A DNA stretch of 64,000 nucleotides, taken from the NCBI RefSeq assembly GCF_013035425.1, contig NZ_WQHX01000001.1:806001-870000 (forward strand), given 5' to 3'. The notes beneath the pieces were generated by a model. It was not told where the DNA came from, searched no databases, and was given only the letters and a program-made list of their open reading frames with translations. The position numbers were made by a program, and so were the translations under genes. This stretch comes from Ruegeria arenilitoris. Lineage in GTDB: Bacteria > Pseudomonadota > Alphaproteobacteria > Rhodobacterales > Rhodobacteraceae. Positions 1 to 64,000 of this stretch are shown here, one piece after another. Numbering within the stretch: the first letter of the stretch is position 1; the number at the start of each line of letters is the position of its first letter.

Positions 1-980
1 CCGGGCTGATCAAGACTGTCTGCCGGTGTGTAGTTCGTAGTTTCTATAATCACAGAAAAACGTTGAGGATCGCGCAACTACCCCTTTGGTTTTGATGCAG
101 TTGGAAGATCGCCAAGATCAACTGTCTTACCTGACGAGACACCCCATGCGGTGCTTTTGACCTTCCCTTCAAAGACTTGTCCAGGAAATGCATCAAAGGC
201 GATTTCGGCTTTATTGCCCGGTGCAAGTCGCGTCAGGTTGTTTTCGGTCATGAAGGCTTCCACCCACTGATCCTCGATTGAAATCAGGGTCATCAAGGGT
301 GCACCAGCATTTGCAAATGCCCCTTCATCAATTTTCAGGCCACCCACAATGACATCAGCGGGAGCGATAAGATCTGTCTTCTCAAGGTCAAGGCGGGCAT
401 CAGCTAATTTAGCGACCGCCAATCGGAGGCGTGGATTGTCGTCACCCGCCGAACCAAGTTGCTCTCGGGCGCGCTCCAACTCGGATTCAGCCGCGGAAAC
501 GGCGGCTTCTGCGGTCGAAACAGCTGCACGCGCTTCGTCGCCACGCGCTGGAGCGTAAATGCCTTTTTCTTCCAGCGTAAATATGCGAGCCGATTGCGCT
601 CGGGTTTCTTCCAGAAGCGCCTGAGCTTTTGCCAATGCTGCGGTTGCAGTGGCAACGGAAGCAGTCGAGGCACCGACGGTCTGTCCGGCGGCCTCCAGCT
701 CTGCTTCAGCCGCTTCAACTGCATTTTCAAAGCGCGTTTTTTCTAGGGATGCCAGCGTCGTGCCCGTTGGAACGAGCGTGTTCTTTTTAATCGGTATGTC
801 AGCGATGTAACCCGATACTTCGGGAACAACCGCAATAGTGTAACCCTGCACTGAAGCGTTGTTAGTTGTCGGGGTGATCCTGTCGCTAAAAACATACCAA
901 ACAAAAATCAGCAGTATGAATACCGCGACGATTGGAACTATCCATCCCGGTCTTTGAAGCTCGTGGTCAGAGTCCGCCAT
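1..980 (-). pseudogene. HlyD/EmrA-family efflux membrane-fusion protein, interrupted by an amber codon and running off the window
   Basis: Periplasmic adaptor of a tripartite or two-part efflux pump. The start is an ATG at 980 behind a near-perfect AGGAGGTGA. Residues about 12-31 form one membrane anchor; then come a lipoyl-like half, a long Ala/Glu-rich coiled coil (about 85-175), the second lipoyl half and the beta barrel. The frame stops at TAG (78-80) after 300 residues. Past that codon the same frame stays open to base 1 and reads LRDPQRFSV, which matches the (W)LRDAQRFPV continuation I know from this family, so TAG most likely replaces a Trp TGG through a single G-to-A change. Membrane-fusion proteins of this type usually run 340-390 residues. 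The gene is therefore a nonsense allele or holds a base error. No partner transporter is visible here; it may lie off the left edge. Confidence 0.8.
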
Positions 981-1260
981 TTCACCTCCTTCATCGCTAG
1001 CAAGCTCATCGACGCTAGTAATTTTAGCCTTTGTCTGAACAAGTTCTGATAGATCGTCACCTGACAGAATTGGTTCAAATGCATTTCGACGAGCGACTTA
1101 CTGCAAAACACTTAGACATCTGAATATCTACAATACATGATAGTTTTGGTCATCAAGTTGCGTTTTTTGACGAAAATTATCAGGCAGCCGAAACGCTGTT
1201 TCCGTTCTATGGCATAGTCACGAGGTGGAAAATGAGCCTTGCATATTCAGAGGGTCGAAC

Positions 1261-2253
1261 ATGAATGGCCCCGCGCAGCCCTTGATCCGGTTGTCTACAG
1301 CGAGTCCGATCTTGAGCACGCTGGATGCTGTTTATGCGGATACCGATGAGTTGCTAACGCGCTTGGGTATCTCGCGATCCTCGTTCGATGACCCCGACGC
1401 ATATATCCACGCAATCGTCATGTATCAGTTGTTCGAAGAGGCAGCTGCGGCCACAAACGACATTCATCTGCTGGGGAAACTTGGCACGAAAATGGCGGTT
1501 TCAAACTGGCCACCATTGGTCGGCGCTGCCAAAGGTGCCAAAACGCTCGGCTCATTTCTGACGGCGGTCGTTATCGCCGCGACTGAGCATTCAAGTTCGA
1601 CGGAGCACCACCTGGACATACACGGAAAGTCTGCGGTTATGTCCGGAAAAAGGTATTTTGAAACACCTTTCGTTCCTGCTCAGATAGACGCATTTTTTGC
1701 TTGTTTGTTTTCTGAGATAGTCGCGAGGAGTGTCGGGAGAAGTTGGTCCGCTGCCAACACGCTGATAACCGTAAGCGATCCCAATGCATTGCCGGATGAT
1801 TTCAAAGGTTCCAAACCAATCAAAGGGGACAGGTTTGGGCATCGCATAGCGTTTCCCGCTGAGTGGCTGAACTTAGAGTTTTCAAAAGAGGGGTACTTCC
1901 AAATCCCGACAGATGACAGTGGTGAACGCAAACCGCCTCGATCACTAGCCGAGAGTGTCAGCGAAGCGCTTAGACCGCACGTCGATGCAGGCTTTCTGAG
2001 CAACAACAAGGCAGCCGAAATTTTCGGACTATCCGAACAACAACTTGCTCGAAAACTCAGGAAAGAGGGTACGACCCTTGGCAAATTACTAGCAGATCTA
2101 AAGCGACGTCGCGCCGAAGAGCTGTTGGTGGATGGCGACCACAGTGTCACGCAGGTGGCCGAAATGCTTGGCTACTCTGACGCGACAAGCTTCGCGCACG
2201 CGTTCAGGGGGTGGACTGGGATACCACCGAGCAAAATAAAAAAGGATATCTGA
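1261..2253 (+). CDS. AraC-family transcriptional regulator
   Basis: DNA-binding regulator of about 330 residues. The N-terminal two thirds resembles the arabinose-binding-like domain of the OruR/ArgR-type AraC group (PF12625), and the C-terminal 90 residues carry two helix-turn-helix units: one around NKAAEIFGLSEQQLARKL and one around VTQVAEMLGYSDATSFAHAF, ending in the usual TGIPPS. A GTG at 1225 is also in frame, but the ATG at 1261 has AGAGGG six bases upstream and gives the usual length, so it is preferred. The next gene, a glutamate:sodium symporter, follows on the same strand after 88 bases, so control of amino-acid uptake is a reasonable guess; ligand and operator are not visible. Confidence 0.88.
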   Translation: MNGPAQPLIRLSTASPILSTLDAVYADTDELLTRLGISRSSFDDPDAYIHAIVMYQLFEEAAAATNDIHLLGKLGTKMAVSNWPPLVGAAKGAKTLGSFLTAVVIAATEHSSSTEHHLDIHGKSAVMSGKRYFETPFVPAQIDAFFACLFSEIVARSVGRSWSAANTLITVSDPNALPDDFKGSKPIKGDRFGHRIAFPAEWLNLEFSKEGYFQIPTDDSGERKPPRSLAESVSEALRPHVDAGFLSNNKAAEIFGLSEQQLARKLRKEGTTLGKLLADLKRRRAEELLVDGDHSVTQVAEMLGYSDATSFAHAFRGWTGIPPSKIKKDI

Positions 2254-2341
2254 TATAACTTCTCAAATTCAAAAATTAAGACAAAACCAATCCTAAAAAA
2301 CTGACAGAAATTCACTTGCTTGGACCGGGACACAACACACC

Positions 2342-3562
2342 ATGGAAATGCTTGATCCGATAGAAATTGACAGCTTTGGCGCCGTTACAATCGGTATATT
2401 GGTCTATTTTCTTGGCGCACGGTTGACCCGTCGTTACGCAGTCTTGTCCAAGTACAGCATTCCAGAGCCAGTTAGCGGAGGCCTTCTGGCGGCCATTCTG
2501 GCTTTGCTTGTGGTTTTAGCGACTGGCCGTGCAATCAGCTACGAACTAAGCGCCAGAGACTTTTTGTTGGTCTACTTTTTCACGACAGTTGGTCTAAACG
2601 CCCGTTTTGCTGACCTGCTAAAGGGTGGACCACTTCTAGTGCTCATGCTTGGGCTCACGATTGCCTTTATGCTCGTGCAGAACGTGGTGGGCATGATTGG
2701 TGCGCTTTTGTTCGGCATGCCGTCACAAGCAGGCGTGCTGTTGGGAACCGCTTCCTTGATTGGAGGCCACGGCACAGCCATTGCCTGGGGTCCAACCATA
2801 GAAAATAGCTATCAAGTCGTCGGCGCTTCCGAACTGGGAATAGCCACAGCGACCGTTGGTCTGATCTTGGCCAGCGTTCTGGGTGGACCCATTGCTCGTT
2901 TTCTCATCCAAAAAAACGATCTCAAGAGTGTCGAGGACTCAGAAGAAGAAGTTGCAACGGTTGCGGAGCCAACTACCGACCAACCATCGACAGTTACTCA
3001 TGTAGACCTGATGAATTGTGTGCTCTGGATTCACATCGCTATCGCGATTGGGTATTCCGTATTCGAAGCACTTGAGGCAGCAGGAGTGAAACTGCCCCTG
3101 TTCGTGCCTTGCCTCTTAAGCGGAATCTTACTGTCGAACTTGCTGCCGCCCTTGTTTTCTAAGCTCAAATGGCCTGCTGGCACTCCTGCGATGAACGTGA
3201 TCTCCGAATTCAGCCTGTCAGTATTTCTGGCAATGTCGTTGATGAGTATGGAGTTGTGGACGCTCGCCAGTAGCGCGGGAGTTTTGATCACAACCATGCT
3301 TTTGCAATCAATCGCGGCCGTAGCATTCATAATTTTCATCGTGTTCCGCCTGATGGGAAAAAACTACTTCGCAGCCGTCATATCAGCTGGTTTTGCTGGG
3401 TTCTCGTTGGGTGCGACACCGACAGCCATCGCGAATATGACAGCAGTCACACAACGCTATGGCCCTTCGCCTGTGGCGTTTATTGTTCTACCATTGGTTT
3501 CAGCTTTCTTTGTCGACTTAGCGAACGCATTCATAATTCAATGGTTTCTGGGATTTGGTTGA
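2342..3562 (+). CDS. gltS: Sodium/glutamate symporter GltS
   Basis: Inner-membrane Na+-coupled glutamate carrier of the ESS family. It is 406 residues long, close to the roughly 400 of the family, with about ten hydrophobic segments in two inverted halves separated by an acidic cytoplasmic loop (about 195-225). Both re-entrant motifs are present: GGHGTA near residue 141 and GATPTA near residue 357. No clear Shine-Dalgarno precedes the ATG at 2342; a second ATG two codons on is an alternative start. It probably shares control with the AraC regulator just upstream. The GltS assignment is firm; exact substrate (L- or D-glutamate) is inferred from the family. Confidence 0.92.
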   Translation: MEMLDPIEIDSFGAVTIGILVYFLGARLTRRYAVLSKYSIPEPVSGGLLAAILALLVVLATGRAISYELSARDFLLVYFFTTVGLNARFADLLKGGPLLVLMLGLTIAFMLVQNVVGMIGALLFGMPSQAGVLLGTASLIGGHGTAIAWGPTIENSYQVVGASELGIATATVGLILASVLGGPIARFLIQKNDLKSVEDSEEEVATVAEPTTDQPSTVTHVDLMNCVLWIHIAIAIGYSVFEALEAAGVKLPLFVPCLLSGILLSNLLPPLFSKLKWPAGTPAMNVISEFSLSVFLAMSLMSMELWTLASSAGVLITTMLLQSIAAVAFIIFIVFRLMGKNYFAAVISAGFAGFSLGATPTAIANMTAVTQRYGPSPVAFIVLPLVSAFFVDLANAFIIQWFLGFG

Positions 3563-3942
3563 AGCATTGTGTTTCGCGCCCAAGCCAAAGAACTGCCTCC
3601 GCAGATCTAAGTCGGCGTAGCCCGCGCCTTGGAGCCTGCAAGGTGTAGTTGTGAATGTCCGCTTTAGGCTGCAACCGGTCTTAGGCGGGAAAAGCAGCTA
3701 ACAGAAACACTGTGTTCGGTTTTCCGACGCTTCACACGCGACGAACAAGCGAACGTCAACAGGTGAAAACTTTGTTCTCAGAATGTCGAAACAACATTCG
3801 CCAATTCTCGTGCCGCAGCAGCATCTTGAAGCGGCGGCAATCCGAATAATCGTCGATATTCGTGTAGGCGCGCATAACGTTGCGTTCCAGTCATTGATTT
3901 CATTCATGAAATTCAAGTGTGCTCGCGCATAATTATTTTGAA
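3563..3942. other. Intergenic region, no gene recognised
   Basis: 380 bases between convergent gltS and the cyclase-GFA gene. Short open frames here show no recognisable product. Bases 3652-3680 (GAATGTCCGCTTTAGGC and following) weakly resemble the dispersed intergenic repeat found in the right third of the window. Confidence 0.5.
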
Positions 3943-4992
3943 TCAGAATACTTTCGGGGGCTTTGCCATAGGACCCCATGTAGCCGGATCCGGCAATCCG
4001 ACGCTCGACCATGCTTCTTGTAACACGCGCGACTCGGACGACTGTGTGCGAGGCAAATCATCCAGGATATCAATCCAGGGCATTTGACTTTCGATACCGT
4101 TATGTGCTGCCGGGGCAAGGCCGGTTGGCCGATCAAGGCTTGGAGTGAATACAACAATATATGCGGCCATCCGTGGTTGAACGAGTTTATAAGTCAAATT
4201 GGAACCACATGTCGCGCAGAACCCACGTTCAGCTATTGGCGATGATGCAAAATAACGGGGTTCTTCATTCAAAAACCTTAAGGACGATGCAGGGAAAGCC
4301 GTCCATGTGCTCATCGCAGAACCTGTGAATTTTTGGCAAATACTACAGTGGCAATAACCTGCACTGATTGCTGGCGCGTTGATTTCATACCGGACAGAAC
4401 CGCAAAGACATCCGCCCGTTACACGTGTTCTAGCAAGCTCATCTTCATCGAAATCGAAAAATCCACCGGTCGCCCCCGGTTTTGATTGCGTCATGTAAAC
4501 GTGAATAGGAGCATCCGTTTCCTTCAGGCGTTTGTGCCCGCAATCCTCCAGGGGAAGATCAACCTTGTTGCGAATCTGATTCATAACTTCGCTGGATACG
4601 GCAATGCCTCCCGGCTCAGAAAGGGCCTCCAACCGCGCAGCAATGTTGACGCCGTCACCCATTAAATCGTCTTCCTTGACAATAACGTCGCCCAAAGAAA
4701 CCCCGATCCGGAGCAAAAGTGGTTTAGTATCATGCGCTTGTTGGGCATCGAGTGTCGATGTCCTCTGAATGCCTATTGCGCAATTTACTGCTTCCAAAGT
4801 GCTCGAGAATTCTGCCAAAAAGCCATCTCCGAGAGATTTGAAAACCCTACCTCTGTTTGCCTCGACTTGCATGCCAATTACGTCACGCTTCAAGTTCTCA
4901 AGCTTCTTTAAGGTTCCTGCCTCGTCCTGCGATACGAGACCGGAGAAGCCTACAACGTCGATTGCCATAATGGCCGCCAGCTTGCGTTCCAT
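3943..4992 (-). CDS. Class III nucleotidyl cyclase fused to a GFA (glutathione-dependent formaldehyde-activating-like) zinc domain
   Basis: Two-domain cytosolic protein of about 349 residues with no membrane segment. Residues 1-165 are a class III adenylate/guanylate cyclase: metal-binding Asp in AIDVVGFS, second Asp in FKSLGDGF (the Lys suits ATP), and the transition-state region GVNIAARLE. Residues about 188-310 are a GFA/Mss4-like domain with the full set of zinc cysteines: GCLCGSVRY, CHCSICQKFTG and FCATCGSNL. The start chosen is ATG 4992, preceded by GAGGTGA; an in-frame GTG lies two codons upstream. GFA domains bind glutathione adducts or small-molecule substrates, so a cAMP signal gated by a thiol or aldehyde ligand is possible; this is inference. 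The gene stands alone and divergent from nothing obvious. Confidence 0.88.
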   Translation of the reverse strand: MERKLAAIMAIDVVGFSGLVSQDEAGTLKKLENLKRDVIGMQVEANRGRVFKSLGDGFLAEFSSTLEAVNCAIGIQRTSTLDAQQAHDTKPLLLRIGVSLGDVIVKEDDLMGDGVNIAARLEALSEPGGIAVSSEVMNQIRNKVDLPLEDCGHKRLKETDAPIHVYMTQSKPGATGGFFDFDEDELARTRVTGGCLCGSVRYEINAPAISAGYCHCSICQKFTGSAMSTWTAFPASSLRFLNEEPRYFASSPIAERGFCATCGSNLTYKLVQPRMAAYIVVFTPSLDRPTGLAPAAHNGIESQMPWIDILDDLPRTQSSESRVLQEAWSSVGLPDPATWGPMAKPPKVF

Positions 4993-5429
4993 CTTCACCT
5001 CGACTTGGTAAGTGTGAGTTGAAGTCCTATCGATGATGATATCAGCTTCGGTGTTTCTAAGGAAACAACGCTTACAGCTTTCTTCAAATCAAGTTTTAGT
5101 ACTCTGTGTCCCAGTTCACTGAACCCTTCGGTAAAGCAGTTTAACCTAGGCTCAGCCACAGGAGGTCATCATGCTTCGCCAAACTTCGAAAACCAGCCCA
5201 GCTCAGGCCGTACAGGCAACTAACGTGATCCATCCATTTGTACGGATATTGCGTCGTTGCAGCCAAATGCAACGCCAAGTTAACCGCTATCATTGAGTTT
5301 CAGTTGAATTTGCGTAGCAGTGAACTGAACGATATGTGTCGGTTAACCAGCGGTTTAATTTTAGGTGCGGCGAGCCAGTATTTGCTGTTGCGCAGTCTTG
5401 CCGCGAAACTCCTAACTGTATTTTAAAAC
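4993..5429. other. Intergenic region, no firm gene
   Basis: 437 bases upstream of the cyclase-GFA gene and downstream of the hydratase gene. The only feature noted is a 41-codon frame with a strong ribosome-binding site at 5171, listed separately. No promoter could be assigned with confidence. Confidence 0.4.
5171..5296 (+). CDS. Possible small protein, 41 residues, unknown
   Basis: An ATG at 5171 sits five bases after a perfect AGGAGG, and the frame runs 41 codons to TGA at 5294-5296. The product is basic (several Arg, net positive) with no membrane segment and no family I recognise. It could be a real micro-protein, or the 5' remnant of a lost gene whose ribosome-binding site survives. Only the Shine-Dalgarno supports it. 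Confidence 0.25.
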   Translation: MLRQTSKTSPAQAVQATNVIHPFVRILRRCSQMQRQVNRYH

Positions 5430-6206
5430 TCAAACGAACCGCACTGAAAGCTTTTCGCTCATAACTCCACCAAAACATGCGGACCATGTTTCGTTGGCGA
5501 AAACTGGTTGCGCATCAGTAAGCGTGCCCGTTGTTACGAGCTCGCCTTCCTGAAGGGCTTCTTCTGCTGAAACAATCGATACAAGATGTGCCAAGACTTC
5601 GATTGGACCACCCAAGGCGTTTTCCCCTTTTCCAGTATCGATTGTTTCTTCATCCCGACGTAATTCCAGCGGTACCGAAGCCAAACCATCTAAAACCTCA
5701 TTCGTTGCGGGTATTTTTTCGCCTATCACAAGACATCCATGTAAACCCTGAGCTGCGATCGAGTCCGCGACAGAGAATTTCCAATTCGGATAGATTGATT
5801 GGACAATCTCAAACCCGGGGGCGACCCAATCCACGCAGCCAGCCAATTGTCTTTTGCTCATGCCCTTCTTGGGAGTTTTTCCTAGGCCAATAACGATTTC
5901 AGGTTCGATCCTTGGTTCTGCGTAATCGGAGAGCTTTACAGGCTGAACTGCCGAGAACAGACTTTCTGAGTGAACCACACCCCAGATCGGTTGATAAACG
6001 CCATATACAGGCCAGATGGCACGGTTAGTGAACCCAACTTTCCGTCCTACTGGGCGCCGATCCATGAGCGCGCGAACGCGATTGGCGATTGAATAAGCTT
6101 GTTCCAAGGAAAGAGGCTCTGTCTCAGATGAGAGTCCAGAAATTTGGCGTGGTACGGTCAACGCGTTTGCAATGCGAATTGCTTTTGTTTCGAGGTCACC
6201 ATTCAT
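5430..6206 (-). CDS. 2-keto-4-pentenoate hydratase/2-oxohepta-3-ene-1,7-dioate hydratase-family protein
   Basis: 258 residues, the usual length of MhpD/HpaH hydratases in the fumarylacetoacetase fold. These enzymes add water to 2-hydroxypenta-2,4-dienoate-type products of aromatic meta-cleavage, or decarboxylate oxalocrotonate. Seen here: GRKVGFTN, the metal-binding acidic run EPRIEPEIVIGL (about residues 95-106), FEIVQS, and GENALGGP, all typical of the family. It is a lone gene with no ring-cleavage dioxygenase beside it, so the pathway is unassigned. The start codon at 6206 lacks an obvious Shine-Dalgarno. Confidence 0.85.
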   Translation of the reverse strand: MNGDLETKAIRIANALTVPRQISGLSSETEPLSLEQAYSIANRVRALMDRRPVGRKVGFTNRAIWPVYGVYQPIWGVVHSESLFSAVQPVKLSDYAEPRIEPEIVIGLGKTPKKGMSKRQLAGCVDWVAPGFEIVQSIYPNWKFSVADSIAAQGLHGCLVIGEKIPATNEVLDGLASVPLELRRDEETIDTGKGENALGGPIEVLAHLVSIVSAEEALQEGELVTTGTLTDAQPVFANETWSACFGGVMSEKLSVRFV

Positions 6207-6394
6207 TCAATTACTATACCTCAACTGCACAAGAAATTTGTGTGTAAAATTTGGTCAAACTTTGGGAAAAAGCCTAGTCAAAAGTTGCGTCTGTTGAACG
6301 ATTTAGGCTTGGGTCTTATCGAAGTTTCTTTAGCAGGCGTACATTATCAGTACTTATCTGACTATTTTGAAAATAAAGCATATATTGTAACGAC

Positions 6395-6763
6395 ATGCCC
6401 GATCTCGAAAAAAATAAGAAAAATGTCATCGCTTTTTACGAGATGATGTTCAACGATTGTCGACCTGCCGAAGCGATATCGATTTTTGTTGGCGAAACAT
6501 ATACTCAACACAACCCGTATGTCGGGGACGGAAAACAAGCCTTTATTGATTACTTTGAAAGCTATGGAACCTTTCGAATACCGGGCTTTCGACTGCCAAA
6601 ATTTCTTCATGCTCAGTTTAACAGAAAGCCAATTTTTCTGACTTGTGGGTTTACGCATAGGTTGTTCGGCTTGAACCAGGGCGATGGATGCCGAACTATG
6701 ACCAAATTCCCAATAATAGCTGAGCAGTTTCAATTACTTAGAGTTCATCCATTTTTTGACTAA
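6395..6763 (+). pseudogene. SnoaL-like (NTF2-fold) protein, 3' half lost
   Basis: The first 50 residues ([18 protein letters not shown], then [19 protein letters not shown]) are a clear match to the start of small SnoaL-like polyketide-cyclase/ester-hydrolase proteins. After YF the expected core (aromatic-rich strands ending in a GKIVEHWDV-type motif) is absent and the frame reads unrelated residues until it stops at 6763. It also runs 26 bases into the 3' end of the convergent LysR gene. I read this as a 5' fragment joined to foreign or shifted sequence. No second half was found in other frames here. Confidence 0.6.
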
Positions 6764-7625
6764 TGAATTTCGCAAAGGCCGCAACGCGGCGGGGCTGTGC
6801 GCGGTTGGGTGGAAACATCATTTGCAGCGGTTTTGGCGGTGGAAGGTACTCATCCAAAAAGGACACCAATTTTCCGGACCGCACATCGGAACCCACATCA
6901 AGTTCGGATTTTAACACGATACCATGACCGGCAATGGCCCAATCGCGAATGAGTGAGCCGTCATTAACAATTCGATTTCCTTTGACTGGAACTCGCTGGC
7001 TGGTTGAGCCTGAGCCAAACTCCCACACGTTGTCGAGCGTATTGCCGAACCGCATGATCAGGCAGTTGTGACGTACAAGGTCATCGGGTCGTTTTGGGGT
7101 TCCGTGTTTTATGACATAGCTTGGGGCCGCGCATACGAACCGCTGGTAATTTCCAAGACTGCGAATTCTTAGCGAACTGTCAGAGATGTTTCCGAACCGG
7201 ATGGCCAAGTCAAACCCCTGTCCAACCAGATCGACATATCCGTCTGAGAGCAAAAGCTCGATTGAAACAGCAGGGTTAAATTCCGTGAACTCTGCAATCA
7301 CCTCTGAGACAAGGTTGCGTCCAAGGTCGATTGGCGCGCTGACGCGGATTGGCCCAGACAAGGTTTCAGCGCCATACCGAATACGGGCGTCTAATTCCGA
7401 AACTTCGCCTAGAACATTCTTGGCACCATCGATCAAAAGTCGTCCTTCTTCTGTCAAGCTGATGGACCGGGTCGTTCGATTGAACAGCACTACGCCATAA
7501 TGGGCTTCAAGCGCGGCTAAGCGCTCGGATACCGTTGTGGTCGATAATCCGGTCTCTCGCGCGGCGGCAACAAGACTGCCTTTTTCAGCGATGGTTAGGA
7601 ACAAATTAAGATTATCTAGCAGCAT
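6738..7625 (-). CDS. LysR-family transcriptional regulator
   Basis: 295 residues, standard LysR length. An N-terminal winged helix-turn-helix (about residues 1-60, with [24 protein letters not shown]) precedes a periplasmic-binding-protein-like effector domain. It belongs to the CrgA/DsdC-like branch that often controls redox or quinone-detoxifying genes. It is divergent from the monooxygenase-dehydrogenase-glyoxalase operon that starts at 7729, and the 103-base gap holds a near-palindrome, so it probably controls that operon and itself. The inducer is unknown. Confidence 0.9.
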
Positions 7626-7639
7626 TAGGCGAAAATTCC

Positions 7640-7653
7640 GGATTATATATTCC
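7640..7653. promoter_or_regulatory. Candidate LysR operator between divergent genes
   Basis: GGATTATATATTCC is a 14-base palindrome with two mismatches, extended outward by TTCC and GAA, in the gap between the LysR gene and the operon at 7729. On the minus strand it contains TATAAT, a likely -10 for the regulator. Position and symmetry suit a LysR site; there is no direct proof. Confidence 0.35.
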
Positions 7654-7728
7654 GAAGTTGCCTATTTATCCTGATTTGTCGGCGACGTAAATCCGACGAG
7701 TCTTTCTTATTTTCAAGGAACCGCACAG

Positions 7729-8019
7729 ATGGCCAAGCTGACAATCGTCGCCAATATAAAAGCTAATCCCAGCAAAATTGATCTTGTTAAGGCGGAACTA
7801 ATCAAGCTCATAGAAGTCACGCGCACTGAAGAAGGCTGCGTCAATTACGACCTGCATCAGGATAATGAAAACCCCGCACACTTCCTGTTTTATGAAAACT
7901 GGCAAAGCCGTGAGCTTTGGCAAGCTCATATGAAGGCCCCACATTTGGCCGCTTACATGGCGGCAACCGACGGCGCCGTCACCGAATTCACGCTGAATGA
8001 AATGACGGTCATCGGTTGA
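7729..8019 (+). CDS. Antibiotic biosynthesis monooxygenase (ABM/YgiN-like) domain protein
   Basis: 96-residue single-domain dimeric alpha+beta barrel. Seen: TIVANIKANPSKIDLVKAEL, GCVNYDLHQ, HFLFYENW and the closing AAYMAA, all typical of ABM proteins such as the quinol monooxygenase YgiN. These act without cofactors on quinols or small aromatics. It is the first gene of a three-gene operon with a zinc-less alcohol dehydrogenase and a VOC protein, divergent from the LysR regulator, which suggests quinone or electrophile handling. Confidence 0.88.
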   Translation: MAKLTIVANIKANPSKIDLVKAELIKLIEVTRTEEGCVNYDLHQDNENPAHFLFYENWQSRELWQAHMKAPHLAAYMAATDGAVTEFTLNEMTVIG

Positions 8020-8045
8020 TGCCTGTTTGAAGCAAGGAACGAACC

Positions 8046-9059
8046 ATGAAAGCCGTAGGATATCTGAAGGCCGGAAAGATAAATCAGCCAGACGCCTTGA
8101 TAGATTTTGAGACGGACAAACCGACACCTAATGGGCACGATCTGCTCGTAAAGGTACAGGCAGTCTCAGTAAACCCAGTTGATACCAAAATACGGCAGTT
8201 GCGCCCACCTGAAGGTGGACAACCCGCTATTCTCGGCTGGGATGCATTCGGGACAGTTCAAGCAGTCGGCGAAGCAGTCACAAACTATAATCCGGGAGAC
8301 CTTGTTTGGTATGCCGGGGCAATCGATCGGCCGGGGACCAACGCCGAATTTCATCTGGTTGATGAACGCATCGTCGGAGCCGCACCAAAGTCCGTCCCGG
8401 CTTCGGCTGCTGCTGCAATGCCACTTACGACCTTGACAGCTTATGAGATGCTGTTCGATCGGCTGCAGGTTGGTCAAAGTGTTCCAAATGGAACAAATAC
8501 TTTGCTGGTCATTGGTGGTGCTGGTGGTGTGGGTTCGATCACCATTCAGCTGGCCAGAGCCCTAACTGATTTGACTGTCATAGCTACCGCGTCCAGACCT
8601 GAGACCCAGGACTGGGTTCGGGAGTTGGGCGCACATCATGTGGTCAATCATGCGGAACCGTTTGGGCCCCAGCTCGAAGCTTTCGGTACCGAGAGCGTGG
8701 ATTTCGTATATTCGACCAATCAATCGCAACTTTACGCGGCCCAGGCCGGAGAGGTGATGACCCCCCAAGGTCGATTTGGTTTGATTGACGATCCAGCGAG
8801 TTTCGACATTATGCCGTTCAAATCCAAGTCGATCTCAATTCACTGGGAGTTCATGTACACTCGGTCATTGTTCGGGACGGGTGACATGAACCGTCAAAGT
8901 GATATCCTGAATCAGGTTGCCGGCCTGATAGATGCAGGAAAAGTCAGGTCAACAGCGACGGAAACACTTGGTAAAATCAATGCCGCCAATTTGATGGATG
9001 CCCATGCAATTCTCGAAAGCGGCAAAGCAAGGGGCAAGCTTGTCCTTGAAGGGTTTTAA
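8046..9059 (+). CDS. Medium-chain dehydrogenase/reductase, quinone-oxidoreductase type (zinc-binding alcohol dehydrogenase family)
   Basis: 337 residues. An N-terminal GroES-like domain (VSVNPVDTKIR, GWDAFGTV) precedes a Rossmann domain with the nucleotide motif VIGGAGGVGS at about residues 157-166. The catalytic zinc cysteine and histidine of true alcohol dehydrogenases are missing, so an NADPH-dependent quinone or enal reductase of the ZADH/QOR type is expected. It lies 26 bases after the ABM gene with AGGAACGAACC as ribosome-binding region, and directly abuts the next gene. Confidence 0.9.
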   Translation: MKAVGYLKAGKINQPDALIDFETDKPTPNGHDLLVKVQAVSVNPVDTKIRQLRPPEGGQPAILGWDAFGTVQAVGEAVTNYNPGDLVWYAGAIDRPGTNAEFHLVDERIVGAAPKSVPASAAAAMPLTTLTAYEMLFDRLQVGQSVPNGTNTLLVIGGAGGVGSITIQLARALTDLTVIATASRPETQDWVRELGAHHVVNHAEPFGPQLEAFGTESVDFVYSTNQSQLYAAQAGEVMTPQGRFGLIDDPASFDIMPFKSKSISIHWEFMYTRSLFGTGDMNRQSDILNQVAGLIDAGKVRSTATETLGKINAANLMDAHAILESGKARGKLVLEGF

Positions 9060-9440
9060 ATGAGAATTGAACAGCTTGATCATGTGAATATCGTTACCAC
9101 CAGATTACCAGAAATGGTGGCATGGTACGAAGAGGTGCTTGGTTTGGCCCCCGGGGCACGTCCCGATTTTCCAGTCCCTGGCGCATGGTTGTATGCGGAT
9201 GGTCAGGCTGTCGTTCATCTTGTAGGCCACGATGGGCAACCAAATGTTGGCTCTGAGGTGAAATTGAAGCTGGAACATTTTGCGTTCAATGCAAAAGGAA
9301 TGGAGTCCTTCGAACAAAAACTGGTCGATCGAAAGCACGCGTATGAGAAAACAAACGTTCCTGGAGTTGGAATAATCCAATTCCATTTGGCCGATCCTGA
9401 CGGCAACCACATCCACATTGATTTCAGTGAATCGGATTAG
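9060..9440 (+). CDS. VOC-family (glyoxalase/bleomycin-resistance-like) protein
   Basis: 126 residues forming the paired beta-alpha-beta-beta-beta units of the vicinal oxygen chelate fold. LDHVNIVTTRLPEMVAWYEEVLGL opens the domain and HLADPDGNHIHIDF closes it; His near the start and Glu/Asp near the end could bind a metal. The ATG starts on the base after the stop of the dehydrogenase gene, so the two are translationally coupled. Likely a detoxifying lyase or isomerase of the LysR-linked operon; substrate unknown. Confidence 0.88.
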   Translation: MRIEQLDHVNIVTTRLPEMVAWYEEVLGLAPGARPDFPVPGAWLYADGQAVVHLVGHDGQPNVGSEVKLKLEHFAFNAKGMESFEQKLVDRKHAYEKTNVPGVGIIQFHLADPDGNHIHIDFSESD

Positions 9441-9715
9441 CCGAAAGAGGTTGCAAGAGCGGGGTATCGCCACGCACTGGTTGGCCAGAGCAGCGCGTTG
9501 TTCGATTGGGTTTCAAATCTGAACGATGACTGTCACTGGACTACTCAAACATTAAGGTTAGCGACGAAAAGTGTGATCGCCACCACCTTGACGTAGTTCA
9601 ATTGGGTCCGGAACCGAAACCGAATGCAACAGGGTGAGATCTGGTTCGAACAGAATCCACTAAGGTAAGGTGTCTCACCCACTTAGATTTCTCCGCTCCT
9701 GAGAAAGCTTAGGTT

Positions 9716-10696
9716 TCACTTACAGATTGGCAAAACAAGCGGCGATTGCTTGGGCAATGACTGCCGCCATTGATTGATGATCGGTTGGAGTGTTCTTTTT
9801 GGCCAAAACTTCGGAGTTCCGATCGCCTGTAGACAGGCTGCGTTCCAATAAAGCCCGGCACGTGAAAGTGACCTCCCCTTCTTCAAGGCTTTTGCAACAG
9901 CATCAATGTCACTGGACTCTGGATAAATGTAGAGAGTTGTCGGGCTTCCCTCGACAAGCGCCAGAATTTCTTTCGAAGCAGATTGCGACCAAGTCGTGCA
10001 ACCGTTGCTGCGACCGCCTGTGTAATTCACCAGCTTTCCATAGGGAACATACCCTTCGTCGTCGGCATGTGGGCTTTGCGGGTTTTTGAATCGGCATTGC
10101 CATTTCAAGAAAACAGCCTGATGGCCGCCGATAGCGCGCTCTCGGGCGTTGCGAGTTTCTCCTTCACCATCAAACAACAGAAATGTGCGGTAAAAGGGTT
10201 TTCTCATCCCAGATTGATTGTAATACCCTTTGAATGAAGTTCGTGTTTCCGCCGTCACATAAGATCCACCGGCAGTCAGCTTTGAACCCTCTGCGTTGCT
10301 GAAGTTTCTGGCGCATTGCCTTCCGTTCGAAAAGTTCGCCCGTTGCAGATTTCGACCATTTCCATAGCCCGAGGAAACAGCGCGAAACGATTTGGTCGAT
10401 TCACAAATTACATAGAAACGCCGCCCCGGCTTACCGCTGGCTGAAGTGCTGGGACGCGTTGCATCTTTGGCAAGGTAGCAAGGGTTTTTAACAAGACCCT
10501 GACGAACCTTCTTTTGATACAATGCGCGTGCTCGATCAAGGACGATCGGCGCGATCTGACCATCGCCAGTGCCAACATGTTTTTGCAGCCAATCGGGAAT
10601 ATCAACTGACCGGGCATCTGCTGGGGTAGTCAGCGAACCTGTAGAGGCGGTCAGGATCATCACGACAACGGCAAGACGGAGCGAATTCGGTAGCAA
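9716..10696 (-). CDS. Exported L,D-transpeptidase-like (YkuD_2-type) protein
   Basis: About 326 residues. Translation most likely starts at TTG 10696, eight bases behind GGAGGAG; the first 28 residues make a signal peptide ending in PADA. The C-terminal half shows RAIGGHQAVF and then YTGGRSNGCTTWS near residue 230, which resembles the His and S-x-G-C active site of murein L,D-transpeptidases of the YkuD_2 group (PF13645). If so, it cross-links or trims peptidoglycan in the periplasm with the Cys as nucleophile. The N-terminal half is Arg/Lys-rich and unassigned. It stands alone. Family assignment is moderate; the export signal is clear. Confidence 0.6.
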   Translation of the reverse strand: MLPNSLRLAVVVMILTASTGSLTTPADARSVDIPDWLQKHVGTGDGQIAPIVLDRARALYQKKVRQGLVKNPCYLAKDATRPSTSASGKPGRRFYVICESTKSFRAVSSGYGNGRNLQRANFSNGRQCARNFSNAEGSKLTAGGSYVTAETRTSFKGYYNQSGMRKPFYRTFLLFDGEGETRNARERAIGGHQAVFLKWQCRFKNPQSPHADDEGYVPYGKLVNYTGGRSNGCTTWSQSASKEILALVEGSPTTLYIYPESSDIDAVAKALKKGRSLSRAGLYWNAACLQAIGTPKFWPKRTLQPIINQWRQSLPKQSPLVLPICK

Positions 10697-10905
10697 CGTA
10701 AAAACTCCTCCTAGAACATCCTCATGTTCAGCCTAGCACAAAATGCTCAAGTTTAGGTGTCGACTCCATAAACGCTTGCCTTCTACTGTGGCCGCAAGTC
10801 CCACATGCTCATTGGGTCCTGTGGTTACCGTCCGAATCTGGGTCAAATGACCCCTAATTTGACTTTCTGGCTGGACATTCAGAATTCTGCTGCCAAGTAA
10901 ATCCT

Positions 10906-11883
10906 ATGACCTCGCGTCGTTCATTTCTGTTGATTTCCGCAGCATCTGTGGCCGCGCCGTTCATCGCGCGCGCCCGAAATGATTTCCTGAGCGATAGAAT
11001 AAATAATCTGCCGCAATTGCAATCTCTACAGGTTCAGCGTGGAGATGAGATTGTTTTTGCTGAGGCACCCAGGGGGCCAGGATTAGATCGACTGGCGAAT
11101 ATAAAATCTTGTTCCAAGAGCATTGTTGCACTCTTGCTTGGAATAGCAATTGACAAGTCTGAGATTTCATCTGTCAATTCCACAATCCAAGAGGTTGCGC
11201 CGCGACTCTTGCCGGCAAATGCTACGCCCGGTTCGGAAAGCATAACCATGGAAGATTTTGTAACCCTGAGGGCGGGGCTTGAGAGGACATCCGGCGGAAA
11301 TTATGGAGAATGGATAAGTTCTCCGAACTGGATTGCCGATGCGCTTACACGACCGATGGTCGCTGAACCCGGAAAGAGTATGCTTTATTCCACCGGCTCG
11401 ACTCATGTCCTGGGTGCGGCCGTTTCGATCGCCTCGGACCAAAGCCTTTTGTCCCAAGTACGCGACAGATTGGGGGCACCACTTGGTATCGACATCCCAG
11501 CTTGGACGAGGGATCCGCAAGGATATTATCTGGGCGGAAATGAGATGGCTATTACTCCAAAATCGATGTTGAAAATTGCAGTTCTGCTTAGGGATCGGGG
11601 TGCCTTTGGTGGACGTCAGGTAGTTCCTGAAAGCTGGGTTGCAGCGTCGACCAAACCATATGGCCGATCGGCTTTTTCTGGATTGGAATACGGTTATGGA
11701 TGGTTTCTAACGCCTTCTGGCTATGCCTTGGCGCGAGGGTATGGGGGCCAAATTATTGCGGCTCACACACGCCGTAACCTTGCCGTCGCTATTTCATCTG
11801 ATCCTACGCGTCCTGCGCGATCAAATGGTTACTTTGGAGAACTCGTCAGATTGCTGGATGGGCCAATTCTGAATCTGAGTTAA
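10906..11883 (+). CDS. Serine hydrolase of the beta-lactamase (class C/penicillin-binding) fold, Tat-exported
   Basis: 325 residues. SRRSFLLISAAS at the N terminus is a twin-arginine signal with an AxA-like cleavage region. The SxxK nucleophile motif is SCSK (about residues 67-70), the Tyr motif is YSTGST (about 164-169), and EYGYGWF lies in the position usual for this family. Such proteins are esterases, 6-aminohexanoate-type amidases or D-peptidases more often than true beta-lactamases. No partner gene suggests the substrate. Confidence in the fold is high, in the activity low. Confidence 0.85.
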   Translation: MTSRRSFLLISAASVAAPFIARARNDFLSDRINNLPQLQSLQVQRGDEIVFAEAPRGPGLDRLANIKSCSKSIVALLLGIAIDKSEISSVNSTIQEVAPRLLPANATPGSESITMEDFVTLRAGLERTSGGNYGEWISSPNWIADALTRPMVAEPGKSMLYSTGSTHVLGAAVSIASDQSLLSQVRDRLGAPLGIDIPAWTRDPQGYYLGGNEMAITPKSMLKIAVLLRDRGAFGGRQVVPESWVAASTKPYGRSAFSGLEYGYGWFLTPSGYALARGYGGQIIAAHTRRNLAVAISSDPTRPARSNGYFGELVRLLDGPILNLS

Positions 11884-11917
11884 AAGATAGTTGCCCCGCG
11901 GGATACCTTGTCTCAAT

Positions 11918-12412
11918 TCATTTCAGACGATGAACCACTAGCTCAAAACCTTCATCGGCGGTTGGGGCAACGAAATGGCTGGCTATCTGATCAAATTGTT
12001 CCTCAGTCAGTTGAAACTGGTGTTCACCGGCCTCATTCCGCTCTCGCAATCTTGTTTTACACAGATCATTGGGCAGATCGAGATAGTGAAGCTCACTTGC
12101 CGCGTTTGCGGATTTAGCGACAATGTTCATCCAAGAGCGCGCAGCAAGTGTATTGGCTGGATAATCCAGAACGACTGATATCCCTGCCTTCAGCAATGAA
12201 ACGACATGACGCCCCATGATGCCGCGCAATTGTCTTGAGCACTGAACATAGTCCGAGATTGTAGACATTTCGTTTCTATATAATGCCGCCTACCACTCAT
12301 CCTCGGAAATAACGACTGTACGTTTTGCCTCACCAAGTTGACGAGCGAGAGTCGATTTTCCCGCGGCTGGTTTGCCACAAACAAGCACTAACTTTGGAGT
12401 GTTTTCGGTCAT
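11918..12412 (-). pseudogene. P-loop ATP-binding kinase (AAA_33 type), interrupted by an amber codon
   Basis: Read through, the gene starts at ATG 12412 and gives about 164 residues, a normal size for these small zeta-toxin/kinase-like proteins. The N-terminal part carries the Walker A GKPAAGKST and then VVISEDEW; an in-frame TAG follows at once, and the same frame continues as AALYRNEMSTISDYVQ, RHVVSLLKAGISVVLDYPANT and SELHYLDLP, which is the expected middle and C-terminal part of the family. Relatives I recall have a Leu at the TAG position. Without readthrough the Walker A and the rest are on separate peptides, so the kinase should be dead. The downstream part could restart at ATG 12268 but would lack the P loop. 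Confidence 0.75.
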
Positions 12413-12531
12413 GGAGTTTTCTTTTGAGAGCGATGTCAAAAACGAAGTTTGCCCAGTGTAATTCAGAGGTCAACATCGCATAGCTTTTCCCCAATATTCA
12501 AAGCTTCTGCAAAATCACTGGATAGTTGAAC

Positions 12532-12951
12532 TTATTGAGTGGCAAACTGCTCAACTTTTGACGCGGCTTGGATCACTCGGTCATCATTCCTCCGGACACA
12601 CTTCACAGGGCACTCGCCTTCGAGTTCGTTTTTGGGCGAAGCCATCCAAAATGCACGTTCCCACGGCGTCATGTCCTGTGGCAGCGCGTCAAGGATTTTT
12701 TTCATCAAAGGAAGCGGGGTTCCATCCTCGGCAAACTGGAACGAGGGATACACGTTTGAACCTGCGTAATTTACAGAAAATATCCTCCCTGATCTTTTCC
12801 AGATATCGCCGATCCGGGTAATCTGCCAAGAACTTGCTTTCCAGCGCGCGTACACATCAGCGTCTTCCAACAGTGGAAATTTTCGGGCAAATTCGTCTTT
12901 TTGGATGTCATTGACGGAACTGCGATGTCCGTCAAACGTGGAAAAATACAT
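12532..12951 (-). CDS. Hypothetical protein resembling the antitoxin Xre/MbcA/ParS (DUF2384-like) toxin-binding domain
   Basis: 139 residues, soluble. The C-terminal 75 residues (YPSFQFAEDGTPLPLMKKIL, then ALPQDMTPWERAFWMASP) follow a pattern I associate with DUF2384-like proteins, in which this domain binds a RES-type toxin or serves alone. No RES toxin or DNA-binding Xre half is next to it. Start ATG 12951 lacks a clear Shine-Dalgarno. Function unassigned; an orphan antitoxin is one option. Confidence 0.6.
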   Translation of the reverse strand: MYFSTFDGHRSSVNDIQKDEFARKFPLLEDADVYARWKASSWQITRIGDIWKRSGRIFSVNYAGSNVYPSFQFAEDGTPLPLMKKILDALPQDMTPWERAFWMASPKNELEGECPVKCVRRNDDRVIQAASKVEQFATQ

Positions 12952-13220
12952 CTGGTTACTCGTGACACTAGCTGATCCTTTGCAAACATAATGCCAAACG
13001 CTCGTTTCCTATAAAGTTAAGTAGGTCACAGTAGGACGAGAATTTTTGATGGACCCAGAATTCAATCAATAACATATTGAAAAATATATTATATTTGAAC
13101 TTTTGAACTATCGAATTGAAGCCAGATGAATGTCCTGAGTTCTTGGAATTGTCGCAAGTCAAAGCAATAATCTGTGTAAGCAGGACGAATTGATCACGGA
13201 ATTACGCCGAGGGCTTTCGG

Positions 13221-14126
13221 ATGGGTTATGCGAAAACAGCGATATTGATGGCCGCAATGACCGCTTTGTTCATGGGTTTTGGATATCTTCTTGCGGGTAC
13301 AGGCGGCATGCTGATTGCTTTGATGGTTGCCGCTGGAATGAACGTATTTACGTGGTGGAATTCGGACAAAATAGTTCTGAGGATGCACAATGCACGACCA
13401 GTTTCGACCGGAGATCGATTGGGTTTGTCCAAATTGGTTGAGACACTGGCTGGCAATGCTGACTTGCCCACACCGGAAATCTATCTGATCGAAACACCCC
13501 AACCAAACGCTTTTGCAACAGGGCGAAATCCCTGCAACGCCGTCGTCGCTGTAACTTCGGGGTTGTTGCAAACGCTATCGCGCGAAGAGTTAGGAGGGGT
13601 AATTGCGCATGAACTAGCTCACATTAAAAACCACGATACCGCGATCATGACAGTCACAGCGACATTTGCAGGTGCAATTACAATGCTGGCAAACTTTGCA
13701 TTGTTTTTTGGTGGAAGAAGAGACAGCGCGATAGGGTTGGTTGGGACTATAGCCTTGATGATTTTGGCCCCCTTAGCGGCTGGGTTAGTGCAAATGGCCA
13801 TTAGTCGGACAAGAGAGTACTCGGCGGACAGAGTCGGTGCTGAAATTTGCGGGCAACCTTTGGCTTTGGCGTCAGCTTTACAACTTATTCAGCGCGGCGC
13901 TGCTCGAATTGACAACGACACTGCGGAACGGAACCCGGCGACCGCACATATGTTCATCATCAACCCGTTGCATGCCCATAAACGTGACAAGCTGTTTTCA
14001 ACGCACCCTTCGAAGGCAAACAGGATAGCGGCATTACAGAAACTCGCAGAGCAATCGAACAGGCAGCGTCGGAGTCCGGCTGGTTCTGAAATAAAACGTG
14101 GCCCAGGAACCGGACCATGGGGGTAG
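13221..14126 (+). CDS. htpX: Protease HtpX homologue (membrane zinc metalloprotease)
   Basis: 301 residues. Two N-terminal membrane segments (about 5-25 and 28-48) are followed by the zinc motif HELAH at about residue 130 ([12 protein letters not shown]), two further membrane segments and the glutamate zinc ligand in [11 protein letters not shown] (about 196-206). HtpX degrades misfolded inner-membrane proteins in partnership with FtsH. The length is near the E. coli 293. A short Arg/Pro/Gly tail after residue 280 is extra. It is monocistronic; the 269-base AT-rich gap upstream (very A+T-rich around 13060-13100) probably holds the promoter. Confidence 0.93.
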
Positions 14127-14212
14127 TTAAAATACCGCTCCCAAACCCGTATCGTGAATTTGGACTGAGTAGAAAGAACACTGTTTCAATTTTCAGAAAC
14201 TAGGAGTGTTTG

Positions 14213-14980
14213 ATGTACCAAGGAATGGTTGTTTTTCTTTGCTGTATGCTACCAATTTCGGCGGCGGCATTGGAACTAAAAGAGACTGGCCGTTATGAAT
14301 TAAACCGTCCAGCAAGCTTGGATTACGATCCTACTTTCTGTGGGTTGTGGATTGCCAACGAAAGCACCGAAGCCGTACTGGTTACTCTTCAAGGCGACGA
14401 ACTGCGCCGTGTCAGCAGCGACCTGCACCGGATCAAAGCGATTGCGGTGGAGGGAGACCACCTTCTGGTCGGCGACGGATTCGGTGGCCTTCAACGTTTG
14501 ACGAAAGATGGGATGCCACTGGCTGCGCCTTTCGTGCTGGAGGGTGGATTTGCGGACACGGAAGGCATCGCTATCACATCCAGCGGAGAGATTGTGACCG
14601 TCGAAGACGATCCAGAAAGGCTTTCTTGGTTCGACATGGATGGAAATTTAAAGTTCCGATTAGATACAATGAACCTGTCCCCGCCTTTAAGTGAAGCGCA
14701 AGGCATCGCTATTGATCCCCGCACCGGCCACATGTTGATTGTCGACGATTGGGAAGGATCAAACAGCCTGTACGAATTCACATCCAACGGGCAACTTTTG
14801 GCCCAGGTAAGCTTGCTGGAGTTCGGTGCCGACCCGGAAGGCATTGCCATCCGGCCGGGGTCAAATCAGCTATTCGTTGCATTTGACGGTGGCGCAAAAA
14901 TTGTGACTTTCGACTATTCACCCACTTTACCTGAGGGCGCTGCTCCACTGCCTCCGGGTGCAGACTGTATGATGTTTTAA
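14213..14980 (+). CDS. Secreted beta-propeller protein, SdiA-regulated/esterase-like phytase type
   Basis: About 255 residues. ATG 14213 is placed seven bases after AGGAG. Residues 1-19 are a signal peptide. The rest is built of repeated propeller blades with recurrent D/N-turns: EGIAITSSGEIVTVEDDP, QGIAIDPRTGHMLIVDDW and EGIAIRPGSNQLFVAF. This pattern resembles SdiA-regulated and esterase-like-phytase propellers. A C-terminal Cys (GADCMMF) could pair with the Cys at about residue 42. Role unknown, probably periplasmic binding or lactone/phosphoester hydrolysis. Confidence 0.7.
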   Translation: MYQGMVVFLCCMLPISAAALELKETGRYELNRPASLDYDPTFCGLWIANESTEAVLVTLQGDELRRVSSDLHRIKAIAVEGDHLLVGDGFGGLQRLTKDGMPLAAPFVLEGGFADTEGIAITSSGEIVTVEDDPERLSWFDMDGNLKFRLDTMNLSPPLSEAQGIAIDPRTGHMLIVDDWEGSNSLYEFTSNGQLLAQVSLLEFGADPEGIAIRPGSNQLFVAFDGGAKIVTFDYSPTLPEGAAPLPPGADCMMF

Positions 14981-15009
14981 GCAGCCAAATTATAGCTTTT
15001 GCTATTCAA

Positions 15010-15942
15010 TCAAACGCCAATCCGGTTTTCAATACGCTCCCAGATCCAACTTATCAGAAACGCAAGGCCACCAACCAAGACGACTACCATTGCAGCCGCT
15101 TCAATTCGAAAGACCGCGAATTCTACCGTAGGAGCAGTAATTAGAAGGGTCGCAATCGTGAAGAACATCGCGGTCCACATTGTCCGCCCACCTATCCGGT
15201 GGACACCGACGATAGCGGATGCAATGCCAAGAAGCATGAGAACCCGATGCGGCAAACCCACGGACTCAAGACATATTGCGACCAACGATCCGATTGCCAC
15301 CCCGATCCCGAACCTAAGCGCTGAGTCAGGAACTTTCTCTAGCGGGGCCAAAACACGGAATACGAAAAGAAAGGAAAGCCAATAGGATTTTTGATTTCCG
15401 ATCATTTGCGCAAGTATCGACGTTAATCCCAGACCCAAGATCAAAAAAATCCAAATCGATACTGCCCCTTTCACGGACATGGGTTTGCGTCTTGCAGATC
15501 CAAGCAAACGAAGCCACGTGCTTACCACGCCTCCGACCGCAGCTGCGATCACGAACATTGCCACCAAGGAGGCTGTTCGCTGGTCAGGAGGTATCAGCAA
15601 GTAAAGTAACAAACCGTTCAATGCGGGAACTGTGGCAAGGCTGCCGCTGATGCGGGCATCAAAAGCGGCCCAGCTCACAAGGACAAAGCCGCACAAGAAT
15701 GCAGTCCATTGCGCAGGAATTAGTGTGCAGATCAAAATGCATGAAGCCACGAGGACCAAAGTTCTTGCGGTTGCAACAGGTGTCGAAAATACAGACCCAA
15801 GAAGCCCCGCCGAAAACCCAGCAACCGCTGCCACTCCTCCGAAAGGTTCTATTTCGCGTCCAAGCAGGATCGCCAAGGATGCTGAGGCGCAAATTGTGCC
15901 AGTCATTTTCCAAGAGAGCAATCCACTGGACCCTGTCGACAC
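15010..15942 (-). CDS. FUSC-like inner-membrane protein (aromatic-acid/efflux type)
   Basis: 310 residues. The start is a GTG at 15942 behind GGAGGT. There are ten to twelve hydrophobic segments in two blocks, with a short cytoplasmic Arg/Lys linker (SARRKP near 150), as in the FUSC/YccS membrane domain that exports aromatic carboxylates. The long cytoplasmic domain of full-size AaeB is absent. It is the last gene of a leftward unit after the nitroreductase and MarR genes, which suits an efflux or detoxification operon. Confidence 0.75.
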   Translation of the reverse strand: MSTGSSGLLSWKMTGTICASASLAILLGREIEPFGGVAAVAGFSAGLLGSVFSTPVATARTLVLVASCILICTLIPAQWTAFLCGFVLVSWAAFDARISGSLATVPALNGLLLYLLIPPDQRTASLVAMFVIAAAVGGVVSTWLRLLGSARRKPMSVKGAVSIWIFLILGLGLTSILAQMIGNQKSYWLSFLFVFRVLAPLEKVPDSALRFGIGVAIGSLVAICLESVGLPHRVLMLLGIASAIVGVHRIGGRTMWTAMFFTIATLLITAPTVEFAVFRIEAAAMVVVLVGGLAFLISWIWERIENRIGV

Positions 15943-16015
15943 GTCATACCTCCACGTACCGCTTGTAAAAAGTTGTCCGTATCCGGCCCTTAAAAAGCGG
16001 CGACTCAGACTGAAC

Positions 16016-16465
16016 TTAGTCCCGTTCCTTGTCTAGAGTTTCACGAATTCGAGTCAGGTGAGTCAACGAGTTGGCAAAGGGTTCGTGTCCCAGATCATCC
16101 AATACTGGCTGCAAAGCTTTTGACATTCTCTGCATGCTTTCATTCAAAAATTGCTCACCTCGCGATGTCGAACGGGCAATTTTTGAACGCTTATCGCTTG
16201 GATTGGGTTCTAAGGTAATCAGCGCTTTAGTTTCTAACCCCGCAAGCATATGGGTCATCGATGTCTTTGGAATCTGGAATGCCTTAGAGAGTTGGAGCGG
16301 AGTTTCTCCGTCAGGGCGCCGCACAAGATGTCCAAGTATGCCGAACTGAGTTGCGGTCATACGATCAGGCAATAGTGTTTCAAGCTTGGTCGAGATCAAT
16401 TGGTTGATGATCCCGACCTCTGTGAAAAACCGATAAACTTCTTCGATTTCGTCTTTATACTTCAT
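16016..16465 (-). CDS. MarR-family transcriptional regulator
   Basis: 149 residues with a winged helix-turn-helix in the middle (TATQFGILGHLVRRPDGETPLQLSKAFQIPKTSMTHMLAGLE) and dimerising helices at both ends. Its first 11 bases overlap the 3' end of the nitroreductase gene, so the two are co-transcribed. MarR proteins normally bind palindromes over their own promoter; the perfect inverted repeat at 17568-17607, upstream of the operon, is the likely site. The ligand is probably a small aromatic or electrophile. Confidence 0.92.
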   Translation of the reverse strand: MKYKDEIEEVYRFFTEVGIINQLISTKLETLLPDRMTATQFGILGHLVRRPDGETPLQLSKAFQIPKTSMTHMLAGLETKALITLEPNPSDKRSKIARSTSRGEQFLNESMQRMSKALQPVLDDLGHEPFANSLTHLTRIRETLDKERD

Positions 16466-17555
16466 TCAGTAAGCGCGTCTCCAGCGGCCAGCGTGGTGTG
16501 GGTATTGGTTCTGGTCCATATCCCAATCTCAACAACATTTGAACCGTATGCCCCTGCGGAGCAAGAAGCTCGTGCGCGAGCGCATATTCGCCAGCCATCT
16601 CTGGATATTCCTGCAGAGCCTGACTTACAGGATGAACACCGACGCCCATTTCAGTCGTTTTCAGATACAACCGCATTAGCTGACGTCCGGCGTCCAGTTG
16701 ATCCCGGCGGTTATTTGTCCGGGTGGTAATGACGGCGTAATGGGGCGTCGCATCCAGCATGGCATAGTAGTCACGCAGTTGTGCCTTATTGCCGGGGTGA
16801 TCAATATTCATCAACGTGTCCTGGCCTAGCAAACCCGTCAGACGCAAAGCTTCAAGCATCGGATCGCGAAGTTCAATACCGTCGGGATTGGAATTGATTT
16901 CCGCTTTGCCAATGCGCATCAGATCGACTGACTCTTTCAAAGTACGCGGTGTCTTCACCTCTATTTCAAAGGCTCTTTTTGTGAGTTCTCGAATTCGGGC
17001 AACTTTTGCTTCATCCAAAACCAAGCTCGCATAGTCGTTCAGGGCAGAAGCTTCAGAAGGCTGCAGGCGTCTATCGCTGTAAGGCTCTTTGTTTGAATGC
17101 CTGTTGAGAATATGGGCCGCCAGAGGATCGGCCTTTGCGCCGGCTTCAAACGATGCGTCTGCGACGGGTCCTTCATCCCCTTCAGGCAAAAGGGTCAGTT
17201 TTGCGTTAAAACCCTGTGCGCTTGCCGCTAGAACCATGGTTTCTAAAAAGGCGCCAAGACCGATGTAAAGCTGACGATGGTTGGGATCGGTCTCTGGCAA
17301 TTCGCGTTCTGTGTCACGATGAATGCGGGCTCTGTCCTCGTCGATTAGTTCTATCAGCCAAGGCTGGCGATTGTGCGGATTGGGGGCGAGAATTGCATAA
17401 GATAATGCCGCCTTGCGTGGATCCTCGTATGGAATGGGTTGCCAAGGTGCCAGTGCCTTTTGCGGTGTGCGAGTCGCCATGAAACCGGCGGCTCCCGCAG
17501 CCGCTATTATCGTACCACCGCCAATGATTTTCAGGAACTTTCGTCTGTTTGTCAT
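16455..17555 (-). CDS. Acg-type nitroreductase-family flavoprotein with Tat signal
   Basis: 366 residues. TNRRKFLKIIGGG is a twin-arginine signal, followed by a hydrophobic helix to about residue 28. The mature part has two nitroreductase halves; PNPHNRQPW and NRHSNKEPYSDR are typical FMN-binding stretches of Acg-like proteins. These bind or reduce flavin at the periplasmic face; activity is uncertain. It heads an operon with marR and the FUSC gene and has a good Shine-Dalgarno (GGAGA) six bases upstream. Confidence 0.87.
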   Translation of the reverse strand: MTNRRKFLKIIGGGTIIAAAGAAGFMATRTPQKALAPWQPIPYEDPRKAALSYAILAPNPHNRQPWLIELIDEDRARIHRDTERELPETDPNHRQLYIGLGAFLETMVLAASAQGFNAKLTLLPEGDEGPVADASFEAGAKADPLAAHILNRHSNKEPYSDRRLQPSEASALNDYASLVLDEAKVARIRELTKRAFEIEVKTPRTLKESVDLMRIGKAEINSNPDGIELRDPMLEALRLTGLLGQDTLMNIDHPGNKAQLRDYYAMLDATPHYAVITTRTNNRRDQLDAGRQLMRLYLKTTEMGVGVHPVSQALQEYPEMAGEYALAHELLAPQGHTVQMLLRLGYGPEPIPTPRWPLETRLLNEV

Positions 17556-17567
17556 AAGAAATCTCCA

Positions 17568-17611
17568 TTAGTACGATATCGCACTATATAATACGATATC
17601 GTACTAATCAA
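17568..17611 (-). promoter_or_regulatory. Promoter with two palindromic operators for the nitroreductase-marR-FUSC operon
   Basis: Reading leftward, TTGATT (17606-17611) and TATAGT (17583-17588) are separated by 17 bases, a good sigma-70-type promoter. The arms TTAGTACGATATCG (17568-17581) and CGATATCGTACTAA (17594-17607) are a perfect 14-base inverted repeat, and each arm holds its own near-palindrome TACGATATCGTA. One operator copy fills the spacer and the other lies over the start site, as expected for autorepression by the MarR protein of this operon. Confidence 0.75.
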
Positions 17612-17868
17612 GGTTCGGTAAAATGTACCGTGCTTAAATTGCTTGACGAAATAGTGTGTGCCCTGAGCATCAGGCGTTTTTAAGATGCGTATTCCCAACC
17701 TGACCGCGCATTAGGTTTCAGACCTATCGAATATGCTATTGGCCGCGATGAAGGCATCACCGCCATTTAATCGCCGCGTGATTGTAGCACATGAGTTTTA
17801 AAGACCCATGCCTGAGCAGTTCAATATCTTTCGCATGCTCTCATGTAGCAACGTCAAGTTGTAGGAAT

Positions 17869-18546
17869 TTAAAGGCTGTTGAGCCGATGTTTTTCCAATA
17901 TCTCGCAGAGCATCCTTTTAGCTTGCAAGCGGTGCTTACGATGGCGGTCCCGCGCCACTTCTGGCTGGCCTTCACATATGGCTTTAAATACGGCGCGATG
18001 ATCTTCATTAGATTGGACTGGCAAAGGTCGAATAAAAAGCGTCGTTGCGCGCGCACGTCGAACTTGATCACTCATCATTGCCACAATTGCTTCGATGCGT
18101 TTGTTGCCTCCTAAACGAACGAGTTCCTTGTGAAATAACTCGTCAGCTTCGGCCCATGCCTCAAGGTCTTCCGTTGCGATAGCCTGATCCATCTGAGTGA
18201 TTGATGTGGCTAGCAACGCAAGTTCTGCTTCAGAGTATCCAGCCTCTGCCGCGCGTTGCGCGGCAAGGCTTTCCAGTTCTGTAAGGATGTCGTAGATCTC
18301 GCGCATGTCTTCGGTGGAAACAGGAAGAATGCGCACACCTTTGCGAGGGCGCATTTCCAGCAAGCCCCTGCTTTCCAGCATTAAAGCAGCCTCGCGGATC
18401 GGGGTGCGGGACATGCCAAGGGTTTCCGCCAGCTCTGATTCCAGATGGTCAGTTCCGGCCGGTAGTTCACCAGACAAAATCATACGCCGCAAATCTCGGG
18501 CGGCTCGTTGCGTATTAGACAATGTTTTGCTGTCGTGATCCTTCAA
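17869..18546 (-). CDS. GntR-family transcriptional regulator with FCD domain
   Basis: 225 residues. The N-terminal winged helix (LRRMILSGELPAGTDHLESELAETLGMSRTPIREAALMLESRGLLEMRPRKGVRI) is followed by an all-helical FCD ligand domain with a likely metal site (D, H, H and H spread over DELFHKEL, EDHRAVF and RHRKH). The start overlaps the stop of the oxidoreductase gene by four bases. It is third in a leftward operon divergent from the TTT transporter operon and probably represses both until the substrate, likely a sugar acid, binds. Confidence 0.92.
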   Translation of the reverse strand: MKDHDSKTLSNTQRAARDLRRMILSGELPAGTDHLESELAETLGMSRTPIREAALMLESRGLLEMRPRKGVRILPVSTEDMREIYDILTELESLAAQRAAEAGYSEAELALLATSITQMDQAIATEDLEAWAEADELFHKELVRLGGNKRIEAIVAMMSDQVRRARATTLFIRPLPVQSNEDHRAVFKAICEGQPEVARDRHRKHRLQAKRMLCEILEKHRLNSL

Positions 18547-19574
18547 GGTGTCTCCAAGTTAATCTTTCGTTCCTCTGCAGCCGCGCGGTAAATTGCTTCT
18601 TCGATGCGGATTACGTCCAGATAATCTCTGGCTGTGTTCTCGAACGGCGTGCCTCTTAAAAGGCCTGAAATGACGTGACTTTGCAAGGCGTGGACGCAGT
18701 CGCCTCCAAAACCATCGTGATTGCTTGGGGGTAGAATCTGCTGCCGCTCTTGTTTTCCGAAACCACGGAGTTCCACTGAGCCGTCGCCACAAAGATCCAG
18801 GGATCCCTCGGTTCCTTCGATGAGAGCCTCACCCATGGTCTGACGCAGATTTTCTGCTTGGTGGTCAAGGCACCTGTTTCCATCGAACAAAGCTTTCAAA
18901 CCGTTTGGATGATCGAACAGGATATAGCCAGCATCTTCGCCGGCAATAACCGGATTTACCCTGCGCAGATCGGCATAAACAGCGCTGGGCATCCCAAATA
19001 GAAACCTAAAAGTGTCGATCCAATGAACTGCTGTTTCGTGTACCAGAAATCGTGGCATCTCCTGAAAATACGGCTGCCGATCCAGGTATGCTTTCGGTCC
19101 CTGTCCATCACCGGGCCTCAGCCGAAATGTAGCTTGCAAAGGTCTGCCGATAAGACCCTTGTCCATTGCTTTTTTGATGGCACGATACCAAGGCTGAAAT
19201 CGAAAGTTTTCGTGAACGATAATAGTTGCACCCGCTGCCTCTGCTTCAGAGGTGACCGCCTTCGCCTCGGCCAAAGACAGACAAAACGGCTTTTGGCAGA
19301 TCATCCATTTGATACCGAAATCCAGAGCTGTTCGAATTGCTTTTGCCTGAGCCACCGGCGGCAAAATAATGTCTACCAAATCAGGTTCTTCTGTCTCCAG
19401 CATTTGCAAGATGTCCTGATACGCAGGAAGTCCGGTGGCCCGCGCTTTTTCAAGATCACGGTTGCACGAGCCCACTGGAATGGCGCCCGGCATTCGGACC
19501 CAACTCTCATAATGGAAACGACTGAAGTAACCGGCTCCGACACATGCGACTCTTATGTCTTGATTAGTGTTCAT
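18543..19574 (-). CDS. Gfo/Idh/MocA-family oxidoreductase
   Basis: 343 residues. A Rossmann domain with VACVGAGYFSRFHYESW at the N terminus, the conserved EKP-type motif as CQKPFCL (about residues 93-99; Lys is the catalytic residue) and a C-terminal alpha/beta domain with HETAVHWIDTFRFLFG. These NAD(P)-dependent enzymes oxidise hydroxyls of sugars, inositols and sugar acids. It overlaps its neighbours on both sides by four bases, so it belongs with the IMDH-family and GntR genes. Here it probably oxidises the imported polyol acid or a derivative. Confidence 0.9.
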   Translation of the reverse strand: MNTNQDIRVACVGAGYFSRFHYESWVRMPGAIPVGSCNRDLEKARATGLPAYQDILQMLETEEPDLVDIILPPVAQAKAIRTALDFGIKWMICQKPFCLSLAEAKAVTSEAEAAGATIIVHENFRFQPWYRAIKKAMDKGLIGRPLQATFRLRPGDGQGPKAYLDRQPYFQEMPRFLVHETAVHWIDTFRFLFGMPSAVYADLRRVNPVIAGEDAGYILFDHPNGLKALFDGNRCLDHQAENLRQTMGEALIEGTEGSLDLCGDGSVELRGFGKQERQQILPPSNHDGFGGDCVHALQSHVISGLLRGTPFENTARDYLDVIRIEEAIYRAAAEERKINLETP

Positions 19575-20659
19575 ACCTTCAACAGTTCCAATACAGATGA
19601 AGCTGCGTCTTTTGTTCCTGCGGTGCCGCCAAGATCACGGGTCAAGTTTGTGCCATCTGCTAAGACTTGCTCAACCGCTGCCCTCAGGCGTGTCCCGTCC
19701 TGAGACAAAGCTGGGTTTTTGTGGGTTAAACCCAGCCATTCCAACATCATCGCAGCCGACAAAATCATCGCGAACGGGTTGGCGATACCTTGTCCGGCGA
19801 TGTCCGGTGCTGAGCCGTGACAAGGTTGAAAAACGGCGTGATCCAGACCGATATCTGCTGATGGCGCTAATCCGAGGCCACCCATAAGGCCGGCTCCAAG
19901 GTCAGAAAGAATGTCGCCAAACATATTTTCGGTCACAAGGACGTCAAATTCCCATGGTTTTTGAACCATCCAAAGCGCGGTAGCATCCACATAAGCGTGA
20001 TCCGCCTGAAGATCAGGATGACGAGCAGCCTCGGCATCGAAAATCGAACGAAAGAAAGCAAACGCGCGGAAAACATTGGCCTTGTCGACACAAGTGACCC
20101 GACCTTGGCCGCGGCCTGATTGTTTGCGGGTCTGTGCGAGTTGAAACGCAAAGCGGAACAGTTTTTCGGAAACGTTACGGGTGATAAGCAATGTTTCGCG
20201 GGCCTCATCTTCGCTTACATCGCCTGCGCCTTGCGTAAAGAACAATCCTTCTGTGCTTTCCCGAATCAAAACAAAGTCGATTTCTTTTCCTTCGGGCAAT
20301 GCCAATGGTGTGATTTGTCCAGAGCTCACCTTCACCGGGCGAACACCGGCAAACAGCCCCAGTTTTTTTCTTAGGTCAATCTGCGGAGAAATCTCGGTGC
20401 CATCTGGGTAGCGCACGTCCGGCAAACCCATTGCCGAGAGAAGAATCGCGTCGGCGTCCCGGGCCGTTTCCAAAGACTTTGCGGGAAATGCTTCACCCGT
20501 GGCCGCGTAATGCGACGCACCCGCCGGGGCATCTGTGAATGCCAGGTCATAGTCGGGATTGCATGCTGAAAGCAGCTGTAAAATTTCTAACGCGGGCACC
20601 ATGATTTCTGGGCCAATTCCATCTCCATGGAAAACTGCAACTTGGTAACTTTTGTCCAT
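19571..20659 (-). CDS. Isocitrate/isopropylmalate dehydrogenase-family protein (tartrate/malate dehydrogenase-like)
   Basis: 362 residues from ATG 20659, which has GGAAGTGG just upstream; the frame stays open further up but without support. [13 protein letters not shown] opens the chain; the substrate loop RESTEGLFF, the Lys in VDKANVFR, the metal Asp in [16 protein letters not shown] and the NAD-binding [15 protein letters not shown] are in the usual order. The family oxidatively decarboxylates 2-hydroxy acids with a C3 substituent (3-isopropylmalate, isocitrate, tartrate, D-malate). With no leucine genes nearby and a sugar-acid locus around it, a tartrate- or tetronate-type substrate is favoured by context. 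Confidence 0.9.
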
Positions 20660-20721
20660 TTTGACCCCACTTCCTTCCCGTTTCGCATTCATAGCGCGAT
20701 AGCGGCCTTCACTACAGCCCG

Positions 20722-20750
20722 TTGACAGTGCATTCTGTAACGTATACATA
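20722..20750 (+). promoter_or_regulatory. Promoter and candidate GntR operator for the TTT transporter operon
   Basis: TTGACA (20722-20727) is a perfect -35. The -10 region TATACA (20743-20748, 15-base spacer) lies within TGTAACGTATACA (20736-20748), an interrupted palindrome of the TGTA...TACA type often bound by FCD-GntR proteins. It is in the gap between the two divergent operons, so one site could control both. Confidence 0.5.
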
Positions 20751-20796
20751 AAAAAATGCAATAATAAACGCATTGATGACTCGAGAGGAATTAGAA

Positions 20797-21804
20797 ATGA
20801 AGTATAGACTGAGACCGTTTGCTTTCGCTGCTTTGATGGCAACCGGGTTTGCAACGGGCGCTACCGCGCAGGACTATCCCTATCGCGACATCACAACGGC
20901 AGTAGTTTGGGGCGCCGGGGGCGGCACCGATACGATCAACCGCATGATTATGGCTGAGATGGAAAAGCACCTGCCTGTTTCGATCAACGTGATCAATCAA
21001 ACCGGGGGTGTCGCGGGCTCGAACGGGATGGTTTATGTAATGAACCAACCTGACGATGGTTACACCTTGGTTGGATTGTCCGAGTCAAATGTTACGGCAG
21101 CCGTGCAAGGCGGGTGGGATCAAAAGTTCGATTTCTGGTACCCTTTCATCGTAGGCGGATCGCCAGATCTGATTTCTGTTCCGGCAGGAAGCCCATACAA
21201 TTCATTAGAAGAATTGGTTGATGCCGCCAAAGCCGCGCCGGGTAGTATCCCCGCTGCTGCGTCCGGCGCGGGGTCTATTCACCACCTGAATCTACTGGCC
21301 ATTGAAAAAGGGTCAGGTGCGGAGTTCAAGTTTGTACCCTACAAAGGTTCTGCGCCTGGGCAGGAGGCCGCCATCGCGGGCGAAGTAGCTTTGGTCGTTA
21401 CATCCTTGGCCGAGCAGGCACCATTGATCGAAGGTGGGCAGTTGAAGCCTCTTGCGATGTTAACACCGGAAGACGCGCAAATTGCCGGAACAACGGTACC
21501 GTCCGCATTTGGAATTTATGACGGCCTTGACCAATACCTACCCCTGAAACAAGCAATCGGTTTTGCCGTGCACAACTCTGCCGGAGACGAGGTAAAAGCC
21601 GCGCTTGGCGAAGCATTCGAGCAGGCGATCGCCTCTGATGCAGTCGCCTCGTGGGCCGCCGCAAATAACTACGATGTAGGTGGACAGCATGGGGCAGAAG
21701 CTCAGGAACTGTTCGCTAATCTTGAAGCTACGTTTGCCTACACACTTCAGGATTTGGGCGCTGCAACTGTGGACCCAGCCTCACTGGGTATCCAGAAACC
21801 ATAA
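20797..21804 (+). CDS. TTT-type tripartite tricarboxylate transporter, substrate-binding protein (TctC family)
   Basis: About 335 residues from ATG 20797 (GAGAGGAA upstream). A signal peptide of about 25 residues ends in ATAQ. The mature protein is a Bug/TctC-type receptor: YPYRDITTAVVWGAGGGTD at the start of lobe 1 and VPYKGSAPGQEAAIAGEV in the family-typical position. It captures a carboxylated solute in the periplasm and delivers it to the TctAB membrane pair downstream. The first gene of a seven-gene rightward operon. Substrate probably a C4 sugar acid, judged from otnK and otnC. Confidence 0.92.
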   Translation: MKYRLRPFAFAALMATGFATGATAQDYPYRDITTAVVWGAGGGTDTINRMIMAEMEKHLPVSINVINQTGGVAGSNGMVYVMNQPDDGYTLVGLSESNVTAAVQGGWDQKFDFWYPFIVGGSPDLISVPAGSPYNSLEELVDAAKAAPGSIPAAASGAGSIHHLNLLAIEKGSGAEFKFVPYKGSAPGQEAAIAGEVALVVTSLAEQAPLIEGGQLKPLAMLTPEDAQIAGTTVPSAFGIYDGLDQYLPLKQAIGFAVHNSAGDEVKAALGEAFEQAIASDAVASWAAANNYDVGGQHGAEAQELFANLEATFAYTLQDLGAATVDPASLGIQKP

Positions 21805-21863
21805 AGCAGATCGATCGAAGGGGGCGCATTTTGCCTGCGTCCCTTTTCTTCCGGAGGCAGGAA

Positions 21864-22613
21864 ATGGAAAAGATCGACGAAACACTGGTCTTGCGCGCGC
21901 GGGACTTTTGGGCGTCAGTGGTCCTGATCGCCGCGTCTTTGTTCTTTTTGTGGAAGACCTTGGATATTCCACTATGGGGTGAAAACCGCGCAGGAGTCAG
22001 CGGCTCAGATTGGTACAACTCGGCGGCAATAGTGCCGTTATTTATCTTTGGTGGGTTGCTTGTATTGTCCGTTGTTCTGCTCGTTACTTCAATTGGATCG
22101 GGTGGTGCTCGACAAGCGCTGAACGCGGCAGGGATCGGTTGGGACAAAGCGGAAGCGTTTCGTAGCTTAACCATCGGATTGATAATATTTGCATACGTGG
22201 TCGGTTTGGTCCCCAGAGTTGACTTTATCCTGTGTTCAGGTCTGCTAATTACAGCTTTGATCTTTGGTTTCTACGGCGGTCACTCCCAACGCGCCCTTGT
22301 GGCCTGCATTGCAGTTGTCGCCGCCGGATTTTTCGCATTTGCAACAAATCCGGCCCAGCCGGATTGGAACGCACACGGTGATGATTGGGTCACTTTGGCG
22401 CTGTGGACAGGCTTGACGGTCTTAGTGGCAATCAAAGCCCGATCCGAAAGCGTTTTGCGGGTTGTGCCAATCGTGGCGATATTGGCTCCTCTTATCCTCG
22501 TTTGCATGATGGCATTTGTCTTTCGTCAGAACGTTCCCGCGCGCGGTGGACTGATATTCAAACAGATCGAATACCACTACTACGTATCGCTTCGTCCATT
22601 GTGGAAAGACTAG
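21864..22613 (+). CDS. TTT transporter small membrane subunit (TctB family)
   Basis: About 249 residues from ATG 21864, preceded by GGAGGCAGG. There are five to six hydrophobic segments instead of the usual four in TctB; family features are the N-terminal LRARDFWASVVLIAASLFFLW type helix and a long first periplasmic loop. It sits between the receptor and the large TctA subunit, four bases before the latter. The extra C-terminal segments make it somewhat longer than the typical 150-180-residue TctB. Confidence 0.85.
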   Translation: MEKIDETLVLRARDFWASVVLIAASLFFLWKTLDIPLWGENRAGVSGSDWYNSAAIVPLFIFGGLLVLSVVLLVTSIGSGGARQALNAAGIGWDKAEAFRSLTIGLIIFAYVVGLVPRVDFILCSGLLITALIFGFYGGHSQRALVACIAVVAAGFFAFATNPAQPDWNAHGDDWVTLALWTGLTVLVAIKARSESVLRVVPIVAILAPLILVCMMAFVFRQNVPARGGLIFKQIEYHYYVSLRPLWKD

Positions 22614-22617
22614 CGTA

Positions 22618-24129
22618 ATGGAGTTCATCGTTTCGCAACTTTCTGGATTTGGCGCGGCTCTCGTGAATTTGGTCGTGGATCCGCTTTCCTATGTATATTT
22701 GATAACATCGGTTTTCCTAGGTATCTCATTCGGTGCTCTGCCGGGACTTACGGCGACGCTCGCGGTAACGATACTCACCGGCTTCTTCAGCAACAAAATA
22801 CCGCTCGATTACTCTCTGATCGCTTTGCTCGGAGCTTATGTTGGTGCGATTTATGGTGGGTCGTATCCATCAATTCTGTTGAACATTCCCGGCACGGCGG
22901 CCAGTGCAGCAACGGCAATGGACGGCTATCCCCTGGCGAAAGCAGGCCGCGGTGGAGAAGCGTTGGGGCTTACGACAACAGCTAGTTTCATCGGTACGGT
23001 GATCGGCACCTTGACGCTTTTGGTTTTTGTCTGGGCGCTTCTAATGGTGTCAAAGAACATCGCCAGCCCGGAAAAAGCTTTGCTTGCTCTGTTTGGTATT
23101 CTGCTTTCGGGCACGCTGATGAGCGAAGACCTGGTGATTAAAGGCTGGATTGCAGGATTGGTCGGGCTTGCGATGTCAATGGTTGGGCTTGACCCTCTTT
23201 TGTCTGAACCCCGATACACCTTTGGCTGGTCATACTTGTTGAGTGGGTTTCAGGTTGTCCCGGTTCTGATGGGTGCCTTTGCTGTTCCTCAAATCATAGA
23301 TGGTTTGCGTCATGTGGAAGCAGGTAAAGTCCTGGCCCTTAAGGGACGAATATTGCCTAATCTAAAATCTGTAAGGCGACATCTGCCGACGATAGGCCGA
23401 TCAGGGGTGATTGGAACGGGTGTCGGTGCGCTACCGGGTGTCGGTGAGGATGTCGCTGGTTGGGTCAGCTACGGTGTTGGAAAGACCGTTTCGTCCGAAG
23501 GTGAAAAATTCGGTCGTGGTTCCCTGGACGGTCTGTTGTGTTCTGAAACGGCCAACAACGCATGCATAGGCGGAGCGCTAATTCCCTTGCTGGTGCTGGG
23601 CATACCAGGTTCTCCCCCTGCAGCGGCTCTGATGGGCGCTTTCAAGATTAACAATGTGATCCCTGGACCGACTATAGACCCCGAGATCATCCTGCGTGTT
23701 GTGGCGATATTGGTGATAGCGTCTCTTACAATGTTTCTAATGGGGCTATTTACGGCGCGAGTCTTTATTAAGATACTTGCAATACCTCAGACTGTCTTTT
23801 TACCGGTCGTAATGGTGCTGACTACTATCGGTTCGTTCAGTGTTGGGGGCGGGATTAACGATCTTTACCTGATGCTTGCCGTCGGTGCGGTGGCATATTT
23901 CATGAACCTGATGAAATACCCGATTGCGCCGCTAGTGATCGGCGTCATTTTGGGTGGGTTGTTTGACGAGACCTTCCGCCGTTCTCTGTTTCTGTCGGAC
24001 GGGGATTTGTCCGTCTTTTTTTCGCGCCCGGGTGCTGCCATTCTACTGGTGTTGAATATTGGCTTGATCGTAAGTCAATTTCCTGCAGCCAAACGGGTCT
24101 TCTCACGCCTGAAAGGATTGTCTGTCTGA
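22618..24129 (+). CDS. TTT transporter large membrane subunit (TctA family)
   Basis: 503 residues with about twelve membrane segments, the usual size. The family signatures are present: FGALPGLTATLAV near residue 40, GAIYGGSYPSILLNIPGTAASAATAMDGYP around 77-107 and the second-half copy GIPGSPPAAALMGAF near 335. It forms the ion-driven pore of the uptake system. Its TGA overlaps the ATG of the next gene by one base, showing that transport and catabolic genes are coupled. Confidence 0.94.
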   Translation: MEFIVSQLSGFGAALVNLVVDPLSYVYLITSVFLGISFGALPGLTATLAVTILTGFFSNKIPLDYSLIALLGAYVGAIYGGSYPSILLNIPGTAASAATAMDGYPLAKAGRGGEALGLTTTASFIGTVIGTLTLLVFVWALLMVSKNIASPEKALLALFGILLSGTLMSEDLVIKGWIAGLVGLAMSMVGLDPLLSEPRYTFGWSYLLSGFQVVPVLMGAFAVPQIIDGLRHVEAGKVLALKGRILPNLKSVRRHLPTIGRSGVIGTGVGALPGVGEDVAGWVSYGVGKTVSSEGEKFGRGSLDGLLCSETANNACIGGALIPLLVLGIPGSPPAAALMGAFKINNVIPGPTIDPEIILRVVAILVIASLTMFLMGLFTARVFIKILAIPQTVFLPVVMVLTTIGSFSVGGGINDLYLMLAVGAVAYFMNLMKYPIAPLVIGVILGGLFDETFRRSLFLSDGDLSVFFSRPGAAILLVLNIGLIVSQFPAAKRVFSRLKGLSV

Positions 24130-24416
24130 TGTTCGCGGTTACTGTGACCTTTACTCTCAAACCCGGAGTGCGAGAGGTTTTCTTACCGTTGATGATTGAA
24201 AATGCCGCGTCTTCGTTGCGCAACGAGCCGGGGTGTCGTCAATTCGACGTTTGTGTTGGCGACGAATCCCAGACGGTGTTTCTCTATGAAGTTTATGATG
24301 ACGCGGCTTCTTTCGAAGCTCACCTAGAAAGCGCCCATTTTAAATCCTTCGATACCGCTGTGGCGAATATGATTGCCAACAAAACTGTTGTCCTTTTTTC
24401 CGAGGTTATCCGATGA
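24129..24416 (+). CDS. Antibiotic biosynthesis monooxygenase (ABM) domain protein
   Basis: 95 residues, one ABM/dimeric barrel domain: VTVTFTLKPGVREVF, GCRQFDVCVG and VFLYEVYDDAASFEAHLES. Its start overlaps the tctA stop by one base and its stop overlaps the next start by four bases. In sugar-acid loci such small domains (compare LsrG or mutarotase-like members) may act as isomerases and not monooxygenases. This is a candidate for the isomerase step that is otherwise missing between the substrate and OtnC. Confidence 0.85.
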   Translation: MFAVTVTFTLKPGVREVFLPLMIENAASSLRNEPGCRQFDVCVGDESQTVFLYEVYDDAASFEAHLESAHFKSFDTAVANMIANKTVVLFSEVIR

Positions 24417-25210
24417 GTGATTGGGAAATCCATGCTGTTAAGTATGCTGATCGTAATGCCAGAACCCGGGCAGATAGCTTTGTTTTTGACGACAATCATG
24501 ACGCGCCTCACGCAATGGATTATTTCGTTTGGGTTTTGAAGCGCGGCGACGAAGTGATTCTTGTTGACACCGGCTATGACGCGGACGAAGGCGCCGCCCG
24601 TGGGCGCCCCATTGCAGTGGACCCGCGCGAGGCGTTGAAGCCGCTGGAAATTTTGCCCGAAAGCGTTAGCCAGGTCATCGTAACTCATCTTCACTATGAT
24701 CATGCTGGTGGATTGCATCTGTTCCCAAATGCCAAGTTGCATATGCAATCAGCTGAAATGAATTTCGCCACTGGCCCTTGCATGTGCGAAGACCATTTAC
24801 GGGCACCGTTTTCCGCCGATCATGTATGTGAAGCGATAAGGCGTTTGTACTCTGGCAAAGTTGTTTTCCATGACGGTGATGCCGAGATTGCGGAAGGAGT
24901 GACAGTGCATTGCATAGGCGGCCACTCGCGCGGGTTGCAGTGTGTTCGTGTGCGAACTGGCGCCGGGTGGATGGTACTGGCCTCGGACGCCTCACACTAC
25001 TACGAGAACTTTATGGCGCGGAAAGCCTTCCCGATTGTGGTCGATTTGCAGGACATGCTGGACGGCTTTGCAACTTTGGAAAGACTGGCGTCGCACCCCA
25101 AGCTTATCATACCCGGTCATGATCCGCTTGTCCGAGAGGTTTTCCCCGTAGGGATTGCACCACACATTCACCGGCTGGACTCGGGTCCTGTTAAAGAGAT
25201 CAAGTTATGA
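24413..25210 (+). CDS. Metallo-beta-lactamase-fold hydrolase, AttM/BlcC lactonase-like
   Basis: 265 residues. The dinuclear zinc motif THLHYDHAGG (about residues 87-96), a later His in GGHSRG, Asp in LASDASHYYEN and the closing PGHDP match N-acyl-homoserine/gamma-butyrolactone lactonases. Overlaps both neighbours by four bases. In this operon ring opening of a sugar-acid lactone is more likely than quorum quenching; that is inference from the neighbours. Confidence 0.88.
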   Translation: MSDWEIHAVKYADRNARTRADSFVFDDNHDAPHAMDYFVWVLKRGDEVILVDTGYDADEGAARGRPIAVDPREALKPLEILPESVSQVIVTHLHYDHAGGLHLFPNAKLHMQSAEMNFATGPCMCEDHLRAPFSADHVCEAIRRLYSGKVVFHDGDAEIAEGVTVHCIGGHSRGLQCVRVRTGAGWMVLASDASHYYENFMARKAFPIVVDLQDMLDGFATLERLASHPKLIIPGHDPLVREVFPVGIAPHIHRLDSGPVKEIKL

Positions 25211-26436
25211 AAATAGGCGTGATAGCCGATGACTTCACAGGAGCCTCAGACATCGCGCTTACGTTGGCTGAGGGAGGTTTGCGAGTGTGCCAATTCATCG
25301 GAACTCCGGATTTCCCAGCGGCTAATGATCTCGACGCAGGAGTCGTCGCCCTAAAATCCCGGACGTCACCTTTAAACGAAGCAATTGAGGACAGTCTTGC
25401 CGCGTGTGATTGGTTATTGGCTCAAGGAGCAGAACAGATCGTTTTCAAGATCTGTTCGACTTTTGACAGCACGGCAGACGGCAACATTGGTCCGGTTTTG
25501 GATGCTTTGTCCGATCGATTGAATGCCGATGGCGTCATAGTATGTCCGGCATTTCCCGAAAATGGGCGCAGTATTTATCAAGGGCATTTGTTTGTTCAGG
25601 ATAAGTTGTTGAATGAAAGCGGTATGCAGGATCACCCACTTACCCCAATGCGCGACTCAGATTTGAGGCGGGTATTAGCACAACAAACGCCAAAGCAGAT
25701 CCATCATGTCAGCGCTCTTACAGTGATGCGGGGTGCTACTGAAATTCGCGCTGAGTTGTCGGCAACAGGTTATGCCATTGTGGACGCAATCCGTGATGTG
25801 GATATGATCGAGATTGGCAAGGCGGCAAAAGGCACCCCTTTGCTTTGCGGGGGTTCAGGTATTGCTTTGGGCCTGCCAGAAAATTTCCATTTTACCCAGG
25901 CGAAACCATCGTGGACCGCGGTTCAGGGCTCCGGGGTTGTACTTTCCGGTTCGTGCAGCAGAGCCACCCGAGGTCAAGTCGAAAATTATAAGCGTACGTT
26001 CCCCCATCGCGAAATCCGCGCGTCAGATGCTATCACAGGAGCGGTTGATACACAGGAATTGGCGGATTGGGTAATAGCACAGGAAACGCCACCCCTTATT
26101 TACTCATCTGCAGATCCCGCCTTAGTTAGAAAAGCGCAAACAGAATTTGGAACGGATCGAGCAGCGACCGCGGTCGAAGCTTTCTTTTCGGATTTGTCCG
26201 CGCAGTTGCTCGGCAGAGGGGTAACTCGATTTGTTGTAGCCGGAGGTGAGACATCCGGAGCGGTTGTAAAAGGGCTAGGTGCTCAGGTGCTTGAAGTCGG
26301 TCCACGCCTAGCGGCCGGAGTTCCTTTGCTTCGTTTTCATGGTTCACACCCAGTTGCATTGGCACTGAAGTCCGGAAATTTCGGAGGCGAAAACTTCTTC
26401 GCCGAAGCATTGGCAAAGATGGAGAAATCATCATGA
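25207..26436 (+). CDS. otnK: 3-oxo-tetronate kinase OtnK (four-carbon acid sugar kinase, former DUF1537)
   Basis: 409 residues, in the range of the family. The N-terminal substrate domain begins IGVIADDFTGASDIALTLA, a signature of the family, with KICSTFDST further on. The C-terminal nucleotide-binding domain has GSCSRATRGQV and VVAGGETSGAV (Gly-rich ATP loop). OtnK phosphorylates 3-oxo-tetronate at O4, giving the substrate of OtnC, which is the next gene. The pair strongly supports an acid-sugar pathway feeding dihydroxyacetone phosphate. DtnK/LtnK-type specificity (D-threonate) is the alternative, but that normally pairs with PdxA2. Confidence 0.88.
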   Translation: MKIGVIADDFTGASDIALTLAEGGLRVCQFIGTPDFPAANDLDAGVVALKSRTSPLNEAIEDSLAACDWLLAQGAEQIVFKICSTFDSTADGNIGPVLDALSDRLNADGVIVCPAFPENGRSIYQGHLFVQDKLLNESGMQDHPLTPMRDSDLRRVLAQQTPKQIHHVSALTVMRGATEIRAELSATGYAIVDAIRDVDMIEIGKAAKGTPLLCGGSGIALGLPENFHFTQAKPSWTAVQGSGVVLSGSCSRATRGQVENYKRTFPHREIRASDAITGAVDTQELADWVIAQETPPLIYSSADPALVRKAQTEFGTDRAATAVEAFFSDLSAQLLGRGVTRFVVAGGETSGAVVKGLGAQVLEVGPRLAAGVPLLRFHGSHPVALALKSGNFGGENFFAEALAKMEKSS

Positions 26437-27071
26437 GCGAAGAAGCCAAGCTGCGTGAAGATATCTGCAATTTGGCGAAGTCAATGTTTGACCGAGGGCT
26501 TACCTGCGGCGCTTCGGGGAATATTTCTGCGCGATTGTCTGATGGTACATTTCTGATTACGCCGACTGGCAGTTCTTTAGGCTTTCTGGAACCCATCCGT
26601 ATCAGCCATCTGGACTCAAATTTTCGCCTACTCAGTGGGGATCGCCCGACTAAAGAAATTCCGTTACACGTGGCGTTTTATGAAACACGAAACCGCACTG
26701 GAGCAGTGGTTCATCTGCACTCAACATATTCGGTCGCCTTGTCGATGCTGCCTGACATTGATCCGGACGACGTTTTGCCGCCTCTGACACCGTATTCGAT
26801 AATGAGATTGGGCAAGGTAAAACTGCTTCCATTCTATTTGCCAGGAGACGAAGCGATGGGCTACGCAGTCAGAAGCTTGGCTGGCGAACGCAGCGCGGTA
26901 TTGCTGGCAAATCATGGCCCAGTAGTTGCGGCCAGGAACATTTGGGCCGCGGTCTTCGCAATGGAAGAATTGGAAGAGACGGCAAAATTGGCGATGCTCA
27001 CACGTGGTTTGCAACCACGCTGCTTGACGACCGACGAAGTGAAGTTCGTTCAAAACCGAGGCAGACCTTAG
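26433..27071 (+). CDS. otnC: 3-oxo-tetronate 4-phosphate decarboxylase OtnC (class II aldolase/adducin family)
   Basis: 212 residues, typical length. SGNISARL near residue 29 and TPTGSSLG bind the phosphate; metal His pair in HLHST (about residues 92-96, with Glu in TKEIPLH before it) and LANHGP near 150 complete the class II aldolase site. OtnC decarboxylates 3-oxo-tetronate 4-phosphate to dihydroxyacetone phosphate. It overlaps otnK by four bases and ends the operon, 12 bases before the convergent soxT. Confidence 0.9.
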   Translation: MSEEAKLREDICNLAKSMFDRGLTCGASGNISARLSDGTFLITPTGSSLGFLEPIRISHLDSNFRLLSGDRPTKEIPLHVAFYETRNRTGAVVHLHSTYSVALSMLPDIDPDDVLPPLTPYSIMRLGKVKLLPFYLPGDEAMGYAVRSLAGERSAVLLANHGPVVAARNIWAAVFAMEELEETAKLAMLTRGLQPRCLTTDEVKFVQNRGRP

Positions 27072-27083
27072 CCTTGGGGAAGC

Positions 27084-28145
27084 TCAACGCTGAGTTATGA
27101 AGGACAGTCCAGTTACGAGTTGCTTTAATCCAAGAGCAGCCCCAGCGAATATCGCTAAAAACGTTACTGGTGCACTGTAGGCCAGCAGCGAGAAAGCGGA
27201 GATACCCTGTCCGACACTGCATCCGACCGCAATGATTGCCCCGGGTCCCATGATTGCGGCCCCCAACATCTGGCGCTTTAGTTCCCGCGGGTCTTCGCAA
27301 GCTTCCCATCGGAAGTGACCCTTGGACCAAGACCCCAGGAAGGCACCTATTAGAACGCCTGTGACCGATCCAACAGCGAATGAAAGCGTCGTGCCGGATG
27401 CGGTCATGAGGTAGAACATTGTATCGCCGAGAGGCGCGGCAAAGGTATGGGTTTGCACCGTCTCTCCTTCGAATCCGTGTGCCGCGACCCAGTTTGTGCC
27501 GAGCCAACCAGAGACTATTGCCAATCCAACTGCAGCGCCCCAAAAGACCTGCGAAGGGGCGCGGCGAAGTCTGTCGCTTAGCAATGCGAAAACCACTAAG
27601 GCTGCACCAGTTGTTGTGCCGATTAACCAAGCTGGAATTGCGATCATTCGTTCGGCAAGAAAACTGATGCTTTGCGGCTCGCTCAGGTTCATTTCCACCG
27701 GGAAAATCCAAACCCTTAGATACGCCAATGGTCCTGACATAACGACGTAAGCGGAAAGGCCCATTATCAAAACGATAACGAATGATCGAAGGTCACCACC
27801 TCCGAGCCTTGCCAACGCGCCATAGCCACAGTTCCCACTTATGGCCATGCCGTACCCAAACATGAGACCGCCCACGATCGAACCAATTGGATTCCAGGAT
27901 TGAGCGAGATATGCCGTTTCAACCGGGTCAAGCCAACCAAGCGCTATTGCAAAGTGGCTGCCTGCAATCGCGACACCGATTGCGACCGCCCACATGCGCA
28001 AACGCCGGTCATCATTTGCATATATGTAGTCTTCGATCGCACCCAACGTGCAAAAGCGGCCAATTCGCGCCGCCAAACCCAACACAATTCCGCCAATCAA
28101 ACCGATCAGAGCGACAGTATTGGCGTCTCCCAAGATTTCGAACAT
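27084..28145 (-). CDS. soxT: YeeE/YedE-family thiosulfate/sulfur transporter of the sox cluster (SoxT)
   Basis: 353 residues from ATG 28145, which has GGGAGGAG six bases upstream. About nine to ten membrane segments in two related halves, each with a conserved Cys motif seen here as GRFCTLGAIED (first half), SGNCGYGALAR and AVGCSVGQGIS (second half). YeeE takes up thiosulfate through such cysteines. It is the last gene of a leftward soxS-soxR-soxT unit, a known arrangement in alphaproteobacterial sox loci. Likely role is import of thiosulfate or a sulfane-sulfur signal into the cytoplasm. Confidence 0.9.
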   Translation of the reverse strand: MFEILGDANTVALIGLIGGIVLGLAARIGRFCTLGAIEDYIYANDDRRLRMWAVAIGVAIAGSHFAIALGWLDPVETAYLAQSWNPIGSIVGGLMFGYGMAISGNCGYGALARLGGGDLRSFVIVLIMGLSAYVVMSGPLAYLRVWIFPVEMNLSEPQSISFLAERMIAIPAWLIGTTTGAALVVFALLSDRLRRAPSQVFWGAAVGLAIVSGWLGTNWVAAHGFEGETVQTHTFAAPLGDTMFYLMTASGTTLSFAVGSVTGVLIGAFLGSWSKGHFRWEACEDPRELKRQMLGAAIMGPGAIIAVGCSVGQGISAFSLLAYSAPVTFLAIFAGAALGLKQLVTGLSFITQR

Positions 28146-28186
28146 GCCAGGCTCCTCCCAAAGCTGGCGGCGATTCAAACCCGTTT

Positions 28187-28537
28187 CTACTTTTCCCTGC
28201 AGAATAGATCGTAGACGACTTCGAGGATTTGCGTTGATCGGTCATCGGCCAACCTGTAGTAGATCGTCTTTCCCTCACGTCGTGTTTTTACCAAGCCCTC
28301 GTAGCGCAAGCGGGACAATTGTTGAGACACCGCAGCCTGTCGTGCCGACAGCATTTCTTCCATCTGCGTGACGGATTTCTCTCCTGAAGATAAATAACAC
28401 AAGATCATCAGACGTCCCTCATGGCTTATAGCTTTGAGGAAGTTTGAAGCCGTCTGAGCATTCTCCATCATTCTATCCAGGTCTTCGGCGCACATGTCTT
28501 TCGAGAACACAGGCAGTTTCGAAGATTTGTCCAACAC
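28187..28537 (-). CDS. soxR: ArsR-family persulfide-sensing repressor SoxR (SqrR/BigR type)
   Basis: Winged-helix repressor of the sox genes. Start choice is uncertain: GTG 28537 has GAGG five bases upstream and gives 116 residues, close to SqrR; TTG 28570 would add 11 residues and ATG 28495 would leave 102. FLKAISHEGRLMILCYL contains the first redox Cys, and the second is in LFCREK at the C terminus. The spacing between them is 66 residues, the same as between Cys41 and Cys107 of SqrR, which form a polysulfide bridge on oxidation. The recognition helix is in SARQAAVSQQLSRLR. Candidate operators with ATTCAAAAT cores lie upstream of soxR, soxV and soxX. Confidence 0.9.
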   Translation of the reverse strand: MLDKSSKLPVFSKDMCAEDLDRMMENAQTASNFLKAISHEGRLMILCYLSSGEKSVTQMEEMLSARQAAVSQQLSRLRYEGLVKTRREGKTIYYRLADDRSTQILEVVYDLFCREK

Positions 28538-28564
28538 GATCGCCTCGCTTTCATAGCTAAACGC

Positions 28565-28580
28565 ATTCAAAATAGTTTAT
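28565..28580. promoter_or_regulatory. Candidate SoxR operator upstream of soxR
   Basis: ATTCAAAATAGTTTAT keeps the left half (ATTC plus AAAAT) of the perfect site found before soxX, while the right half is degraded. It lies 28 bases upstream of the preferred soxR start, between soxS and soxR, where autoregulation would be expected. If the TTG start at 28570 is real, the site overlaps the start codon. Confidence 0.35.
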
Positions 28581-28595
28581 GTAATTTGTTTCAAT

Positions 28596-28970
28596 TTAGC
28601 CAGAGGTCTCAATCGCCACTCCTCCGTCACGGAGTAAAACACCAAGCAAACCCCAAAAAAAGTCTTCCCCAGGATATCCTTCGATACGACCGATTTCCTG
28701 CCCGTCTTCCAGCAAAACAAAGGTCGGTGTGTAAAAAAGTGGCTTTTCTAGAACGATATCATCTGGGGTGGATCTGTGGATATCTATGCGGCGAAGCGGA
28801 GCCACTTTACCTTCCGGTGTCTTGGGATAGATCTGGGAAATTTCGGAATCCCAGCGTTCACACCACATACAGCCCTCTTCTTCTGCCATAAGTAGCGTCA
28901 TTTGGGCGCGTGCGATAACAGGTGCAACAAGCAAAGTGATTGCAAGTAAAAGCAAGTGTAAGTGGCGCAT
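28596..28970 (-). CDS. soxS: Periplasmic thioredoxin SoxS
   Basis: 124 residues. A signal peptide ends near residue 22 (ARAQ). The active site is CMWC (about residues 34-37), the cis-Pro is in YTPTFVLL, and the closing helix is present. SoxS of Paracoccus reduces and reactivates SoxYZ and is kept reduced by SoxV. It is the first gene of the leftward soxSRT unit and is divergent from soxV across 80 bases. Confidence 0.92.
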   Translation of the reverse strand: MRHLHLLLLAITLLVAPVIARAQMTLLMAEEEGCMWCERWDSEISQIYPKTPEGKVAPLRRIDIHRSTPDDIVLEKPLFYTPTFVLLEDGQEIGRIEGYPGEDFFWGLLGVLLRDGGVAIETSG

Positions 28971-28982
28971 TGCAAGCTCCGA

Positions 28983-29027
28983 TTGACCGCGGGACTATAT
29001 CTTTATAATTTTGAATGTGTGAATAAT
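28983..29027 (+). promoter_or_regulatory. Candidate soxV promoter with SoxR half-sites in the soxS-soxV divergent gap
   Basis: TTGACC (28983-28988), 15 bases, then a perfect TATAAT (29004-29009) form a rightward promoter. Directly after it lie two GAAT boxes in GAATGTGTGAAT (29013-29024); on the other strand this gives CATTCAAAAT, the same core as at the soxR and soxX sites. A repressor bound there would cover the start site and block both soxS and soxV. Confidence 0.45.
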
Positions 29028-29050
29028 AACGCGTCAGGACGATTTTGGCC

Positions 29051-29791
29051 ATGCTCGATATTACATTTGCAGGAGCTTTGGCCGCAGGGCTATTGTCGTT
29101 TCTTTCACCCTGTATCTTACCAATTGTGCCTTTCTACCTCAGCTATCTGGCTGGCGTCGGAATGGAGCAAATCGCGGCGGATTCAGCCATTTCCTCTGAC
29201 ATCCGCCGCAAGGCGACGCTTTTGGCGATTGCATTTGCGGCAGGGATTATTACGATTTTCATGGCTCTCGGCGCAACAGCCTCGGTTTTTGGACAGTTGG
29301 TTCGTGAGTATTTCGACATTTTGCGATGGATTGCGGCGGCGATCATTATCGCAATGGGCTTGCACTTCTTGGGGGCCATTCGCGTCGGTTTTCTTTATCG
29401 CCAGTTTCGGGCAGAAGTTGGCGATACATCAAGTGTCAGTCCAATTGGTGCATACATTCTTGGGCTCGCTTTCGCCTTTGGCTGGACTCCATGTGTTGGA
29501 CCAGTGTTGGCGGCTATTTTGTTCACGGCTGCAGGCACGGATACAGCTTGGCGCGGCGCGGGGCTTCTGTTCGTTTATGGCGTTGGAATGACCGCACCCT
29601 TTGTTGTTGCCGCCTTTCTGGTAAAACCGTTCATGCAATGGATGGCGAGGTTCAGAAAACATCTGCCTAAAGTAGAAAAAGCAATGGGCGGACTTCTGAT
29701 TCTCTTCGGCCTTCTGATCGCAACCAATTCCATAAACTACATCGCTCAGTGGATGTTGGACTACATGCCTTGGCTGGCAGCCATAGGCTGA
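29051..29791 (+). CDS. soxV: Cytochrome c biogenesis/thiol transporter SoxV (CcdA family)
   Basis: 246 residues from ATG 29051, with six membrane segments. The two redox cysteines are in LSFLSPCILPIVPFYLS (first helix) and FGWTPCVGPVLAAI (fourth helix), as in CcdA/DsbD. It carries electrons from cytoplasmic thioredoxin to the periplasmic SoxS and SoxW. No strong Shine-Dalgarno is visible; a TTG at 29045 is an alternative start. First gene of the rightward sox operon. Confidence 0.93.
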   Translation: MLDITFAGALAAGLLSFLSPCILPIVPFYLSYLAGVGMEQIAADSAISSDIRRKATLLAIAFAAGIITIFMALGATASVFGQLVREYFDILRWIAAAIIIAMGLHFLGAIRVGFLYRQFRAEVGDTSSVSPIGAYILGLAFAFGWTPCVGPVLAAILFTAAGTDTAWRGAGLLFVYGVGMTAPFVVAAFLVKPFMQWMARFRKHLPKVEKAMGGLLILFGLLIATNSINYIAQWMLDYMPWLAAIG

Positions 29792-29805
29792 TTAGGGAGA
29801 ATGTC

Positions 29806-30384
29806 ATGAAACGAGTTTTTCTATCTCTAATACCATTCCTGTTAGCAGCCATAGTATCCGCCGCAGAGCTTGGCGACGACGGTCTGCATAAAACGCCGTG
29901 GATGCGTGACACTTTCAAAGACCTTCGCGAGGATCTTGACGAGGCTTCCGGTGAAGGTAAGCGGTTGGTACTATTTATTGAGCAGCAAGGCTGTATTTAC
30001 TGCAAGAAGATGCACGAGGAGGTTTTCCCTCAGCCTGATCTCGCCTCTTACATCGAAGAAAACTTCTTTGTAGTTCAATTGGATTTGCACGGAAGCACTA
30101 CGGCCATCGACTTCGATGGTGATGAAAATGAACAACGGGCTCTGATGCGCAAATGGGGCATCTTGTTCACGCCAACTCTTGTATTTTTGCCCGAAGACGT
30201 ACCCGAGGGCGTCACGGCAATCGAGTCTGCAGTCGCTGTGATGCCGGGGGCGTTTTCTAAAGCAACCACTATAGATCTTTTTACATGGGTCAACGAAAAA
30301 CGCTATGAACTTGATAACGATGAAGATTTTCAGCGTTATCATGCACGCCGCATTCAAGAGCGAAACAATATTTCGCAAGATTGA
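29806..30384 (+). CDS. soxW: Periplasmic thioredoxin SoxW
   Basis: 192 residues from ATG 29806 (AGGGAGA upstream). Signal peptide of about 19 residues ending in SAAE. The thioredoxin fold carries the active site CIYC (about residues 62-65) and a cis-Pro in FTPTLVFLP. A C-terminal helical extension after about residue 150 is typical of SoxW. It accepts electrons from SoxV, encoded 14 bases upstream. It is exchangeable with SoxS in part, so two thiol carriers serve this cluster. Confidence 0.91.
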   Translation: MKRVFLSLIPFLLAAIVSAAELGDDGLHKTPWMRDTFKDLREDLDEASGEGKRLVLFIEQQGCIYCKKMHEEVFPQPDLASYIEENFFVVQLDLHGSTTAIDFDGDENEQRALMRKWGILFTPTLVFLPEDVPEGVTAIESAVAVMPGAFSKATTIDLFTWVNEKRYELDNDEDFQRYHARRIQERNNISQD

Positions 30385-30405
30385 CTGCACTCTTTATAAA
30401 TAAAA

Positions 30406-30425
30406 AAATTCAAAATAATGAATTT
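30406..30425. promoter_or_regulatory. Perfect palindromic operator upstream of soxX, probable SoxR site
   Basis: AAATTCA, six bases and TGAATTT form a perfect inverted repeat. The inner ATTCAAAATAATGAAT fits ATTC-N8-GAAT, the pattern I recall for the related repressor SqrR (from memory, not checked). It is in the 131-base AT-rich gap between soxW and soxX, so soxX onward can be induced separately from soxVW. Confidence 0.65.
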
Positions 30426-30515
30426 AATGTTGCGACGGACCATGTCCGTGGACTACGGTGCACATGGGCTTTGGGTCGCAATGCGCCGTCGGCGCGGTAG
30501 CAAATGGGAGGGATC

Positions 30516-30992
30516 ATGAAGCTGAAACTCTTAACTTTGGCCTGTCTATTAACAGGCAGTGCTGCCTTTGCGGCAGAGACTGGCCCAAAGGACGTCAGCT
30601 ATGACGACTATGGCGCCATAGAAGAATCGCTTACCGGGGTCGCCGGCGACGCAGAAAGCGGTGCGATCATTGTTGGTGAAAAATCCAAGGGTAATTGCGT
30701 AGCTTGTCATGAGGTCACAGCACTGGCCGACATTCCGTTTCACGGCGAAGTCGGTCCGATGTTGGATGGCGCAGGCGATCGTTGGACCGAAGCGGAACTT
30801 CGTGGACTGGTCGCAAACGCAAAGATGACATTCGAAGGCACGGTTATGCCAGCGTTTTACAAGGACGATGGCTATATCCGTCCAGGTGATGCCTACACGG
30901 GCAAAGCTCCGTCTGCACCTTTGACGTCGATACTTACAGCGCAGGAAATTGAGGACGTGGTCGCATTCCTAGCGACACTGAAAGAGGAATAA
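30516..30992 (+). CDS. soxX: Cytochrome c subunit SoxX
   Basis: 158 residues from ATG 30516 (GGGAGG six bases upstream). A signal peptide ends in AFAAE. One heme c site, CVACH (about residues 65-69), and an axial Met in VMPAFYK. SoxX pairs with SoxA; the SoxAX complex joins thiosulfate oxidatively to the SoxY cysteine and passes electrons to the SoxX heme. First gene after the palindromic operator. Standard length for the alphaproteobacterial form. Confidence 0.94.
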   Translation: MKLKLLTLACLLTGSAAFAAETGPKDVSYDDYGAIEESLTGVAGDAESGAIIVGEKSKGNCVACHEVTALADIPFHGEVGPMLDGAGDRWTEAELRGLVANAKMTFEGTVMPAFYKDDGYIRPGDAYTGKAPSAPLTSILTAQEIEDVVAFLATLKEE

Positions 30993-31038
30993 TCCCGCCT
31001 TCTGGCGTGAGACTTCAAGAATTCAAAGGAGTTTGAAA

Positions 31039-31455
31039 ATGGATCTTTCTCGTCGCGAGACTCTGGCCCTCGGTCTAGGAGCTGCGTTCCTGACAATTGT
31101 GCCGTTCCGTGCAAATGCAGCGGCTGAAGATGCGATAGCCGCGTTTACCGGTGGCGCGGAAATGACCGAAGGTGGTGTAACACTAACGGCTCCGGAAATC
31201 GCTGAGAATGGGAACACAGTGCCGATCGAAGTCAGCGCACCTGGGGCTGCTTCGATTCTGATTGTTGCGGCTGGCAACCCAGAACCGGGCGTCGCCACGT
31301 TTAATTTCGGCCCTTTGGCCGCTGAACAAGCAGCTTCAACCCGTATCCGCCTTGCAGGAACACAGGATGTCATTGCCGTGGCCAAGATGGCGGACGGCAG
31401 CTTTGCGAAGACGTCTGCGACCGTAAAAGTGACAATTGGAGGCTGCGGCGGCTGA
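31039..31455 (+). CDS. soxY: Sulfur carrier subunit SoxY
   Basis: 138 residues from ATG 31039 (AGGAG upstream). The twin-arginine signal is SRRETLALGLG. The chain ends in the swinging arm IGGCGG, whose Cys carries the sulfur intermediate of the Sox cycle. SoxY has no Tat partner signal on SoxZ, so the SoxYZ dimer is exported together. The mature part is the usual immunoglobulin-like fold. Complete and standard. Confidence 0.95.
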   Translation: MDLSRRETLALGLGAAFLTIVPFRANAAAEDAIAAFTGGAEMTEGGVTLTAPEIAENGNTVPIEVSAPGAASILIVAAGNPEPGVATFNFGPLAAEQAASTRIRLAGTQDVIAVAKMADGSFAKTSATVKVTIGGCGG

Positions 31456-31489
31456 TCGCCACGCACCCTGAATAACAGGAGATTTTCCA

Positions 31490-31819
31490 ATGGCATCCGG
31501 TGTAAAACCCCGCGTCAAAGTTCCAAAAACAGCCGCTGCTGGCGAAACGATCACGATCAAAACACTGATCAGCCATAAGATGGAAAGCGGTCAGCGGAAA
31601 GACAAAGAAGGCAACGTTATTCCTCGCTCGATCATCAATCGATTTACCTGCGAGTTTAACGGAGAACTCGTTGTTGACGTAACGATGGAACCGGCAATTT
31701 CGACTAATCCGTACTTCCAGTTCGATGCAACCGTGCCTGAAGCAGGGGAATTCCTTTTCACATGGTACGACGACGACGGATCTGTCTATGACACCAAAAA
31801 ATCGATCGAGATCGCCTGA
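31490..31819 (+). CDS. soxZ: Sulfur carrier partner SoxZ
   Basis: 109 residues, no signal sequence, as usual, because it rides out with SoxY. Typical stretches are KPRVKVPKTAAAGE, LISHKMESGQRKD and EFLFTWYDDDGSVYDT. It supports the SoxY arm and docks it on SoxAX, SoxB and SoxCD. AGGAGA precedes the start. Complete. Confidence 0.95.
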   Translation: MASGVKPRVKVPKTAAAGETITIKTLISHKMESGQRKDKEGNVIPRSIINRFTCEFNGELVVDVTMEPAISTNPYFQFDATVPEAGEFLFTWYDDDGSVYDTKKSIEIA

Positions 31820-31889
31820 CGGCTCGACCACTACGGCAGGTCAGCGCTGGCTGCGAATTCTGGCGCTGCTCCACCAAGGGAGGAATGCA

Positions 31890-32735
31890 ATGAATATGAA
31901 GGCAATGACGGCGATAGCGGCATTTCTGGCTTTACCGATAGCGGCGGTGGCCGGACCGGACGACGACAATCTCGTGATTAACGACGAGCTGGACATGATC
32001 TCGGTTACCGATGCGCCGGAGCACGTCGAAAATTTCGACAAGATTTATTCAGGTTGGCATTTCCGGACAGATGAAACCCAAGCACTGCAGATTGATGATT
32101 TTGACAATCCCGCAATGATTTTTGTCGATCAGGCTTCCGACCTTTTTGAAACGGTTGACGGGGCGGCCGGTGAAAGCTGTGCCTCATGCCACGACGGCGT
32201 CGAAAGCTTCCAGGGCCTGCAAGCGTCAATGCCCAAGGTCGATTCTGAAAGCGGCAAGCTAGTTGTTATGGAAGATCTGATTAACAAGTGTCGGACGGAT
32301 CGAATGGAAGCGGAACCATGGAAGTGGTCAGGTGGAGACATGCAGGCAATGGTCGCATTGCTTGGCTTGCAATCGCGCGGAATGCCCATGAACGTTTCCA
32401 TTGATGGCCCCGCTGCTCCTTATTGGGAGCAGGGTAAAGAGATGTACTATACCCGTTACGGTCAGTTGGAATTGAGTTGCGCCAATTGTCACGAAGATAA
32501 CTGGGGTAACATGATCCGGGCAGATCACTTGAGTCAGGGAATGATCAACGGTTTCCCGACTTATCGATTGAAACAAGCCAAATTGATTTCGCGCCATAAT
32601 CGGTTTCGCGGTTGTATTCGTGATACCAGGGCCGAAACTTTTGCCGAAGGTTCGGACGAATTCCGCGCGCTAGAACTCTACGTGGCGTCGCGTGGCAACG
32701 GGCTTTCGGTCGAAACTCCGGCTGTGCGGCAATAA
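31890..32735 (+). CDS. soxA: Diheme cytochrome c subunit SoxA
   Basis: 281 residues from ATG 31890 (GGGAGGAA upstream). Signal peptide ending in VAGP. Two heme c motifs, CASCH (about residue 101) and CANCH (about 199), so it is the diheme form as in Paracoccus. FRGCIRDTR near residue 243 holds the active-site Cys that becomes a persulfide heme ligand. Together with SoxX it starts the thiosulfate cycle. A strong hairpin with a T run follows the stop directly. Confidence 0.94.
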   Translation: MNMKAMTAIAAFLALPIAAVAGPDDDNLVINDELDMISVTDAPEHVENFDKIYSGWHFRTDETQALQIDDFDNPAMIFVDQASDLFETVDGAAGESCASCHDGVESFQGLQASMPKVDSESGKLVVMEDLINKCRTDRMEAEPWKWSGGDMQAMVALLGLQSRGMPMNVSIDGPAAPYWEQGKEMYYTRYGQLELSCANCHEDNWGNMIRADHLSQGMINGFPTYRLKQAKLISRHNRFRGCIRDTRAETFAEGSDEFRALELYVASRGNGLSVETPAVRQ

Positions 32736-32742
32736 CGAAGCA

Positions 32743-32773
32743 CCCGCGCTGGAAATATCTGGCGCGGGTTTTT
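32743..32773 (+). terminator. Intrinsic terminator or attenuator between soxA and soxB
   Basis: CCCGCGC (32743-32749), a 12-base loop and GCGCGGG (32762-32768) form a perfect 7-bp GC stem followed at once by TTTTT. This has the form of a Rho-independent terminator. It lies in the 87-base gap between soxA and soxB, inside what is normally one transcription unit, so partial termination may set soxXYZA above soxBCD. Confidence 0.75.
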
Positions 32774-32822
32774 GATGACATTTACATTCACACATTTAGA
32801 TGTGATAGAGGAAAGTCAGTAG

Positions 32823-34520
32823 ATGATTTCGCGACGTGATTTTCTCCAAGTCTCAATGGCGGCTTCGGCGCTATACGGTGCCTCCGGATTTGGCAACTGG
32901 TCCAGACTTGCTGCGCAGCAAAGCTTAACGCAAGATCAACTTCTTGAATTTGAAACTTTTGGTAACGTCAGCCTGATCCATGTCACGGATATTCATGCGC
33001 AGCTTAAGCCGATCTATTTTCGAGAGCCTGAGGTCAACCTAGGTATCGGCAACGCGCGTGGACAAATGCCGCATGTGACAGGCGCCGCGTTCCGCAAGGC
33101 TTATGGTATAGATGATGGAAGCCCATCGGCCTATGCGTTGACCTACGACGACTTCGCGGCACTGGCCAAAGCCTATGGCCGGGTCGGTGGGCTAGACCGA
33201 GTTTCAACAGTCATTAGCGCCATTCGGGCTGAACGTCCTGACGCATTGTTGCTGGATGGCGGCGACACCTGGCACGGTTCCTACACCTGCTATCAAACCG
33301 CTGGCCAAGACATGGTCAATGTCATGAACGCACTAAAACCTGACGCGATGACGTTCCATTGGGAATTCACGTTGGGCAGCGAACGGGTCAACGAGATAGT
33401 GGAAGGTCTTCCATTTGCATCGCTAGGTCAAAACATTTTTGATGCGGAATGGGACGAACCAGCAGAGTTGTTTCAGCCCTTCAAGTTCTTTGATCGCGGA
33501 GGTTCCAAGATTGCCGTCATTGGACAGGCATTTCCATACATGCCGATCGCAAACCCTAGCTGGATGTTTCCAGAATACTCTTTTGGGATCCGCGACGAAA
33601 ACATGCAGGCCATGGTGGACGAAGTGCGAGGAGCCGGTGCTGATGTCGTCGTCGTGCTAAGTCATAATGGATTCGATGTGGATAAAAAGATGGCGGGGCA
33701 GGTGCAAGGGATCGATGTGATCCTCAGCGGCCATACCCATGATGCGCTGCCCGAGCCGGTTTTGGTGGGTAAAACACACATCATAGCATCAGGCTCCAAT
33801 GGCAAATTTGTCAGCCGGGTCGACTTGGATGTTCGGGATGGTCAGATGATGGGATTGAAGCATAAGCTAATTCCAATCTTTTCTGACGTTGTCGTACCTG
33901 ATCCCGCGATCACCGCTCTCATCGATGAACAGCGGGCGCCATTCAACACGGCGTTAAGTGAGGTGATCGGCAGAACCGACTCCTTACTCTATCGCCGCGG
34001 CAACTTTAACGGAACCTGGGATGACCTGATCTGCGATGCGTTGATCAGCGAACGTGAGGCGGACATTGCTATGTCGCCGGGGGTTCGCTGGGGGCCGTCA
34101 ATCCTGCCGGGGCAGGAAATCACGCGGGAAGACATTTGGAACGTCACTTCGATGACCTACCCAAATGCTTATCGTACTGAAATGACGGGTGAATTCATCC
34201 ACGTAATATTGGAAGATGTCGGCGACAATCTGTTCAACCCCGATCCCTACTACCAGCAGGGCGGCGACATGGTTCGTGTCGGTGGGCTTGGTTATCGCAT
34301 CGACGTGACCAAGCCGCAGGGACAGCGGATCAGCGACATGACGCTTCTCAAAACCGGCGAGGCGATTGATCCAGCAAAGACATACATTGTGGCAGGTTGG
34401 GCCAGCGTTAACGAAGGCACCGAAGGCCCCCCAATCTGGGATGTCGTCGAAGATCACATTCGCAGCCAAGGTACCGTAACTGTTGGGCCTAATACATCGG
34501 TCGAGGTTATTGGCGCCTGA
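32823..34520 (+). CDS. soxB: Thiosulfohydrolase SoxB
   Basis: 565 residues. The Tat signal is SRRDFLQVSMAASA. The dinuclear manganese site of the 5'-nucleotidase superfamily is visible: HVTDIHAQ, DGGDTWHGS, LSHNGFDVDKKM and LSGHTHD. SoxB hydrolyses the sulfonate from SoxY-bound S-sulfocysteine, releasing sulfate. Length and motifs are those of complete SoxB. The 87-base gap upstream holds the hairpin noted separately. Confidence 0.96.
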   Translation: MISRRDFLQVSMAASALYGASGFGNWSRLAAQQSLTQDQLLEFETFGNVSLIHVTDIHAQLKPIYFREPEVNLGIGNARGQMPHVTGAAFRKAYGIDDGSPSAYALTYDDFAALAKAYGRVGGLDRVSTVISAIRAERPDALLLDGGDTWHGSYTCYQTAGQDMVNVMNALKPDAMTFHWEFTLGSERVNEIVEGLPFASLGQNIFDAEWDEPAELFQPFKFFDRGGSKIAVIGQAFPYMPIANPSWMFPEYSFGIRDENMQAMVDEVRGAGADVVVVLSHNGFDVDKKMAGQVQGIDVILSGHTHDALPEPVLVGKTHIIASGSNGKFVSRVDLDVRDGQMMGLKHKLIPIFSDVVVPDPAITALIDEQRAPFNTALSEVIGRTDSLLYRRGNFNGTWDDLICDALISEREADIAMSPGVRWGPSILPGQEITREDIWNVTSMTYPNAYRTEMTGEFIHVILEDVGDNLFNPDPYYQQGGDMVRVGGLGYRIDVTKPQGQRISDMTLLKTGEAIDPAKTYIVAGWASVNEGTEGPPIWDVVEDHIRSQGTVTVGPNTSVEVIGA

Positions 34521-34583
34521 TACAGCGCTGCAACACGAACATCAGAAACAAGATTTGCTGATCGAGTAACGGAGGCAAACCAA

Positions 34584-35855
34584 ATGAGTGACAACTCCAA
34601 AGGAAAGGCAACTTCCCGTCGCCAATTTCTGAGCGGCGCAGCAGCCGTTGGAGTAGGTGCAGTTGGCTCCGGGGCGGCCCGTGCCGCAAGCCCTGACCCG
34701 CTGATTACACAGGTTCAGGAATGGGCGCAGGCCACTGGAGAAGGCGTCGACGCAACACCCTATGGGTTGCCAATTCAATTCGAAAAGGACGTCGTGCGGC
34801 GCAATGTAGAATGGCTGACCGCCGACACGATCAGCTCAATAAATTTCACACCAATCCACGCGTTGGACGGAACAATTACACCTCAGGGGTGTGCGTTCGA
34901 AAGGCACCATTCCGGCGCTATCGAACTAAGCAAGCCAGACTACCGCTTGATGATTAACGGTCTCGTCGATACGCCGCTGGTCTTTACTTATGAAGACCTT
35001 GAACGCTTCCCTCGTGAAAACCGGGTCTATTTCTGCGAATGCGCCGCGAATACCGGAATGGAATGGGCGGGAGCGCAACTGAACGGTGCCCAATTCACGC
35101 ACGGCATGATCCACAACATGGAGTATTCCGGCGTGCCACTTCGTACATTGTTGGAAGAGGCTGGAGTTAAACCCGCAGGAAAATGGATTTATGTCGAAGG
35201 TGCCGATGCATCGTCCAACGGTCGCTCGATACCGTTGGAAAAGGCGATGGACGACGTGCTGGTTGCTTTCAAAGCCAACGGAGAGGCCTTGCGTAAGGAG
35301 CACGGCTATCCGGTTCGCTTAGTGGTACCCGGTTGGGAAGGCAACATGTGGGTCAAGTGGCTACGTAGGGTCGAAGTAACCGAGATGGCAATCGAAAGCC
35401 GCGAAGAGACATCCAAGTATACGGATACACTCGAAGACGGCACGTCGCGTAAATGGTCTTGGGTGATGGACGCTAAGTCCGTTGTCACGTCGCCCAGCCC
35501 GCAAGCGCCGATTACACATGGTCCGGGACCACTAGTGATTACGGGGTTGGCTTGGTCGGGTAGAGGCTCGATCACAGGAGTCGACGTATCCGTGGACGGA
35601 GGCAAGAACTGGGTGCCGGCGCGTTTGGCGGCACCGGGTACCGACAAGGCGCTGACCCGCTTCTACCTGGACTACAACTGGGACGGTTCGGAGATGCTTT
35701 TGCAGGCCCGCGCAAAAGATTCCTCGGGCTACGTCCAGCCAACCAAAGCTCAGCTGCGAGATGTGCGAGGAGAAAACTCGATTTACCACAACAATTGTAT
35801 CCAGACCTGGTGGATCAAGGAAAGTGGAGAGGCGGAAAATGTCGAAGTATCATAA
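34584..35855 (+). CDS. soxC: Sulfane dehydrogenase molybdenum subunit SoxC
   Basis: 423 residues, Shine-Dalgarno GGAGG. Tat signal SRRQFLSGAAAVG. Sulfite-oxidase fold: the molybdopterin-binding domain includes FCECAANTGMEWAG, where the central Cys is the Mo ligand region, and the C-terminal dimerisation domain follows with ISGVDVSVD-type strands (GSITGVDVSVDGGKNW). SoxCD removes six electrons from the sulfane sulfur on SoxY. The 3' end overlaps soxD by 17 bases. With SoxCD present, thiosulfate goes fully to sulfate without sulfur globules. Confidence 0.95.
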   Translation: MSDNSKGKATSRRQFLSGAAAVGVGAVGSGAARAASPDPLITQVQEWAQATGEGVDATPYGLPIQFEKDVVRRNVEWLTADTISSINFTPIHALDGTITPQGCAFERHHSGAIELSKPDYRLMINGLVDTPLVFTYEDLERFPRENRVYFCECAANTGMEWAGAQLNGAQFTHGMIHNMEYSGVPLRTLLEEAGVKPAGKWIYVEGADASSNGRSIPLEKAMDDVLVAFKANGEALRKEHGYPVRLVVPGWEGNMWVKWLRRVEVTEMAIESREETSKYTDTLEDGTSRKWSWVMDAKSVVTSPSPQAPITHGPGPLVITGLAWSGRGSITGVDVSVDGGKNWVPARLAAPGTDKALTRFYLDYNWDGSEMLLQARAKDSSGYVQPTKAQLRDVRGENSIYHNNCIQTWWIKESGEAENVEVS

Positions 35856-36897
35856 GTTATTTACCGCTTCGGCGATCGGTCTATGCATGGCGTTCCCTGC
35901 TTACGCAGAAAAGTTTGGCCTTGGGCGTCCTGCCTTGCCTGAAGAGATCGCGGCATGGGATCTGGATGTCGCCCCTGATGGAACTGGATTGCCGCACGGG
36001 TCAGGTGACGTTTTCACTGGGGAAGAGGTCTTTGCCGAGCAATGCGCCATATGCCACGGTGACTTCGCCGAAGGCGTGGACAATTGGCCCAAATTAGCGG
36101 GAGGAGAAGGAACGCTTGCCGACAAGGATCCCTTGAAGACGGTAGGTTCCTATTGGCCCTATCTTTCAACGGTCTGGGACTATGTGAACCGTTCGATGCC
36201 GTTTGGAAATGCGCAGTCACTGGAGCCGGATGATGTCTATGCGATGGTGGCATATATCCTTTACTCCAATGATATCGTGGATGACGAATTCACGCTGTCG
36301 CATGAGAATTTCCTCGAAGTTGAAATGCCTAATGCAGAAGGGTTTATCGTGGATGACCGCGACACTTCAGAGGCGCATTTCTGGACTGACGAACCTTGTA
36401 TGAAGGATTGCAAGGAAAGCGTGGAAATCACTATGCGAGCGGCTGTTTTGGACGTAACGCCGGAAGAGACTGAAGCAAACGCAACCGAGACTCAGACAAC
36501 GGTTCAGGAAGCGTCAGCGGAGGTTGAAGTTGAAGCAAAGGAAGAGTCGGCAGCAGAAGAAATAGCTGCGCTTGATCCCGAGATGATTGAAAGCGGCGAG
36601 AAAGTCTTCAAGAAGTGCAAATCCTGCCATCAGGTCGGTGAAGGCGCCAAGCACCGCACTGGACCGGCTTTGAATGGAATTATCGGAGCCAATGCCGGTG
36701 CCGTTGAAGGTTTTAAATACTCAAAAGCAATGAAGGCGGCTGCAGACGAAGGCCTCGTTTGGAACGACGAGGAAATGTCTGCATTTCTCGCAAGTCCAAA
36801 GGCCTACATGAAAGGAACGCGAATGTCTTTCGCAGGCCTTAAAAAAGAAGACGATATCCAAGCGGTGATCGTCTATCTCAAGTCATTCGGAGGCTGA
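35839..36897 (+). CDS. soxD: Diheme cytochrome c subunit SoxD
   Basis: 352 residues from ATG 35839, inside the soxC 3' end. Signal peptide ending in AYAEK. The first heme domain has CAICH (about residue 70). A Glu/Ala-rich acidic linker spans about residues 215-250, then a second cytochrome c2-like domain with CKSCHQVGEGAK and a TRMSFAGLK Met ligand region. It takes electrons from the SoxC molybdenum site. The second domain is very like the first domain of SoxE encoded next. Confidence 0.94.
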   Translation: MSKYHKLFTASAIGLCMAFPAYAEKFGLGRPALPEEIAAWDLDVAPDGTGLPHGSGDVFTGEEVFAEQCAICHGDFAEGVDNWPKLAGGEGTLADKDPLKTVGSYWPYLSTVWDYVNRSMPFGNAQSLEPDDVYAMVAYILYSNDIVDDEFTLSHENFLEVEMPNAEGFIVDDRDTSEAHFWTDEPCMKDCKESVEITMRAAVLDVTPEETEANATETQTTVQEASAEVEVEAKEESAAEEIAALDPEMIESGEKVFKKCKSCHQVGEGAKHRTGPALNGIIGANAGAVEGFKYSKAMKAAADEGLVWNDEEMSAFLASPKAYMKGTRMSFAGLKKEDDIQAVIVYLKSFGG

Positions 36898-36899
36898 TA

Positions 36900-37607
36900 A
36901 TGCGTTGGCCGACCATACTGATGTTTGCTGCCGCCTTAGGTGCTCTCGCACCTGCGACCAGCGCAACAGAGAACCTCGGCGATGCAGACGCAGGCAAAAT
37001 CGTTTTCGCCAAATGCAAAGGCTGCCATCAAGTTGGAGAGGGAGCCAAGAACAAAATTGGCCCGCATCTTAACGGGGTATTTGGACGTAAGGCCGCAGCG
37101 CTAGAAGATTTTAAGTACTCCAAAAGCCTGGTGCGCGCTGGAAATTCCGGCCTTGAATGGCACGCGGACACTCTTTCGGCGTACATTGAAAATCCTCGCG
37201 CATTCGCGTCTGGAACACGGATGAGTTTTGCCGGACTAAAAAACGCTGAAGAACGGGCGAACGTGATCGCCTATCTGCGTATATTCTCGGACAATCCGCG
37301 AGATATCCCCGAAGCGGATCCGACGGCCAAAGGAACCGATCACTCGGTAGACCCGGAAATACTGGCGATTCAGGGGGACCCTGAATACGGTGCTTATCTC
37401 AGCAGCGAATGCACGACATGCCATCAAATAGAAGGAAGCGACGAAGGCATTCCCTCTATCGTGTACTGGCCGGACGAGGACTTTGTAATCGCCATGCACG
37501 CTTACAAAGACAAACAGCGGCCACATCCGGTGATGCAAATGATCGCTGCACGGTTGAGCAATGACGAGATTGCAGCGTTGGCAGCCTACTTCAGGAATCC
37601 AGAATGA
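36900..37607 (+). CDS. soxE: Diheme cytochrome c SoxE, partner of flavoprotein SoxF
   Basis: 235 residues with a signal peptide ending near ATSAT. Domain one carries CKGCHQVGEGAK and ASGTRMSFAGLK; domain two carries CTTCH near residue 174 and a late Met. In Paracoccus, SoxEF is a sulfide dehydrogenase-like flavocytochrome that affects reactivation of the Sox system. Starts two bases after the soxD stop. Strong likeness of domain one to the SoxD second domain points to a local duplication. Confidence 0.91.
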   Translation: MRWPTILMFAAALGALAPATSATENLGDADAGKIVFAKCKGCHQVGEGAKNKIGPHLNGVFGRKAAALEDFKYSKSLVRAGNSGLEWHADTLSAYIENPRAFASGTRMSFAGLKNAEERANVIAYLRIFSDNPRDIPEADPTAKGTDHSVDPEILAIQGDPEYGAYLSSECTTCHQIEGSDEGIPSIVYWPDEDFVIAMHAYKDKQRPHPVMQMIAARLSNDEIAALAAYFRNPE

Positions 37608-37631
37608 CAGTGCCAAATGGGAGGAAACGCG

Positions 37632-38894
37632 ATGACACTCAATAGACGTACATTTCTTGGGACAGCTGGGGTAATTGCAGCTGGATTATCCGCGCCAATG
37701 GTGCTGGCCCAAGGTAAACCACGTGTCGTAGTTGTTGGTGGTGGCGCCGGCGGCGCGACTGCGGCGCGTTACATCGCTAAAGACAGCAAAGGCGAGATCG
37801 ATGTCACTCTGATCGAACCGACGCGGACCTACTATACCTGTTTCTTTTCGAACCTGTATCTGGGTGGATTTCAGGAACTGTCCGACATCGCGCACAGTTA
37901 TGGAACGCTGGCTGCGAACTACGGTGTCAATGTCGTCCATGACTGGGCTGTGGGTGTTGATCGGGACGCTAAGACAGTATCTTTGGCGGGGGGTGGCTCT
38001 GTTCCTTATGACAAGCTGATCCTGAGTCCTGGCATCGACTTTGTGGATGGAGCGGTTGAGGGTTGGGACGTATCCGCTCAGAACAAGATGCCCCACGCAT
38101 ACAAGGCTGGCTCGCAGACCGAACTTCTCAAGGCACAAGTGATGGCAATGCCGGAAGGTGGTACCTTTGCAATGGTCGCTCCTCCGAATCCATTCCGTTG
38201 CCCGCCCGGACCCTATGAAAGGGTTTCGATGGTGGCACACGTCCTAAAGGCGAACAATCCGACGGCGAAGATCATCGTGGCTGACCCCAAGGCGAAATTC
38301 TCGAAAATGGCTTTGTTCCAGGAAGGGTGGGCCAACCATTACGAGGGAATGGTAGACTGGATCGGAGAAGACTTTGGTGGTGGCAATGTATCAGTGAACC
38401 CGGATGCGATGACCGTGACAATTGACGGCGAGGAAACCAAAGTCGACGTGTGCAATGTGATCCCGGCAATGAAAGCCGGGCGTATTGCGGAATTGGCAGG
38501 TGTTACCGACGGCAACTGGGCTCCGGTAAACGCCGCTGACATGTCCTCGAAGGCAGATCCGAATATTCATGTTCTTGGGGACGCAAGCCAACAGGGCGAT
38601 ATGCCTAAATCTGGTTTCTCAGCCAACAGTCAGGCGAAAGTCTGCGCGAACGCGGTACGAGGTGCGTTAACCGGATCCAAAGTATTTCCGGCCAAATTCT
38701 CTAACACCTGTTGGTCGCTCATTGACGCGGATGACGGCGTCAAGGTTGGTGCTACCTACGAGGCGACGGCCGAAAAAATCGCCAAAGTGGACGGGTTTAT
38801 CAGCCAGACCGGCGAAGGTGCAGACCTTCGAAAGGCGACATACGAAGAGTCGCTGGGTTGGTACGCGGGTATCACTTCGGACATGTTTGGTTAA
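37632..38894 (+). CDS. soxF: FAD-dependent sulfide dehydrogenase subunit SoxF (flavocytochrome c flavoprotein)
   Basis: 420 residues from ATG 37632 (GGGAGG upstream). Tat signal NRRTFLGTAGVIAAG. The FAD-binding VVVVGGGAGGATAARYI follows, and the FCSD cysteines occur in YYTCFFSN (covalent or near-flavin), FRCPPGPYERV and the C-terminal FSNTCWSLI. It oxidises sulfide or persulfide and gives electrons to SoxE. Complete by length and motifs. The usual soxG and soxH genes do not follow; a DUF302 gene and hemA take their place. Confidence 0.93.
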   Translation: MTLNRRTFLGTAGVIAAGLSAPMVLAQGKPRVVVVGGGAGGATAARYIAKDSKGEIDVTLIEPTRTYYTCFFSNLYLGGFQELSDIAHSYGTLAANYGVNVVHDWAVGVDRDAKTVSLAGGGSVPYDKLILSPGIDFVDGAVEGWDVSAQNKMPHAYKAGSQTELLKAQVMAMPEGGTFAMVAPPNPFRCPPGPYERVSMVAHVLKANNPTAKIIVADPKAKFSKMALFQEGWANHYEGMVDWIGEDFGGGNVSVNPDAMTVTIDGEETKVDVCNVIPAMKAGRIAELAGVTDGNWAPVNAADMSSKADPNIHVLGDASQQGDMPKSGFSANSQAKVCANAVRGALTGSKVFPAKFSNTCWSLIDADDGVKVGATYEATAEKIAKVDGFISQTGEGADLRKATYEESLGWYAGITSDMFG

Positions 38895-38975
38895 CAAAAA
38901 TTGGGGGTTTTGACCGATGTCAAAGCCACCATCACGCAACGTGTGAAGATGCGGTTCAGGAGGAGGAGAATGATC

Positions 38976-39410
38976 ATGAAACACTTTATCGCCAAGACCG
39001 CGTTCTTAGCTGTGCTGGCAAGTCAATCGTTTGCCGAAGAGATCATCACCGTCCCTTTTGACGGCACTTTTGACGATGCGACGTTTGCCGTCGAGTCCGC
39101 GATTGTCGGGCAAGGACTGGTTATCGACTATGTCAGCCACGTTGGAGACATGCTGAACCGGACGGGTGCTGATGTCGGTAGCGCCAAACAGATATTCTCG
39201 TCAGCAGATATCTTCATCTTCTGCTCTGCAAAAATCTCTCGTGAAGTAATGGAAGCCGACCCGATGAATATCGGGTTCTGTCCCTACGGTATTTTCGTGG
39301 CCGAGGATGATGGCGGCGTAATGGTTGGTTATCGAAGCTATCCCGAGGGGCCAATGGAGAAGGTAGAAACGCTGCTTTCGGGAATTGTTGAAGAGGCGGT
39401 CGGGAACTGA
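38976..39410 (+). CDS. Exported DUF302 protein in the sox operon
   Basis: 144 residues. AGGAGGAG precedes two close ATGs (38970 and 38976); the second has better spacing. Signal peptide [21 protein letters not shown]. The mature part is one DUF302 domain: [22 protein letters not shown], then [27 protein letters not shown], with conserved Cys and Pro in CPYGI. DUF302 proteins occur in sulfur-oxidation loci and fold like small ligand-binding sandwiches; biochemical role unknown. It is one base from hemA, so the two are translationally linked. Confidence 0.83.
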
Positions 39411-39411
39411 A

Positions 39412-40635
39412 ATGAATTACCCAAAGTATTTTCGCGAGCAGTTGGAACAACTGCGGGAGGAGGGAAACTACCGTGTTTTTGCTGATCTAGAGCGGCAGTG
39501 CGGCGCGTTTCCATCGGCGTTTAGTCACGCGGAAAGCGGCCCTGAGAAAGTCACTGTTTGGTGCTCAAACGATTATCTTGGAATGGGCCAGAATCCAAAT
39601 GTTCTAGCTGCCATGCATCGGGCGATTGATAACTGCGGCGCCGGGGCTGGTGGTACCCGGAATATCTCGGGAACCACACACGAGCATGTTCTTCTCGAGC
39701 GGGAACTTGCGGATTTGCACGGAAAAGAAGCGGCTTTGCTGTTTACTTCCGGTTATGTATCCAATTGGGCTGCTTTGGGAACCTTGGCGTCCCGAATTCC
39801 TGGCATCACAGTTCTGTCTGATGAATTGAATCACGCTTCGATGATCGAGGGCATACGCCACAGTCGCTGTCAAAAGCGGATTTGGAAGCACAACGATCTT
39901 GAAGACCTAGAAAAACAACTTTTGGACCTGCCGGCAAACGCTCCAAAACTCATTGCGTTCGAGAGCGTCTATTCGATGGATGGAGACATCGCTCCAATTG
40001 CAGAGATTTGTGATCTGGCTGATCGGTATGGCGCGATGACCTATCTGGACGAGGTTCATGCAGTAGGACTTTACGGTCCGCGCGGTGGCGGCATTGCCGA
40101 GCGCGAAGGTTTGATGGAGCGTCTGACCGTCATCGAAGGCACCTTGGGCAAAGCGTTCGGTGTCGTCGGTGGATATATCGCGGCGTCCTACGACCTTGTT
40201 GACTTTATTCGCTCCTTTGCCAGCGGGTTTATCTTCACTACCGCGTTGCCTCCGGCCGTCGCTGCAGGCGCCGCAGCATCAATACGTCATCTGAAGCAGA
40301 GCGATAAGGAGCGCTACCTGCATCAGCAACGTGTGCGTGAGGTCAGGGACAGGTTGGATGCTCTGGGAATTCCACACACCAAAAACCCAAGTCACATTAT
40401 CCCCGTTATGGTTGGCGACCCAGTCAAGTGCCGTTTCATCTCAGACGTTCTGATGCGCGATTATGGGATTTACATCCAGCCCATCAACTACCCAACCGTT
40501 CCAAAAGGAACTGAACGTTTGCGTATTACACCATCGCCAGTGCATTCCCCTGAAGATGTAGATCGTTTGGTGTCTGCGCTGGGCGCTCTTTGGACGCAAT
40601 GCCAACTGGCCCGCAAACCAATCGCGGCACAGTAA
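39412..40635 (+). CDS. hemA: 5-aminolevulinate synthase HemA (ALAS)
   Basis: 407 residues, the normal size of alphaproteobacterial ALAS. It condenses glycine and succinyl-CoA with pyridoxal phosphate, the first step of heme synthesis in these bacteria. Seen: [27 protein letters not shown], the PLP Asp/His region [11 protein letters not shown] and the Schiff-base lysine in GTLGKAFG (about residue 248). It begins one base after the DUF302 stop, so it is the last gene of the sox operon. Supply of heme for the seven heme c groups in SoxX, A, D and E is the natural reading. Whether it is a second hemA copy is not visible here. Confidence 0.95.
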
Positions 40636-40673
40636 AAAACCTGGGAAAAAGACCAAGGCCAACATACGAAGAG

Positions 40674-40714
40674 GTGAGAATTTCTGTCCAGATAAGTTCT
40701 CACGGATTATTTTT
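40674..40714 (+). terminator. Possible terminator after hemA
   Basis: GTGAGAA (40674-40680) pairs with TTCTCAC (40697-40703); the loop holds a further TCT/AGA pair. TTATTTTT follows at 40707. The stem is AT-rich, so this is a weak terminator at best, but it is at the right place, 38 bases after the hemA stop. Confidence 0.4.
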
Positions 40715-40917
40715 GGGGAATGGTGCTTTGGCCCCTGTCGGCGCACTTGTTGGCCATTTGTTCGTCACCATGATGGAGGGAGACTGCGTAGTGAGTTCTG
40801 GGTTGTCCGGCGGTTTAACCTAGTCATTGATGGTTTGACTCGTAGTTTCCATGTGTGGATCGAGACGATCAACGCATAGACTGATGATGCGAAAGCCTGT
40901 TTTTCGGCGGTCTTGAT

Positions 40918-41862
40918 TTATTCGAATTCCATCTGTTCGAAGACACGGCCAGCGTTTTTTGTTGCAAGTTCCTCGAAGGTATCCAAATGGGCATAGGGGG
41001 ACTGATCGACATAGTAAGCCTCTGTCAAATCACCCCCGGATTCCATATGCTCTTGAATCTTGCCGCGCAGGTATATCAGGTAGTCGCGCGTGTAGCGCCT
41101 CACCTGATCTATGTTTGTCGGATGACCGTGACCGGGGATCACATAAGTGGCGTTCAAAGCCTCGAACTCATTGTCCCACGTTTCCAGCCAATCAGCAGTG
41201 TACGTTTCCTGAAAGATCGGCAGCATTCGTTCGTGAAACGCCATATCGCCCGCAATGACAAGGCTTTGGTTAGGTAGCCAAATCGAAATGTCTCCGGGAC
41301 TGTGTGCGGGCCCCAGGTACCTTGCCTCAATGCGATAGTCGCCCAACTCAACCACGTATTCATCTTCGAAGGTCTCGGTTGGACCAGCCAAAAAAGTTCC
41401 TTCTGCCTTGTCTTTATTGTAGTTTTGCATCCCTGCAAGGATCTGGGGGCCGTATTCCTCGAATTCAGCAGCCGCATCCGAGTGGGCGACGATTGGAATG
41501 CTGAGTTCTGACCAATAGGCGTTGCCCAGCATCGCGTGCCCTTGACCATTCTCGTTGAAGACAAGTTTCACCGGCTGATCAGTGACTGCTTGAATTTCTT
41601 TATGAAGCGCCTCCGCAAGTACATAAGCGGCCCCGCCGTTTACAACAACCACGCCGTCACCGGTAACGATGAAAGTTAAGTTGTTGTTATGGCCCGAGTT
41701 TTCATAGGTCGGTGGCGCAGTCGCCCCAATGGCAGAATAAACACCAGGGATGTACTCGATCGGTTTTGAATAAAGCACGCTTTGTGGGTATTGGTCGGCA
41801 ATGTCTTCGCTGGCGTAAACTGGGAATGCCACGGTGCTGGCAACTACTAAAGTCCTTATCAT
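40918..41862 (-). CDS. Exported MBL-fold protein of SoxH-like type with a degenerate metal motif
   Basis: 314 residues with a signal peptide (first 17 residues). The fold is a metallo-beta-lactamase similar to SoxH and to quinoprotein-relay hydrolases found in oxidation loci. The later metal positions are intact: His187 in GPAHSPGD, Asp206 in IAGDMAFH and the His pair in PGHGHPT (245, 247). The first motif, normally HxHxDH, reads NENGQGHA at 103-110, so the two leading His, the Asp and the third His are replaced by Asn, Gln, His and Ala. A normal dinuclear site cannot form. Its start overlaps the stop of the upstream MBL gene by four bases. It could be a pseudo-enzyme, or bind one metal in an altered way. 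Confidence 0.88.
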   Translation of the reverse strand: MIRTLVVASTVAFPVYASEDIADQYPQSVLYSKPIEYIPGVYSAIGATAPPTYENSGHNNNLTFIVTGDGVVVVNGGAAYVLAEALHKEIQAVTDQPVKLVFNENGQGHAMLGNAYWSELSIPIVAHSDAAAEFEEYGPQILAGMQNYNKDKAEGTFLAGPTETFEDEYVVELGDYRIEARYLGPAHSPGDISIWLPNQSLVIAGDMAFHERMLPIFQETYTADWLETWDNEFEALNATYVIPGHGHPTNIDQVRRYTRDYLIYLRGKIQEHMESGGDLTEAYYVDQSPYAHLDTFEELATKNAGRVFEQMEFE

Positions 41863-42785
41863 GAGGTTTCCCCAATAAACCGATAAGCCGAACCGGTCTT
41901 TTCCACTCGACCAATCCCACCGTCGGGTAAGTGAAATCCAATTATCTTCATTTGCTCGTGGGAAACTTGATCCAATAGTGACTTCCGCGCGGTCGCAGCT
42001 GTGTCAGGATCTTGATCCGTACCGCTGTGCCAATCAGGGCGTTCAAACGCGACATGCGGGTTACCAAGCGCATCACCGACGATCATCATCGCGTCATTTC
42101 CATCGCGAATTTCAAACGCCATATGCCCGGGCGTATGCCCAAAACTAGCCCGCGCGGCTATTTTAGGTAGGATTTCCTGCCCATCCTCAAAAAACTCGAC
42201 CTGATCTTCGATCGCTTCCATTCTCCGTTTTGCGCCCACAGCGAAAGAAGCGCGATCAGCACCAATGGAGTCCACAGTCGCAGGATCCCACCAATAGTCC
42301 CATTCTTTACGGCCGAAGTGATAAGTAGCGTTGGGAAAAAGTGGATCGTCGAAGTCATCCAAAACACCCCAGATGTGGTCTGGATGAGCATGGGTAAAAA
42401 CTACCTGTGTCACTTCATCCGGGGACAATCCAACGACATCAAGAGTTTCCGAAAGCTTTCCGGATGTTGGCATAAAGTCTGGTCCGGCACCAACATCGAA
42501 TATCACAGTGTTTTTCCCGTCCCGGTAGAGCGCGATATTGCACTCTGGCTCGTACGTGTTCAGATTCGCCTGATTGCGACGCAAGATTTCTTTCAGTTGG
42601 TCTTTCGGCATTGAGCCGAAGACCATCTCGGGCGGCAAAGATAAATAGCCGTCCGATAACGTTGAAACCATTGCTGATGACCCGAGTTGAATGTCTGCGA
42701 GTACAAACTTGGATTGTACGCCAAGTGTTGCCAGACATGCGGCGTGGCGCAAGAGAGCGCGTCGGGTAAGGGCATTCCCACTCAT
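41859..42785 (-). CDS. Tat-exported MBL-fold metallohydrolase with intact zinc motif
   Basis: 308 residues from ATG 42785. The Tat signal is TRRALLRHAACLATLG. The motif THAHPDHIWG is complete, and GHTPGHM, IVGDALGN and a late His (GFHLPDGG) supply the other ligands. It resembles sulfur-locus and lactonase MBL enzymes (B3-like subgroup). It overlaps the next MBL gene by four bases, so an active and a degenerate member are made together from one message facing the sox operon. Substrate unknown; a thioester or sulfur compound is a guess from context. Confidence 0.88.
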   Translation of the reverse strand: MSGNALTRRALLRHAACLATLGVQSKFVLADIQLGSSAMVSTLSDGYLSLPPEMVFGSMPKDQLKEILRRNQANLNTYEPECNIALYRDGKNTVIFDVGAGPDFMPTSGKLSETLDVVGLSPDEVTQVVFTHAHPDHIWGVLDDFDDPLFPNATYHFGRKEWDYWWDPATVDSIGADRASFAVGAKRRMEAIEDQVEFFEDGQEILPKIAARASFGHTPGHMAFEIRDGNDAMMIVGDALGNPHVAFERPDWHSGTDQDPDTAATARKSLLDQVSHEQMKIIGFHLPDGGIGRVEKTGSAYRFIGETS

Positions 42786-42857
42786 ATACAATCAATAAAG
42801 TGAATATATTAATTTGTAAACGCTGAAAGAAGGCTAGAGAGTGCCTCGGCGGTTAGA

Positions 42858-43274
42858 CTACTCGTCTCTACCAGGTTCATTCGGATCGTTGGAGAAAAGC
42901 GCAATCTTGTTGCCATGAGGGTCGCGGAGGTAACCTACATAGAAATGAGCACCATACAAGTCGCGAAAGCCGGGCTGGCCTTCATCAGAGCCACCTGCAG
43001 CAAGCGCGGCATCGTGAAGGTCACGCACCTGCCTCTGGCTGCGCGCCTCGAATGCCACCATTGACCCGTTGCCAGCAGATGTCGGACCGCCATCAAACGG
43101 TGATTTTACGTAGAATTCTGGCTGAGTAGGAGGCTGATCCGGCTGCATAGGTAGCACGTAACTTAAGTCTCCATGATACTCTTCTAGCACATACCCAAGT
43201 GCCGGAAGGAAAGCTGAGTAAAAACGTTCCGCCCGTGCGAGATCGTCGGCTCCAACAGTGACATAGGCAATCAT
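42858..43274 (-). CDS. VOC-family (glyoxalase-like) protein
   Basis: 138 residues. Opens MIAYVTVGADDLARAERFYSAFLPALG and ends FYVGYLRDPHGNKIALF, the standard VOC pattern. AGGA lies ten bases before the ATG. Members related to this one are often annotated as lactoylglutathione lyase-like. Neighbouring GST and aldo/keto reductase genes suggest electrophile detoxification, though they are separate units. Confidence 0.87.
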   Translation of the reverse strand: MIAYVTVGADDLARAERFYSAFLPALGYVLEEYHGDLSYVLPMQPDQPPTQPEFYVKSPFDGGPTSAGNGSMVAFEARSQRQVRDLHDAALAAGGSDEGQPGFRDLYGAHFYVGYLRDPHGNKIALFSNDPNEPGRDE

Positions 43275-43474
43275 TCGGCGTGTTCCTGTCTGAGAGGTTG
43301 CAATCTGGACGAAGCTTCTGCAGGGAGTTAAGGCATTTTAGCAATTGGCTCAACGGATGAGCGCTTGGATGCTATGAAGTAAGGTTGTTGGTGCAAGTGA
43401 AGCATTCGCTCATATTGTCCCACCAAGCAGTTGCACACTCGCCGGTTAAAATAAGTCCCTTCCTTCTCGAAAAC

Positions 43475-44113
43475 TTAGGGCATTGGAACCTCAGTTGTGT
43501 ATTTTGGAACTTGGTATCCGCGCTGCACAGCCGGACGGCCAGCGATGCGAAGGTACCACTCTTTCACATTCGGGTAGTCGTTCAGGTCGACCTCTTGCCA
43601 TTCAAAGCGTGAAACCCAAGGCCACGTGGCCATATCAGCAATCGAGTATTCGCCGCGCCCAGCACCAGCTATGAAATCGCGACCCTCGAGCCGCGTATTC
43701 AAAACACCATACAAACGTTTTGCTTCAGTCGAGTATCGCTCTTCTGCGTAGCTTGACTTGCCACGGTTATACTTCACGAAATGATGGACCTGACCAAACA
43801 TCGGTCCCACGCCACCCATCTGCCACATTAACCACTCGATAGCTGGCCACTTCTCGTCGCCTTCAGGAAGGAAACGCTCATACTTTTCAGCAAGATAAAG
43901 CATTATGGCACCAGTCTCCATCATACTGATACCTGTTTCATGGTCCACGATTGCAGGAATTCGGTTGTTTGGCGCGATTTTCAGAAACTCTGGGGCAAAC
44001 TGCTCGCCTTTCGAGATATCAATAGGATGTGCATTATAAGCCACGCCAAGTTCTTCGAGCATGATCGAAACTTTGCGGCCGTTTGGGGTAGTCCACGTGT
44101 ACAGATCTATCAA
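43475..44113 (-). CDS. Glutathione S-transferase family protein (YfcG/Ure2p-like)
   Basis: 212 residues. The thioredoxin-like N-terminal domain has MIDLYTWTTPNGRKVSIMLEELG, where Thr/Asn replace a catalytic Cys, as in YfcG and Ure2p-like disulfide-bond oxidoreductases, then NNRIPAIVDHE with the cis-Pro and METGAIMLYLAEKY for glutathione binding. The helical C-terminal domain is complete (YSIADMATWPW). A cytosolic thiol-disulfide or peroxide-handling role is likely. Confidence 0.91.
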   Translation of the reverse strand: MIDLYTWTTPNGRKVSIMLEELGVAYNAHPIDISKGEQFAPEFLKIAPNNRIPAIVDHETGISMMETGAIMLYLAEKYERFLPEGDEKWPAIEWLMWQMGGVGPMFGQVHHFVKYNRGKSSYAEERYSTEAKRLYGVLNTRLEGRDFIAGAGRGEYSIADMATWPWVSRFEWQEVDLNDYPNVKEWYLRIAGRPAVQRGYQVPKYTTEVPMP

Positions 44114-44270
44114 GGCTTATTTTTCCTCAAACTGAGTTGCATAAATGGATAGTAAGTCATTATGGCCGAAGCACCAGCACGGCGGTACATCGTAAATTAA
44201 GCGTTCCACATTAGAATGGTCGGCTGCCCATCTTGAAGTGGACTGGTGCACGAATTTTTCTGCTTGAGGC

Positions 44271-45269
44271 TCAGCAATACCGTTCTGGTCCGATCCACTG
44301 TGAACTAGAATAGCGGTCACCATGCGCCCATCCTGGTGGCAGAACAGCGTCAATTTTCTGAAGATCACCTTTTGACAGTTTCAAATCAGCGCCGGCCAGA
44401 CATTCTTTGAGATGGTTGACAGAGCGTGTTCCCGGTATCGGAATTACGTGAGTGCCTCTGGATAGCAACCATGCATTGGCTAGCGCTGCTGCCGACGTTC
44501 CCATTTCTGAAGCGAGACTTCTAAATTTTTCCAATAACATCATGTTTTCTGAAAGATTGGGCTCAATGAAACGCGGATTTTCGGCGAGAAAAGGCAGGTC
44601 TTTGATACGTTCCCGTGGAATGGGGTTGTCGGTCAAGAGTGACCTCCCAACGGGAGAGAACGCAACCATTGATACGCCGAGTTCTGCGCAGGCCTGCACT
44701 AATCCTAGTTCGGGGTATCGGGTAGAAAGCGAATATTCAGATTGAACAGCTGCGATCGGGAACGCCTTCATTGCGCGGCGCAATGTCGAAGGGGCCACTT
44801 CTGATAGACCAATTGCCCGAGTTTTTCCTTTCTCAACCAATCGACCAAGGTTGGCTGCGGTCTCTTCTGGTGACAGTCGAGGATCACGACGATGAGCATA
44901 AAACAAGTCCAAACATTCCACGCCGAGTCGTCGCAGCGATTTATCAAGCTCTGCCTCAAGATGTTCGAAAGTATTATCGAAGAACCGGTTTCCTTTGTCA
45001 TCCCTTGTGATCGATGCTTTTGTCGCGATGACAAACTCGGCACGCGCACTGGGGTTGGCTTTAAGGTACGTTCCAATGGCTTTTTCCGACTTGCCCATAC
45101 CATAGACGTTCGCCGTGTCGAGATGTGTAACACCCAGATCGCGGCATGCATCCAGTATGGCATGGCTTTCGGTTTCATTTGTGGGCCCGTACATGTCAGA
45201 AAACGACATCGCACCGTATCCAATGGCAGCAATATCCGGCCCATCCACGCCTAACTTTCGCTTTTGCAT
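44271..45269 (-). CDS. Aldo/keto reductase
   Basis: 332 residues, full TIM-barrel length. Catalytic residues are in order: Asp in HLDTANVYG, Tyr in the same motif, Lys in VIATKAS and His in FYAHRRDP. NADPH-binding residues lie in PIPGTRSVNHLKE. It belongs to the YakC/AKR13-type group that reduces diverse aldehydes. It lies between the GST and a gene remnant, with the start at ATG 45269. Confidence 0.92.
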   Translation of the reverse strand: MQKRKLGVDGPDIAAIGYGAMSFSDMYGPTNETESHAILDACRDLGVTHLDTANVYGMGKSEKAIGTYLKANPSARAEFVIATKASITRDDKGNRFFDNTFEHLEAELDKSLRRLGVECLDLFYAHRRDPRLSPEETAANLGRLVEKGKTRAIGLSEVAPSTLRRAMKAFPIAAVQSEYSLSTRYPELGLVQACAELGVSMVAFSPVGRSLLTDNPIPRERIKDLPFLAENPRFIEPNLSENMMLLEKFRSLASEMGTSAAALANAWLLSRGTHVIPIPGTRSVNHLKECLAGADLKLSKGDLQKIDAVLPPGWAHGDRYSSSQWIGPERYC

Positions 45270-45372
45270 ACTTGCCTCTGTTTCTTAGCTATCAGTGAAG
45301 TTGGCGCGCCCTTGCGCCCTTGGAAAACAGCGTTTCCGTCGCCCTAACCGGTTGGGGACCGGTTCTGAACAA

Positions 45373-45501
45373 CTACAGGTGTTTCGAAATATCGAAAGGT
45401 TGGTGGGCTCGCCAAATTTTTGTACTTTCTTCGAAAAGTTCGATAACGCGATTACGCCCCATCCCATTTGGCATCTCAAATGTCACAATTTCAGTAATCA
45501 T
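45373..45501 (-). pseudogene. 5' fragment of a small monooxygenase-like (YdhR-type) gene
   Basis: From ATG 45501 the frame reads MITEIVTFEMPNGMGRNRV, then LFEESTKIWRAH, which is the opening of a family of about 100-residue YdhR/ABM-like proteins. After about 32 residues it departs from the family and stops at TAG (45373). The remaining two thirds were not found downstream in any frame. It is probably a leftover of a deletion between the aldo/keto reductase and IclR genes. Confidence 0.5.
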
Positions 45502-45778
45502 CCGCAGCGCTCCTGTCACCCAAGAATGATTGCATGGGTACCGGAGCATTGCCAGACGCGATAACAACAACTTTGCTAGACATGTACCAGATGCATTGTT
45601 TGCTGCCCGGTTTCTTCCCTTACTGTTCATTTACACGACCCAGAACTATCACCGAATGCGCGGACAAGGACATCCGGCAAGTCATTGCATCGCTGACGAA
45701 CTTAGCTGCCGAAGTCGGAAGCATGATCAGAAAGGCGAAAATTACTAAGAAGCACAGCTTAAAATGGCCCCCACATGC

Positions 45779-46612
45779 TCAACTTCTCAGTGATGTGTTC
45801 CCGAGCCTTTCAGAAATCTTGTTCGCAGCTTCGATTACGGACCCCGCAAGTACTTCAAGTTTGCTGTCGGGAAACCTTGTGATGGGTCCAGAGATTGAAA
45901 CTCCAGCGACAACATTTTCAAGCGAGTCAAAAACCGGGGCAGCGATACATCTCATGCCCAAGAAACGTTCTTCATCGTCGAGGGCCCATCCTCTTTGACG
46001 AGACTTTAACAGCTCCGCCTTCAAATGCTGGGTGTCGTGAATAGAGTTTGATGTTTGACGAACTAAAGTCAGCTGCGCCATCAGCTCTTCTAGTTCGGCC
46101 TCTTCCATAAATGCCATTATGGCTTTTCCTACTCCGGATGTATGAAAATAGGCCGCCATCCCGTTCTTGATCGAGGCTCTGATCGGATTTTCAGACTCAA
46201 TTTGGATTAGGTAAAGCAGCTTGCCACTTTCTTGGACTGCCAGGTTCGCAGTTTCACCGGTCTCCTTGGCAAGCGTCCTCATCACTGACGGAGCGGCTTC
46301 GAGAAGGCTTGACCCTTCTTCAAAGGTGCTGCCAATCCGGTAGGACTGGGGTCCAATCCGCCACTTACCTTGTTCTTCGTCGAGCGCAACCATGCCGCGT
46401 TGCCGAAGTGTGTTCAGTATTCTGTGCACGGTCGGTGCCGGGATTTCCGTTGCTTTGACGATTTCAGCCGGAGTGGCAGCCTTGGCGTCTGCTAGAAAAA
46501 CCAGGACTCGAATACCACGATCAAGCGCGACGACAGGTGAGTTTACGGATTTTACCTCATTTCCTTTCAGGCGAGGTCTTCCTCGACGTGTTGTGCTGCT
46601 TTGTTCGTTCAT
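45779..46612 (-). CDS. IclR-family transcriptional regulator
   Basis: About 277 residues from ATG 46612. An Arg-rich N-terminal tail (RRGRPRLKG) precedes the winged helix-turn-helix (ALDRGIRVLVFLADAKAATPAEIVKATEIPAPTVHRILNTL) and the IclR effector domain (TGETANLAV, SGVGKAIMAF, GMRCIAAPVFD, GVSISGP). It is divergent from the TRAP operon at 46858; the 245-base gap contains TATAAT at 46701. Likely ligand is the TRAP substrate or a product. Confidence 0.91.
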   Translation of the reverse strand: MNEQSSTTRRGRPRLKGNEVKSVNSPVVALDRGIRVLVFLADAKAATPAEIVKATEIPAPTVHRILNTLRQRGMVALDEEQGKWRIGPQSYRIGSTFEEGSSLLEAAPSVMRTLAKETGETANLAVQESGKLLYLIQIESENPIRASIKNGMAAYFHTSGVGKAIMAFMEEAELEELMAQLTLVRQTSNSIHDTQHLKAELLKSRQRGWALDDEERFLGMRCIAAPVFDSLENVVAGVSISGPITRFPDSKLEVLAGSVIEAANKISERLGNTSLRS

Positions 46613-46857
46613 AATCGCTGTAACCAATGTTCAGGTTGTACACTGCAGACTCTAGCTCGTCTGCTAGGCCGGAAAAATGAAAAAATAATTTTTGTTAAAT
46701 TATAATTGGTTAGGAGATTTTCGGTTTCCTTATCGACGGAATTTCCAAAAAATTTTGAAAATTTTGAATTCTGGCTTATCGTCGTGGGTATCCGCTGGAG
46801 GGCGGATCGGTGCCAGAGCCGATGCGAAATCGGTTGGGCCCAGTCAAGGGAGGATAC

Positions 46858-47952
46858 ATGACAAAATCTTTAAACCGCAGAAGTTTTCTGCGCGGGTCAG
46901 CTGTCGTTGGCGCCGGCGCACTCGCCGCACCTGCAGTTCACGCGCAGGAGGGGACCAACCTCAAAATGCAAGCCGCTTGGGGCGGCGGCATCTTTTTGGA
47001 AAATGCTCAATCCTATGTGAATAGGGTTAACGAGATGTCAGGTGGCAAGCTGACTATTGAACTGCTTCCGGTAAACTCGGTTGTCAAAACCAGTCAGATG
47101 CAGGACGCTGTCCACCGCGGCGTTCTGGATGCGGCGCATTATGTTCCTGCATATTGGTACTCTAAGTCCAAAACAGCATCTCTGTTTGGCACCGGGCCTT
47201 GCTTTGGCTGGTCAAGCCAGGAAGTTCTGGGATGGGTCAATTATGGCGGCGGACAGGAACTGTTCGATGAGCTGATGGGAATACTTGGGTTGAATGTCGT
47301 TTCTTTCTTCAACTCTCCTATGCCCGCTCAGCCATTGGGATGGTTTAAAGAAGAGATCACAAGTGCCGACCAAATGAACGGTTTGAAATACCGTACGGTT
47401 GGACTTGCGGCAGATGTTCTGCTGGAAATGGGTATGTCCGTTGTTCAATTGCCTGGTGGTGAAATCCAACCTGCAATGAAGTCTGGCCTTATTGACGCGG
47501 CAGAATTCAACAACCCAACTTCGGACCGCGACTTCGGAATGCAAGATGTGTCCAAACACTACCACCTTGCTTCGTTCCACCAGAGCCAGGAATTCTTTGA
47601 AGTTACCTTCAATAAGGACAAGTATAATGCACTTGCGCCGGAGCTTCAGGCGATCCTTAAATACGCGTCCGAGGCCGAGAACTCCAACTTCTATTGGAAC
47701 AATACCAAGCGTTACTCCGAAGATTTGGTAACGCTGGCAGAGGAGCAGGGCGTTAACGTTTACCGTACTCCTGATAGCGTTATGCAAGCGCAGCTAAATG
47801 CTTGGGATGTGGTCGTTGAGCGTATCTCGAACGAAGACCCGTTCTTTGCCAAAGTTGTCGATAGCCAAAAGGCTTACGCGAAGACGGTAATGAATTACCT
47901 CAACCTGAACCAGCCTGACTACAAGCTGGCCTACAAGCACTATTTCGGCTGA
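46858..47952 (+). CDS. dctP: TRAP transporter solute-binding protein (DctP/TakP family)
   Basis: 364 residues. GGGAGG precedes the ATG. Tat signal NRRSFLRGSAVVGAG. The receptor core has the conserved binding arginine in KYRTVGLAADVL (Arg179) and the TakP-like QLPGGEIQPAMKSGLIDAAEFNNP. TakP-type receptors bind 2-oxo and 2-hydroxy acids. It heads an operon with dctQ, dctM, an amidase and two hydroxy-acid dehydrogenases, which fits a 2-hydroxy-acid or related amide as solute. Confidence 0.93.
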   Translation: MTKSLNRRSFLRGSAVVGAGALAAPAVHAQEGTNLKMQAAWGGGIFLENAQSYVNRVNEMSGGKLTIELLPVNSVVKTSQMQDAVHRGVLDAAHYVPAYWYSKSKTASLFGTGPCFGWSSQEVLGWVNYGGGQELFDELMGILGLNVVSFFNSPMPAQPLGWFKEEITSADQMNGLKYRTVGLAADVLLEMGMSVVQLPGGEIQPAMKSGLIDAAEFNNPTSDRDFGMQDVSKHYHLASFHQSQEFFEVTFNKDKYNALAPELQAILKYASEAENSNFYWNNTKRYSEDLVTLAEEQGVNVYRTPDSVMQAQLNAWDVVVERISNEDPFFAKVVDSQKAYAKTVMNYLNLNQPDYKLAYKHYFG

Positions 47953-47974
47953 GGTCTTGGGGCAACCAGAAGTG

Positions 47975-48000
47975 GGAAGCCGCGCTGTAGCGCGGTTTCC
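47975..48000 (+). other. Strong hairpin between the TRAP receptor gene and dctQ
   Basis: GGAAGCCGCGC pairs with GCGCGGTTTCC around a TGTA loop: 11 pairs with one G-T wobble. There is no long T run. Such stem-loops after binding-protein genes often protect the upstream message so that receptor is made in excess over membrane subunits; a partial terminator is the other option. Confidence 0.65.
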
Positions 48001-48033
48001 TGAACTCCGGGCGGAACAGGCGAGGAACTGACC

Positions 48034-48642
48034 TTGATCAAGACAATCCACGCGATCGAAGGGCTAAGCCAATGGGTAGGCAAGGCCTTTGGATGGTGCA
48101 TCCTTATTCTGACACTTTCTGTGTCTTACGAAGTGTTCGTCCGGTACGTGCTTAACAAGCCAACCGTCTGGGCGTTCGATATGATGGTCCAGATGTATGG
48201 CGCGCTGTTTCTGATGGCCGGTGCCTATGCCTTGGCCCAAGACGCCCATGTACGAGGGGACGTACTTTACCGGCTTTTCACTGTCCGCTGGCAGGCGCGG
48301 GTCGATTTCGTTCTGTACATCCTCTTTTTCTTCCCGGGCATGTTCGCCCTGTTCTGGTACGGATGGGAAATAGCCAAGGATAGCTGGCGATATGAAGAAG
48401 TCAGCTGGAATAGCCCTGCAAGAATTCAAATCTATTTCTTCAAAACTCTGATCCCGGTCGCTGGTTTTCTTCTCATGCTGCAAGGTCTTGCCGAAATGGC
48501 GCGCTGCTGGTTGGCGATGAGGAATGGCGTTTGGCTAGAGCGACTGGATGACGTGCGCGAAACCGAAGACATGTTGATGGAAGAAACAATTGACAGGATT
48601 CGGACGACGGGCACCAAACAAGGAGGCCAAAGCGATGACTGA
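48034..48642 (+). CDS. dctQ: TRAP transporter small membrane subunit (DctQ)
   Basis: 202 residues with four membrane segments. The start is TTG 48034 with GAGGA seven bases upstream; no in-frame ATG gives a full-length protein. Family features: SVSYEVFVRYVLNKPTVWAFD, where Arg and Trp near the second helix are typical, and DAHVRGDVLY. It joins DctM in the inner membrane. The 3' end overlaps dctM by eight bases. Confidence 0.9.
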   Translation: MIKTIHAIEGLSQWVGKAFGWCILILTLSVSYEVFVRYVLNKPTVWAFDMMVQMYGALFLMAGAYALAQDAHVRGDVLYRLFTVRWQARVDFVLYILFFFPGMFALFWYGWEIAKDSWRYEEVSWNSPARIQIYFFKTLIPVAGFLLMLQGLAEMARCWLAMRNGVWLERLDDVRETEDMLMEETIDRIRTTGTKQGGQSDD

Positions 48643-49999
48643 TCCTCAGGTCGCCATCTTGATGCTAAGCCTCTTTATTGTGCTGGTTCTTTTAGGTTTT
48701 CCAATTGCGTTTACGCTTTTGGCGATGGGTGTGGGCTTTGGCTACTACGCGTATTACCAAGCTGCGCCTGAAAGCATCGCGGACATCTTCAACAATAACA
48801 TCTTCTATCTCTTGAACCAGAATACCTATTCGGTGATGGAAAACGACACGCTCGTCGCCATTCCGTTATTCTTGTTTATGGGATACGTGGTCGAAAGGGC
48901 GAACATCGTCGATCGTTTGTTCTTTTCGCTTTACATGGCGGCCCGAAATTTGCCGGGATCGTTGGCCATTGCAGCACTGTTAACCTGCGCTGTGTTTTCT
49001 ACTGCTTCTGGAATAGTTGGTGCGGTTGTTACTCTGATGGGCTTGCTTGCGTATCCGGCAATGGCCAACGCCGGGTATCAGCGGAGTTTTGCCTCCGGTG
49101 TTATCTGCGCCGGAGGGACATTGGGAATTTTGATCCCACCGTCGATTATGCTGATCGTTTATGCCGCTATTGCCGAACTATCACCGCTGCGTTTGTACGC
49201 TGCGGCGGTTTTTCCCGGGCTGATGCTTGCGGGGCTTTACATCGTGTATGTAATGGTGCGCGTTTGGTTGAATCCGGCGTTGGCACCAAAACCGCAGGAG
49301 GAGGACATTCCGCCCCGGCGGCAGATCTATATGGATCTTTTAATTTCCTTCGTGCCACTGACCGTTTTGATAATGTTGGTTCTCGGTTCAATCCTTGGCG
49401 GCCTGGCGACGCCTGCTGAAGCGGCCGCAATGGGCGCTTTGGGAGGATTGGTTCTGGCGATGCTCTATCGGTCATTGTCCTGGGACAAGGTCAAACAGAG
49501 CGTCTTTCTGACTGCCAAGGCTACGGCAATGGTGTGTTGGCTATTCGTTGGCTCTTGGACTTTCGCCTCCATCTTTTCGTACCTTGGCGGCCATGACGTG
49601 ATCGAGCATTGGGTGGTTGGAATGAACCTGCAACCCTGGCAATTCCTTGTCCTTGCTCAGTTAATCATCTTCTTGCTGGGTTGGCCGCTTGAGTGGTCGG
49701 AGATCCTGATCATTTTTGTGCCAATTTTCCTGCCGATGTTGGAAACATTCGGGGTGAACCCATATTTCTTCGCCATGCTGGTTGCTCTTAATCTGCAGAC
49801 CTCCTTCCTGACACCGCCTATGGCAATGTCAGCTTACTACCTGAAGGGCGTTCTAAAAAATCAGATACAGCTGATGGAGATATTCAAAGGTCTGATGCCC
49901 TATCTGGCCATCGTGATCCTGTGCATGGTGCTAATGTATCAGTTTCCAGGCATAGCGCTTTGGTTTCCTGATTACCTGTTCGGGGTATGGGTTCCATGA
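48635..49999 (+). CDS. dctM: TRAP transporter large membrane subunit (DctM)
   Basis: 454 residues from ATG 48635 (AGGAGG upstream), with 12 to 13 membrane segments. VGAVVTLMGLLAYPAMANAGYQRSFASGVICAGGTLGILIPPSI is cited in part only as the family core, with GGTLGILIPPS the key run; GLATPAEAAAMGALGG and the C-terminal SFLTPPMAMSAYYLKG are present too. It carries out Na+-driven transport of the solute handed over by the receptor. Its stop overlaps the amidase start by four bases. Confidence 0.94.
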   Translation: MTDPQVAILMLSLFIVLVLLGFPIAFTLLAMGVGFGYYAYYQAAPESIADIFNNNIFYLLNQNTYSVMENDTLVAIPLFLFMGYVVERANIVDRLFFSLYMAARNLPGSLAIAALLTCAVFSTASGIVGAVVTLMGLLAYPAMANAGYQRSFASGVICAGGTLGILIPPSIMLIVYAAIAELSPLRLYAAAVFPGLMLAGLYIVYVMVRVWLNPALAPKPQEEDIPPRRQIYMDLLISFVPLTVLIMLVLGSILGGLATPAEAAAMGALGGLVLAMLYRSLSWDKVKQSVFLTAKATAMVCWLFVGSWTFASIFSYLGGHDVIEHWVVGMNLQPWQFLVLAQLIIFLLGWPLEWSEILIIFVPIFLPMLETFGVNPYFFAMLVALNLQTSFLTPPMAMSAYYLKGVLKNQIQLMEIFKGLMPYLAIVILCMVLMYQFPGIALWFPDYLFGVWVP

Positions 50000-51351
50000 C
50001 AAAGCACGACTTGTCGCTTTTCTCGGCGGTTCAAGCCGCCGAGGCTATTCAAGCTGGGCGAATTTCTTCAGAGGCTTTAGTTGAGGCCTGCCTTAAACGG
50101 ATCGAAGAAACGGACCGAGTAATTCGTGCCTGGGCTTACATAGATGCCAGTGAAGCGCTTGGTCAGGCGCGTGAACTGGATCGTATTCGCAAGGCCGGAA
50201 GGGCCACCGGGGCATTGCATGGTGTACCCGTCGGATTGAAAGATATAGTTGAAACAAGAAACATGCCCACGGAGTGCGGCACTCCGATTTTTGCGGGCCG
50301 TCATCCGGCCTCGGATGCCAGAATAGTTGAACATCTACGCGAAGCCGGTGCGGTAATCATGGGTAAAACCAAAACCACTGAGTTCGCCTTTATGCACCCG
50401 GCTGACACCTGCAATCCTTTTGACCCAGCCCGAAGTCCCGGCGGTTCTTCGAGTGGGTCTGCCGCAGCTGTCGCAGCCAGACACGTCCCGTTGGCAATTG
50501 GCACGCAGACTGGCGGGTCGGTTATACGACCTGCTTCTTTCTGCGGGGTCTATGGTTTTAAGCCGACCCGTGGAACGATCTCGCGAAGTGGGGTCTTTCG
50601 GACGTCGGTGTCATTGGATCATGTGGGGGGATTTGCTAACTCGCTTGAAGACATCGCGTTGCTGACGGATGTCGTGTCCGGCTATGATCAAAACGACCCA
50701 GTCAGTTTTGCACGACCACGCGCGAACATGCTTGAAGGGGCTCAGGCAGAGGTGCCAGTGGAGCCGAACATTGCTTGGCTTAATTTTCCCTTCGATGATC
50801 GTTTGGATGCAGACACTGTTGAAGGAATAAATGCCGTAGTTGACGCCCTCGGTGGTCGGGTTGAACGTTTTTCGGCGTCGCCTCAATTGGCCGATCTCGT
50901 TGATGTTCACAAAACGATTTACGACTATGAGATTCGCCAGAATATGGCTGAAATTTCAGAGAATCATTGGCCTGAAATCAGTGTTGAGATGCGGTCCGCG
51001 ATCGGCCGTGGGGCAGAAATCAGCGAGGCGCAGTATAAAGATGCCCTGTCGGTCATGGGTTCTGCTCAAAACTTTTTCGCAGAGTACTTCAATGACTTTG
51101 ATGCAATCCTTGCGCCGGCGGCGACAGGAGAGGCGGTACCGATTGTTGAGGGGCACACCGGAGATTCTGTATTTTGTCTAACTTGGACGCTAGCTGGTTT
51201 GCCGTGCCTCACGCTGCCTCTGCTTGTTGGCCAGAACGACATGCCGATCGGCGTTCAACTGATTGGCGCAGTTGAAGAAGACGACCGTCTTTTGCGCACC
51301 GCTTCATGGGTCCAACGCCGCCTGAGGTCACTAGAAAACAAGGGAGAATAA
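49996..51351 (+). CDS. Amidase-signature family hydrolase
   Basis: 451 residues from ATG 49996 (ATGA overlap with dctM; an ATG at 49987 is the alternative). The Ser-cisSer-Lys triad is visible: Lys in GVPVGLKDIVET (about residue 82), Ser in GGSSSGSAA (about 156) and the nucleophile Ser in TQTGGSVIRPAS (about 180). Such enzymes hydrolyse carboxamides, allophanate or aryl amides. Coupling to a TRAP transporter suggests that the imported solute is an amide or that its degradation gives one. Confidence 0.92.
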   Translation: MTKHDLSLFSAVQAAEAIQAGRISSEALVEACLKRIEETDRVIRAWAYIDASEALGQARELDRIRKAGRATGALHGVPVGLKDIVETRNMPTECGTPIFAGRHPASDARIVEHLREAGAVIMGKTKTTEFAFMHPADTCNPFDPARSPGGSSSGSAAAVAARHVPLAIGTQTGGSVIRPASFCGVYGFKPTRGTISRSGVFRTSVSLDHVGGFANSLEDIALLTDVVSGYDQNDPVSFARPRANMLEGAQAEVPVEPNIAWLNFPFDDRLDADTVEGINAVVDALGGRVERFSASPQLADLVDVHKTIYDYEIRQNMAEISENHWPEISVEMRSAIGRGAEISEAQYKDALSVMGSAQNFFAEYFNDFDAILAPAATGEAVPIVEGHTGDSVFCLTWTLAGLPCLTLPLLVGQNDMPIGVQLIGAVEEDDRLLRTASWVQRRLRSLENKGE

Positions 51352-51355
51352 TTGC

Positions 51356-51550
51356 ATGTCACGAATGACAAACATTCTCATGGGAGTTATTGGCACCGGC
51401 CTGATGATGGTCTTTGTTCTGGGCCTTGCTCACAGCATCTCGACTGGGTTTGCCGGATTTTGGGGCGGCTTCCCGTTCTTGTGCATCGCGATCTTTGTGA
51501 TTGCCCTTGCGCTTTACAACTTCTGGGAAGATGCCATCAAAAAGGACTGA
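51356..51550 (+). CDS. Small two-helix membrane protein of the TRAP-amidase operon
   Basis: 64 residues. AAGGGAGAATAATTGC provides a ribosome-binding site before ATG 51356, and the gene fits exactly between the amidase (4 bases) and the dehydrogenase (4 bases). Two hydrophobic segments, about residues 6-26 and 34-54, are joined by a short Gly/Phe loop; the tail DAIKKD is charged. No family recognised. Placement suggests an accessory subunit or a membrane anchor for the pathway, but no function can be assigned. Confidence 0.75.
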   Translation: MSRMTNILMGVIGTGLMMVFVLGLAHSISTGFAGFWGGFPFLCIAIFVIALALYNFWEDAIKKD

Positions 51551-51554
51551 CTTC

Positions 51555-52517
51555 GTGACTGAGAAACCCGTCCTGTGGCTGCCGCGGCGCGTCTCTGACG
51601 CGACAGTCGAGCGTGCGTGCCGTGACTACGAAGTTATTCTGAACGACGACGACACGCCCGGCACGCCCGATGAGATCATTGCAATGAGCGCAAAGGTCGA
51701 CGCGATGATGCCATGCCATTCCGAACATTTTTCAGCAGACGTTGTATCGCGGCTTGACCCGCGTCTGAAAATCGTTGCCAACCATTCTGTTGGTGTGGAT
51801 CACTGCGACCTGCAAGCCCTTGCTGCCAAAGGTATTGTGGTGACGAACACCCCTGATGTTCTTTCGGACGCGACAGCTGAACTAGCGATGTTGCTTATGC
51901 TGGGGGCTGCGCGGCATGCCGTCCGAGGCGACCGCTTGATGCGTACCGGTGCATGGGATAGCTGGAGTCCGTCCTTCATGGTCGGCAAGCAGGTCACGGG
52001 TGCACGTCTTGGAATCGTCGGGATGGGGCGAGTGGGGCGGGCCTTTGCTGAAAAGGCGCGCGGATTTGATATGGATATCCACTATTTCAACCGAACCCGG
52101 CTGTCACCTTATCAGGAACTTGGCGCAACGTATCACGAAAGCATTGAAAGTCTTTTACCCGTAGCCGATTTCCTGTCACTCCACTGCCCGGCGACCTCAG
52201 ATACAACGAATTTGATAAACGCAGAACGAATGGCGGCAATGCGAGACGGAGCAATACTGGTCAATACCGCCAGAGGCGCGCTTGTTGATGAAGACGCATT
52301 GTTGCAAGCCATAAAAAGTGAAAAACTGGCCGCGGCGGGACTTGATTGCTTCAAAACCGAACCCGGCGGAAACCCGAAATTTGCAGACCACGAGAACATC
52401 TTCATGTTGCCCCATATCGGTAGTGCCACTACAAAAACTCGGGACGCTATGGGCTTTCGCGCACTAGACAACCTAGACGCTTTCTTTGCCGGCAAAAAGC
52501 CGCGGGACCTACTTTAA
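51555..52517 (+). CDS. D-isomer-specific 2-hydroxyacid dehydrogenase (GhrB/glyoxylate reductase-like)
   Basis: 320 residues from GTG 51555. The substrate domain has NHSVGVDHCD; the NAD(P) motif is GIVGMGRVGRAFAEKARGFDMDIHYFNR in the middle, with GMGRVG as its Gly core; Arg in NTARGALVDE, Glu in FKTEP and His in LPHIGSAT form the active site. The Arg in FNRT suits NADPH. It reduces glyoxylate or hydroxypyruvate or oxidises a D-2-hydroxy acid, consistent with a TakP-type transporter. Confidence 0.92.
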   Translation: MTEKPVLWLPRRVSDATVERACRDYEVILNDDDTPGTPDEIIAMSAKVDAMMPCHSEHFSADVVSRLDPRLKIVANHSVGVDHCDLQALAAKGIVVTNTPDVLSDATAELAMLLMLGAARHAVRGDRLMRTGAWDSWSPSFMVGKQVTGARLGIVGMGRVGRAFAEKARGFDMDIHYFNRTRLSPYQELGATYHESIESLLPVADFLSLHCPATSDTTNLINAERMAAMRDGAILVNTARGALVDEDALLQAIKSEKLAAAGLDCFKTEPGGNPKFADHENIFMLPHIGSATTKTRDAMGFRALDNLDAFFAGKKPRDLL

Positions 52518-52530
52518 AAAGGAAATTCAA

Positions 52531-53403
52531 ATGGCAAAACTTGCGTTTATTGGCCTTGGCGTAATGGGCTATCCGATGGCCGGACATCTCCAGGCGGCAG
52601 GGCACGATGTAACTGTTTATAACCGTACGTCGACAAAGGCTGAAGAATGGGTCGCGGAACATGGCGGCAGCATGCGCGCTACTCCGCGAGAGGCTGCAGT
52701 GAGTGCAGATTTCGTAATGACATGCGTGGGAAATGACGATGACCTTCGCAGTGTTTGCATTGGCCCGGAGGGCGCTTTTGCAGGCATGTCAGCAAACGCA
52801 ACGCTCGTTGACCATACTACTGTTTCCGCGAAGGTGACTCGTGAGCTATATTCCGCTGCCAAAGAACAAGGAGTGGGCTTTCTAGACGCGCCGATATCCG
52901 GTGGGCAAGCGGGTGCTGAGAACGCGGTTCTTTCCATTATGTGTGGCGGAGACCAATCCGTGTACTCGGCCGCAGAACCCATCATGAAAGTTTACTCGAA
53001 AATCTGCCGCCGAATTGGAGAGAGTGGCGCGGGTCAGTTGACCAAAATGAGTAACCAGATTGCAATTGCTGGTTTGGTCCAAGGCCTGAGCGAAGCTTTG
53101 CATTTTGCAGAGAAGGCAGGCCTTGATGGACGCTCGGTAGTTGAAGTCATCAGTCAAGGGGCCGCAGGAAGCTGGCAAATGGTCAACAGGTACGAAACCA
53201 TGCTGGACGATCATTTTGATCACGGATTTGCCGTGGACTGGATGCGAAAGGATCTGGGTATCTGCCTTGATACAGCCAACGAAACCGGTGCTAGTTTGCC
53301 GGTGACCGCCCTTGTCGATCAATTCTACAAGGATGTTCAGAAACTCGGGGGCGGTCGGTGGGATACCTCTTCGTTGCTGAAGCGACTTCGCGCAATTGAT
53401 TAG
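52531..53403 (+). CDS. NAD(P)-dependent beta-hydroxyacid dehydrogenase (3-hydroxyisobutyrate/tartronate-semialdehyde reductase family)
   Basis: 290 residues from ATG 52531. Rossmann motif FIGLGVMGYPMAGHL, substrate motif DAPISGGQAGAENAVLSIMCGG, and catalytic Lys in GQLTKMSNQ (about residue 171), all in family order. Together with the hydroxyacid dehydrogenase just upstream it could reduce tartronate semialdehyde to glycerate. Last gene of the TRAP operon. Exact substrate unproven. Confidence 0.91.
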   Translation: MAKLAFIGLGVMGYPMAGHLQAAGHDVTVYNRTSTKAEEWVAEHGGSMRATPREAAVSADFVMTCVGNDDDLRSVCIGPEGAFAGMSANATLVDHTTVSAKVTRELYSAAKEQGVGFLDAPISGGQAGAENAVLSIMCGGDQSVYSAAEPIMKVYSKICRRIGESGAGQLTKMSNQIAIAGLVQGLSEALHFAEKAGLDGRSVVEVISQGAAGSWQMVNRYETMLDDHFDHGFAVDWMRKDLGICLDTANETGASLPVTALVDQFYKDVQKLGGGRWDTSSLLKRLRAID

Positions 53404-53612
53404 ACTTCAAGTTTTTTCAGCGGCTGATTGTAGTGATGCTTAGCTACATCAGTCTGTAGCAGTAAATTCCCGAAGCGTATTTGGCGGGGGCGGTTAGGCA
53501 TTGGCTTAGGAAGACATGCACTCGCCCTGAGTTCTCCTGCTCGAAATTCGGAGTTTTCTTTTCAGATGCAAAAATTTGGGCATACTTGGACGGCAATCTT
53601 CTGGAGGACAAG

Positions 53613-54269
53613 ATGGCCGATCTAGACCCGCGTGCAACCCAGGTGCTTGACCTATGGTTCCCCGATTCCGGGCATTGGAACAGCGCCCAAGCACACCTTA
53701 ATTTCTGGGACGAACGCATGCAGGGCGGCATGGACAACGTAATCTGCAGCGAGTTTGCCGATCTGACCCAGGCCGGGGTTCGCGGAGAGTTGGATGCGTG
53801 GGCCGAGACACCTCGCGGCAGAATAGCTCTGATATTGGTGCTAGACCAGTTTCCACGCTCGCTCTGGCGGGATACACCCGGTGCGTTCGGCCAAGATATC
53901 AAGGCTTGCCGGCTATGTTTGGAGGGTATTGGCAACGGGCACTACCAGTCATTGCCGGTACCATGGGAACGGATGTTCTACGTCATCTCCATCGGCCATT
54001 GCGAAGGCCCCGACCATTTGGAGCGGATGGACTTGTGCATCCGTCTAGTAGACGAAATGGAACCGATTTGGCCGGAGGCTCTAGCGCCCCTGGCTGATGG
54101 TGCTAACGGGCAAAATAAAACCGTGCGTGGCGTGATTGAGCGTTTCGGAAGACATCCCCACCGAAACGCGGTTCTTGGTCGAACGTCTACCGCCGCAGAA
54201 GAAGTCTACATTGCTGCCGGCGAATTTCCGCACCAGCGAAAAGCGTCGGACACGGTGGGAAGCACCTGA
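53613..54269 (+). CDS. DUF924-family protein
   Basis: 218 residues from ATG 53613, preceded by GGAGGACAAG. All-helical TPR-like protein: VLDLWFPD at the start, then RGRIALILVLDQFPRSLWRDTPGAFGQD, LPVPWERMFYVISIGHCEG and the closing RFGRHPHRNAVLGR are the family signatures. Widespread in proteobacteria, function unknown. It stands alone between the TRAP operon and the IS element. Confidence 0.9.
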   Translation: MADLDPRATQVLDLWFPDSGHWNSAQAHLNFWDERMQGGMDNVICSEFADLTQAGVRGELDAWAETPRGRIALILVLDQFPRSLWRDTPGAFGQDIKACRLCLEGIGNGHYQSLPVPWERMFYVISIGHCEGPDHLERMDLCIRLVDEMEPIWPEALAPLADGANGQNKTVRGVIERFGRHPHRNAVLGRTSTAAEEVYIAAGEFPHQRKASDTVGST

Positions 54270-54338
54270 ACGATCAAATGGAAGCGACGTAAAGCCAAGC
54301 GCAGCCGTTTCGTTAAGTACAAATAGAGCGTTGTTCGG

Positions 54339-54360
54339 TGAATGTCCGCGCTGCGCCCAA
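54339..54360 (-). repeat. Dispersed intergenic repeat, diverged copy left of the IS6 element
   Basis: Minus strand reads TTGGGCGCAGCGCGGACATT and a further CAC. It shares TTGGGC, GC and CATTCAC with the copy at 55219-55243 on the far side of the insertion element and is the weakest of the listed copies. Confidence 0.35.
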
Positions 54361-54391
54361 TCTGGAGCCCTGTTTAAATAGTAAATTGAGA

Positions 54392-55208
54392 GGTGCTGTC
54401 AGACGAATTCTAACCAGTCTCAGTTTGCCGCAGAAACCGTGAATCTATCCGGAACAAAGTTCGCGCCACTCGGCAAGAGTTGCGGTGCGCGTCAGCTTGA
54501 AGGTGTCTCTGCTGGTCATCGATCTTTCCTGGTTGAAGTGGTTATAGACAGAAGAATGGACGGCGGCGATTTTCTGTAAACTTCGCATGCGCCTGAAGCG
54601 TTGCATGGCACGTTCGCGTCGTTGGAACGGCAGGTGCGAATTCTCAACGCGGTTGTTGAGCCACCTGCCCGTCTTTTGTTTTTCGAGCGATCCCAATTCT
54701 CTGAGCGCAGTCTTGTAGCAAGCAAAGCGATCTGTAACGACGGCTTCGCTTTTCCGTGTCGCTTCATCAATTTCCTGAGGAATTTCAATGCTGCAGCTTT
54801 GTTTCTGCGCTTTGTGACGACGGCTTCCAGCACTTCGCACTCATGATCTACGTCCCGCCAGAGATAGTGTCGCTGGCCATTCACCTTCACAAAAAACTCG
54901 TCCACGTGCCATTTCCATTTTGAAAAGGCTCGGAGTTGCTGAACCCGTTTCCTTCGGATCTCAGAGGCAAACATCGGGCCAAACCTGATCCACCAGTAGC
55001 GGACGGTTTCATGGCTGACATCGATGCCTCGCTCATGCAGCAGGTCTTCCACATTCCGAAGAAAGAGCGGAAACCGAATATACAGAATGACCGCCAAGCG
55101 GGTGATCTCAGGACTGGTTTCGAAATACTTGAAAGAGGCAGGTCTGGTCGTGGGCAAAATCCACCCAACCACCCTGCCCCGCTCAAGCAAAGTTAATCTG
55201 ACATGCCC
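54392..55208 (-). mobile_element. IS6-family insertion sequence, about 0.8 kb
   Basis: Imperfect terminal repeats frame the transposase: GGTGCTGTCAGACGAA at 54392 and, on the other strand, GGGCATGTCAGATTAA ending at 55208 (TGTCAGA..AA shared). The resulting 817 bases match the usual IS6 size of about 0.8 kb. The 8-base flanks (AATTGAGA and CCGCGAGT) are not repeats, so the target duplication is lost or the ends are off by a few bases. Confidence 0.7.
54445..55157 (-). pseudogene. IS6-family transposase with a one-base frameshift
   Basis: DDE transposase. The first frame (probable TTG start at 55157) reads FKYFETSPEITRLAV, LFLRNVEDLLHERGIDVSHE and the first catalytic Asp in KWKWHVDEFFVK, then KFLRKLMKRHGK. 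The second frame, one base back, continues SEAVVTDRFACYK with the second Asp and NNRVENSHLPFQRRERAM with the Glu. The switch is at GGAAAAGC (T run 54750-54753 on the plus strand): one extra A, or -1 slippage at AAAA, would restore the full DDE triad. IS6 members are not known to me to use programmed slippage, so a deletion is the simpler reading. Confidence 0.8.
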
Positions 55209-55218
55209 CCGCGAGTGA

Positions 55219-55243
55219 GTGAATGACTGCACCGAGCCCAAAA
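55219..55243 (-). repeat. Dispersed intergenic repeat copy, right of the IS6 element
   Basis: Minus strand TTTTGGGCTCGGTGCAGTCA then TTCAC. Near-identical to the copy at 63866 over TTTGGGCTCGGTGC. It is in the 52-base gap between the IS6 right end and the cyclase gene. Confidence 0.65.
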
Positions 55244-55260
55244 TAGTCATTATATAGAGG

Positions 55261-56802
55261 TCAGATTTTGGCTTTGGCGCCGGTAAGGAACCATGTCTCC
55301 ACGGCACCAATTCCTTTTACTTCTACCACGGCTCGAGGTTCAAATTCGTAGTCGGCCTGTAACTTCTCCCTTACAGCACCGGTCACTTGAATTTTCCCCG
55401 GTTCACCGTGGCTTTCCATCCGGCTGGCGGTATTTACCGTTTCCCCCCAAACATCGTAGAATAACTTTTGGTTACCAATAACACCGGCGACAGCAGGACC
55501 CGCGTGAAGCCCGATTCTGACTTGGAGCCCATCTGGGAAATCAGTTGACATGTCTGCGACCACCCGTTGCACGTCAAGAGCCATATCGGCAATACGACGC
55601 ACAGGGTCACCCACTGGTGAAGGCATACCCGCCGCGACCATGTAGGCGTCACCGATCGTCTTGATCTTTTCCAAACCGTGCTTGTCTGCCAACTCGTCAA
55701 ATACACGGAAAATCGTGTTCAGAAACCCGACCACCTCTTCCGGTGGCAGATTCGATGCCCGGGGTGTGAAATCGACGACGTCTGCGAAAAGTATCGCCAC
55801 ATTTGGCAATTTGTCTGCGATGGTCTGGTTCGGGTCGACCTTTAGTCTTGCCGCAATGTCTTCTGGTAGTAGGTTGTACAGCAACTTTTCCGACCGGATG
55901 TATTCAGCTTCCAGTTCCGCTCGCTGGGCCTCTACCGTCTCATAAAGATTACCCAGACGCTCACTTGTAGCATTCACGTCGTTTGCCAATTTACCAAGCT
56001 CGTCGCGATTGGGCACATTAACTCGCGCCGAGAAATCTCCTTTGGCGACAACGCTAAGTGTTTGGCCAATTCGGCGCATTGGCCAGATCAGCGACGACGA
56101 GATCGCGTAGCCAAGAAAGAGAGCTGATCCCATCGCAATTGCTGCCGCAATTACGACCATTTTGCGAGTCGACTGATAAACTTCAGTGTTCCTGATTGCG
56201 CGGTTGCTCATTTCTTTTTCAGCGGACTGCACGAGAGTATACGCATCGTCCTGCAATGAACGAATGCGGCGAAAGATCTGGTCCAGTCCCAATTCGACGA
56301 CGTTCTGCATGTACCCGTCTTTTCGAAACCGCAGCATGGCGACTGCCTTTGTTTTTATGTCGCTCAATTCTGTGCGGATTACATCAATGGTTCGGGCTTC
56401 TTTGCTACCCGCTTGCACGAAACGTCGTATCCCTTGCGCGATGTGATGTTGCAGGTTCTCGATCTGACCAGTGAATGCACCGGACGAAAATGTAAAAATT
56501 TCGTCTGAACCGCCTCCGGGCGTCTGATCGATGATCAAAGACAAGTTCATCAGGTTCAGCTCGCTCAAAGCCAAATGAATTTCGTTGAAATATGCAATTC
56601 TCTCCTGATCGTGGATCATGGCGTCGACACGTTTGTTCGACTCCTGTAAGGCCGCCATCGCAAACAGCGCCAAGCCCAAAAGCAACAAGGTGATCCCCAA
56701 AAGCGCGACCAGCAGTTTGCTTCGTACAGATAGAGCCGCTTTTGCCACGATCCGTACGATCAGATTGGATTGTCGAGATTCCTTTTTGCTTTGCTCCCAC
56801 AT
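55261..56802 (-). CDS. Membrane adenylate cyclase with HAMP domain (class III)
   Basis: 513 residues. Membrane helix 1 (about 30-52), a periplasmic helical sensor region (about 53-205), membrane helix 2 (about 207-228), HAMP (about 229-282), a signalling coiled coil and a class III catalytic domain (about 325-475). Metal Asp residues are in LFADVVDFTP and KTIGDAYM; Lys before TIGD and Asp in YDVWGETVNTASR favour ATP as substrate. It probably makes cAMP in response to a periplasmic signal. The gene is intact although the IS6 element ends only 52 bases past its stop. Confidence 0.92.
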   Translation of the reverse strand: MWEQSKKESRQSNLIVRIVAKAALSVRSKLLVALLGITLLLLGLALFAMAALQESNKRVDAMIHDQERIAYFNEIHLALSELNLMNLSLIIDQTPGGGSDEIFTFSSGAFTGQIENLQHHIAQGIRRFVQAGSKEARTIDVIRTELSDIKTKAVAMLRFRKDGYMQNVVELGLDQIFRRIRSLQDDAYTLVQSAEKEMSNRAIRNTEVYQSTRKMVVIAAAIAMGSALFLGYAISSSLIWPMRRIGQTLSVVAKGDFSARVNVPNRDELGKLANDVNATSERLGNLYETVEAQRAELEAEYIRSEKLLYNLLPEDIAARLKVDPNQTIADKLPNVAILFADVVDFTPRASNLPPEEVVGFLNTIFRVFDELADKHGLEKIKTIGDAYMVAAGMPSPVGDPVRRIADMALDVQRVVADMSTDFPDGLQVRIGLHAGPAVAGVIGNQKLFYDVWGETVNTASRMESHGEPGKIQVTGAVREKLQADYEFEPRAVVEVKGIGAVETWFLTGAKAKI

Positions 56803-57285
56803 ATGTTGCGCCCGTCTCGAATGGCGACGATACTTAGAACAGAGTACATATTGCTGCCCGACAAGTCACTTTGAACCCCAGTTCTACGGCATCTTTTTCC
56901 GTAAGCTAGTCGTAGCCAAGATTTGGGAGAGCGACCGCTTTTGGTGAGAGCGGTCGTTCCTGGTCGAAAGCCCGAGTTTTCTGGGTTGAACGTCCGCTCA
57001 AAGCCGCTAACCGGTCATCTGAGTAAATCAGTCAGGTGACTGCCTTGAGCCCAATGCAGCCGAAGCGAAATCGCGCCCTTCGCTCATGCAGCAAATTAAT
57101 TGCCCCAACTACTCGCTGCATCGCAGCCTAAAAAGCGGACGTTCGTCGAGGCTGCGGCGAAGTCTTAAAAGCCTATGTCCGAGTTGCGGACGAAGCCGCC
57201 GTAGGAAAGGTTTCTACTGATCTGTATCAATGTGCCGTTTAGCTGTGCTCTGGTAGTAATTTTCTAAACGCGGAGGATTTGCCGC
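56803..57285. other. Intergenic region with degenerate copies of the dispersed repeat
   Basis: 483 bases with no gene recognised. CGTCCGCTCAAAGCCGC followed by CGGTCATCTGAG (56991-57023) resembles the copy at 58905, which also ends in GTCATCTGAG. AAAAGCGGACGTTCGTCG near 57131 and GAGAGCGGTCGTTCC near 56946 share further words. The stretch looks like several decayed copies in tandem. The promoter of the tannase-family gene should lie at the right end. Confidence 0.4.
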
Positions 57286-58848
57286 ATGTCACCTATCTTT
57301 TGCTGCGTGCCAATGTCCGTTTCGTGTGCATGCCTTCTGTCGGCGTTAATTGTTGCCACAGGACCAGTTCTTGCAGCGGATTGCTCAGTTGATGTGTTCC
57401 CCACGCTTCCCGACGTTCAGATTGTTTCTGTGACGGCAGAAGCGGCCCCAGTGCCGCACTGCAAAGTAGAAGGGGTTATCGGCACAGAGACCAATTTTGA
57501 GTTGCTTCTCCCAGACGATTGGAATGGCAAGTTCGTGATGGGCGGAGGCGGTGGCTTTGTCGGGTCAGTCGTGAATGCTGCAACGGATTTCGTGGATGCT
57601 CTGGGAAATGGATGGGCAACGGTTGGTACGGACACCGGCCATCAAGGCCATAGCCTTGACGCAAGCTGGGCTTACAATAACCTCGAGCGTCTTGTGAGCT
57701 TCGGGCATCAGGCAGTACATAGAACTGCTGTCGTTTCTAAACCGCTCATTGAGGCCCATTACGGGCAGGAGATATCGCGTAGCATTTTCTTCGGATGCTC
57801 AAGAGGCGGCGGTCAGGCAATGATGGAAGCTCAGCGCCACCCTGAAGATTTTGACGGAATTGTTGCAATGGCTCCGGCGTTCAATTGGACACATGAGTTG
57901 GGCGCGCGCTGGATCGTACGTGCGCAAGCTATGTACCCTGATCCCAAACAAATATCGAAACCAGTGATTGGACCTGATGCACTTTCTCTCATAGGAAACG
58001 CCATTATGGCTGAGTGCGACGCCATCGACGGACTCGCAGACGGCATCCTGAACGACCCGAGGGAATGCTCCTTCGATGTAGCCAAGCTCGCATGCAGCGA
58101 ACAGTCTCCGAACGAGTGCCTGTCGCCAGAACAAGTGGCGGCGGCAAAGGCAATTCACGATACATTCGAAATCGATGGTCAAACCCTTCACGGCACGCCA
58201 ATCGGTGCCGAGCTGCCGGGCTCCCCGCTTGGATGGAACCTCTGGGCTACAGGCGGTTACACCCTAGATAAGGGCCTCGAGTATCATGAGGGGGCTGACA
58301 GTGGCGAGTTCCGGGCGCCAGCGGTGCCGAACGGATCATGGGCATTCGCAACCGGCATTTTGAGCTACTTCATCTACAACGATCCGAATTGGAGTTACGC
58401 CGGATATGATTTCTCCGATTTTGGCCCCAGCGCGGGCCGGGTTGCCCCGACGTTGAACGCCAATGATCCGGACCTGTCCGAATTCAGAGCGCGAGGTGGC
58501 AAACTTATCATCGACAACGGCTGGATGGACGGAAGCATGTCGGCGTACGGCACATTGGATTACTATGAACGGGTTCTTGCACTCGACGCGACGGCCAGCG
58601 AAGACGTCCGCCTGTTCCTGCGCCCGGGCGTAACTCACTGCAACGGCGGCCCCGGTCCCGACGGGACTGACTACCTCATTGCGATGGATGCCTGGCTTGA
58701 AACCGGGGTTGCGCCTGATGTTTTGCCGGCGCCGTTCCGCGGAAAAGACGGTGAGCGTATTATCTGCGCTCATCCTGGTGTTGTCACCTATGATGGGTCG
58801 GGCGATCCCAATAAAAAAGAGAGCTTTTCCTGCAGAGCGCCCAATTGA
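57286..58848 (+). CDS. Tannase/feruloyl esterase-family secreted alpha/beta hydrolase
   Basis: 520 residues, standard length. Signal peptide of about 30 residues ending in VLAAD. The nucleophile is in FFGCSRGGGQA (about residue 170), the acid in IDNGWMDGSMS and the His in GVTHCNGGPGPD. The Cys before the Ser and the Cys after the His form the CS-D-HC disulfide typical of this family. DAIDGLADGILNDPREC is a calcium-binding loop. It cleaves ester bonds of phenolic acids (feruloyl, galloyl or terephthalate-type half esters); the exact ester is unknown. GGAGGATTTGCCGC precedes the ATG. Confidence 0.92.
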   Translation: MSPIFCCVPMSVSCACLLSALIVATGPVLAADCSVDVFPTLPDVQIVSVTAEAAPVPHCKVEGVIGTETNFELLLPDDWNGKFVMGGGGGFVGSVVNAATDFVDALGNGWATVGTDTGHQGHSLDASWAYNNLERLVSFGHQAVHRTAVVSKPLIEAHYGQEISRSIFFGCSRGGGQAMMEAQRHPEDFDGIVAMAPAFNWTHELGARWIVRAQAMYPDPKQISKPVIGPDALSLIGNAIMAECDAIDGLADGILNDPRECSFDVAKLACSEQSPNECLSPEQVAAAKAIHDTFEIDGQTLHGTPIGAELPGSPLGWNLWATGGYTLDKGLEYHEGADSGEFRAPAVPNGSWAFATGILSYFIYNDPNWSYAGYDFSDFGPSAGRVAPTLNANDPDLSEFRARGGKLIIDNGWMDGSMSAYGTLDYYERVLALDATASEDVRLFLRPGVTHCNGGPGPDGTDYLIAMDAWLETGVAPDVLPAPFRGKDGERIICAHPGVVTYDGSGDPNKKESFSCRAPN

Positions 58849-58904
58849 AAAGTCTAGCCTGAAGCCGTCGTTCGCCGCATAGTAGCGCCGGATAGCCAAT
58901 CAAA

Positions 58905-58932
58905 CGACCGCTTTGGACTCGAGGCAGTCATC
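58905..58932 (+). repeat. Dispersed intergenic repeat copy
   Basis: GACCGCTTTGGACTCGAGGC followed by AGTCATC. Companion word AAGCCGTCGTTCGCCGC lies 27 bases before it (58862-58878) and recurs at 63921. Located between the tannase-family gene and the MBL gene. Confidence 0.6.
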
Positions 58933-59029
58933 TGAGCACTTTTGTCGGATGGCCACAAAGCGAATGAAACCGGACTCTCGATACCGTTACCCGAGCCAAT
59001 GACAATGGCGTCCCATCCATCACTGTCTG

Positions 59030-59949
59030 TCAAGTTATCCCGTCCCTAAGATCCGATGCTCTTGTGGCGCGCGCGATGGCCTCTTTCGCCCCGAAATCAT
59101 GGGACGCACAACCTCCAGTCCCGGCAAGCGGTCCCTAAGGCGCCGCACCTTGGCAAATGAGGCGCGCAACGTGTCCGGATCACCTGTACCCGGCACTCGA
59201 TCGGCTTCAAGCATTGCCACCTCGTACGTCAGATCGGCCACCAAAAGGACCGGTTTCCAACCGTCCTGCCGGATCAGCATCGAAAGAGAGCCCGGTGTAT
59301 GCCCCGGTGTCGGCAGCAAGATCATGGAGCCGTCGCCCGTCACATCATGCACCCCATCGAAATCGGCAAAAAGCGGATCATCTGACGGGACAAAGGAAAT
59401 CTGTCGCCAATCTGCGCCCGGAATTTCGATGTGCTCGCGCAGAATCCACTCTTTCTCAGGATGGGGTTCCGACAAAATCGCCCATTCCCGCGCGCTGACC
59501 AAAAGCTCGGCCTGCGGGATTTGTGAAATCCCGCCGACATGGTCGAAATGCAGATGTGAGATCACGGCCTTGCGAATGTCTTTCACGTCAACACCAACGT
59601 CTAACAGCACATGGTCAACCCGGTCAGTCTCCTTGAGATCTAGACGAAAGATGCGAGAGAGGAGAAAGCGGCCGATGGCTTGGCGAATATAGCTTTTGTC
59701 AAACTGGACCGCCGGATCAATGCCCGTGTCAAAAAGCACCAAGCCATCGCGATGTGCGATCAGGAAGGCCTGAAGGGGCAAGAGCACCCATCTCCTGCCA
59801 AAGAACACCCACAAGAGCTGTGGACGTTGACTGCCGTATCGGTGTTCCCAGTGCTGTTCTGCCTGTCCGCATTGCAGAACCCGCACCGAGGCAATTGGCC
59901 GATCGACCGAATTAAACGGATCCCTCGCTTCTATTTGTGAGTGCGGCAC
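59030..59949 (-). pseudogene. MBL-fold hydrolase (lactonase-like) with a C-terminal frameshift
   Basis: GTG 59949 is seven bases after AAGGA and is preferred; TTG 59955 is the alternative. The zinc motif SHLHFDHVGG (about residues 134-143), LPTPGHTPGS and VADLTYE are intact. The unshifted frame ends LEVVRPMISGRKRPSR and so on at 59035. One base over, the DNA reads HDFGAKEAIARATRASDL and stops at 59030, which is the expected family end with the last metal His in HD. A missing C in the run that reads GGG on the plus strand (59101-59103) accounts for the shift. As it stands the final His ligand is lost, so activity is doubtful unless this is a base error. Confidence 0.8.
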
Positions 59950-60120
59950 AGGCAAATCCTTTGAAACACAATTTCAAAATCTAATGGCGCGAAAACTGAA
60001 GCGCGGCATCGTTCTCTGGATTGCATGCGATTGGGCCGGTTTCATTCACGTGAATCATTCCTCCTGAGGAGTGGCGTGGCTGCTTCAACAGAAGATCACG
60101 TGTGCACAGCACCTAGTTTT

Positions 60121-60148
60121 GTCTGCTTTGGGCTCGAAGCGGTCATCA
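60121..60148 (+). repeat. Dispersed intergenic repeat, best-preserved copy
   Basis: GTCTGCTTTGGGCTCGAAGC followed by GGTCATCAG. The CCGCTTT / AAGCGG ends make it partly self-complementary, so it can fold into a short hairpin. Confidence 0.65.
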
Positions 60149-60470
60149 GAGTCTTTCTGTCAGACGAGTGCTTAGGGGCGGATAGCAGCCATGGCTTGGT
60201 CGCTTTCCATATCACACATTAGATTGGCTGATGTCCCAGAACTCAGCCCAATTTCCCTTTGTAGCGGGAACAATGACGCAACTCGTTTAGTGCATAATTT
60301 ACAAAATTAGATGTATGTCAGAATCTGTCGTGAAAATAGCGGTTGTCTATTTAGTCCTGGTTTGTCGCCGATTTTTCGCCTGGGGGCGCTTGGATGGAAG
60401 CTCTGCGAGCGCTCAATCCGACGCATATTGATACGTATACATTAATTAATTAATTCAGCCGACGGATGTG

Positions 60471-60584
60471 ATGCGGACCAATAGCGACTTAGCTTCTATT
60501 CGCACTTTAAAAAAAGATATCGCAGAACTCTGCAACAGAATTTCGAACATTCAGGCCGCAGTCGCAACAACAACTCATTACTGA
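60471..60584 (+). CDS. Possible small protein, 37 residues, unknown
   Basis: ATG 60471 to TGA 60582-60584. The product (RTLKKDIAELCNRISNIQAA in its middle) has regular leucine/isoleucine spacing that would suit one amphipathic helix or coiled coil. The ribosome-binding site is poor (GACGGATGTG). No family recognised; it may be chance. Confidence 0.2.
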   Translation: MRTNSDLASIRTLKKDIAELCNRISNIQAAVATTTHY

Positions 60585-60659
60585 TTTTCCAAAGGCCTGT
60601 GGTTGTTCACAGCGAGCACAATTCACGCTCCAAACGCGTGAAACTCGGCAATCGGTGTT

Positions 60660-61433
60660 TTAGGAGGAACCTCGATAAAACGGGGTGTCGACTAACTCCA
60701 TTCCAATTGGGTCATCAAACAAATCCAAGAATCGCCGCGGTGAGTTCGTACGTCGAAGAAGGTAAAAGCTGCTGACAGCCAATCTCGGCATCATGTTCGC
60801 GACCAAGCGAGCAGTTTTGCGTCCAAACGGATAGAAGTTTGATCCACCCACTCGTTCTACCTTCAAAGTACCTGCAGCCTCGAAAAACCTACGCAGGCCA
60901 GGCACAGTGAAGCCTCTAACGTGCGGCCCAAGCACGTGGATGGCTGCCGGTTGCTGACCCGCTAACAAGAGCAAGCGGTTATGAAGTGATCCCAAGTTCG
61001 GTACGCCGATAATTGACGCTCCATCAGGTTTTAGAACACGCTCGATTTCGGACGTCAGCCAAAATATCTCTTTCAAGTGTTCATAGACCTGATTGCAGAT
61101 AACCAGATCGATCGACCTAGATTCAAATGGCAACACCGATGTTTCTATATCGATTTCTGAAACGCCGACATCATTGCGCTTCAGGAATTCAATCGAGACT
61201 GGAAAAGATTCGATTGCTTGCAGGCACGCTCCAGGCAGCTGTTCGCGGACGGCCAAAATATCTTCTCCGCGTCCTGCGCCGATGTCTAAGATCACAGGTT
61301 CGTCCCGAGATCGGCACACCTCGATACTCCAATCTCGGATCAAATGACGTCCGTGTGACTCTCCGGCAGAGAGTGCTTTGAAAGACTTAAAAAAATTATA
61401 CAAAAGCGTTCCTTTGGCATGGACAGCATCCAA
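60660..61433 (-). CDS. Class I SAM-dependent methyltransferase (Methyltransf_11 type)
   Basis: 257 residues. SAM motif I is VILDIGAGRGED (about residues 47-58), the post-I acid is in QAIESFPVS, motif II is SIDLVICNQVYEHL and motif III VLKPDGASIIGVPNL. The C-terminal GPHVRGFTVPGLRRFFEAAG resembles methyltransferases of glycan or O-antigen loci. Start is uncertain: TTG 61433 lacks a Shine-Dalgarno and TTG ten codons later has AAAGGAA. No glycan genes are adjacent, so it may be a stranded cargo gene. Confidence 0.85.
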   Translation of the reverse strand: MDAVHAKGTLLYNFFKSFKALSAGESHGRHLIRDWSIEVCRSRDEPVILDIGAGRGEDILAVREQLPGACLQAIESFPVSIEFLKRNDVGVSEIDIETSVLPFESRSIDLVICNQVYEHLKEIFWLTSEIERVLKPDGASIIGVPNLGSLHNRLLLLAGQQPAAIHVLGPHVRGFTVPGLRRFFEAAGTLKVERVGGSNFYPFGRKTARLVANMMPRLAVSSFYLLRRTNSPRRFLDLFDDPIGMELVDTPFYRGSS

Positions 61434-61658
61434 AGCGCTGAAGTTGGAGATTCTGATTTCCTACGGGCGAAAGGGTAAATGTTATCGTCAACAGAGATCA
61501 ATAAGCTTTTTCATGACAACTAAATATTTCATTATCAAAGAAGCTTCGCAAAACAGGATGACAGGCGAATCTTACCGGTAAACCCATTTGCAACGCATTT
61601 ACAAGATGGTTCCTAGTTGTTTGGCGGTCGGAATTGCAGTTGCTGAAAATTCAGTTCC

Positions 61659-61787
61659 CTACAAAGCCTTCGATTTCGCATAGCCCATCAGCGCTCCGGC
61701 AATAAGCATTTTCCACGGCGGTAGGCTAGAGTTCGGTAAGATTTCGATTATGGTTATCGCAAGTACCAAGCAAAATGTGATGGTCAC
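61659..61787 (-). pseudogene. Short membrane-protein fragment
   Basis: A GTG-started frame of 42 codons gives TITFCLVLAITIIEILPNSS then a second hydrophobic run ending GYAKSKAL. It looks like the last part of a membrane protein, or a tiny two-helix protein. A stop lies just upstream in frame and the ribosome-binding site is poor. Located between the methyltransferase and the IS3 remnant. Confidence 0.25.
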
Positions 61788-61856
61788 AGGTGTAAGCCTG
61801 CATCACCTTGTTTTCGAAGCCGTTGATCAGCCCACCTGAGTAGTCCAGTTTGATAG

Positions 61857-62260
61857 TTAGTGCATGATCGGCCTTTGGTCCAACTGGACGACGGCTTCAG
61901 GGGCCGGTGGGCGATAGTCCAGAGCACTATGGGGTCGTCATTCAAAAGCTCATCCCTAAACCTGGTGTTGAAGTTTTCGCTGTTTCCGTTTTCCCAGGGG
62001 CCGCCGGGTTCGAATTATGCTGTCTTTGCGCCGACGGTCGCGATCCAGTTCTGCACAGCTTGAGCAACGAACTCCGGGTCATAGCGCGTCGGGAAGAAGC
62101 GCCGTTTTTAGGTTATGGCCACGCGCGCAGCCATCACACAGCGCAGCGGGTGGCCATAGCGGTCCCGACGCGTTCACATCAATCACAGCGGTGAGGCTGG
62201 CATCGAATGAATTGAAGTATTCACGAAATGCTCTTTGATATTTTGCGCCGCTCCTGGCCG
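61857..62260 (-). mobile_element. IS3-family transposase (OrfB) remnant
   Basis: On the minus strand YDPEFVAQAVQNWIATVGAK, then a TAA, then FEPGGPWENG and FNTRFRDELLN form the DDE integrase core of an IS3-family OrfB. The expected stretch of about 25 residues after RDELLN is deleted, and RPHSALDYRPPAPEAVV follows in another frame to the natural stop at 61857. Further upstream sequence (62090-62260) is degraded. The element is dead by nonsense, deletion and frameshift. Confidence 0.75.
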
Positions 62261-62303
62261 CATATTATTCTACACGGGAAAGACGTTTTTTTGAAGCGCT
62301 GCC

Positions 62304-62567
62304 GTGCTTTCTTGGCGCATGGATTGGTTTGTCCCCGGTGTCGAAGCCACAGGCCTGCGTCTTGCCCTGTCGCACGTGGGCATCATTCATTTTGAGGACG
62401 GCTTAATCGCGTCCGAACACATTTACTGGGACCAAGCCACCGTTCTTCGTCAACTTGGCCTGATTGGTGAGGACCTCCCGATCCTGGGGGCGCAGCAAAA
62501 AGACCGGTTGATTGACTCAATGGCGCCCGCAAATCAATTGATTGATCGCCTGGCGACATCTTCTTGA
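62304..62567 (+). pseudogene. NTF2-like (SnoaL/dienelactone-associated) protein, 5' part lost
   Basis: 87 codons. MDWFVPGVEATG, then LALSHVGIIHFEDGLIASEHIYWDQATVL is the second half of an NTF2-fold protein of about 140-280 residues that often accompanies dienelactone hydrolase. The first half is absent; the sequence joins IS3 debris about 40 bases upstream. The GTG at 62304 is unlikely to be a real start. Confidence 0.65.
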
Positions 62568-62692
62568 CCGACCGGCGCTCGTTGTGAAGCGCAAAGCTAG
62601 CTGACGTCAATGAAGGTGCGCCAAGACGACGGCCTCATAGTAATAAAGAGATATGTCAAATGTTGTGATTGCGAGGATTAGAATAATAGTGC

Positions 62693-62718
62693 GTCCGCTT
62701 TGGGCTCGATGCGGCCAT
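62693..62718 (+). repeat. Dispersed intergenic repeat copy
   Basis: GTCCGCTTTGGGCTCGATGC followed by GGCCAT. Differs from the copy at 60121 at three positions over 26. Located between the NTF2 fragment and the secreted protein gene. Confidence 0.65.
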
Positions 62719-62811
62719 ACTCCTGCGGTTTCTACTCAGACTGTTCTTCTAGGGTCAGGACGCTCACGGTAAGAATTGAATCCGCGACCCACATGTGCGG
62801 AGGTAACTTGT

Positions 62812-63753
62812 ATGATCAAGGGTATTCCTAAGCGGACCAAAATCAGCGGCTTGCTAGGTGTGACGGCGGCAATCAGCGCCAGTGTTGTTTGGTTCATAAT
62901 GTATGGACCGGGGTCTTGGACTGGCAACATATCCAATCGCGACCTCTTTGATTCAACGGCAGATGCTGGCCTGCCTAGAGAGGTTAATGGAAAATCCGCT
63001 AAACTCCTCTCGGCCTTCCACGGGCTTGACGCACTGCCACGCGTCTCCAATGTGATTTGCAGAGGGTCTGAGGGCAACACCGGAATGCCCGTGATCTTTT
63101 CGTCTGAGGTAGACATCTCGACGATGCAGGCAGGGGACTTTAAAGTCACAACCCGGTCGGGCGCGTCTGGGACGATGCACTGCGTGTCGGTGCTGCCTGC
63201 CACAGACCCTGGTGAGTTGCGCACGGTTCTTTTGATAGGGCAATTGGGACCCGCTGACAGTGACCCACCGGTTAGAGTCGACGTTGTCGGACATTTGCGG
63301 TCGATCGACGGGAAGCTAGATTTTCGGGGGGCTAGTGTGTCGGTGATACCCTTAGAAGACGGGCCGTCGATCGTTTTGGCCGAAGTCGTGGAGGACTGGA
63401 CATTAGTCGGCACTTTGGGTCCGCGTCGCGTCAGAGGCAGCCTCTGCCCGACGGAAGGTATAGTTCAGGCGGTCCGTGTCACGTGGGAGGGTGGTGTGAC
63501 GCTGAAAGATGGTAGCGAACCAGGTGAGGTAGAGCGCGATCAATATACGATCACCGTCGAGGCGCCCGATGGGACCCGTCGTGAAGTGAAGCCGATCGCG
63601 CTGGCCAACCTGGGTGACGGAGACAACAATCATATGCTTTGCATGGACACGACAGATCGGCCAATCTCAGTATCCTTTCCAGAAGGCATCTTGACGGACC
63701 CGAATGATGATTTGAACCCAGCCACAATGGTTTACGTAACTCCGTATCGCTAA
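62812..63753 (+). CDS. Exported or membrane-anchored protein of unknown function
   Basis: 313 residues from ATG 62812 (GGAGGTAA eight bases upstream). Residues about 12-32 are a hydrophobic signal or anchor after a basic start (KGIPKRTKIS). The rest is soluble and beta-rich. VICRGSEGNTGMPVIFSSEVD, DFKVTTRSGASGTMHCVSVLPATDPGE and GTRREVKPIALANLGDGDNNHMLC suggest extracellular sandwich domains with four Cys that could pair. No family recognised. Base use is a little GC-richer than the genes on the left, in line with other accessory genes here. Confidence 0.7.
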   Translation: MIKGIPKRTKISGLLGVTAAISASVVWFIMYGPGSWTGNISNRDLFDSTADAGLPREVNGKSAKLLSAFHGLDALPRVSNVICRGSEGNTGMPVIFSSEVDISTMQAGDFKVTTRSGASGTMHCVSVLPATDPGELRTVLLIGQLGPADSDPPVRVDVVGHLRSIDGKLDFRGASVSVIPLEDGPSIVLAEVVEDWTLVGTLGPRRVRGSLCPTEGIVQAVRVTWEGGVTLKDGSEPGEVERDQYTITVEAPDGTRREVKPIALANLGDGDNNHMLCMDTTDRPISVSFPEGILTDPNDDLNPATMVYVTPYR

Positions 63754-63865
63754 ACGTACTGTTATGACAACTCCGTAGACTTAGCGGCCATGGACACGTC
63801 GTCTCGTACCGGTGCGTTGTGAGGTGCAATAGGCTTGAGCGATAGATGCGGGGTAGAAGGTCAGG

Positions 63866-63886
63866 TTTGGGCTCGGTGCGGTCGTT
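63866..63886 (+). repeat. Dispersed intergenic repeat copy
   Basis: TTTGGGCTCGGTGCGGTCGT plus T. The companion word AAGCCGTCGTTCGCTGC follows at 63921-63937, as it precedes the copy at 58905. The last 247 bases of the window hold only such repeat material. Confidence 0.6.
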
Positions 63887-64000
63887 GGCCGAAAAATCGC
63901 AAATGACCACTATGCGGACAAAGCCGTCGTTCGCTGCTGAGCGGAGCTGGGATGCAGCCTGAGCGTCTGTTCGGCGGACAAAGCAGCCAGTGAGCTCTGG

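Follow-up and report, generated by a model that had tools for sequence, protein, structure and literature searches.

A candidate new variant of tetronate catabolism in which OtnK and OtnC are joined by Gfo/Idh, IMDH-family and ABM-fold proteins

Introduction

What supplies the kinase OtnK and the decarboxylase OtnC at a locus that encodes none of the enzymes that classically precede them? The four-step pathway for L-threonate and D-erythronate (Zhang et al. 2016), as outlined in excerpts of later sources (PMC12540250, PMC10580937), consists of LtnD or DenD, OtnI, OtnK and OtnC. The locus considered here comprises ten mostly overlapping genes (17869-27071) within the window, by which we mean the whole 64,000-nt stretch of Ruegeria arenilitoris DNA that was analysed; near relatives of its genes are found in Ruegeria, a marine genus. 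We found no paper describing this gene set in the open-access literature. We lean, if slightly, towards a model whereby the operon catabolises a four-carbon sugar acid (a tetronate, possibly its 1,4-lactone too) and another module replaces LtnD/DenD and OtnI, and with the same modest confidence we regard the locus as a new, biochemically unproven variant of tetronate catabolism.

Results

Gene content of the locus and classical genes elsewhere in the host

The initial annotation had named OtnK and OtnC together with a TTT transporter, a metallo-beta-lactamase-fold (MBL) lactonase, an ABM protein, an IMDH-family and a Gfo/Idh dehydrogenase, and all of these genes are present (Table 1); OtnK and OtnC score above their NCBI curated cut-offs, in agreement with the kinase and decarboxylase identities proposed for them. 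The translational coupling that it described is seen as overlaps at six gene junctions, of 4 bases at GntR/Gfo, Gfo/IMDH, ABM/MBL, MBL/OtnK and OtnK/OtnC and of 1 base at TctA/ABM. TctB falls slightly below its Pfam cut-off of 29.1 bits. The GntR/FCD regulator presumably governs both divergent units, and for a candidate operator with 15 pattern positions, 13 to 15 are matched in every one of the 20 IMDH/transporter intergenic regions compared, the window's among them, the pattern having been derived from the same 20 regions; a palindrome search of the intergenic regions taken singly yielded nothing useful.

Table 1. Features of the ten-gene locus in the window.
Feature	Position	Strand	Evidence or remark
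GntR/FCD regulator	17869..18546	-	Pfam FCD 78.9 bits, GntR 56.3 bits
Gfo/Idh/MocA oxidoreductase	18543..19574	-	closest solved structure 5uhw
IMDH-family (Iso_dh) dehydrogenase, F-type	19571..20659	-	PF00180 298 bits; ATG at 20659
Candidate GntR operator GTAACGTATACATAA	20737..20751	+	within divergent promoter region
TctC, solute receptor of TTT transporter	20797..21804	+	Pfam TctC 81.7 bits
TctB small permease	21831..22613, alternative start 21864	+	Pfam TctB 28.2 bits
TctA large permease	22618..24129	+	Pfam TctA 402 bits
ABM-fold protein, putative 2-oxo/3-oxo-tetronate isomerase	24129..24416	+	Pfam ABM 64.8 bits
MBL-fold lactonase, accessory	24413..25210	+	Pfam Lactamase_B 70 bits
OtnK, 3-oxo-tetronate kinase	25207..26436	+	NF043035 523.1 bits, cut-off 350
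OtnC	26433..27071	+	NF043034 296.3 bits, cut-off 250; Aldolase_II 149 bits

A curated profile search placed neither LtnD, DenD nor OtnI among the ten genes, consistent with the earlier view that LtnD and OtnI are missing at this locus. In the whole host genome OtnK has a single match and LtnD none at E<=1e-50. OtnI is not simply missing from the host: its best relative, away from the locus, has 34% identity and scores 255.6 bits on NF043033 (cut-off 325), and an OtnI-family protein beside OtnK in Thalassococcus reaches only 240.1 bits against the same cut-off. A gene matching the DenD model (353 bits, cut-off 325; also seen as a 38% match) sits in a distant galactarate/altronate-type cluster. 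The classical steps could therefore come in trans, and because of these two host genes the argument that nothing else can supply OtnK is limited to genomes without such genes.

The module recurs and alternates with the classical front end

Among 198 genomes of the window's family, lactonase and ABM protein occur together in 37, and 35 of those 37 have OtnK. With a cut at about E 1e-95, which keeps 39 of 46 genomes having a lactonase match at 1e-30 as the core set, OtnK is found in 35/39 lactonase genomes versus 41/159 others (p=1.5e-13, phylogeny ignored). The proposal that companion genes replace LtnD and OtnI gains support from the 79 OtnK places in these genomes: an ABM gene lies within 10 kb in 17, with OtnI and LtnD each near 0/17, whereas of the 62 places without ABM nearby 49 have OtnI and 40 have LtnD (p=1.5e-9 and 6.4e-7, respectively, uncorrected for kinship). 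The module front end thus alternates with the classical one. These counts leave out four places below the family cut-off (G121, G192, G092 and the second place of G188) and retain the truncated OtnK place of G022; weaker OtnI matches entered in part, from the matches listed, and at the 17 places near ABM the OtnI matches listed for those genomes were checked.

At the genome level, where OtnI was counted at at least 49% identity or as weaker matches near OtnK, the ABM/OtnI contrast is weak (14/17 vs 29/56, p=0.028, phylogeny ignored). OtnI also occurs in 25 and LtnD in 24 of the 37 module genomes; the ABM gene is thus kept even alongside OtnI. Eight genomes with module and OtnK have neither OtnI nor LtnD at the thresholds used, and six of these (G022, G032, G093, G119, G141 and G193; completeness 85% for G022 and 78% for G119) likewise do not appear among the matches to DenD. 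Five of the six have a weak OtnI-family match, and G093 has none among the matches listed. This last genome, a single contig that is 99% complete, carries Gfo, IMDH, ABM, MBL, OtnK and OtnC at one locus (L046) and is not among the matches listed for OtnI (E<=1e-20), LtnD (1e-50) or DenD (1e-70).

OtnK lies within 14/47 regions examined around the lactonase, some of which end at contig ends, and Marinovum has the operon without OtnK/OtnC. The module is associated with several OtnK lineages: a tree made by a quick method without bootstrap, with a long-branch warning for L209, L186 and E. coli, requires at least six switches between module and classical context, five of them forced by supported branches, leaving out six OtnK sequences in neither context. 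In Ruegeria sp. 6PALISEP08, identity is only 49/54% for OtnK and OtnC but 75-92% for the rest of the operon. Where module and classical sequences each show at least 95% conservation, the two groups have the same residue at every position in OtnK (81/81; 18 and 28 sequences) and in OtnC (46/46; 19 and 26 sequences), making it likely that the two groups handle the same intermediate.

A search for the gene set elsewhere, which the initial annotation had proposed as a check, shows that much of it recurs in other genomes, which places it beyond chance. The wider core is Gfo/Idh, IMDH-family enzyme, ABM protein and OtnK/OtnC, whereas lactonase and transporter vary. Single loci with the core and OtnK but no lactonase were found in a Comamonadaceae MAG, a Desulfobacterales MAG, Paraglaciecola and Rhizobium; the transporter is exchangeable between loci (TTT, TRAP or sugar-type ABC), the last type accompanying ALDH and SDR genes in the Rhizobium/Agrobacterium versions.

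The IMDH-family enzyme has Phe at the catalytic Tyr position

The catalytic Tyr of beta-decarboxylating dehydrogenases is needed for decarboxylation. At this position, which we take to be that of Tt IPMDH Y139 and Ec IDH Y160, the window enzyme has Phe (motif RESTEGLF), as read from MAFFT alignments; the residue counts leave out the host's third Iso_dh gene (L147). Phe is found in the window and in 41/47 loci; Tyr is found in six, among them L125 with an OtnK neighbour, L074 with a distant lactonase and L133 with a weak kinase match, and is retained in E. coli LeuB and DmlA. Because "F-type" is defined by Phe itself, we counted the residue among genes near ABM or Gfo: all 39 IMDH genes within 9 kb of either have Phe, which suggests oxidation without decarboxylation. 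In a second set, the best 80 loci of a longer list, Phe is present in 31/31 near Gfo, ABM, MBL or OtnK, and 34/65 F-type loci show none of these four, both among the matches listed and with some contigs short; the F:Y ratio of these 80 is not a frequency since they were drawn with an F-type query, best matches only. The Arg triad R94/R104/R132 is kept in the window and in 42/42 F-type sequences, as are Lys185 and Asp217/241/245, except D245 (41/42). Open-access literature on Tyr139 or Y160F provided nothing useful.

The Gfo/Idh enzyme and the size of the substrate

The Gfo/Idh protein is closest to 5uhw, an A. radiobacter oxidoreductase with NAD+ and magnesium, both by sequence (4.1e-36, next 8e-13) and by fold (6.1e-30, next 1.6e-22). 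We take 5uhw to be the D-apionate oxidoisomerase ApnO, and this raises an unlikely but credible alternative, namely that a larger, branched or dicarboxylic acid (apionate-like or hydroxymethyl-tartrate-like, for example) is degraded to yield 2- or 3-oxo-tetronate for OtnK/OtnC, with the Gfo/Idh enzyme as oxidoisomerase and the IMDH-family enzyme acting on a malate-like moiety. The intact Arg triad, the co-occurrence of LtnD and OtnI in module genomes, which makes L-threonate an improbable substrate, and the companions of the Rhizobium/Agrobacterium versions are all in its favour, but OtnC is the sole C-C cleavage gene among the ten, and the kinase reaches 114 bits against the OiaK profile (cut-off 700) versus 523 against that of OtnK, for which reason we reject the apionate pathway proper.

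The ABM-fold protein as a putative isomerase

The ABM family is named for oxygenases. The initial annotation had cast the present member as an isomerase, and by profile it is indeed nearer to the isomerase LsrG (53.7 bits, 2e-13) than to the quinol oxygenase YgiN (22.3 bits, 1.4e-3), which suggests that it may stand in for OtnI. Its predicted structure (pLDDT 97.6) has the ABM fold (TM 0.89 to 3qmq); the Foldseek E-value does not separate YgiN (rank 6) from LsrG (rank 7), and LsrG superposes better. Open-access literature on LsrG together with ABM gave nothing useful.

Alternatively, the F-type enzyme could oxidise C3 directly to give 3-oxo-tetronate, making an isomerase unnecessary and leaving the ABM protein to damage control, quinol oxidation or epimerisation. 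Loss of the decarboxylation Tyr makes best sense with a beta-keto acid product, and PdxA, whose fold is related, acts at C3 when it oxidises a phosphorylated analogue of threonate. We nevertheless find this quite improbable: ABM is present in 14/15 loci with OtnK near an F-type IMDH, among the matches listed, and also in L060, where an IMDH match was not found, and L190 combines the C2 dehydrogenase LtnD with OtnK, OtnC and ABM, with no OtnI match within the 19.6 kb examined.

The lactonase is probably accessory

The MBL protein keeps H92, H94, D96, H97, H171, D192 and H236 in at least 97% of 42 sequences, an HxHxDH, His, Asp, His motif that we presume to be the metal ligands. Lactone uptake and ring opening had been proposed as the start of the route; the lactonase gene is there, but it does not belong to the wider core and the step looks accessory, since it is missing from core loci with OtnK outside the family (L166, L177, L180, which is only 8.4 kb long, L186 and L190), and we rejected it as pathway core. 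A Granulosicoccaceae MAG (L188) has the lactonase together with IMDH and Gfo. Open-access literature on tetronolactone catabolism held nothing useful. A quorum-quenching role for the MBL protein, as an AHL lactonase among genes that came together by chance around what is left of an otn locus, is hardly credible, and we reject it: the protein's matches to AHL lactonase models are weak and miss the cut-off by far (best 74.4 vs 360 bits), and the gene order recurs across genomes, with TTT or TRAP transporter.

Discussion

In our model of tetronate catabolism, the TTT transporter would take up the substrate and the MBL enzyme would open any lactone ring. The 2,3-dihydroxy acid would be oxidised with NAD+ by the Gfo/Idh and F-type IMDH-family enzymes, either in successive steps or on two stereoisomers in parallel, the latter enzyme, for want of the decarboxylation Tyr, releasing an oxo acid that retains its carboxylate. 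Instead of OtnI, the ABM protein would then move the keto group from 2-oxo to 3-oxo, OtnK would phosphorylate 3-oxo-tetronate and OtnC would decarboxylate the product to dihydroxyacetone phosphate, with both operon arms under GntR control.

If this is true, two families acquire new functions: the IMDH type as a sugar-acid dehydrogenase that does not decarboxylate, the ABM fold as a keto-isomerase. Seemingly incomplete OtnK/OtnC loci without LtnD/DenD/OtnI would then become interpretable too. Lactonase and ABM in so many family genomes, and the core with OtnK in other lineages, raise the possibility that the module stands for a route of some size by which oxidised sugar or ascorbate breakdown products are consumed. 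As a sequence marker, the change from Tyr to Phe is simple and open to testing. It is tempting to speculate, although we would sooner doubt it than not, that this is a second, phylum-crossing supply of OtnK/OtnC in which the Tyr-less IMDH is a plain sugar-acid dehydrogenase and the ABM protein, as the member of a new 2-oxo-tetronate isomerase class, takes the place of OtnI.

Compared with known systems, the locus is similar to the four-step pathway in that OtnK and OtnC share all positions conserved in both groups and dihydroxyacetone phosphate is the expected product, but it has Gfo/Idh, F-type IMDH, ABM and MBL rather than LtnD, DenD and OtnI. The three-step L-threonate bypass (Guo et al. 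2024), as far as excerpts of PMC12540250 describe it, consists of LtnD, 2-OtnK and 2-OtnC and similarly pairs an OtnK-like kinase with the absence of OtnI, but uses LtnD and an F_bP_aldolase-type OtnC, whereas the locus has no LtnD and its OtnC is of the Aldolase_II type, the other type not being found there. The D-apiose/apionate pathway, for which PMC11747546 gives a list of enzymes, has apiose dehydrogenase, apionolactonase, ApnO, OiaK and OiaC; likewise, the locus has a Gfo/Idh enzyme nearest to 5uhw, a lactonase, a DUF1537 kinase and a decarboxylase, but its kinase is OtnK and its IMDH and ABM proteins have no counterpart in that list. The phospho-AI-2 isomerase LsrG shares the ABM fold and 12/20 strongly conserved positions with the locus protein, which scores 29.6 bits on the LsrG equivalog (cut-off 135) and lies at a locus without lsr genes. 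Finally, LeuB, IDH and tartrate/D-malate dehydrogenase have the Arg triad, the Lys and Asp residues and the NAD-site Asp in common with the IMDH-family enzyme, which differs from these beta-decarboxylating dehydrogenases by its Phe and misses their equivalog cut-offs.

Results

The operon is real, recurrent and functionally coherent, and its best-supported reading is that the Gfo/Idh and IMDH-family dehydrogenases, the ABM protein and the MBL lactonase (the module) supply OtnK/OtnC with oxo-tetronate by an alternative route. The locus described in the initial annotation is confirmed by gene coordinates and family profiles and comprises ten genes. The minus-strand unit encodes the IMDH-family dehydrogenase, the Gfo/Idh oxidoreductase and a GntR/FCD regulator, and the divergent plus-strand unit encodes TctC, TctB, TctA, ABM, MBL, OtnK and OtnC, with 4-base overlaps at five junctions and a 1-base overlap at TctA/ABM. 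OtnK (523 bits; NCBIfam curated cut-off 350), the single OtnK match in the host genome, and OtnC (296 bits; cut-off 250) are assigned above threshold, while the Gfo/Idh, IMDH, ABM and MBL proteins, assigned by family profile, all score below the listed equivalog cut-offs and their functions are therefore only predicted. A near-palindromic motif, GTAACGTATACATAA, in the divergent intergenic region suggests a candidate GntR site tying the two units together; 13 to 15 of its 15 positions are matched at a similar place in 20/20 divergent intergenic regions, the window included, and of 200 shuffled versions of a region no more than 4.5% equalled the match to this pattern, which was derived from the same regions.

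Coordinates of the operon and of other features discussed
Feature	Location	Strand	Content
Operon	window 17869-27071		ten genes in two divergent units
Candidate GntR operator	window 20737-20751		near-palindromic motif
Other match to operator pattern	window 60431	-	14/15 positions; distant from operon
Apparent thiosulfate-oxidation region, immediately downstream of operon	window 27084-32735		YeeE-type sulphur transporter, ArsR regulator, DsbD/CcdA-like protein, cytochrome c, SoxY, SoxZ, SoxA-like protein
OtnK region L125	G007:C21:38271 region		OtnK adjoining TctA and an IMDH-family enzyme of the Tyr type (36% identity)
Host DenD-model cluster L230	G000:C12:474000-493500		DenD-model protein, TRAP transporter, enolase-superfamily enzyme, galactarate/altronate dehydratase, IlvD/EDD dehydratase, PhyH proteins

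Much of the gene set, for which a search elsewhere had been proposed, recurs in Sulfitobacter mediterraneus, in the Rhodobacteraceae sample and at loci beyond the family. The closest named operon matches, among the matches listed, are in Ruegeria sp. 6PALISEP08 and R. arenilitoris. A plasmid of S. mediterraneus has the identical gene order with a TRAP replacing the TTT transporter, and pMaD2 of Marinovum algicola carries the operon without OtnK/OtnC. Lactonase matches at 1e-30 occur in 46 of the 198 sampled family genomes, and 39 of these were taken as orthologous; OtnK is present in 35 of the 39 versus 41 of the 159 remaining genomes. The lactonase and ABM genes co-occur, with ABM in 37/39 lactonase genomes and in 12 genomes without such a lactonase. 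OtnK lies in 14 of the 47 regions around the lactonase (L035-L081), some of which end at contig ends, and OtnK away from the module usually occupies a separate locus with OtnI and often also LtnD. At L136 (genome G013), a second Gfo/Idh gene of 63% identity adjoins the core on the opposite strand.

Support for the idea that the module replaces the classical supply genes comes from the surroundings of OtnK. The 198 genomes contain 79 OtnK places, 17 of which have ABM within 10 kb; OtnI or LtnD lies within 10 kb of none of these 17, whereas OtnI is found at 49 and LtnD at 40 of the 62 places without ABM within 10 kb (p=1.5e-9 and p=6.4e-7, respectively, uncorrected for kinship). At the genome level the contrast is weak, ABM being present in 14/17 OtnK genomes without OtnI vs 29/56 with OtnI (p=0.028). 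At the thresholds used, both OtnI and LtnD were unmatched in eight genomes with the module and OtnK, and in six of these DenD was unmatched as well. G093 (one contig, 99% complete) is the clearest such genome: its locus L046 encodes TRAP, Gfo, IMDH, ABM, MBL, OtnK and OtnC, and it is absent among the matches of the OtnI (1e-20), LtnD (1e-50) and DenD (1e-70) searches. The host genome is a less clean case than G093, encoding a distant OtnI-family protein (255.6 bits vs a cut-off of 325; a Thalassococcus protein adjoining OtnK scores 240.1 bits) and a DenD-model match (353 bits vs 325) in a cluster that looks like another sugar-acid pathway. Because the DenD model is above its cut-off in 91/198 genomes and the OtnK model in 72/198, the DenD model may catch other sugar-acid dehydrogenases.

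Among OtnK positions at least 95% conserved in both module (18) and classical (28) sets, 81/81 are identical, as are 46/46 such positions of OtnC (19 and 26 sequences). No group-separating position was found among these positions, and thus module and classical OtnK/OtnC probably act on the same substrate. In a quick-method tree of 66 OtnK sequences, three of which drew long-branch warnings, at least six changes of the module/classical label are needed, five of them forced by supported branches, compared to a mean of 20.2 for shuffled labels; the association of the module with OtnK therefore probably has several origins. Ruegeria sp. 6PALISEP08 (L149) is the strongest example: its other eight operon genes are 75-92% identical to those of the window, but its OtnK and OtnC share only 49% and 54% identity and belong to a different lineage, with OtnK placed accordingly in the tree.

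Beyond the family, we used an alignment of F-type IMDH-family enzymes, which have Phe at the catalytic Tyr position, to scan contigs from 84,980 species, one genome per species, and took the best 80 of the matches listed. Among these, the core, consisting of IMDH, ABM, OtnK, OtnC and either Gfo or an enzyme in its place, is present in a Comamonadaceae MAG (L177), a soil Proteobacteria MAG (L190), a Desulfobacterales MAG (L180), Paraglaciecola (L186) and Rhizobium leucaenae (L166), with a lactonase match at 0/5 of these loci. Neither Gfo nor a lactonase was matched at the Rhizobium and Agrobacterium loci, which contain an aldehyde dehydrogenase, an SDR, a HAD hydrolase and a sugar-type ABC transporter. 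At L084 (Agrobacterium plasmid) and L166, a HAD type II hydrolase is among the genes around IMDH-F, ABM, OtnK and OtnC. LtnD, OtnK, OtnC and ABM occur together at L190, with no OtnI match in its 19.6 kb. L060 has Gfo, ABM, MBL, OtnK and OtnC with no IMDH match found, and the two dehydrogenases may therefore be employed singly.

Discussion

In 50 aligned IMDH rows (47 loci, the window, and E. coli LeuB and DmlA), the position corresponding to Y139/Y160, the catalytic Tyr of isopropylmalate/isocitrate dehydrogenases, is Phe in 42 and Tyr in 8. The 42 Phe rows have invariant substrate arginines (three), lysine, D217, D241 and NAD-site aspartate, and D245 in 41. Phe is found at 39/39 loci with an IMDH gene within 9 kb of ABM or Gfo; the remaining two Phe loci are L139, with OtnK and OtnC nearby, and L089, with no module gene found nearby. 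Tyr, present in the host's LeuB-like paralogue (L146), occurs at six loci and is compatible with an OtnK neighbour, because these include L125 with OtnK, possibly yet another OtnK context, L074 with a distant lactonase and L133 with a weak kinase match. Besides the window's enzyme and L146, the host encodes a third Iso_dh protein, at L147. Among the best 80 matches of the second set, Phe occurs in 65, and Gfo, ABM, MBL or OtnK lies near 31 of these 65 vs 0 of 15 Tyr loci; the other 34 Phe loci, some on short contigs, are without them. F-type enzymes occur at L160 and L163-L169 (Bradyrhizobium and others), several without any module gene, and L164 (Bradyrhizobium barranii, by Pfam) is evidently a different setting, in which the enzyme neighbours a zinc alcohol dehydrogenase and an oligopeptide-type ABC transporter. 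The Phe-type group is thus broader than the tetronate module.

In isocitrate dehydrogenase, loss of the Tyr impairs decarboxylation more than hydride transfer. We therefore propose that IMDH-F would oxidise its acid with retention of the carboxylate, which fits a pathway in which OtnC decarboxylates later. Of the 37 module genomes, 24 also have LtnD and 25 OtnI; another L-threonate route would be redundant there, so the substrate in such genomes is likely to be another tetronate, a lactone, or else a branched or dicarboxylic precursor. The arginine triad, intact in IMDH-F, and the likeness of Gfo to 5uhw speak for retaining the branched or dicarboxylic precursor as an explanation. This structure, of an oxidoreductase from Agrobacterium radiobacter with NAD+ and magnesium, is the nearest solved one to Gfo both in sequence (4.1e-36; next 8e-13) and in fold (6.1e-30; next 1.6e-22); the enzyme is presumably a D-apionate oxidoisomerase, which acts on a 2,3-dihydroxy acid. 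The MBL lactonase retains its metal ligands. ABM, the candidate isomerase, could be dispensable if IMDH-F oxidised C3 directly.

By sequence profile and superposition, the window's ABM is nearer to LsrG than to the quinol monooxygenase YgiN. The profile of 21 ABM proteins gives LsrG (3qmq) 2e-13 vs YgiN (1tuv) 1.4e-3, two uncharacterised entries outranking LsrG; direct profile scores are 53.7 vs 22.3 bits, and conserved positions in common are 12/20 vs 7/20. The predicted structure, a plain ABM fold (pLDDT 97.6), superposes with TM 0.89 (LsrG) vs 0.75 (YgiN). This preference does not extend to Foldseek E-values, by which several uncharacterised entries lead the ranking and YgiN and LsrG take adjacent places.

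Our search of the open-access literature found no account of the module, which may have been described elsewhere, and the retrieved portions of PMC12540250, PMC10580937, PMC10971088 and PMC11747546 make no mention of it. Those portions cover a four-step bacterial route (LtnD, OtnI, 3-OtnK, 3-OtnC) and a three-step route (LtnD, 2-OtnK, and 2-OtnC with an F_bP_aldolase domain) (PMC12540250), the LtnD/OtnK/OtnI/DenD/OtnC type of pathway (PMC10580937), further DUF1537 kinases (PMC10971088) and apiose enzymes in a Rhodobacteraceae strain (PMC11747546). The operon would be a new type of tetronate breakdown, in which IMDH-F and ABM are candidates for two enzyme activities not described before.
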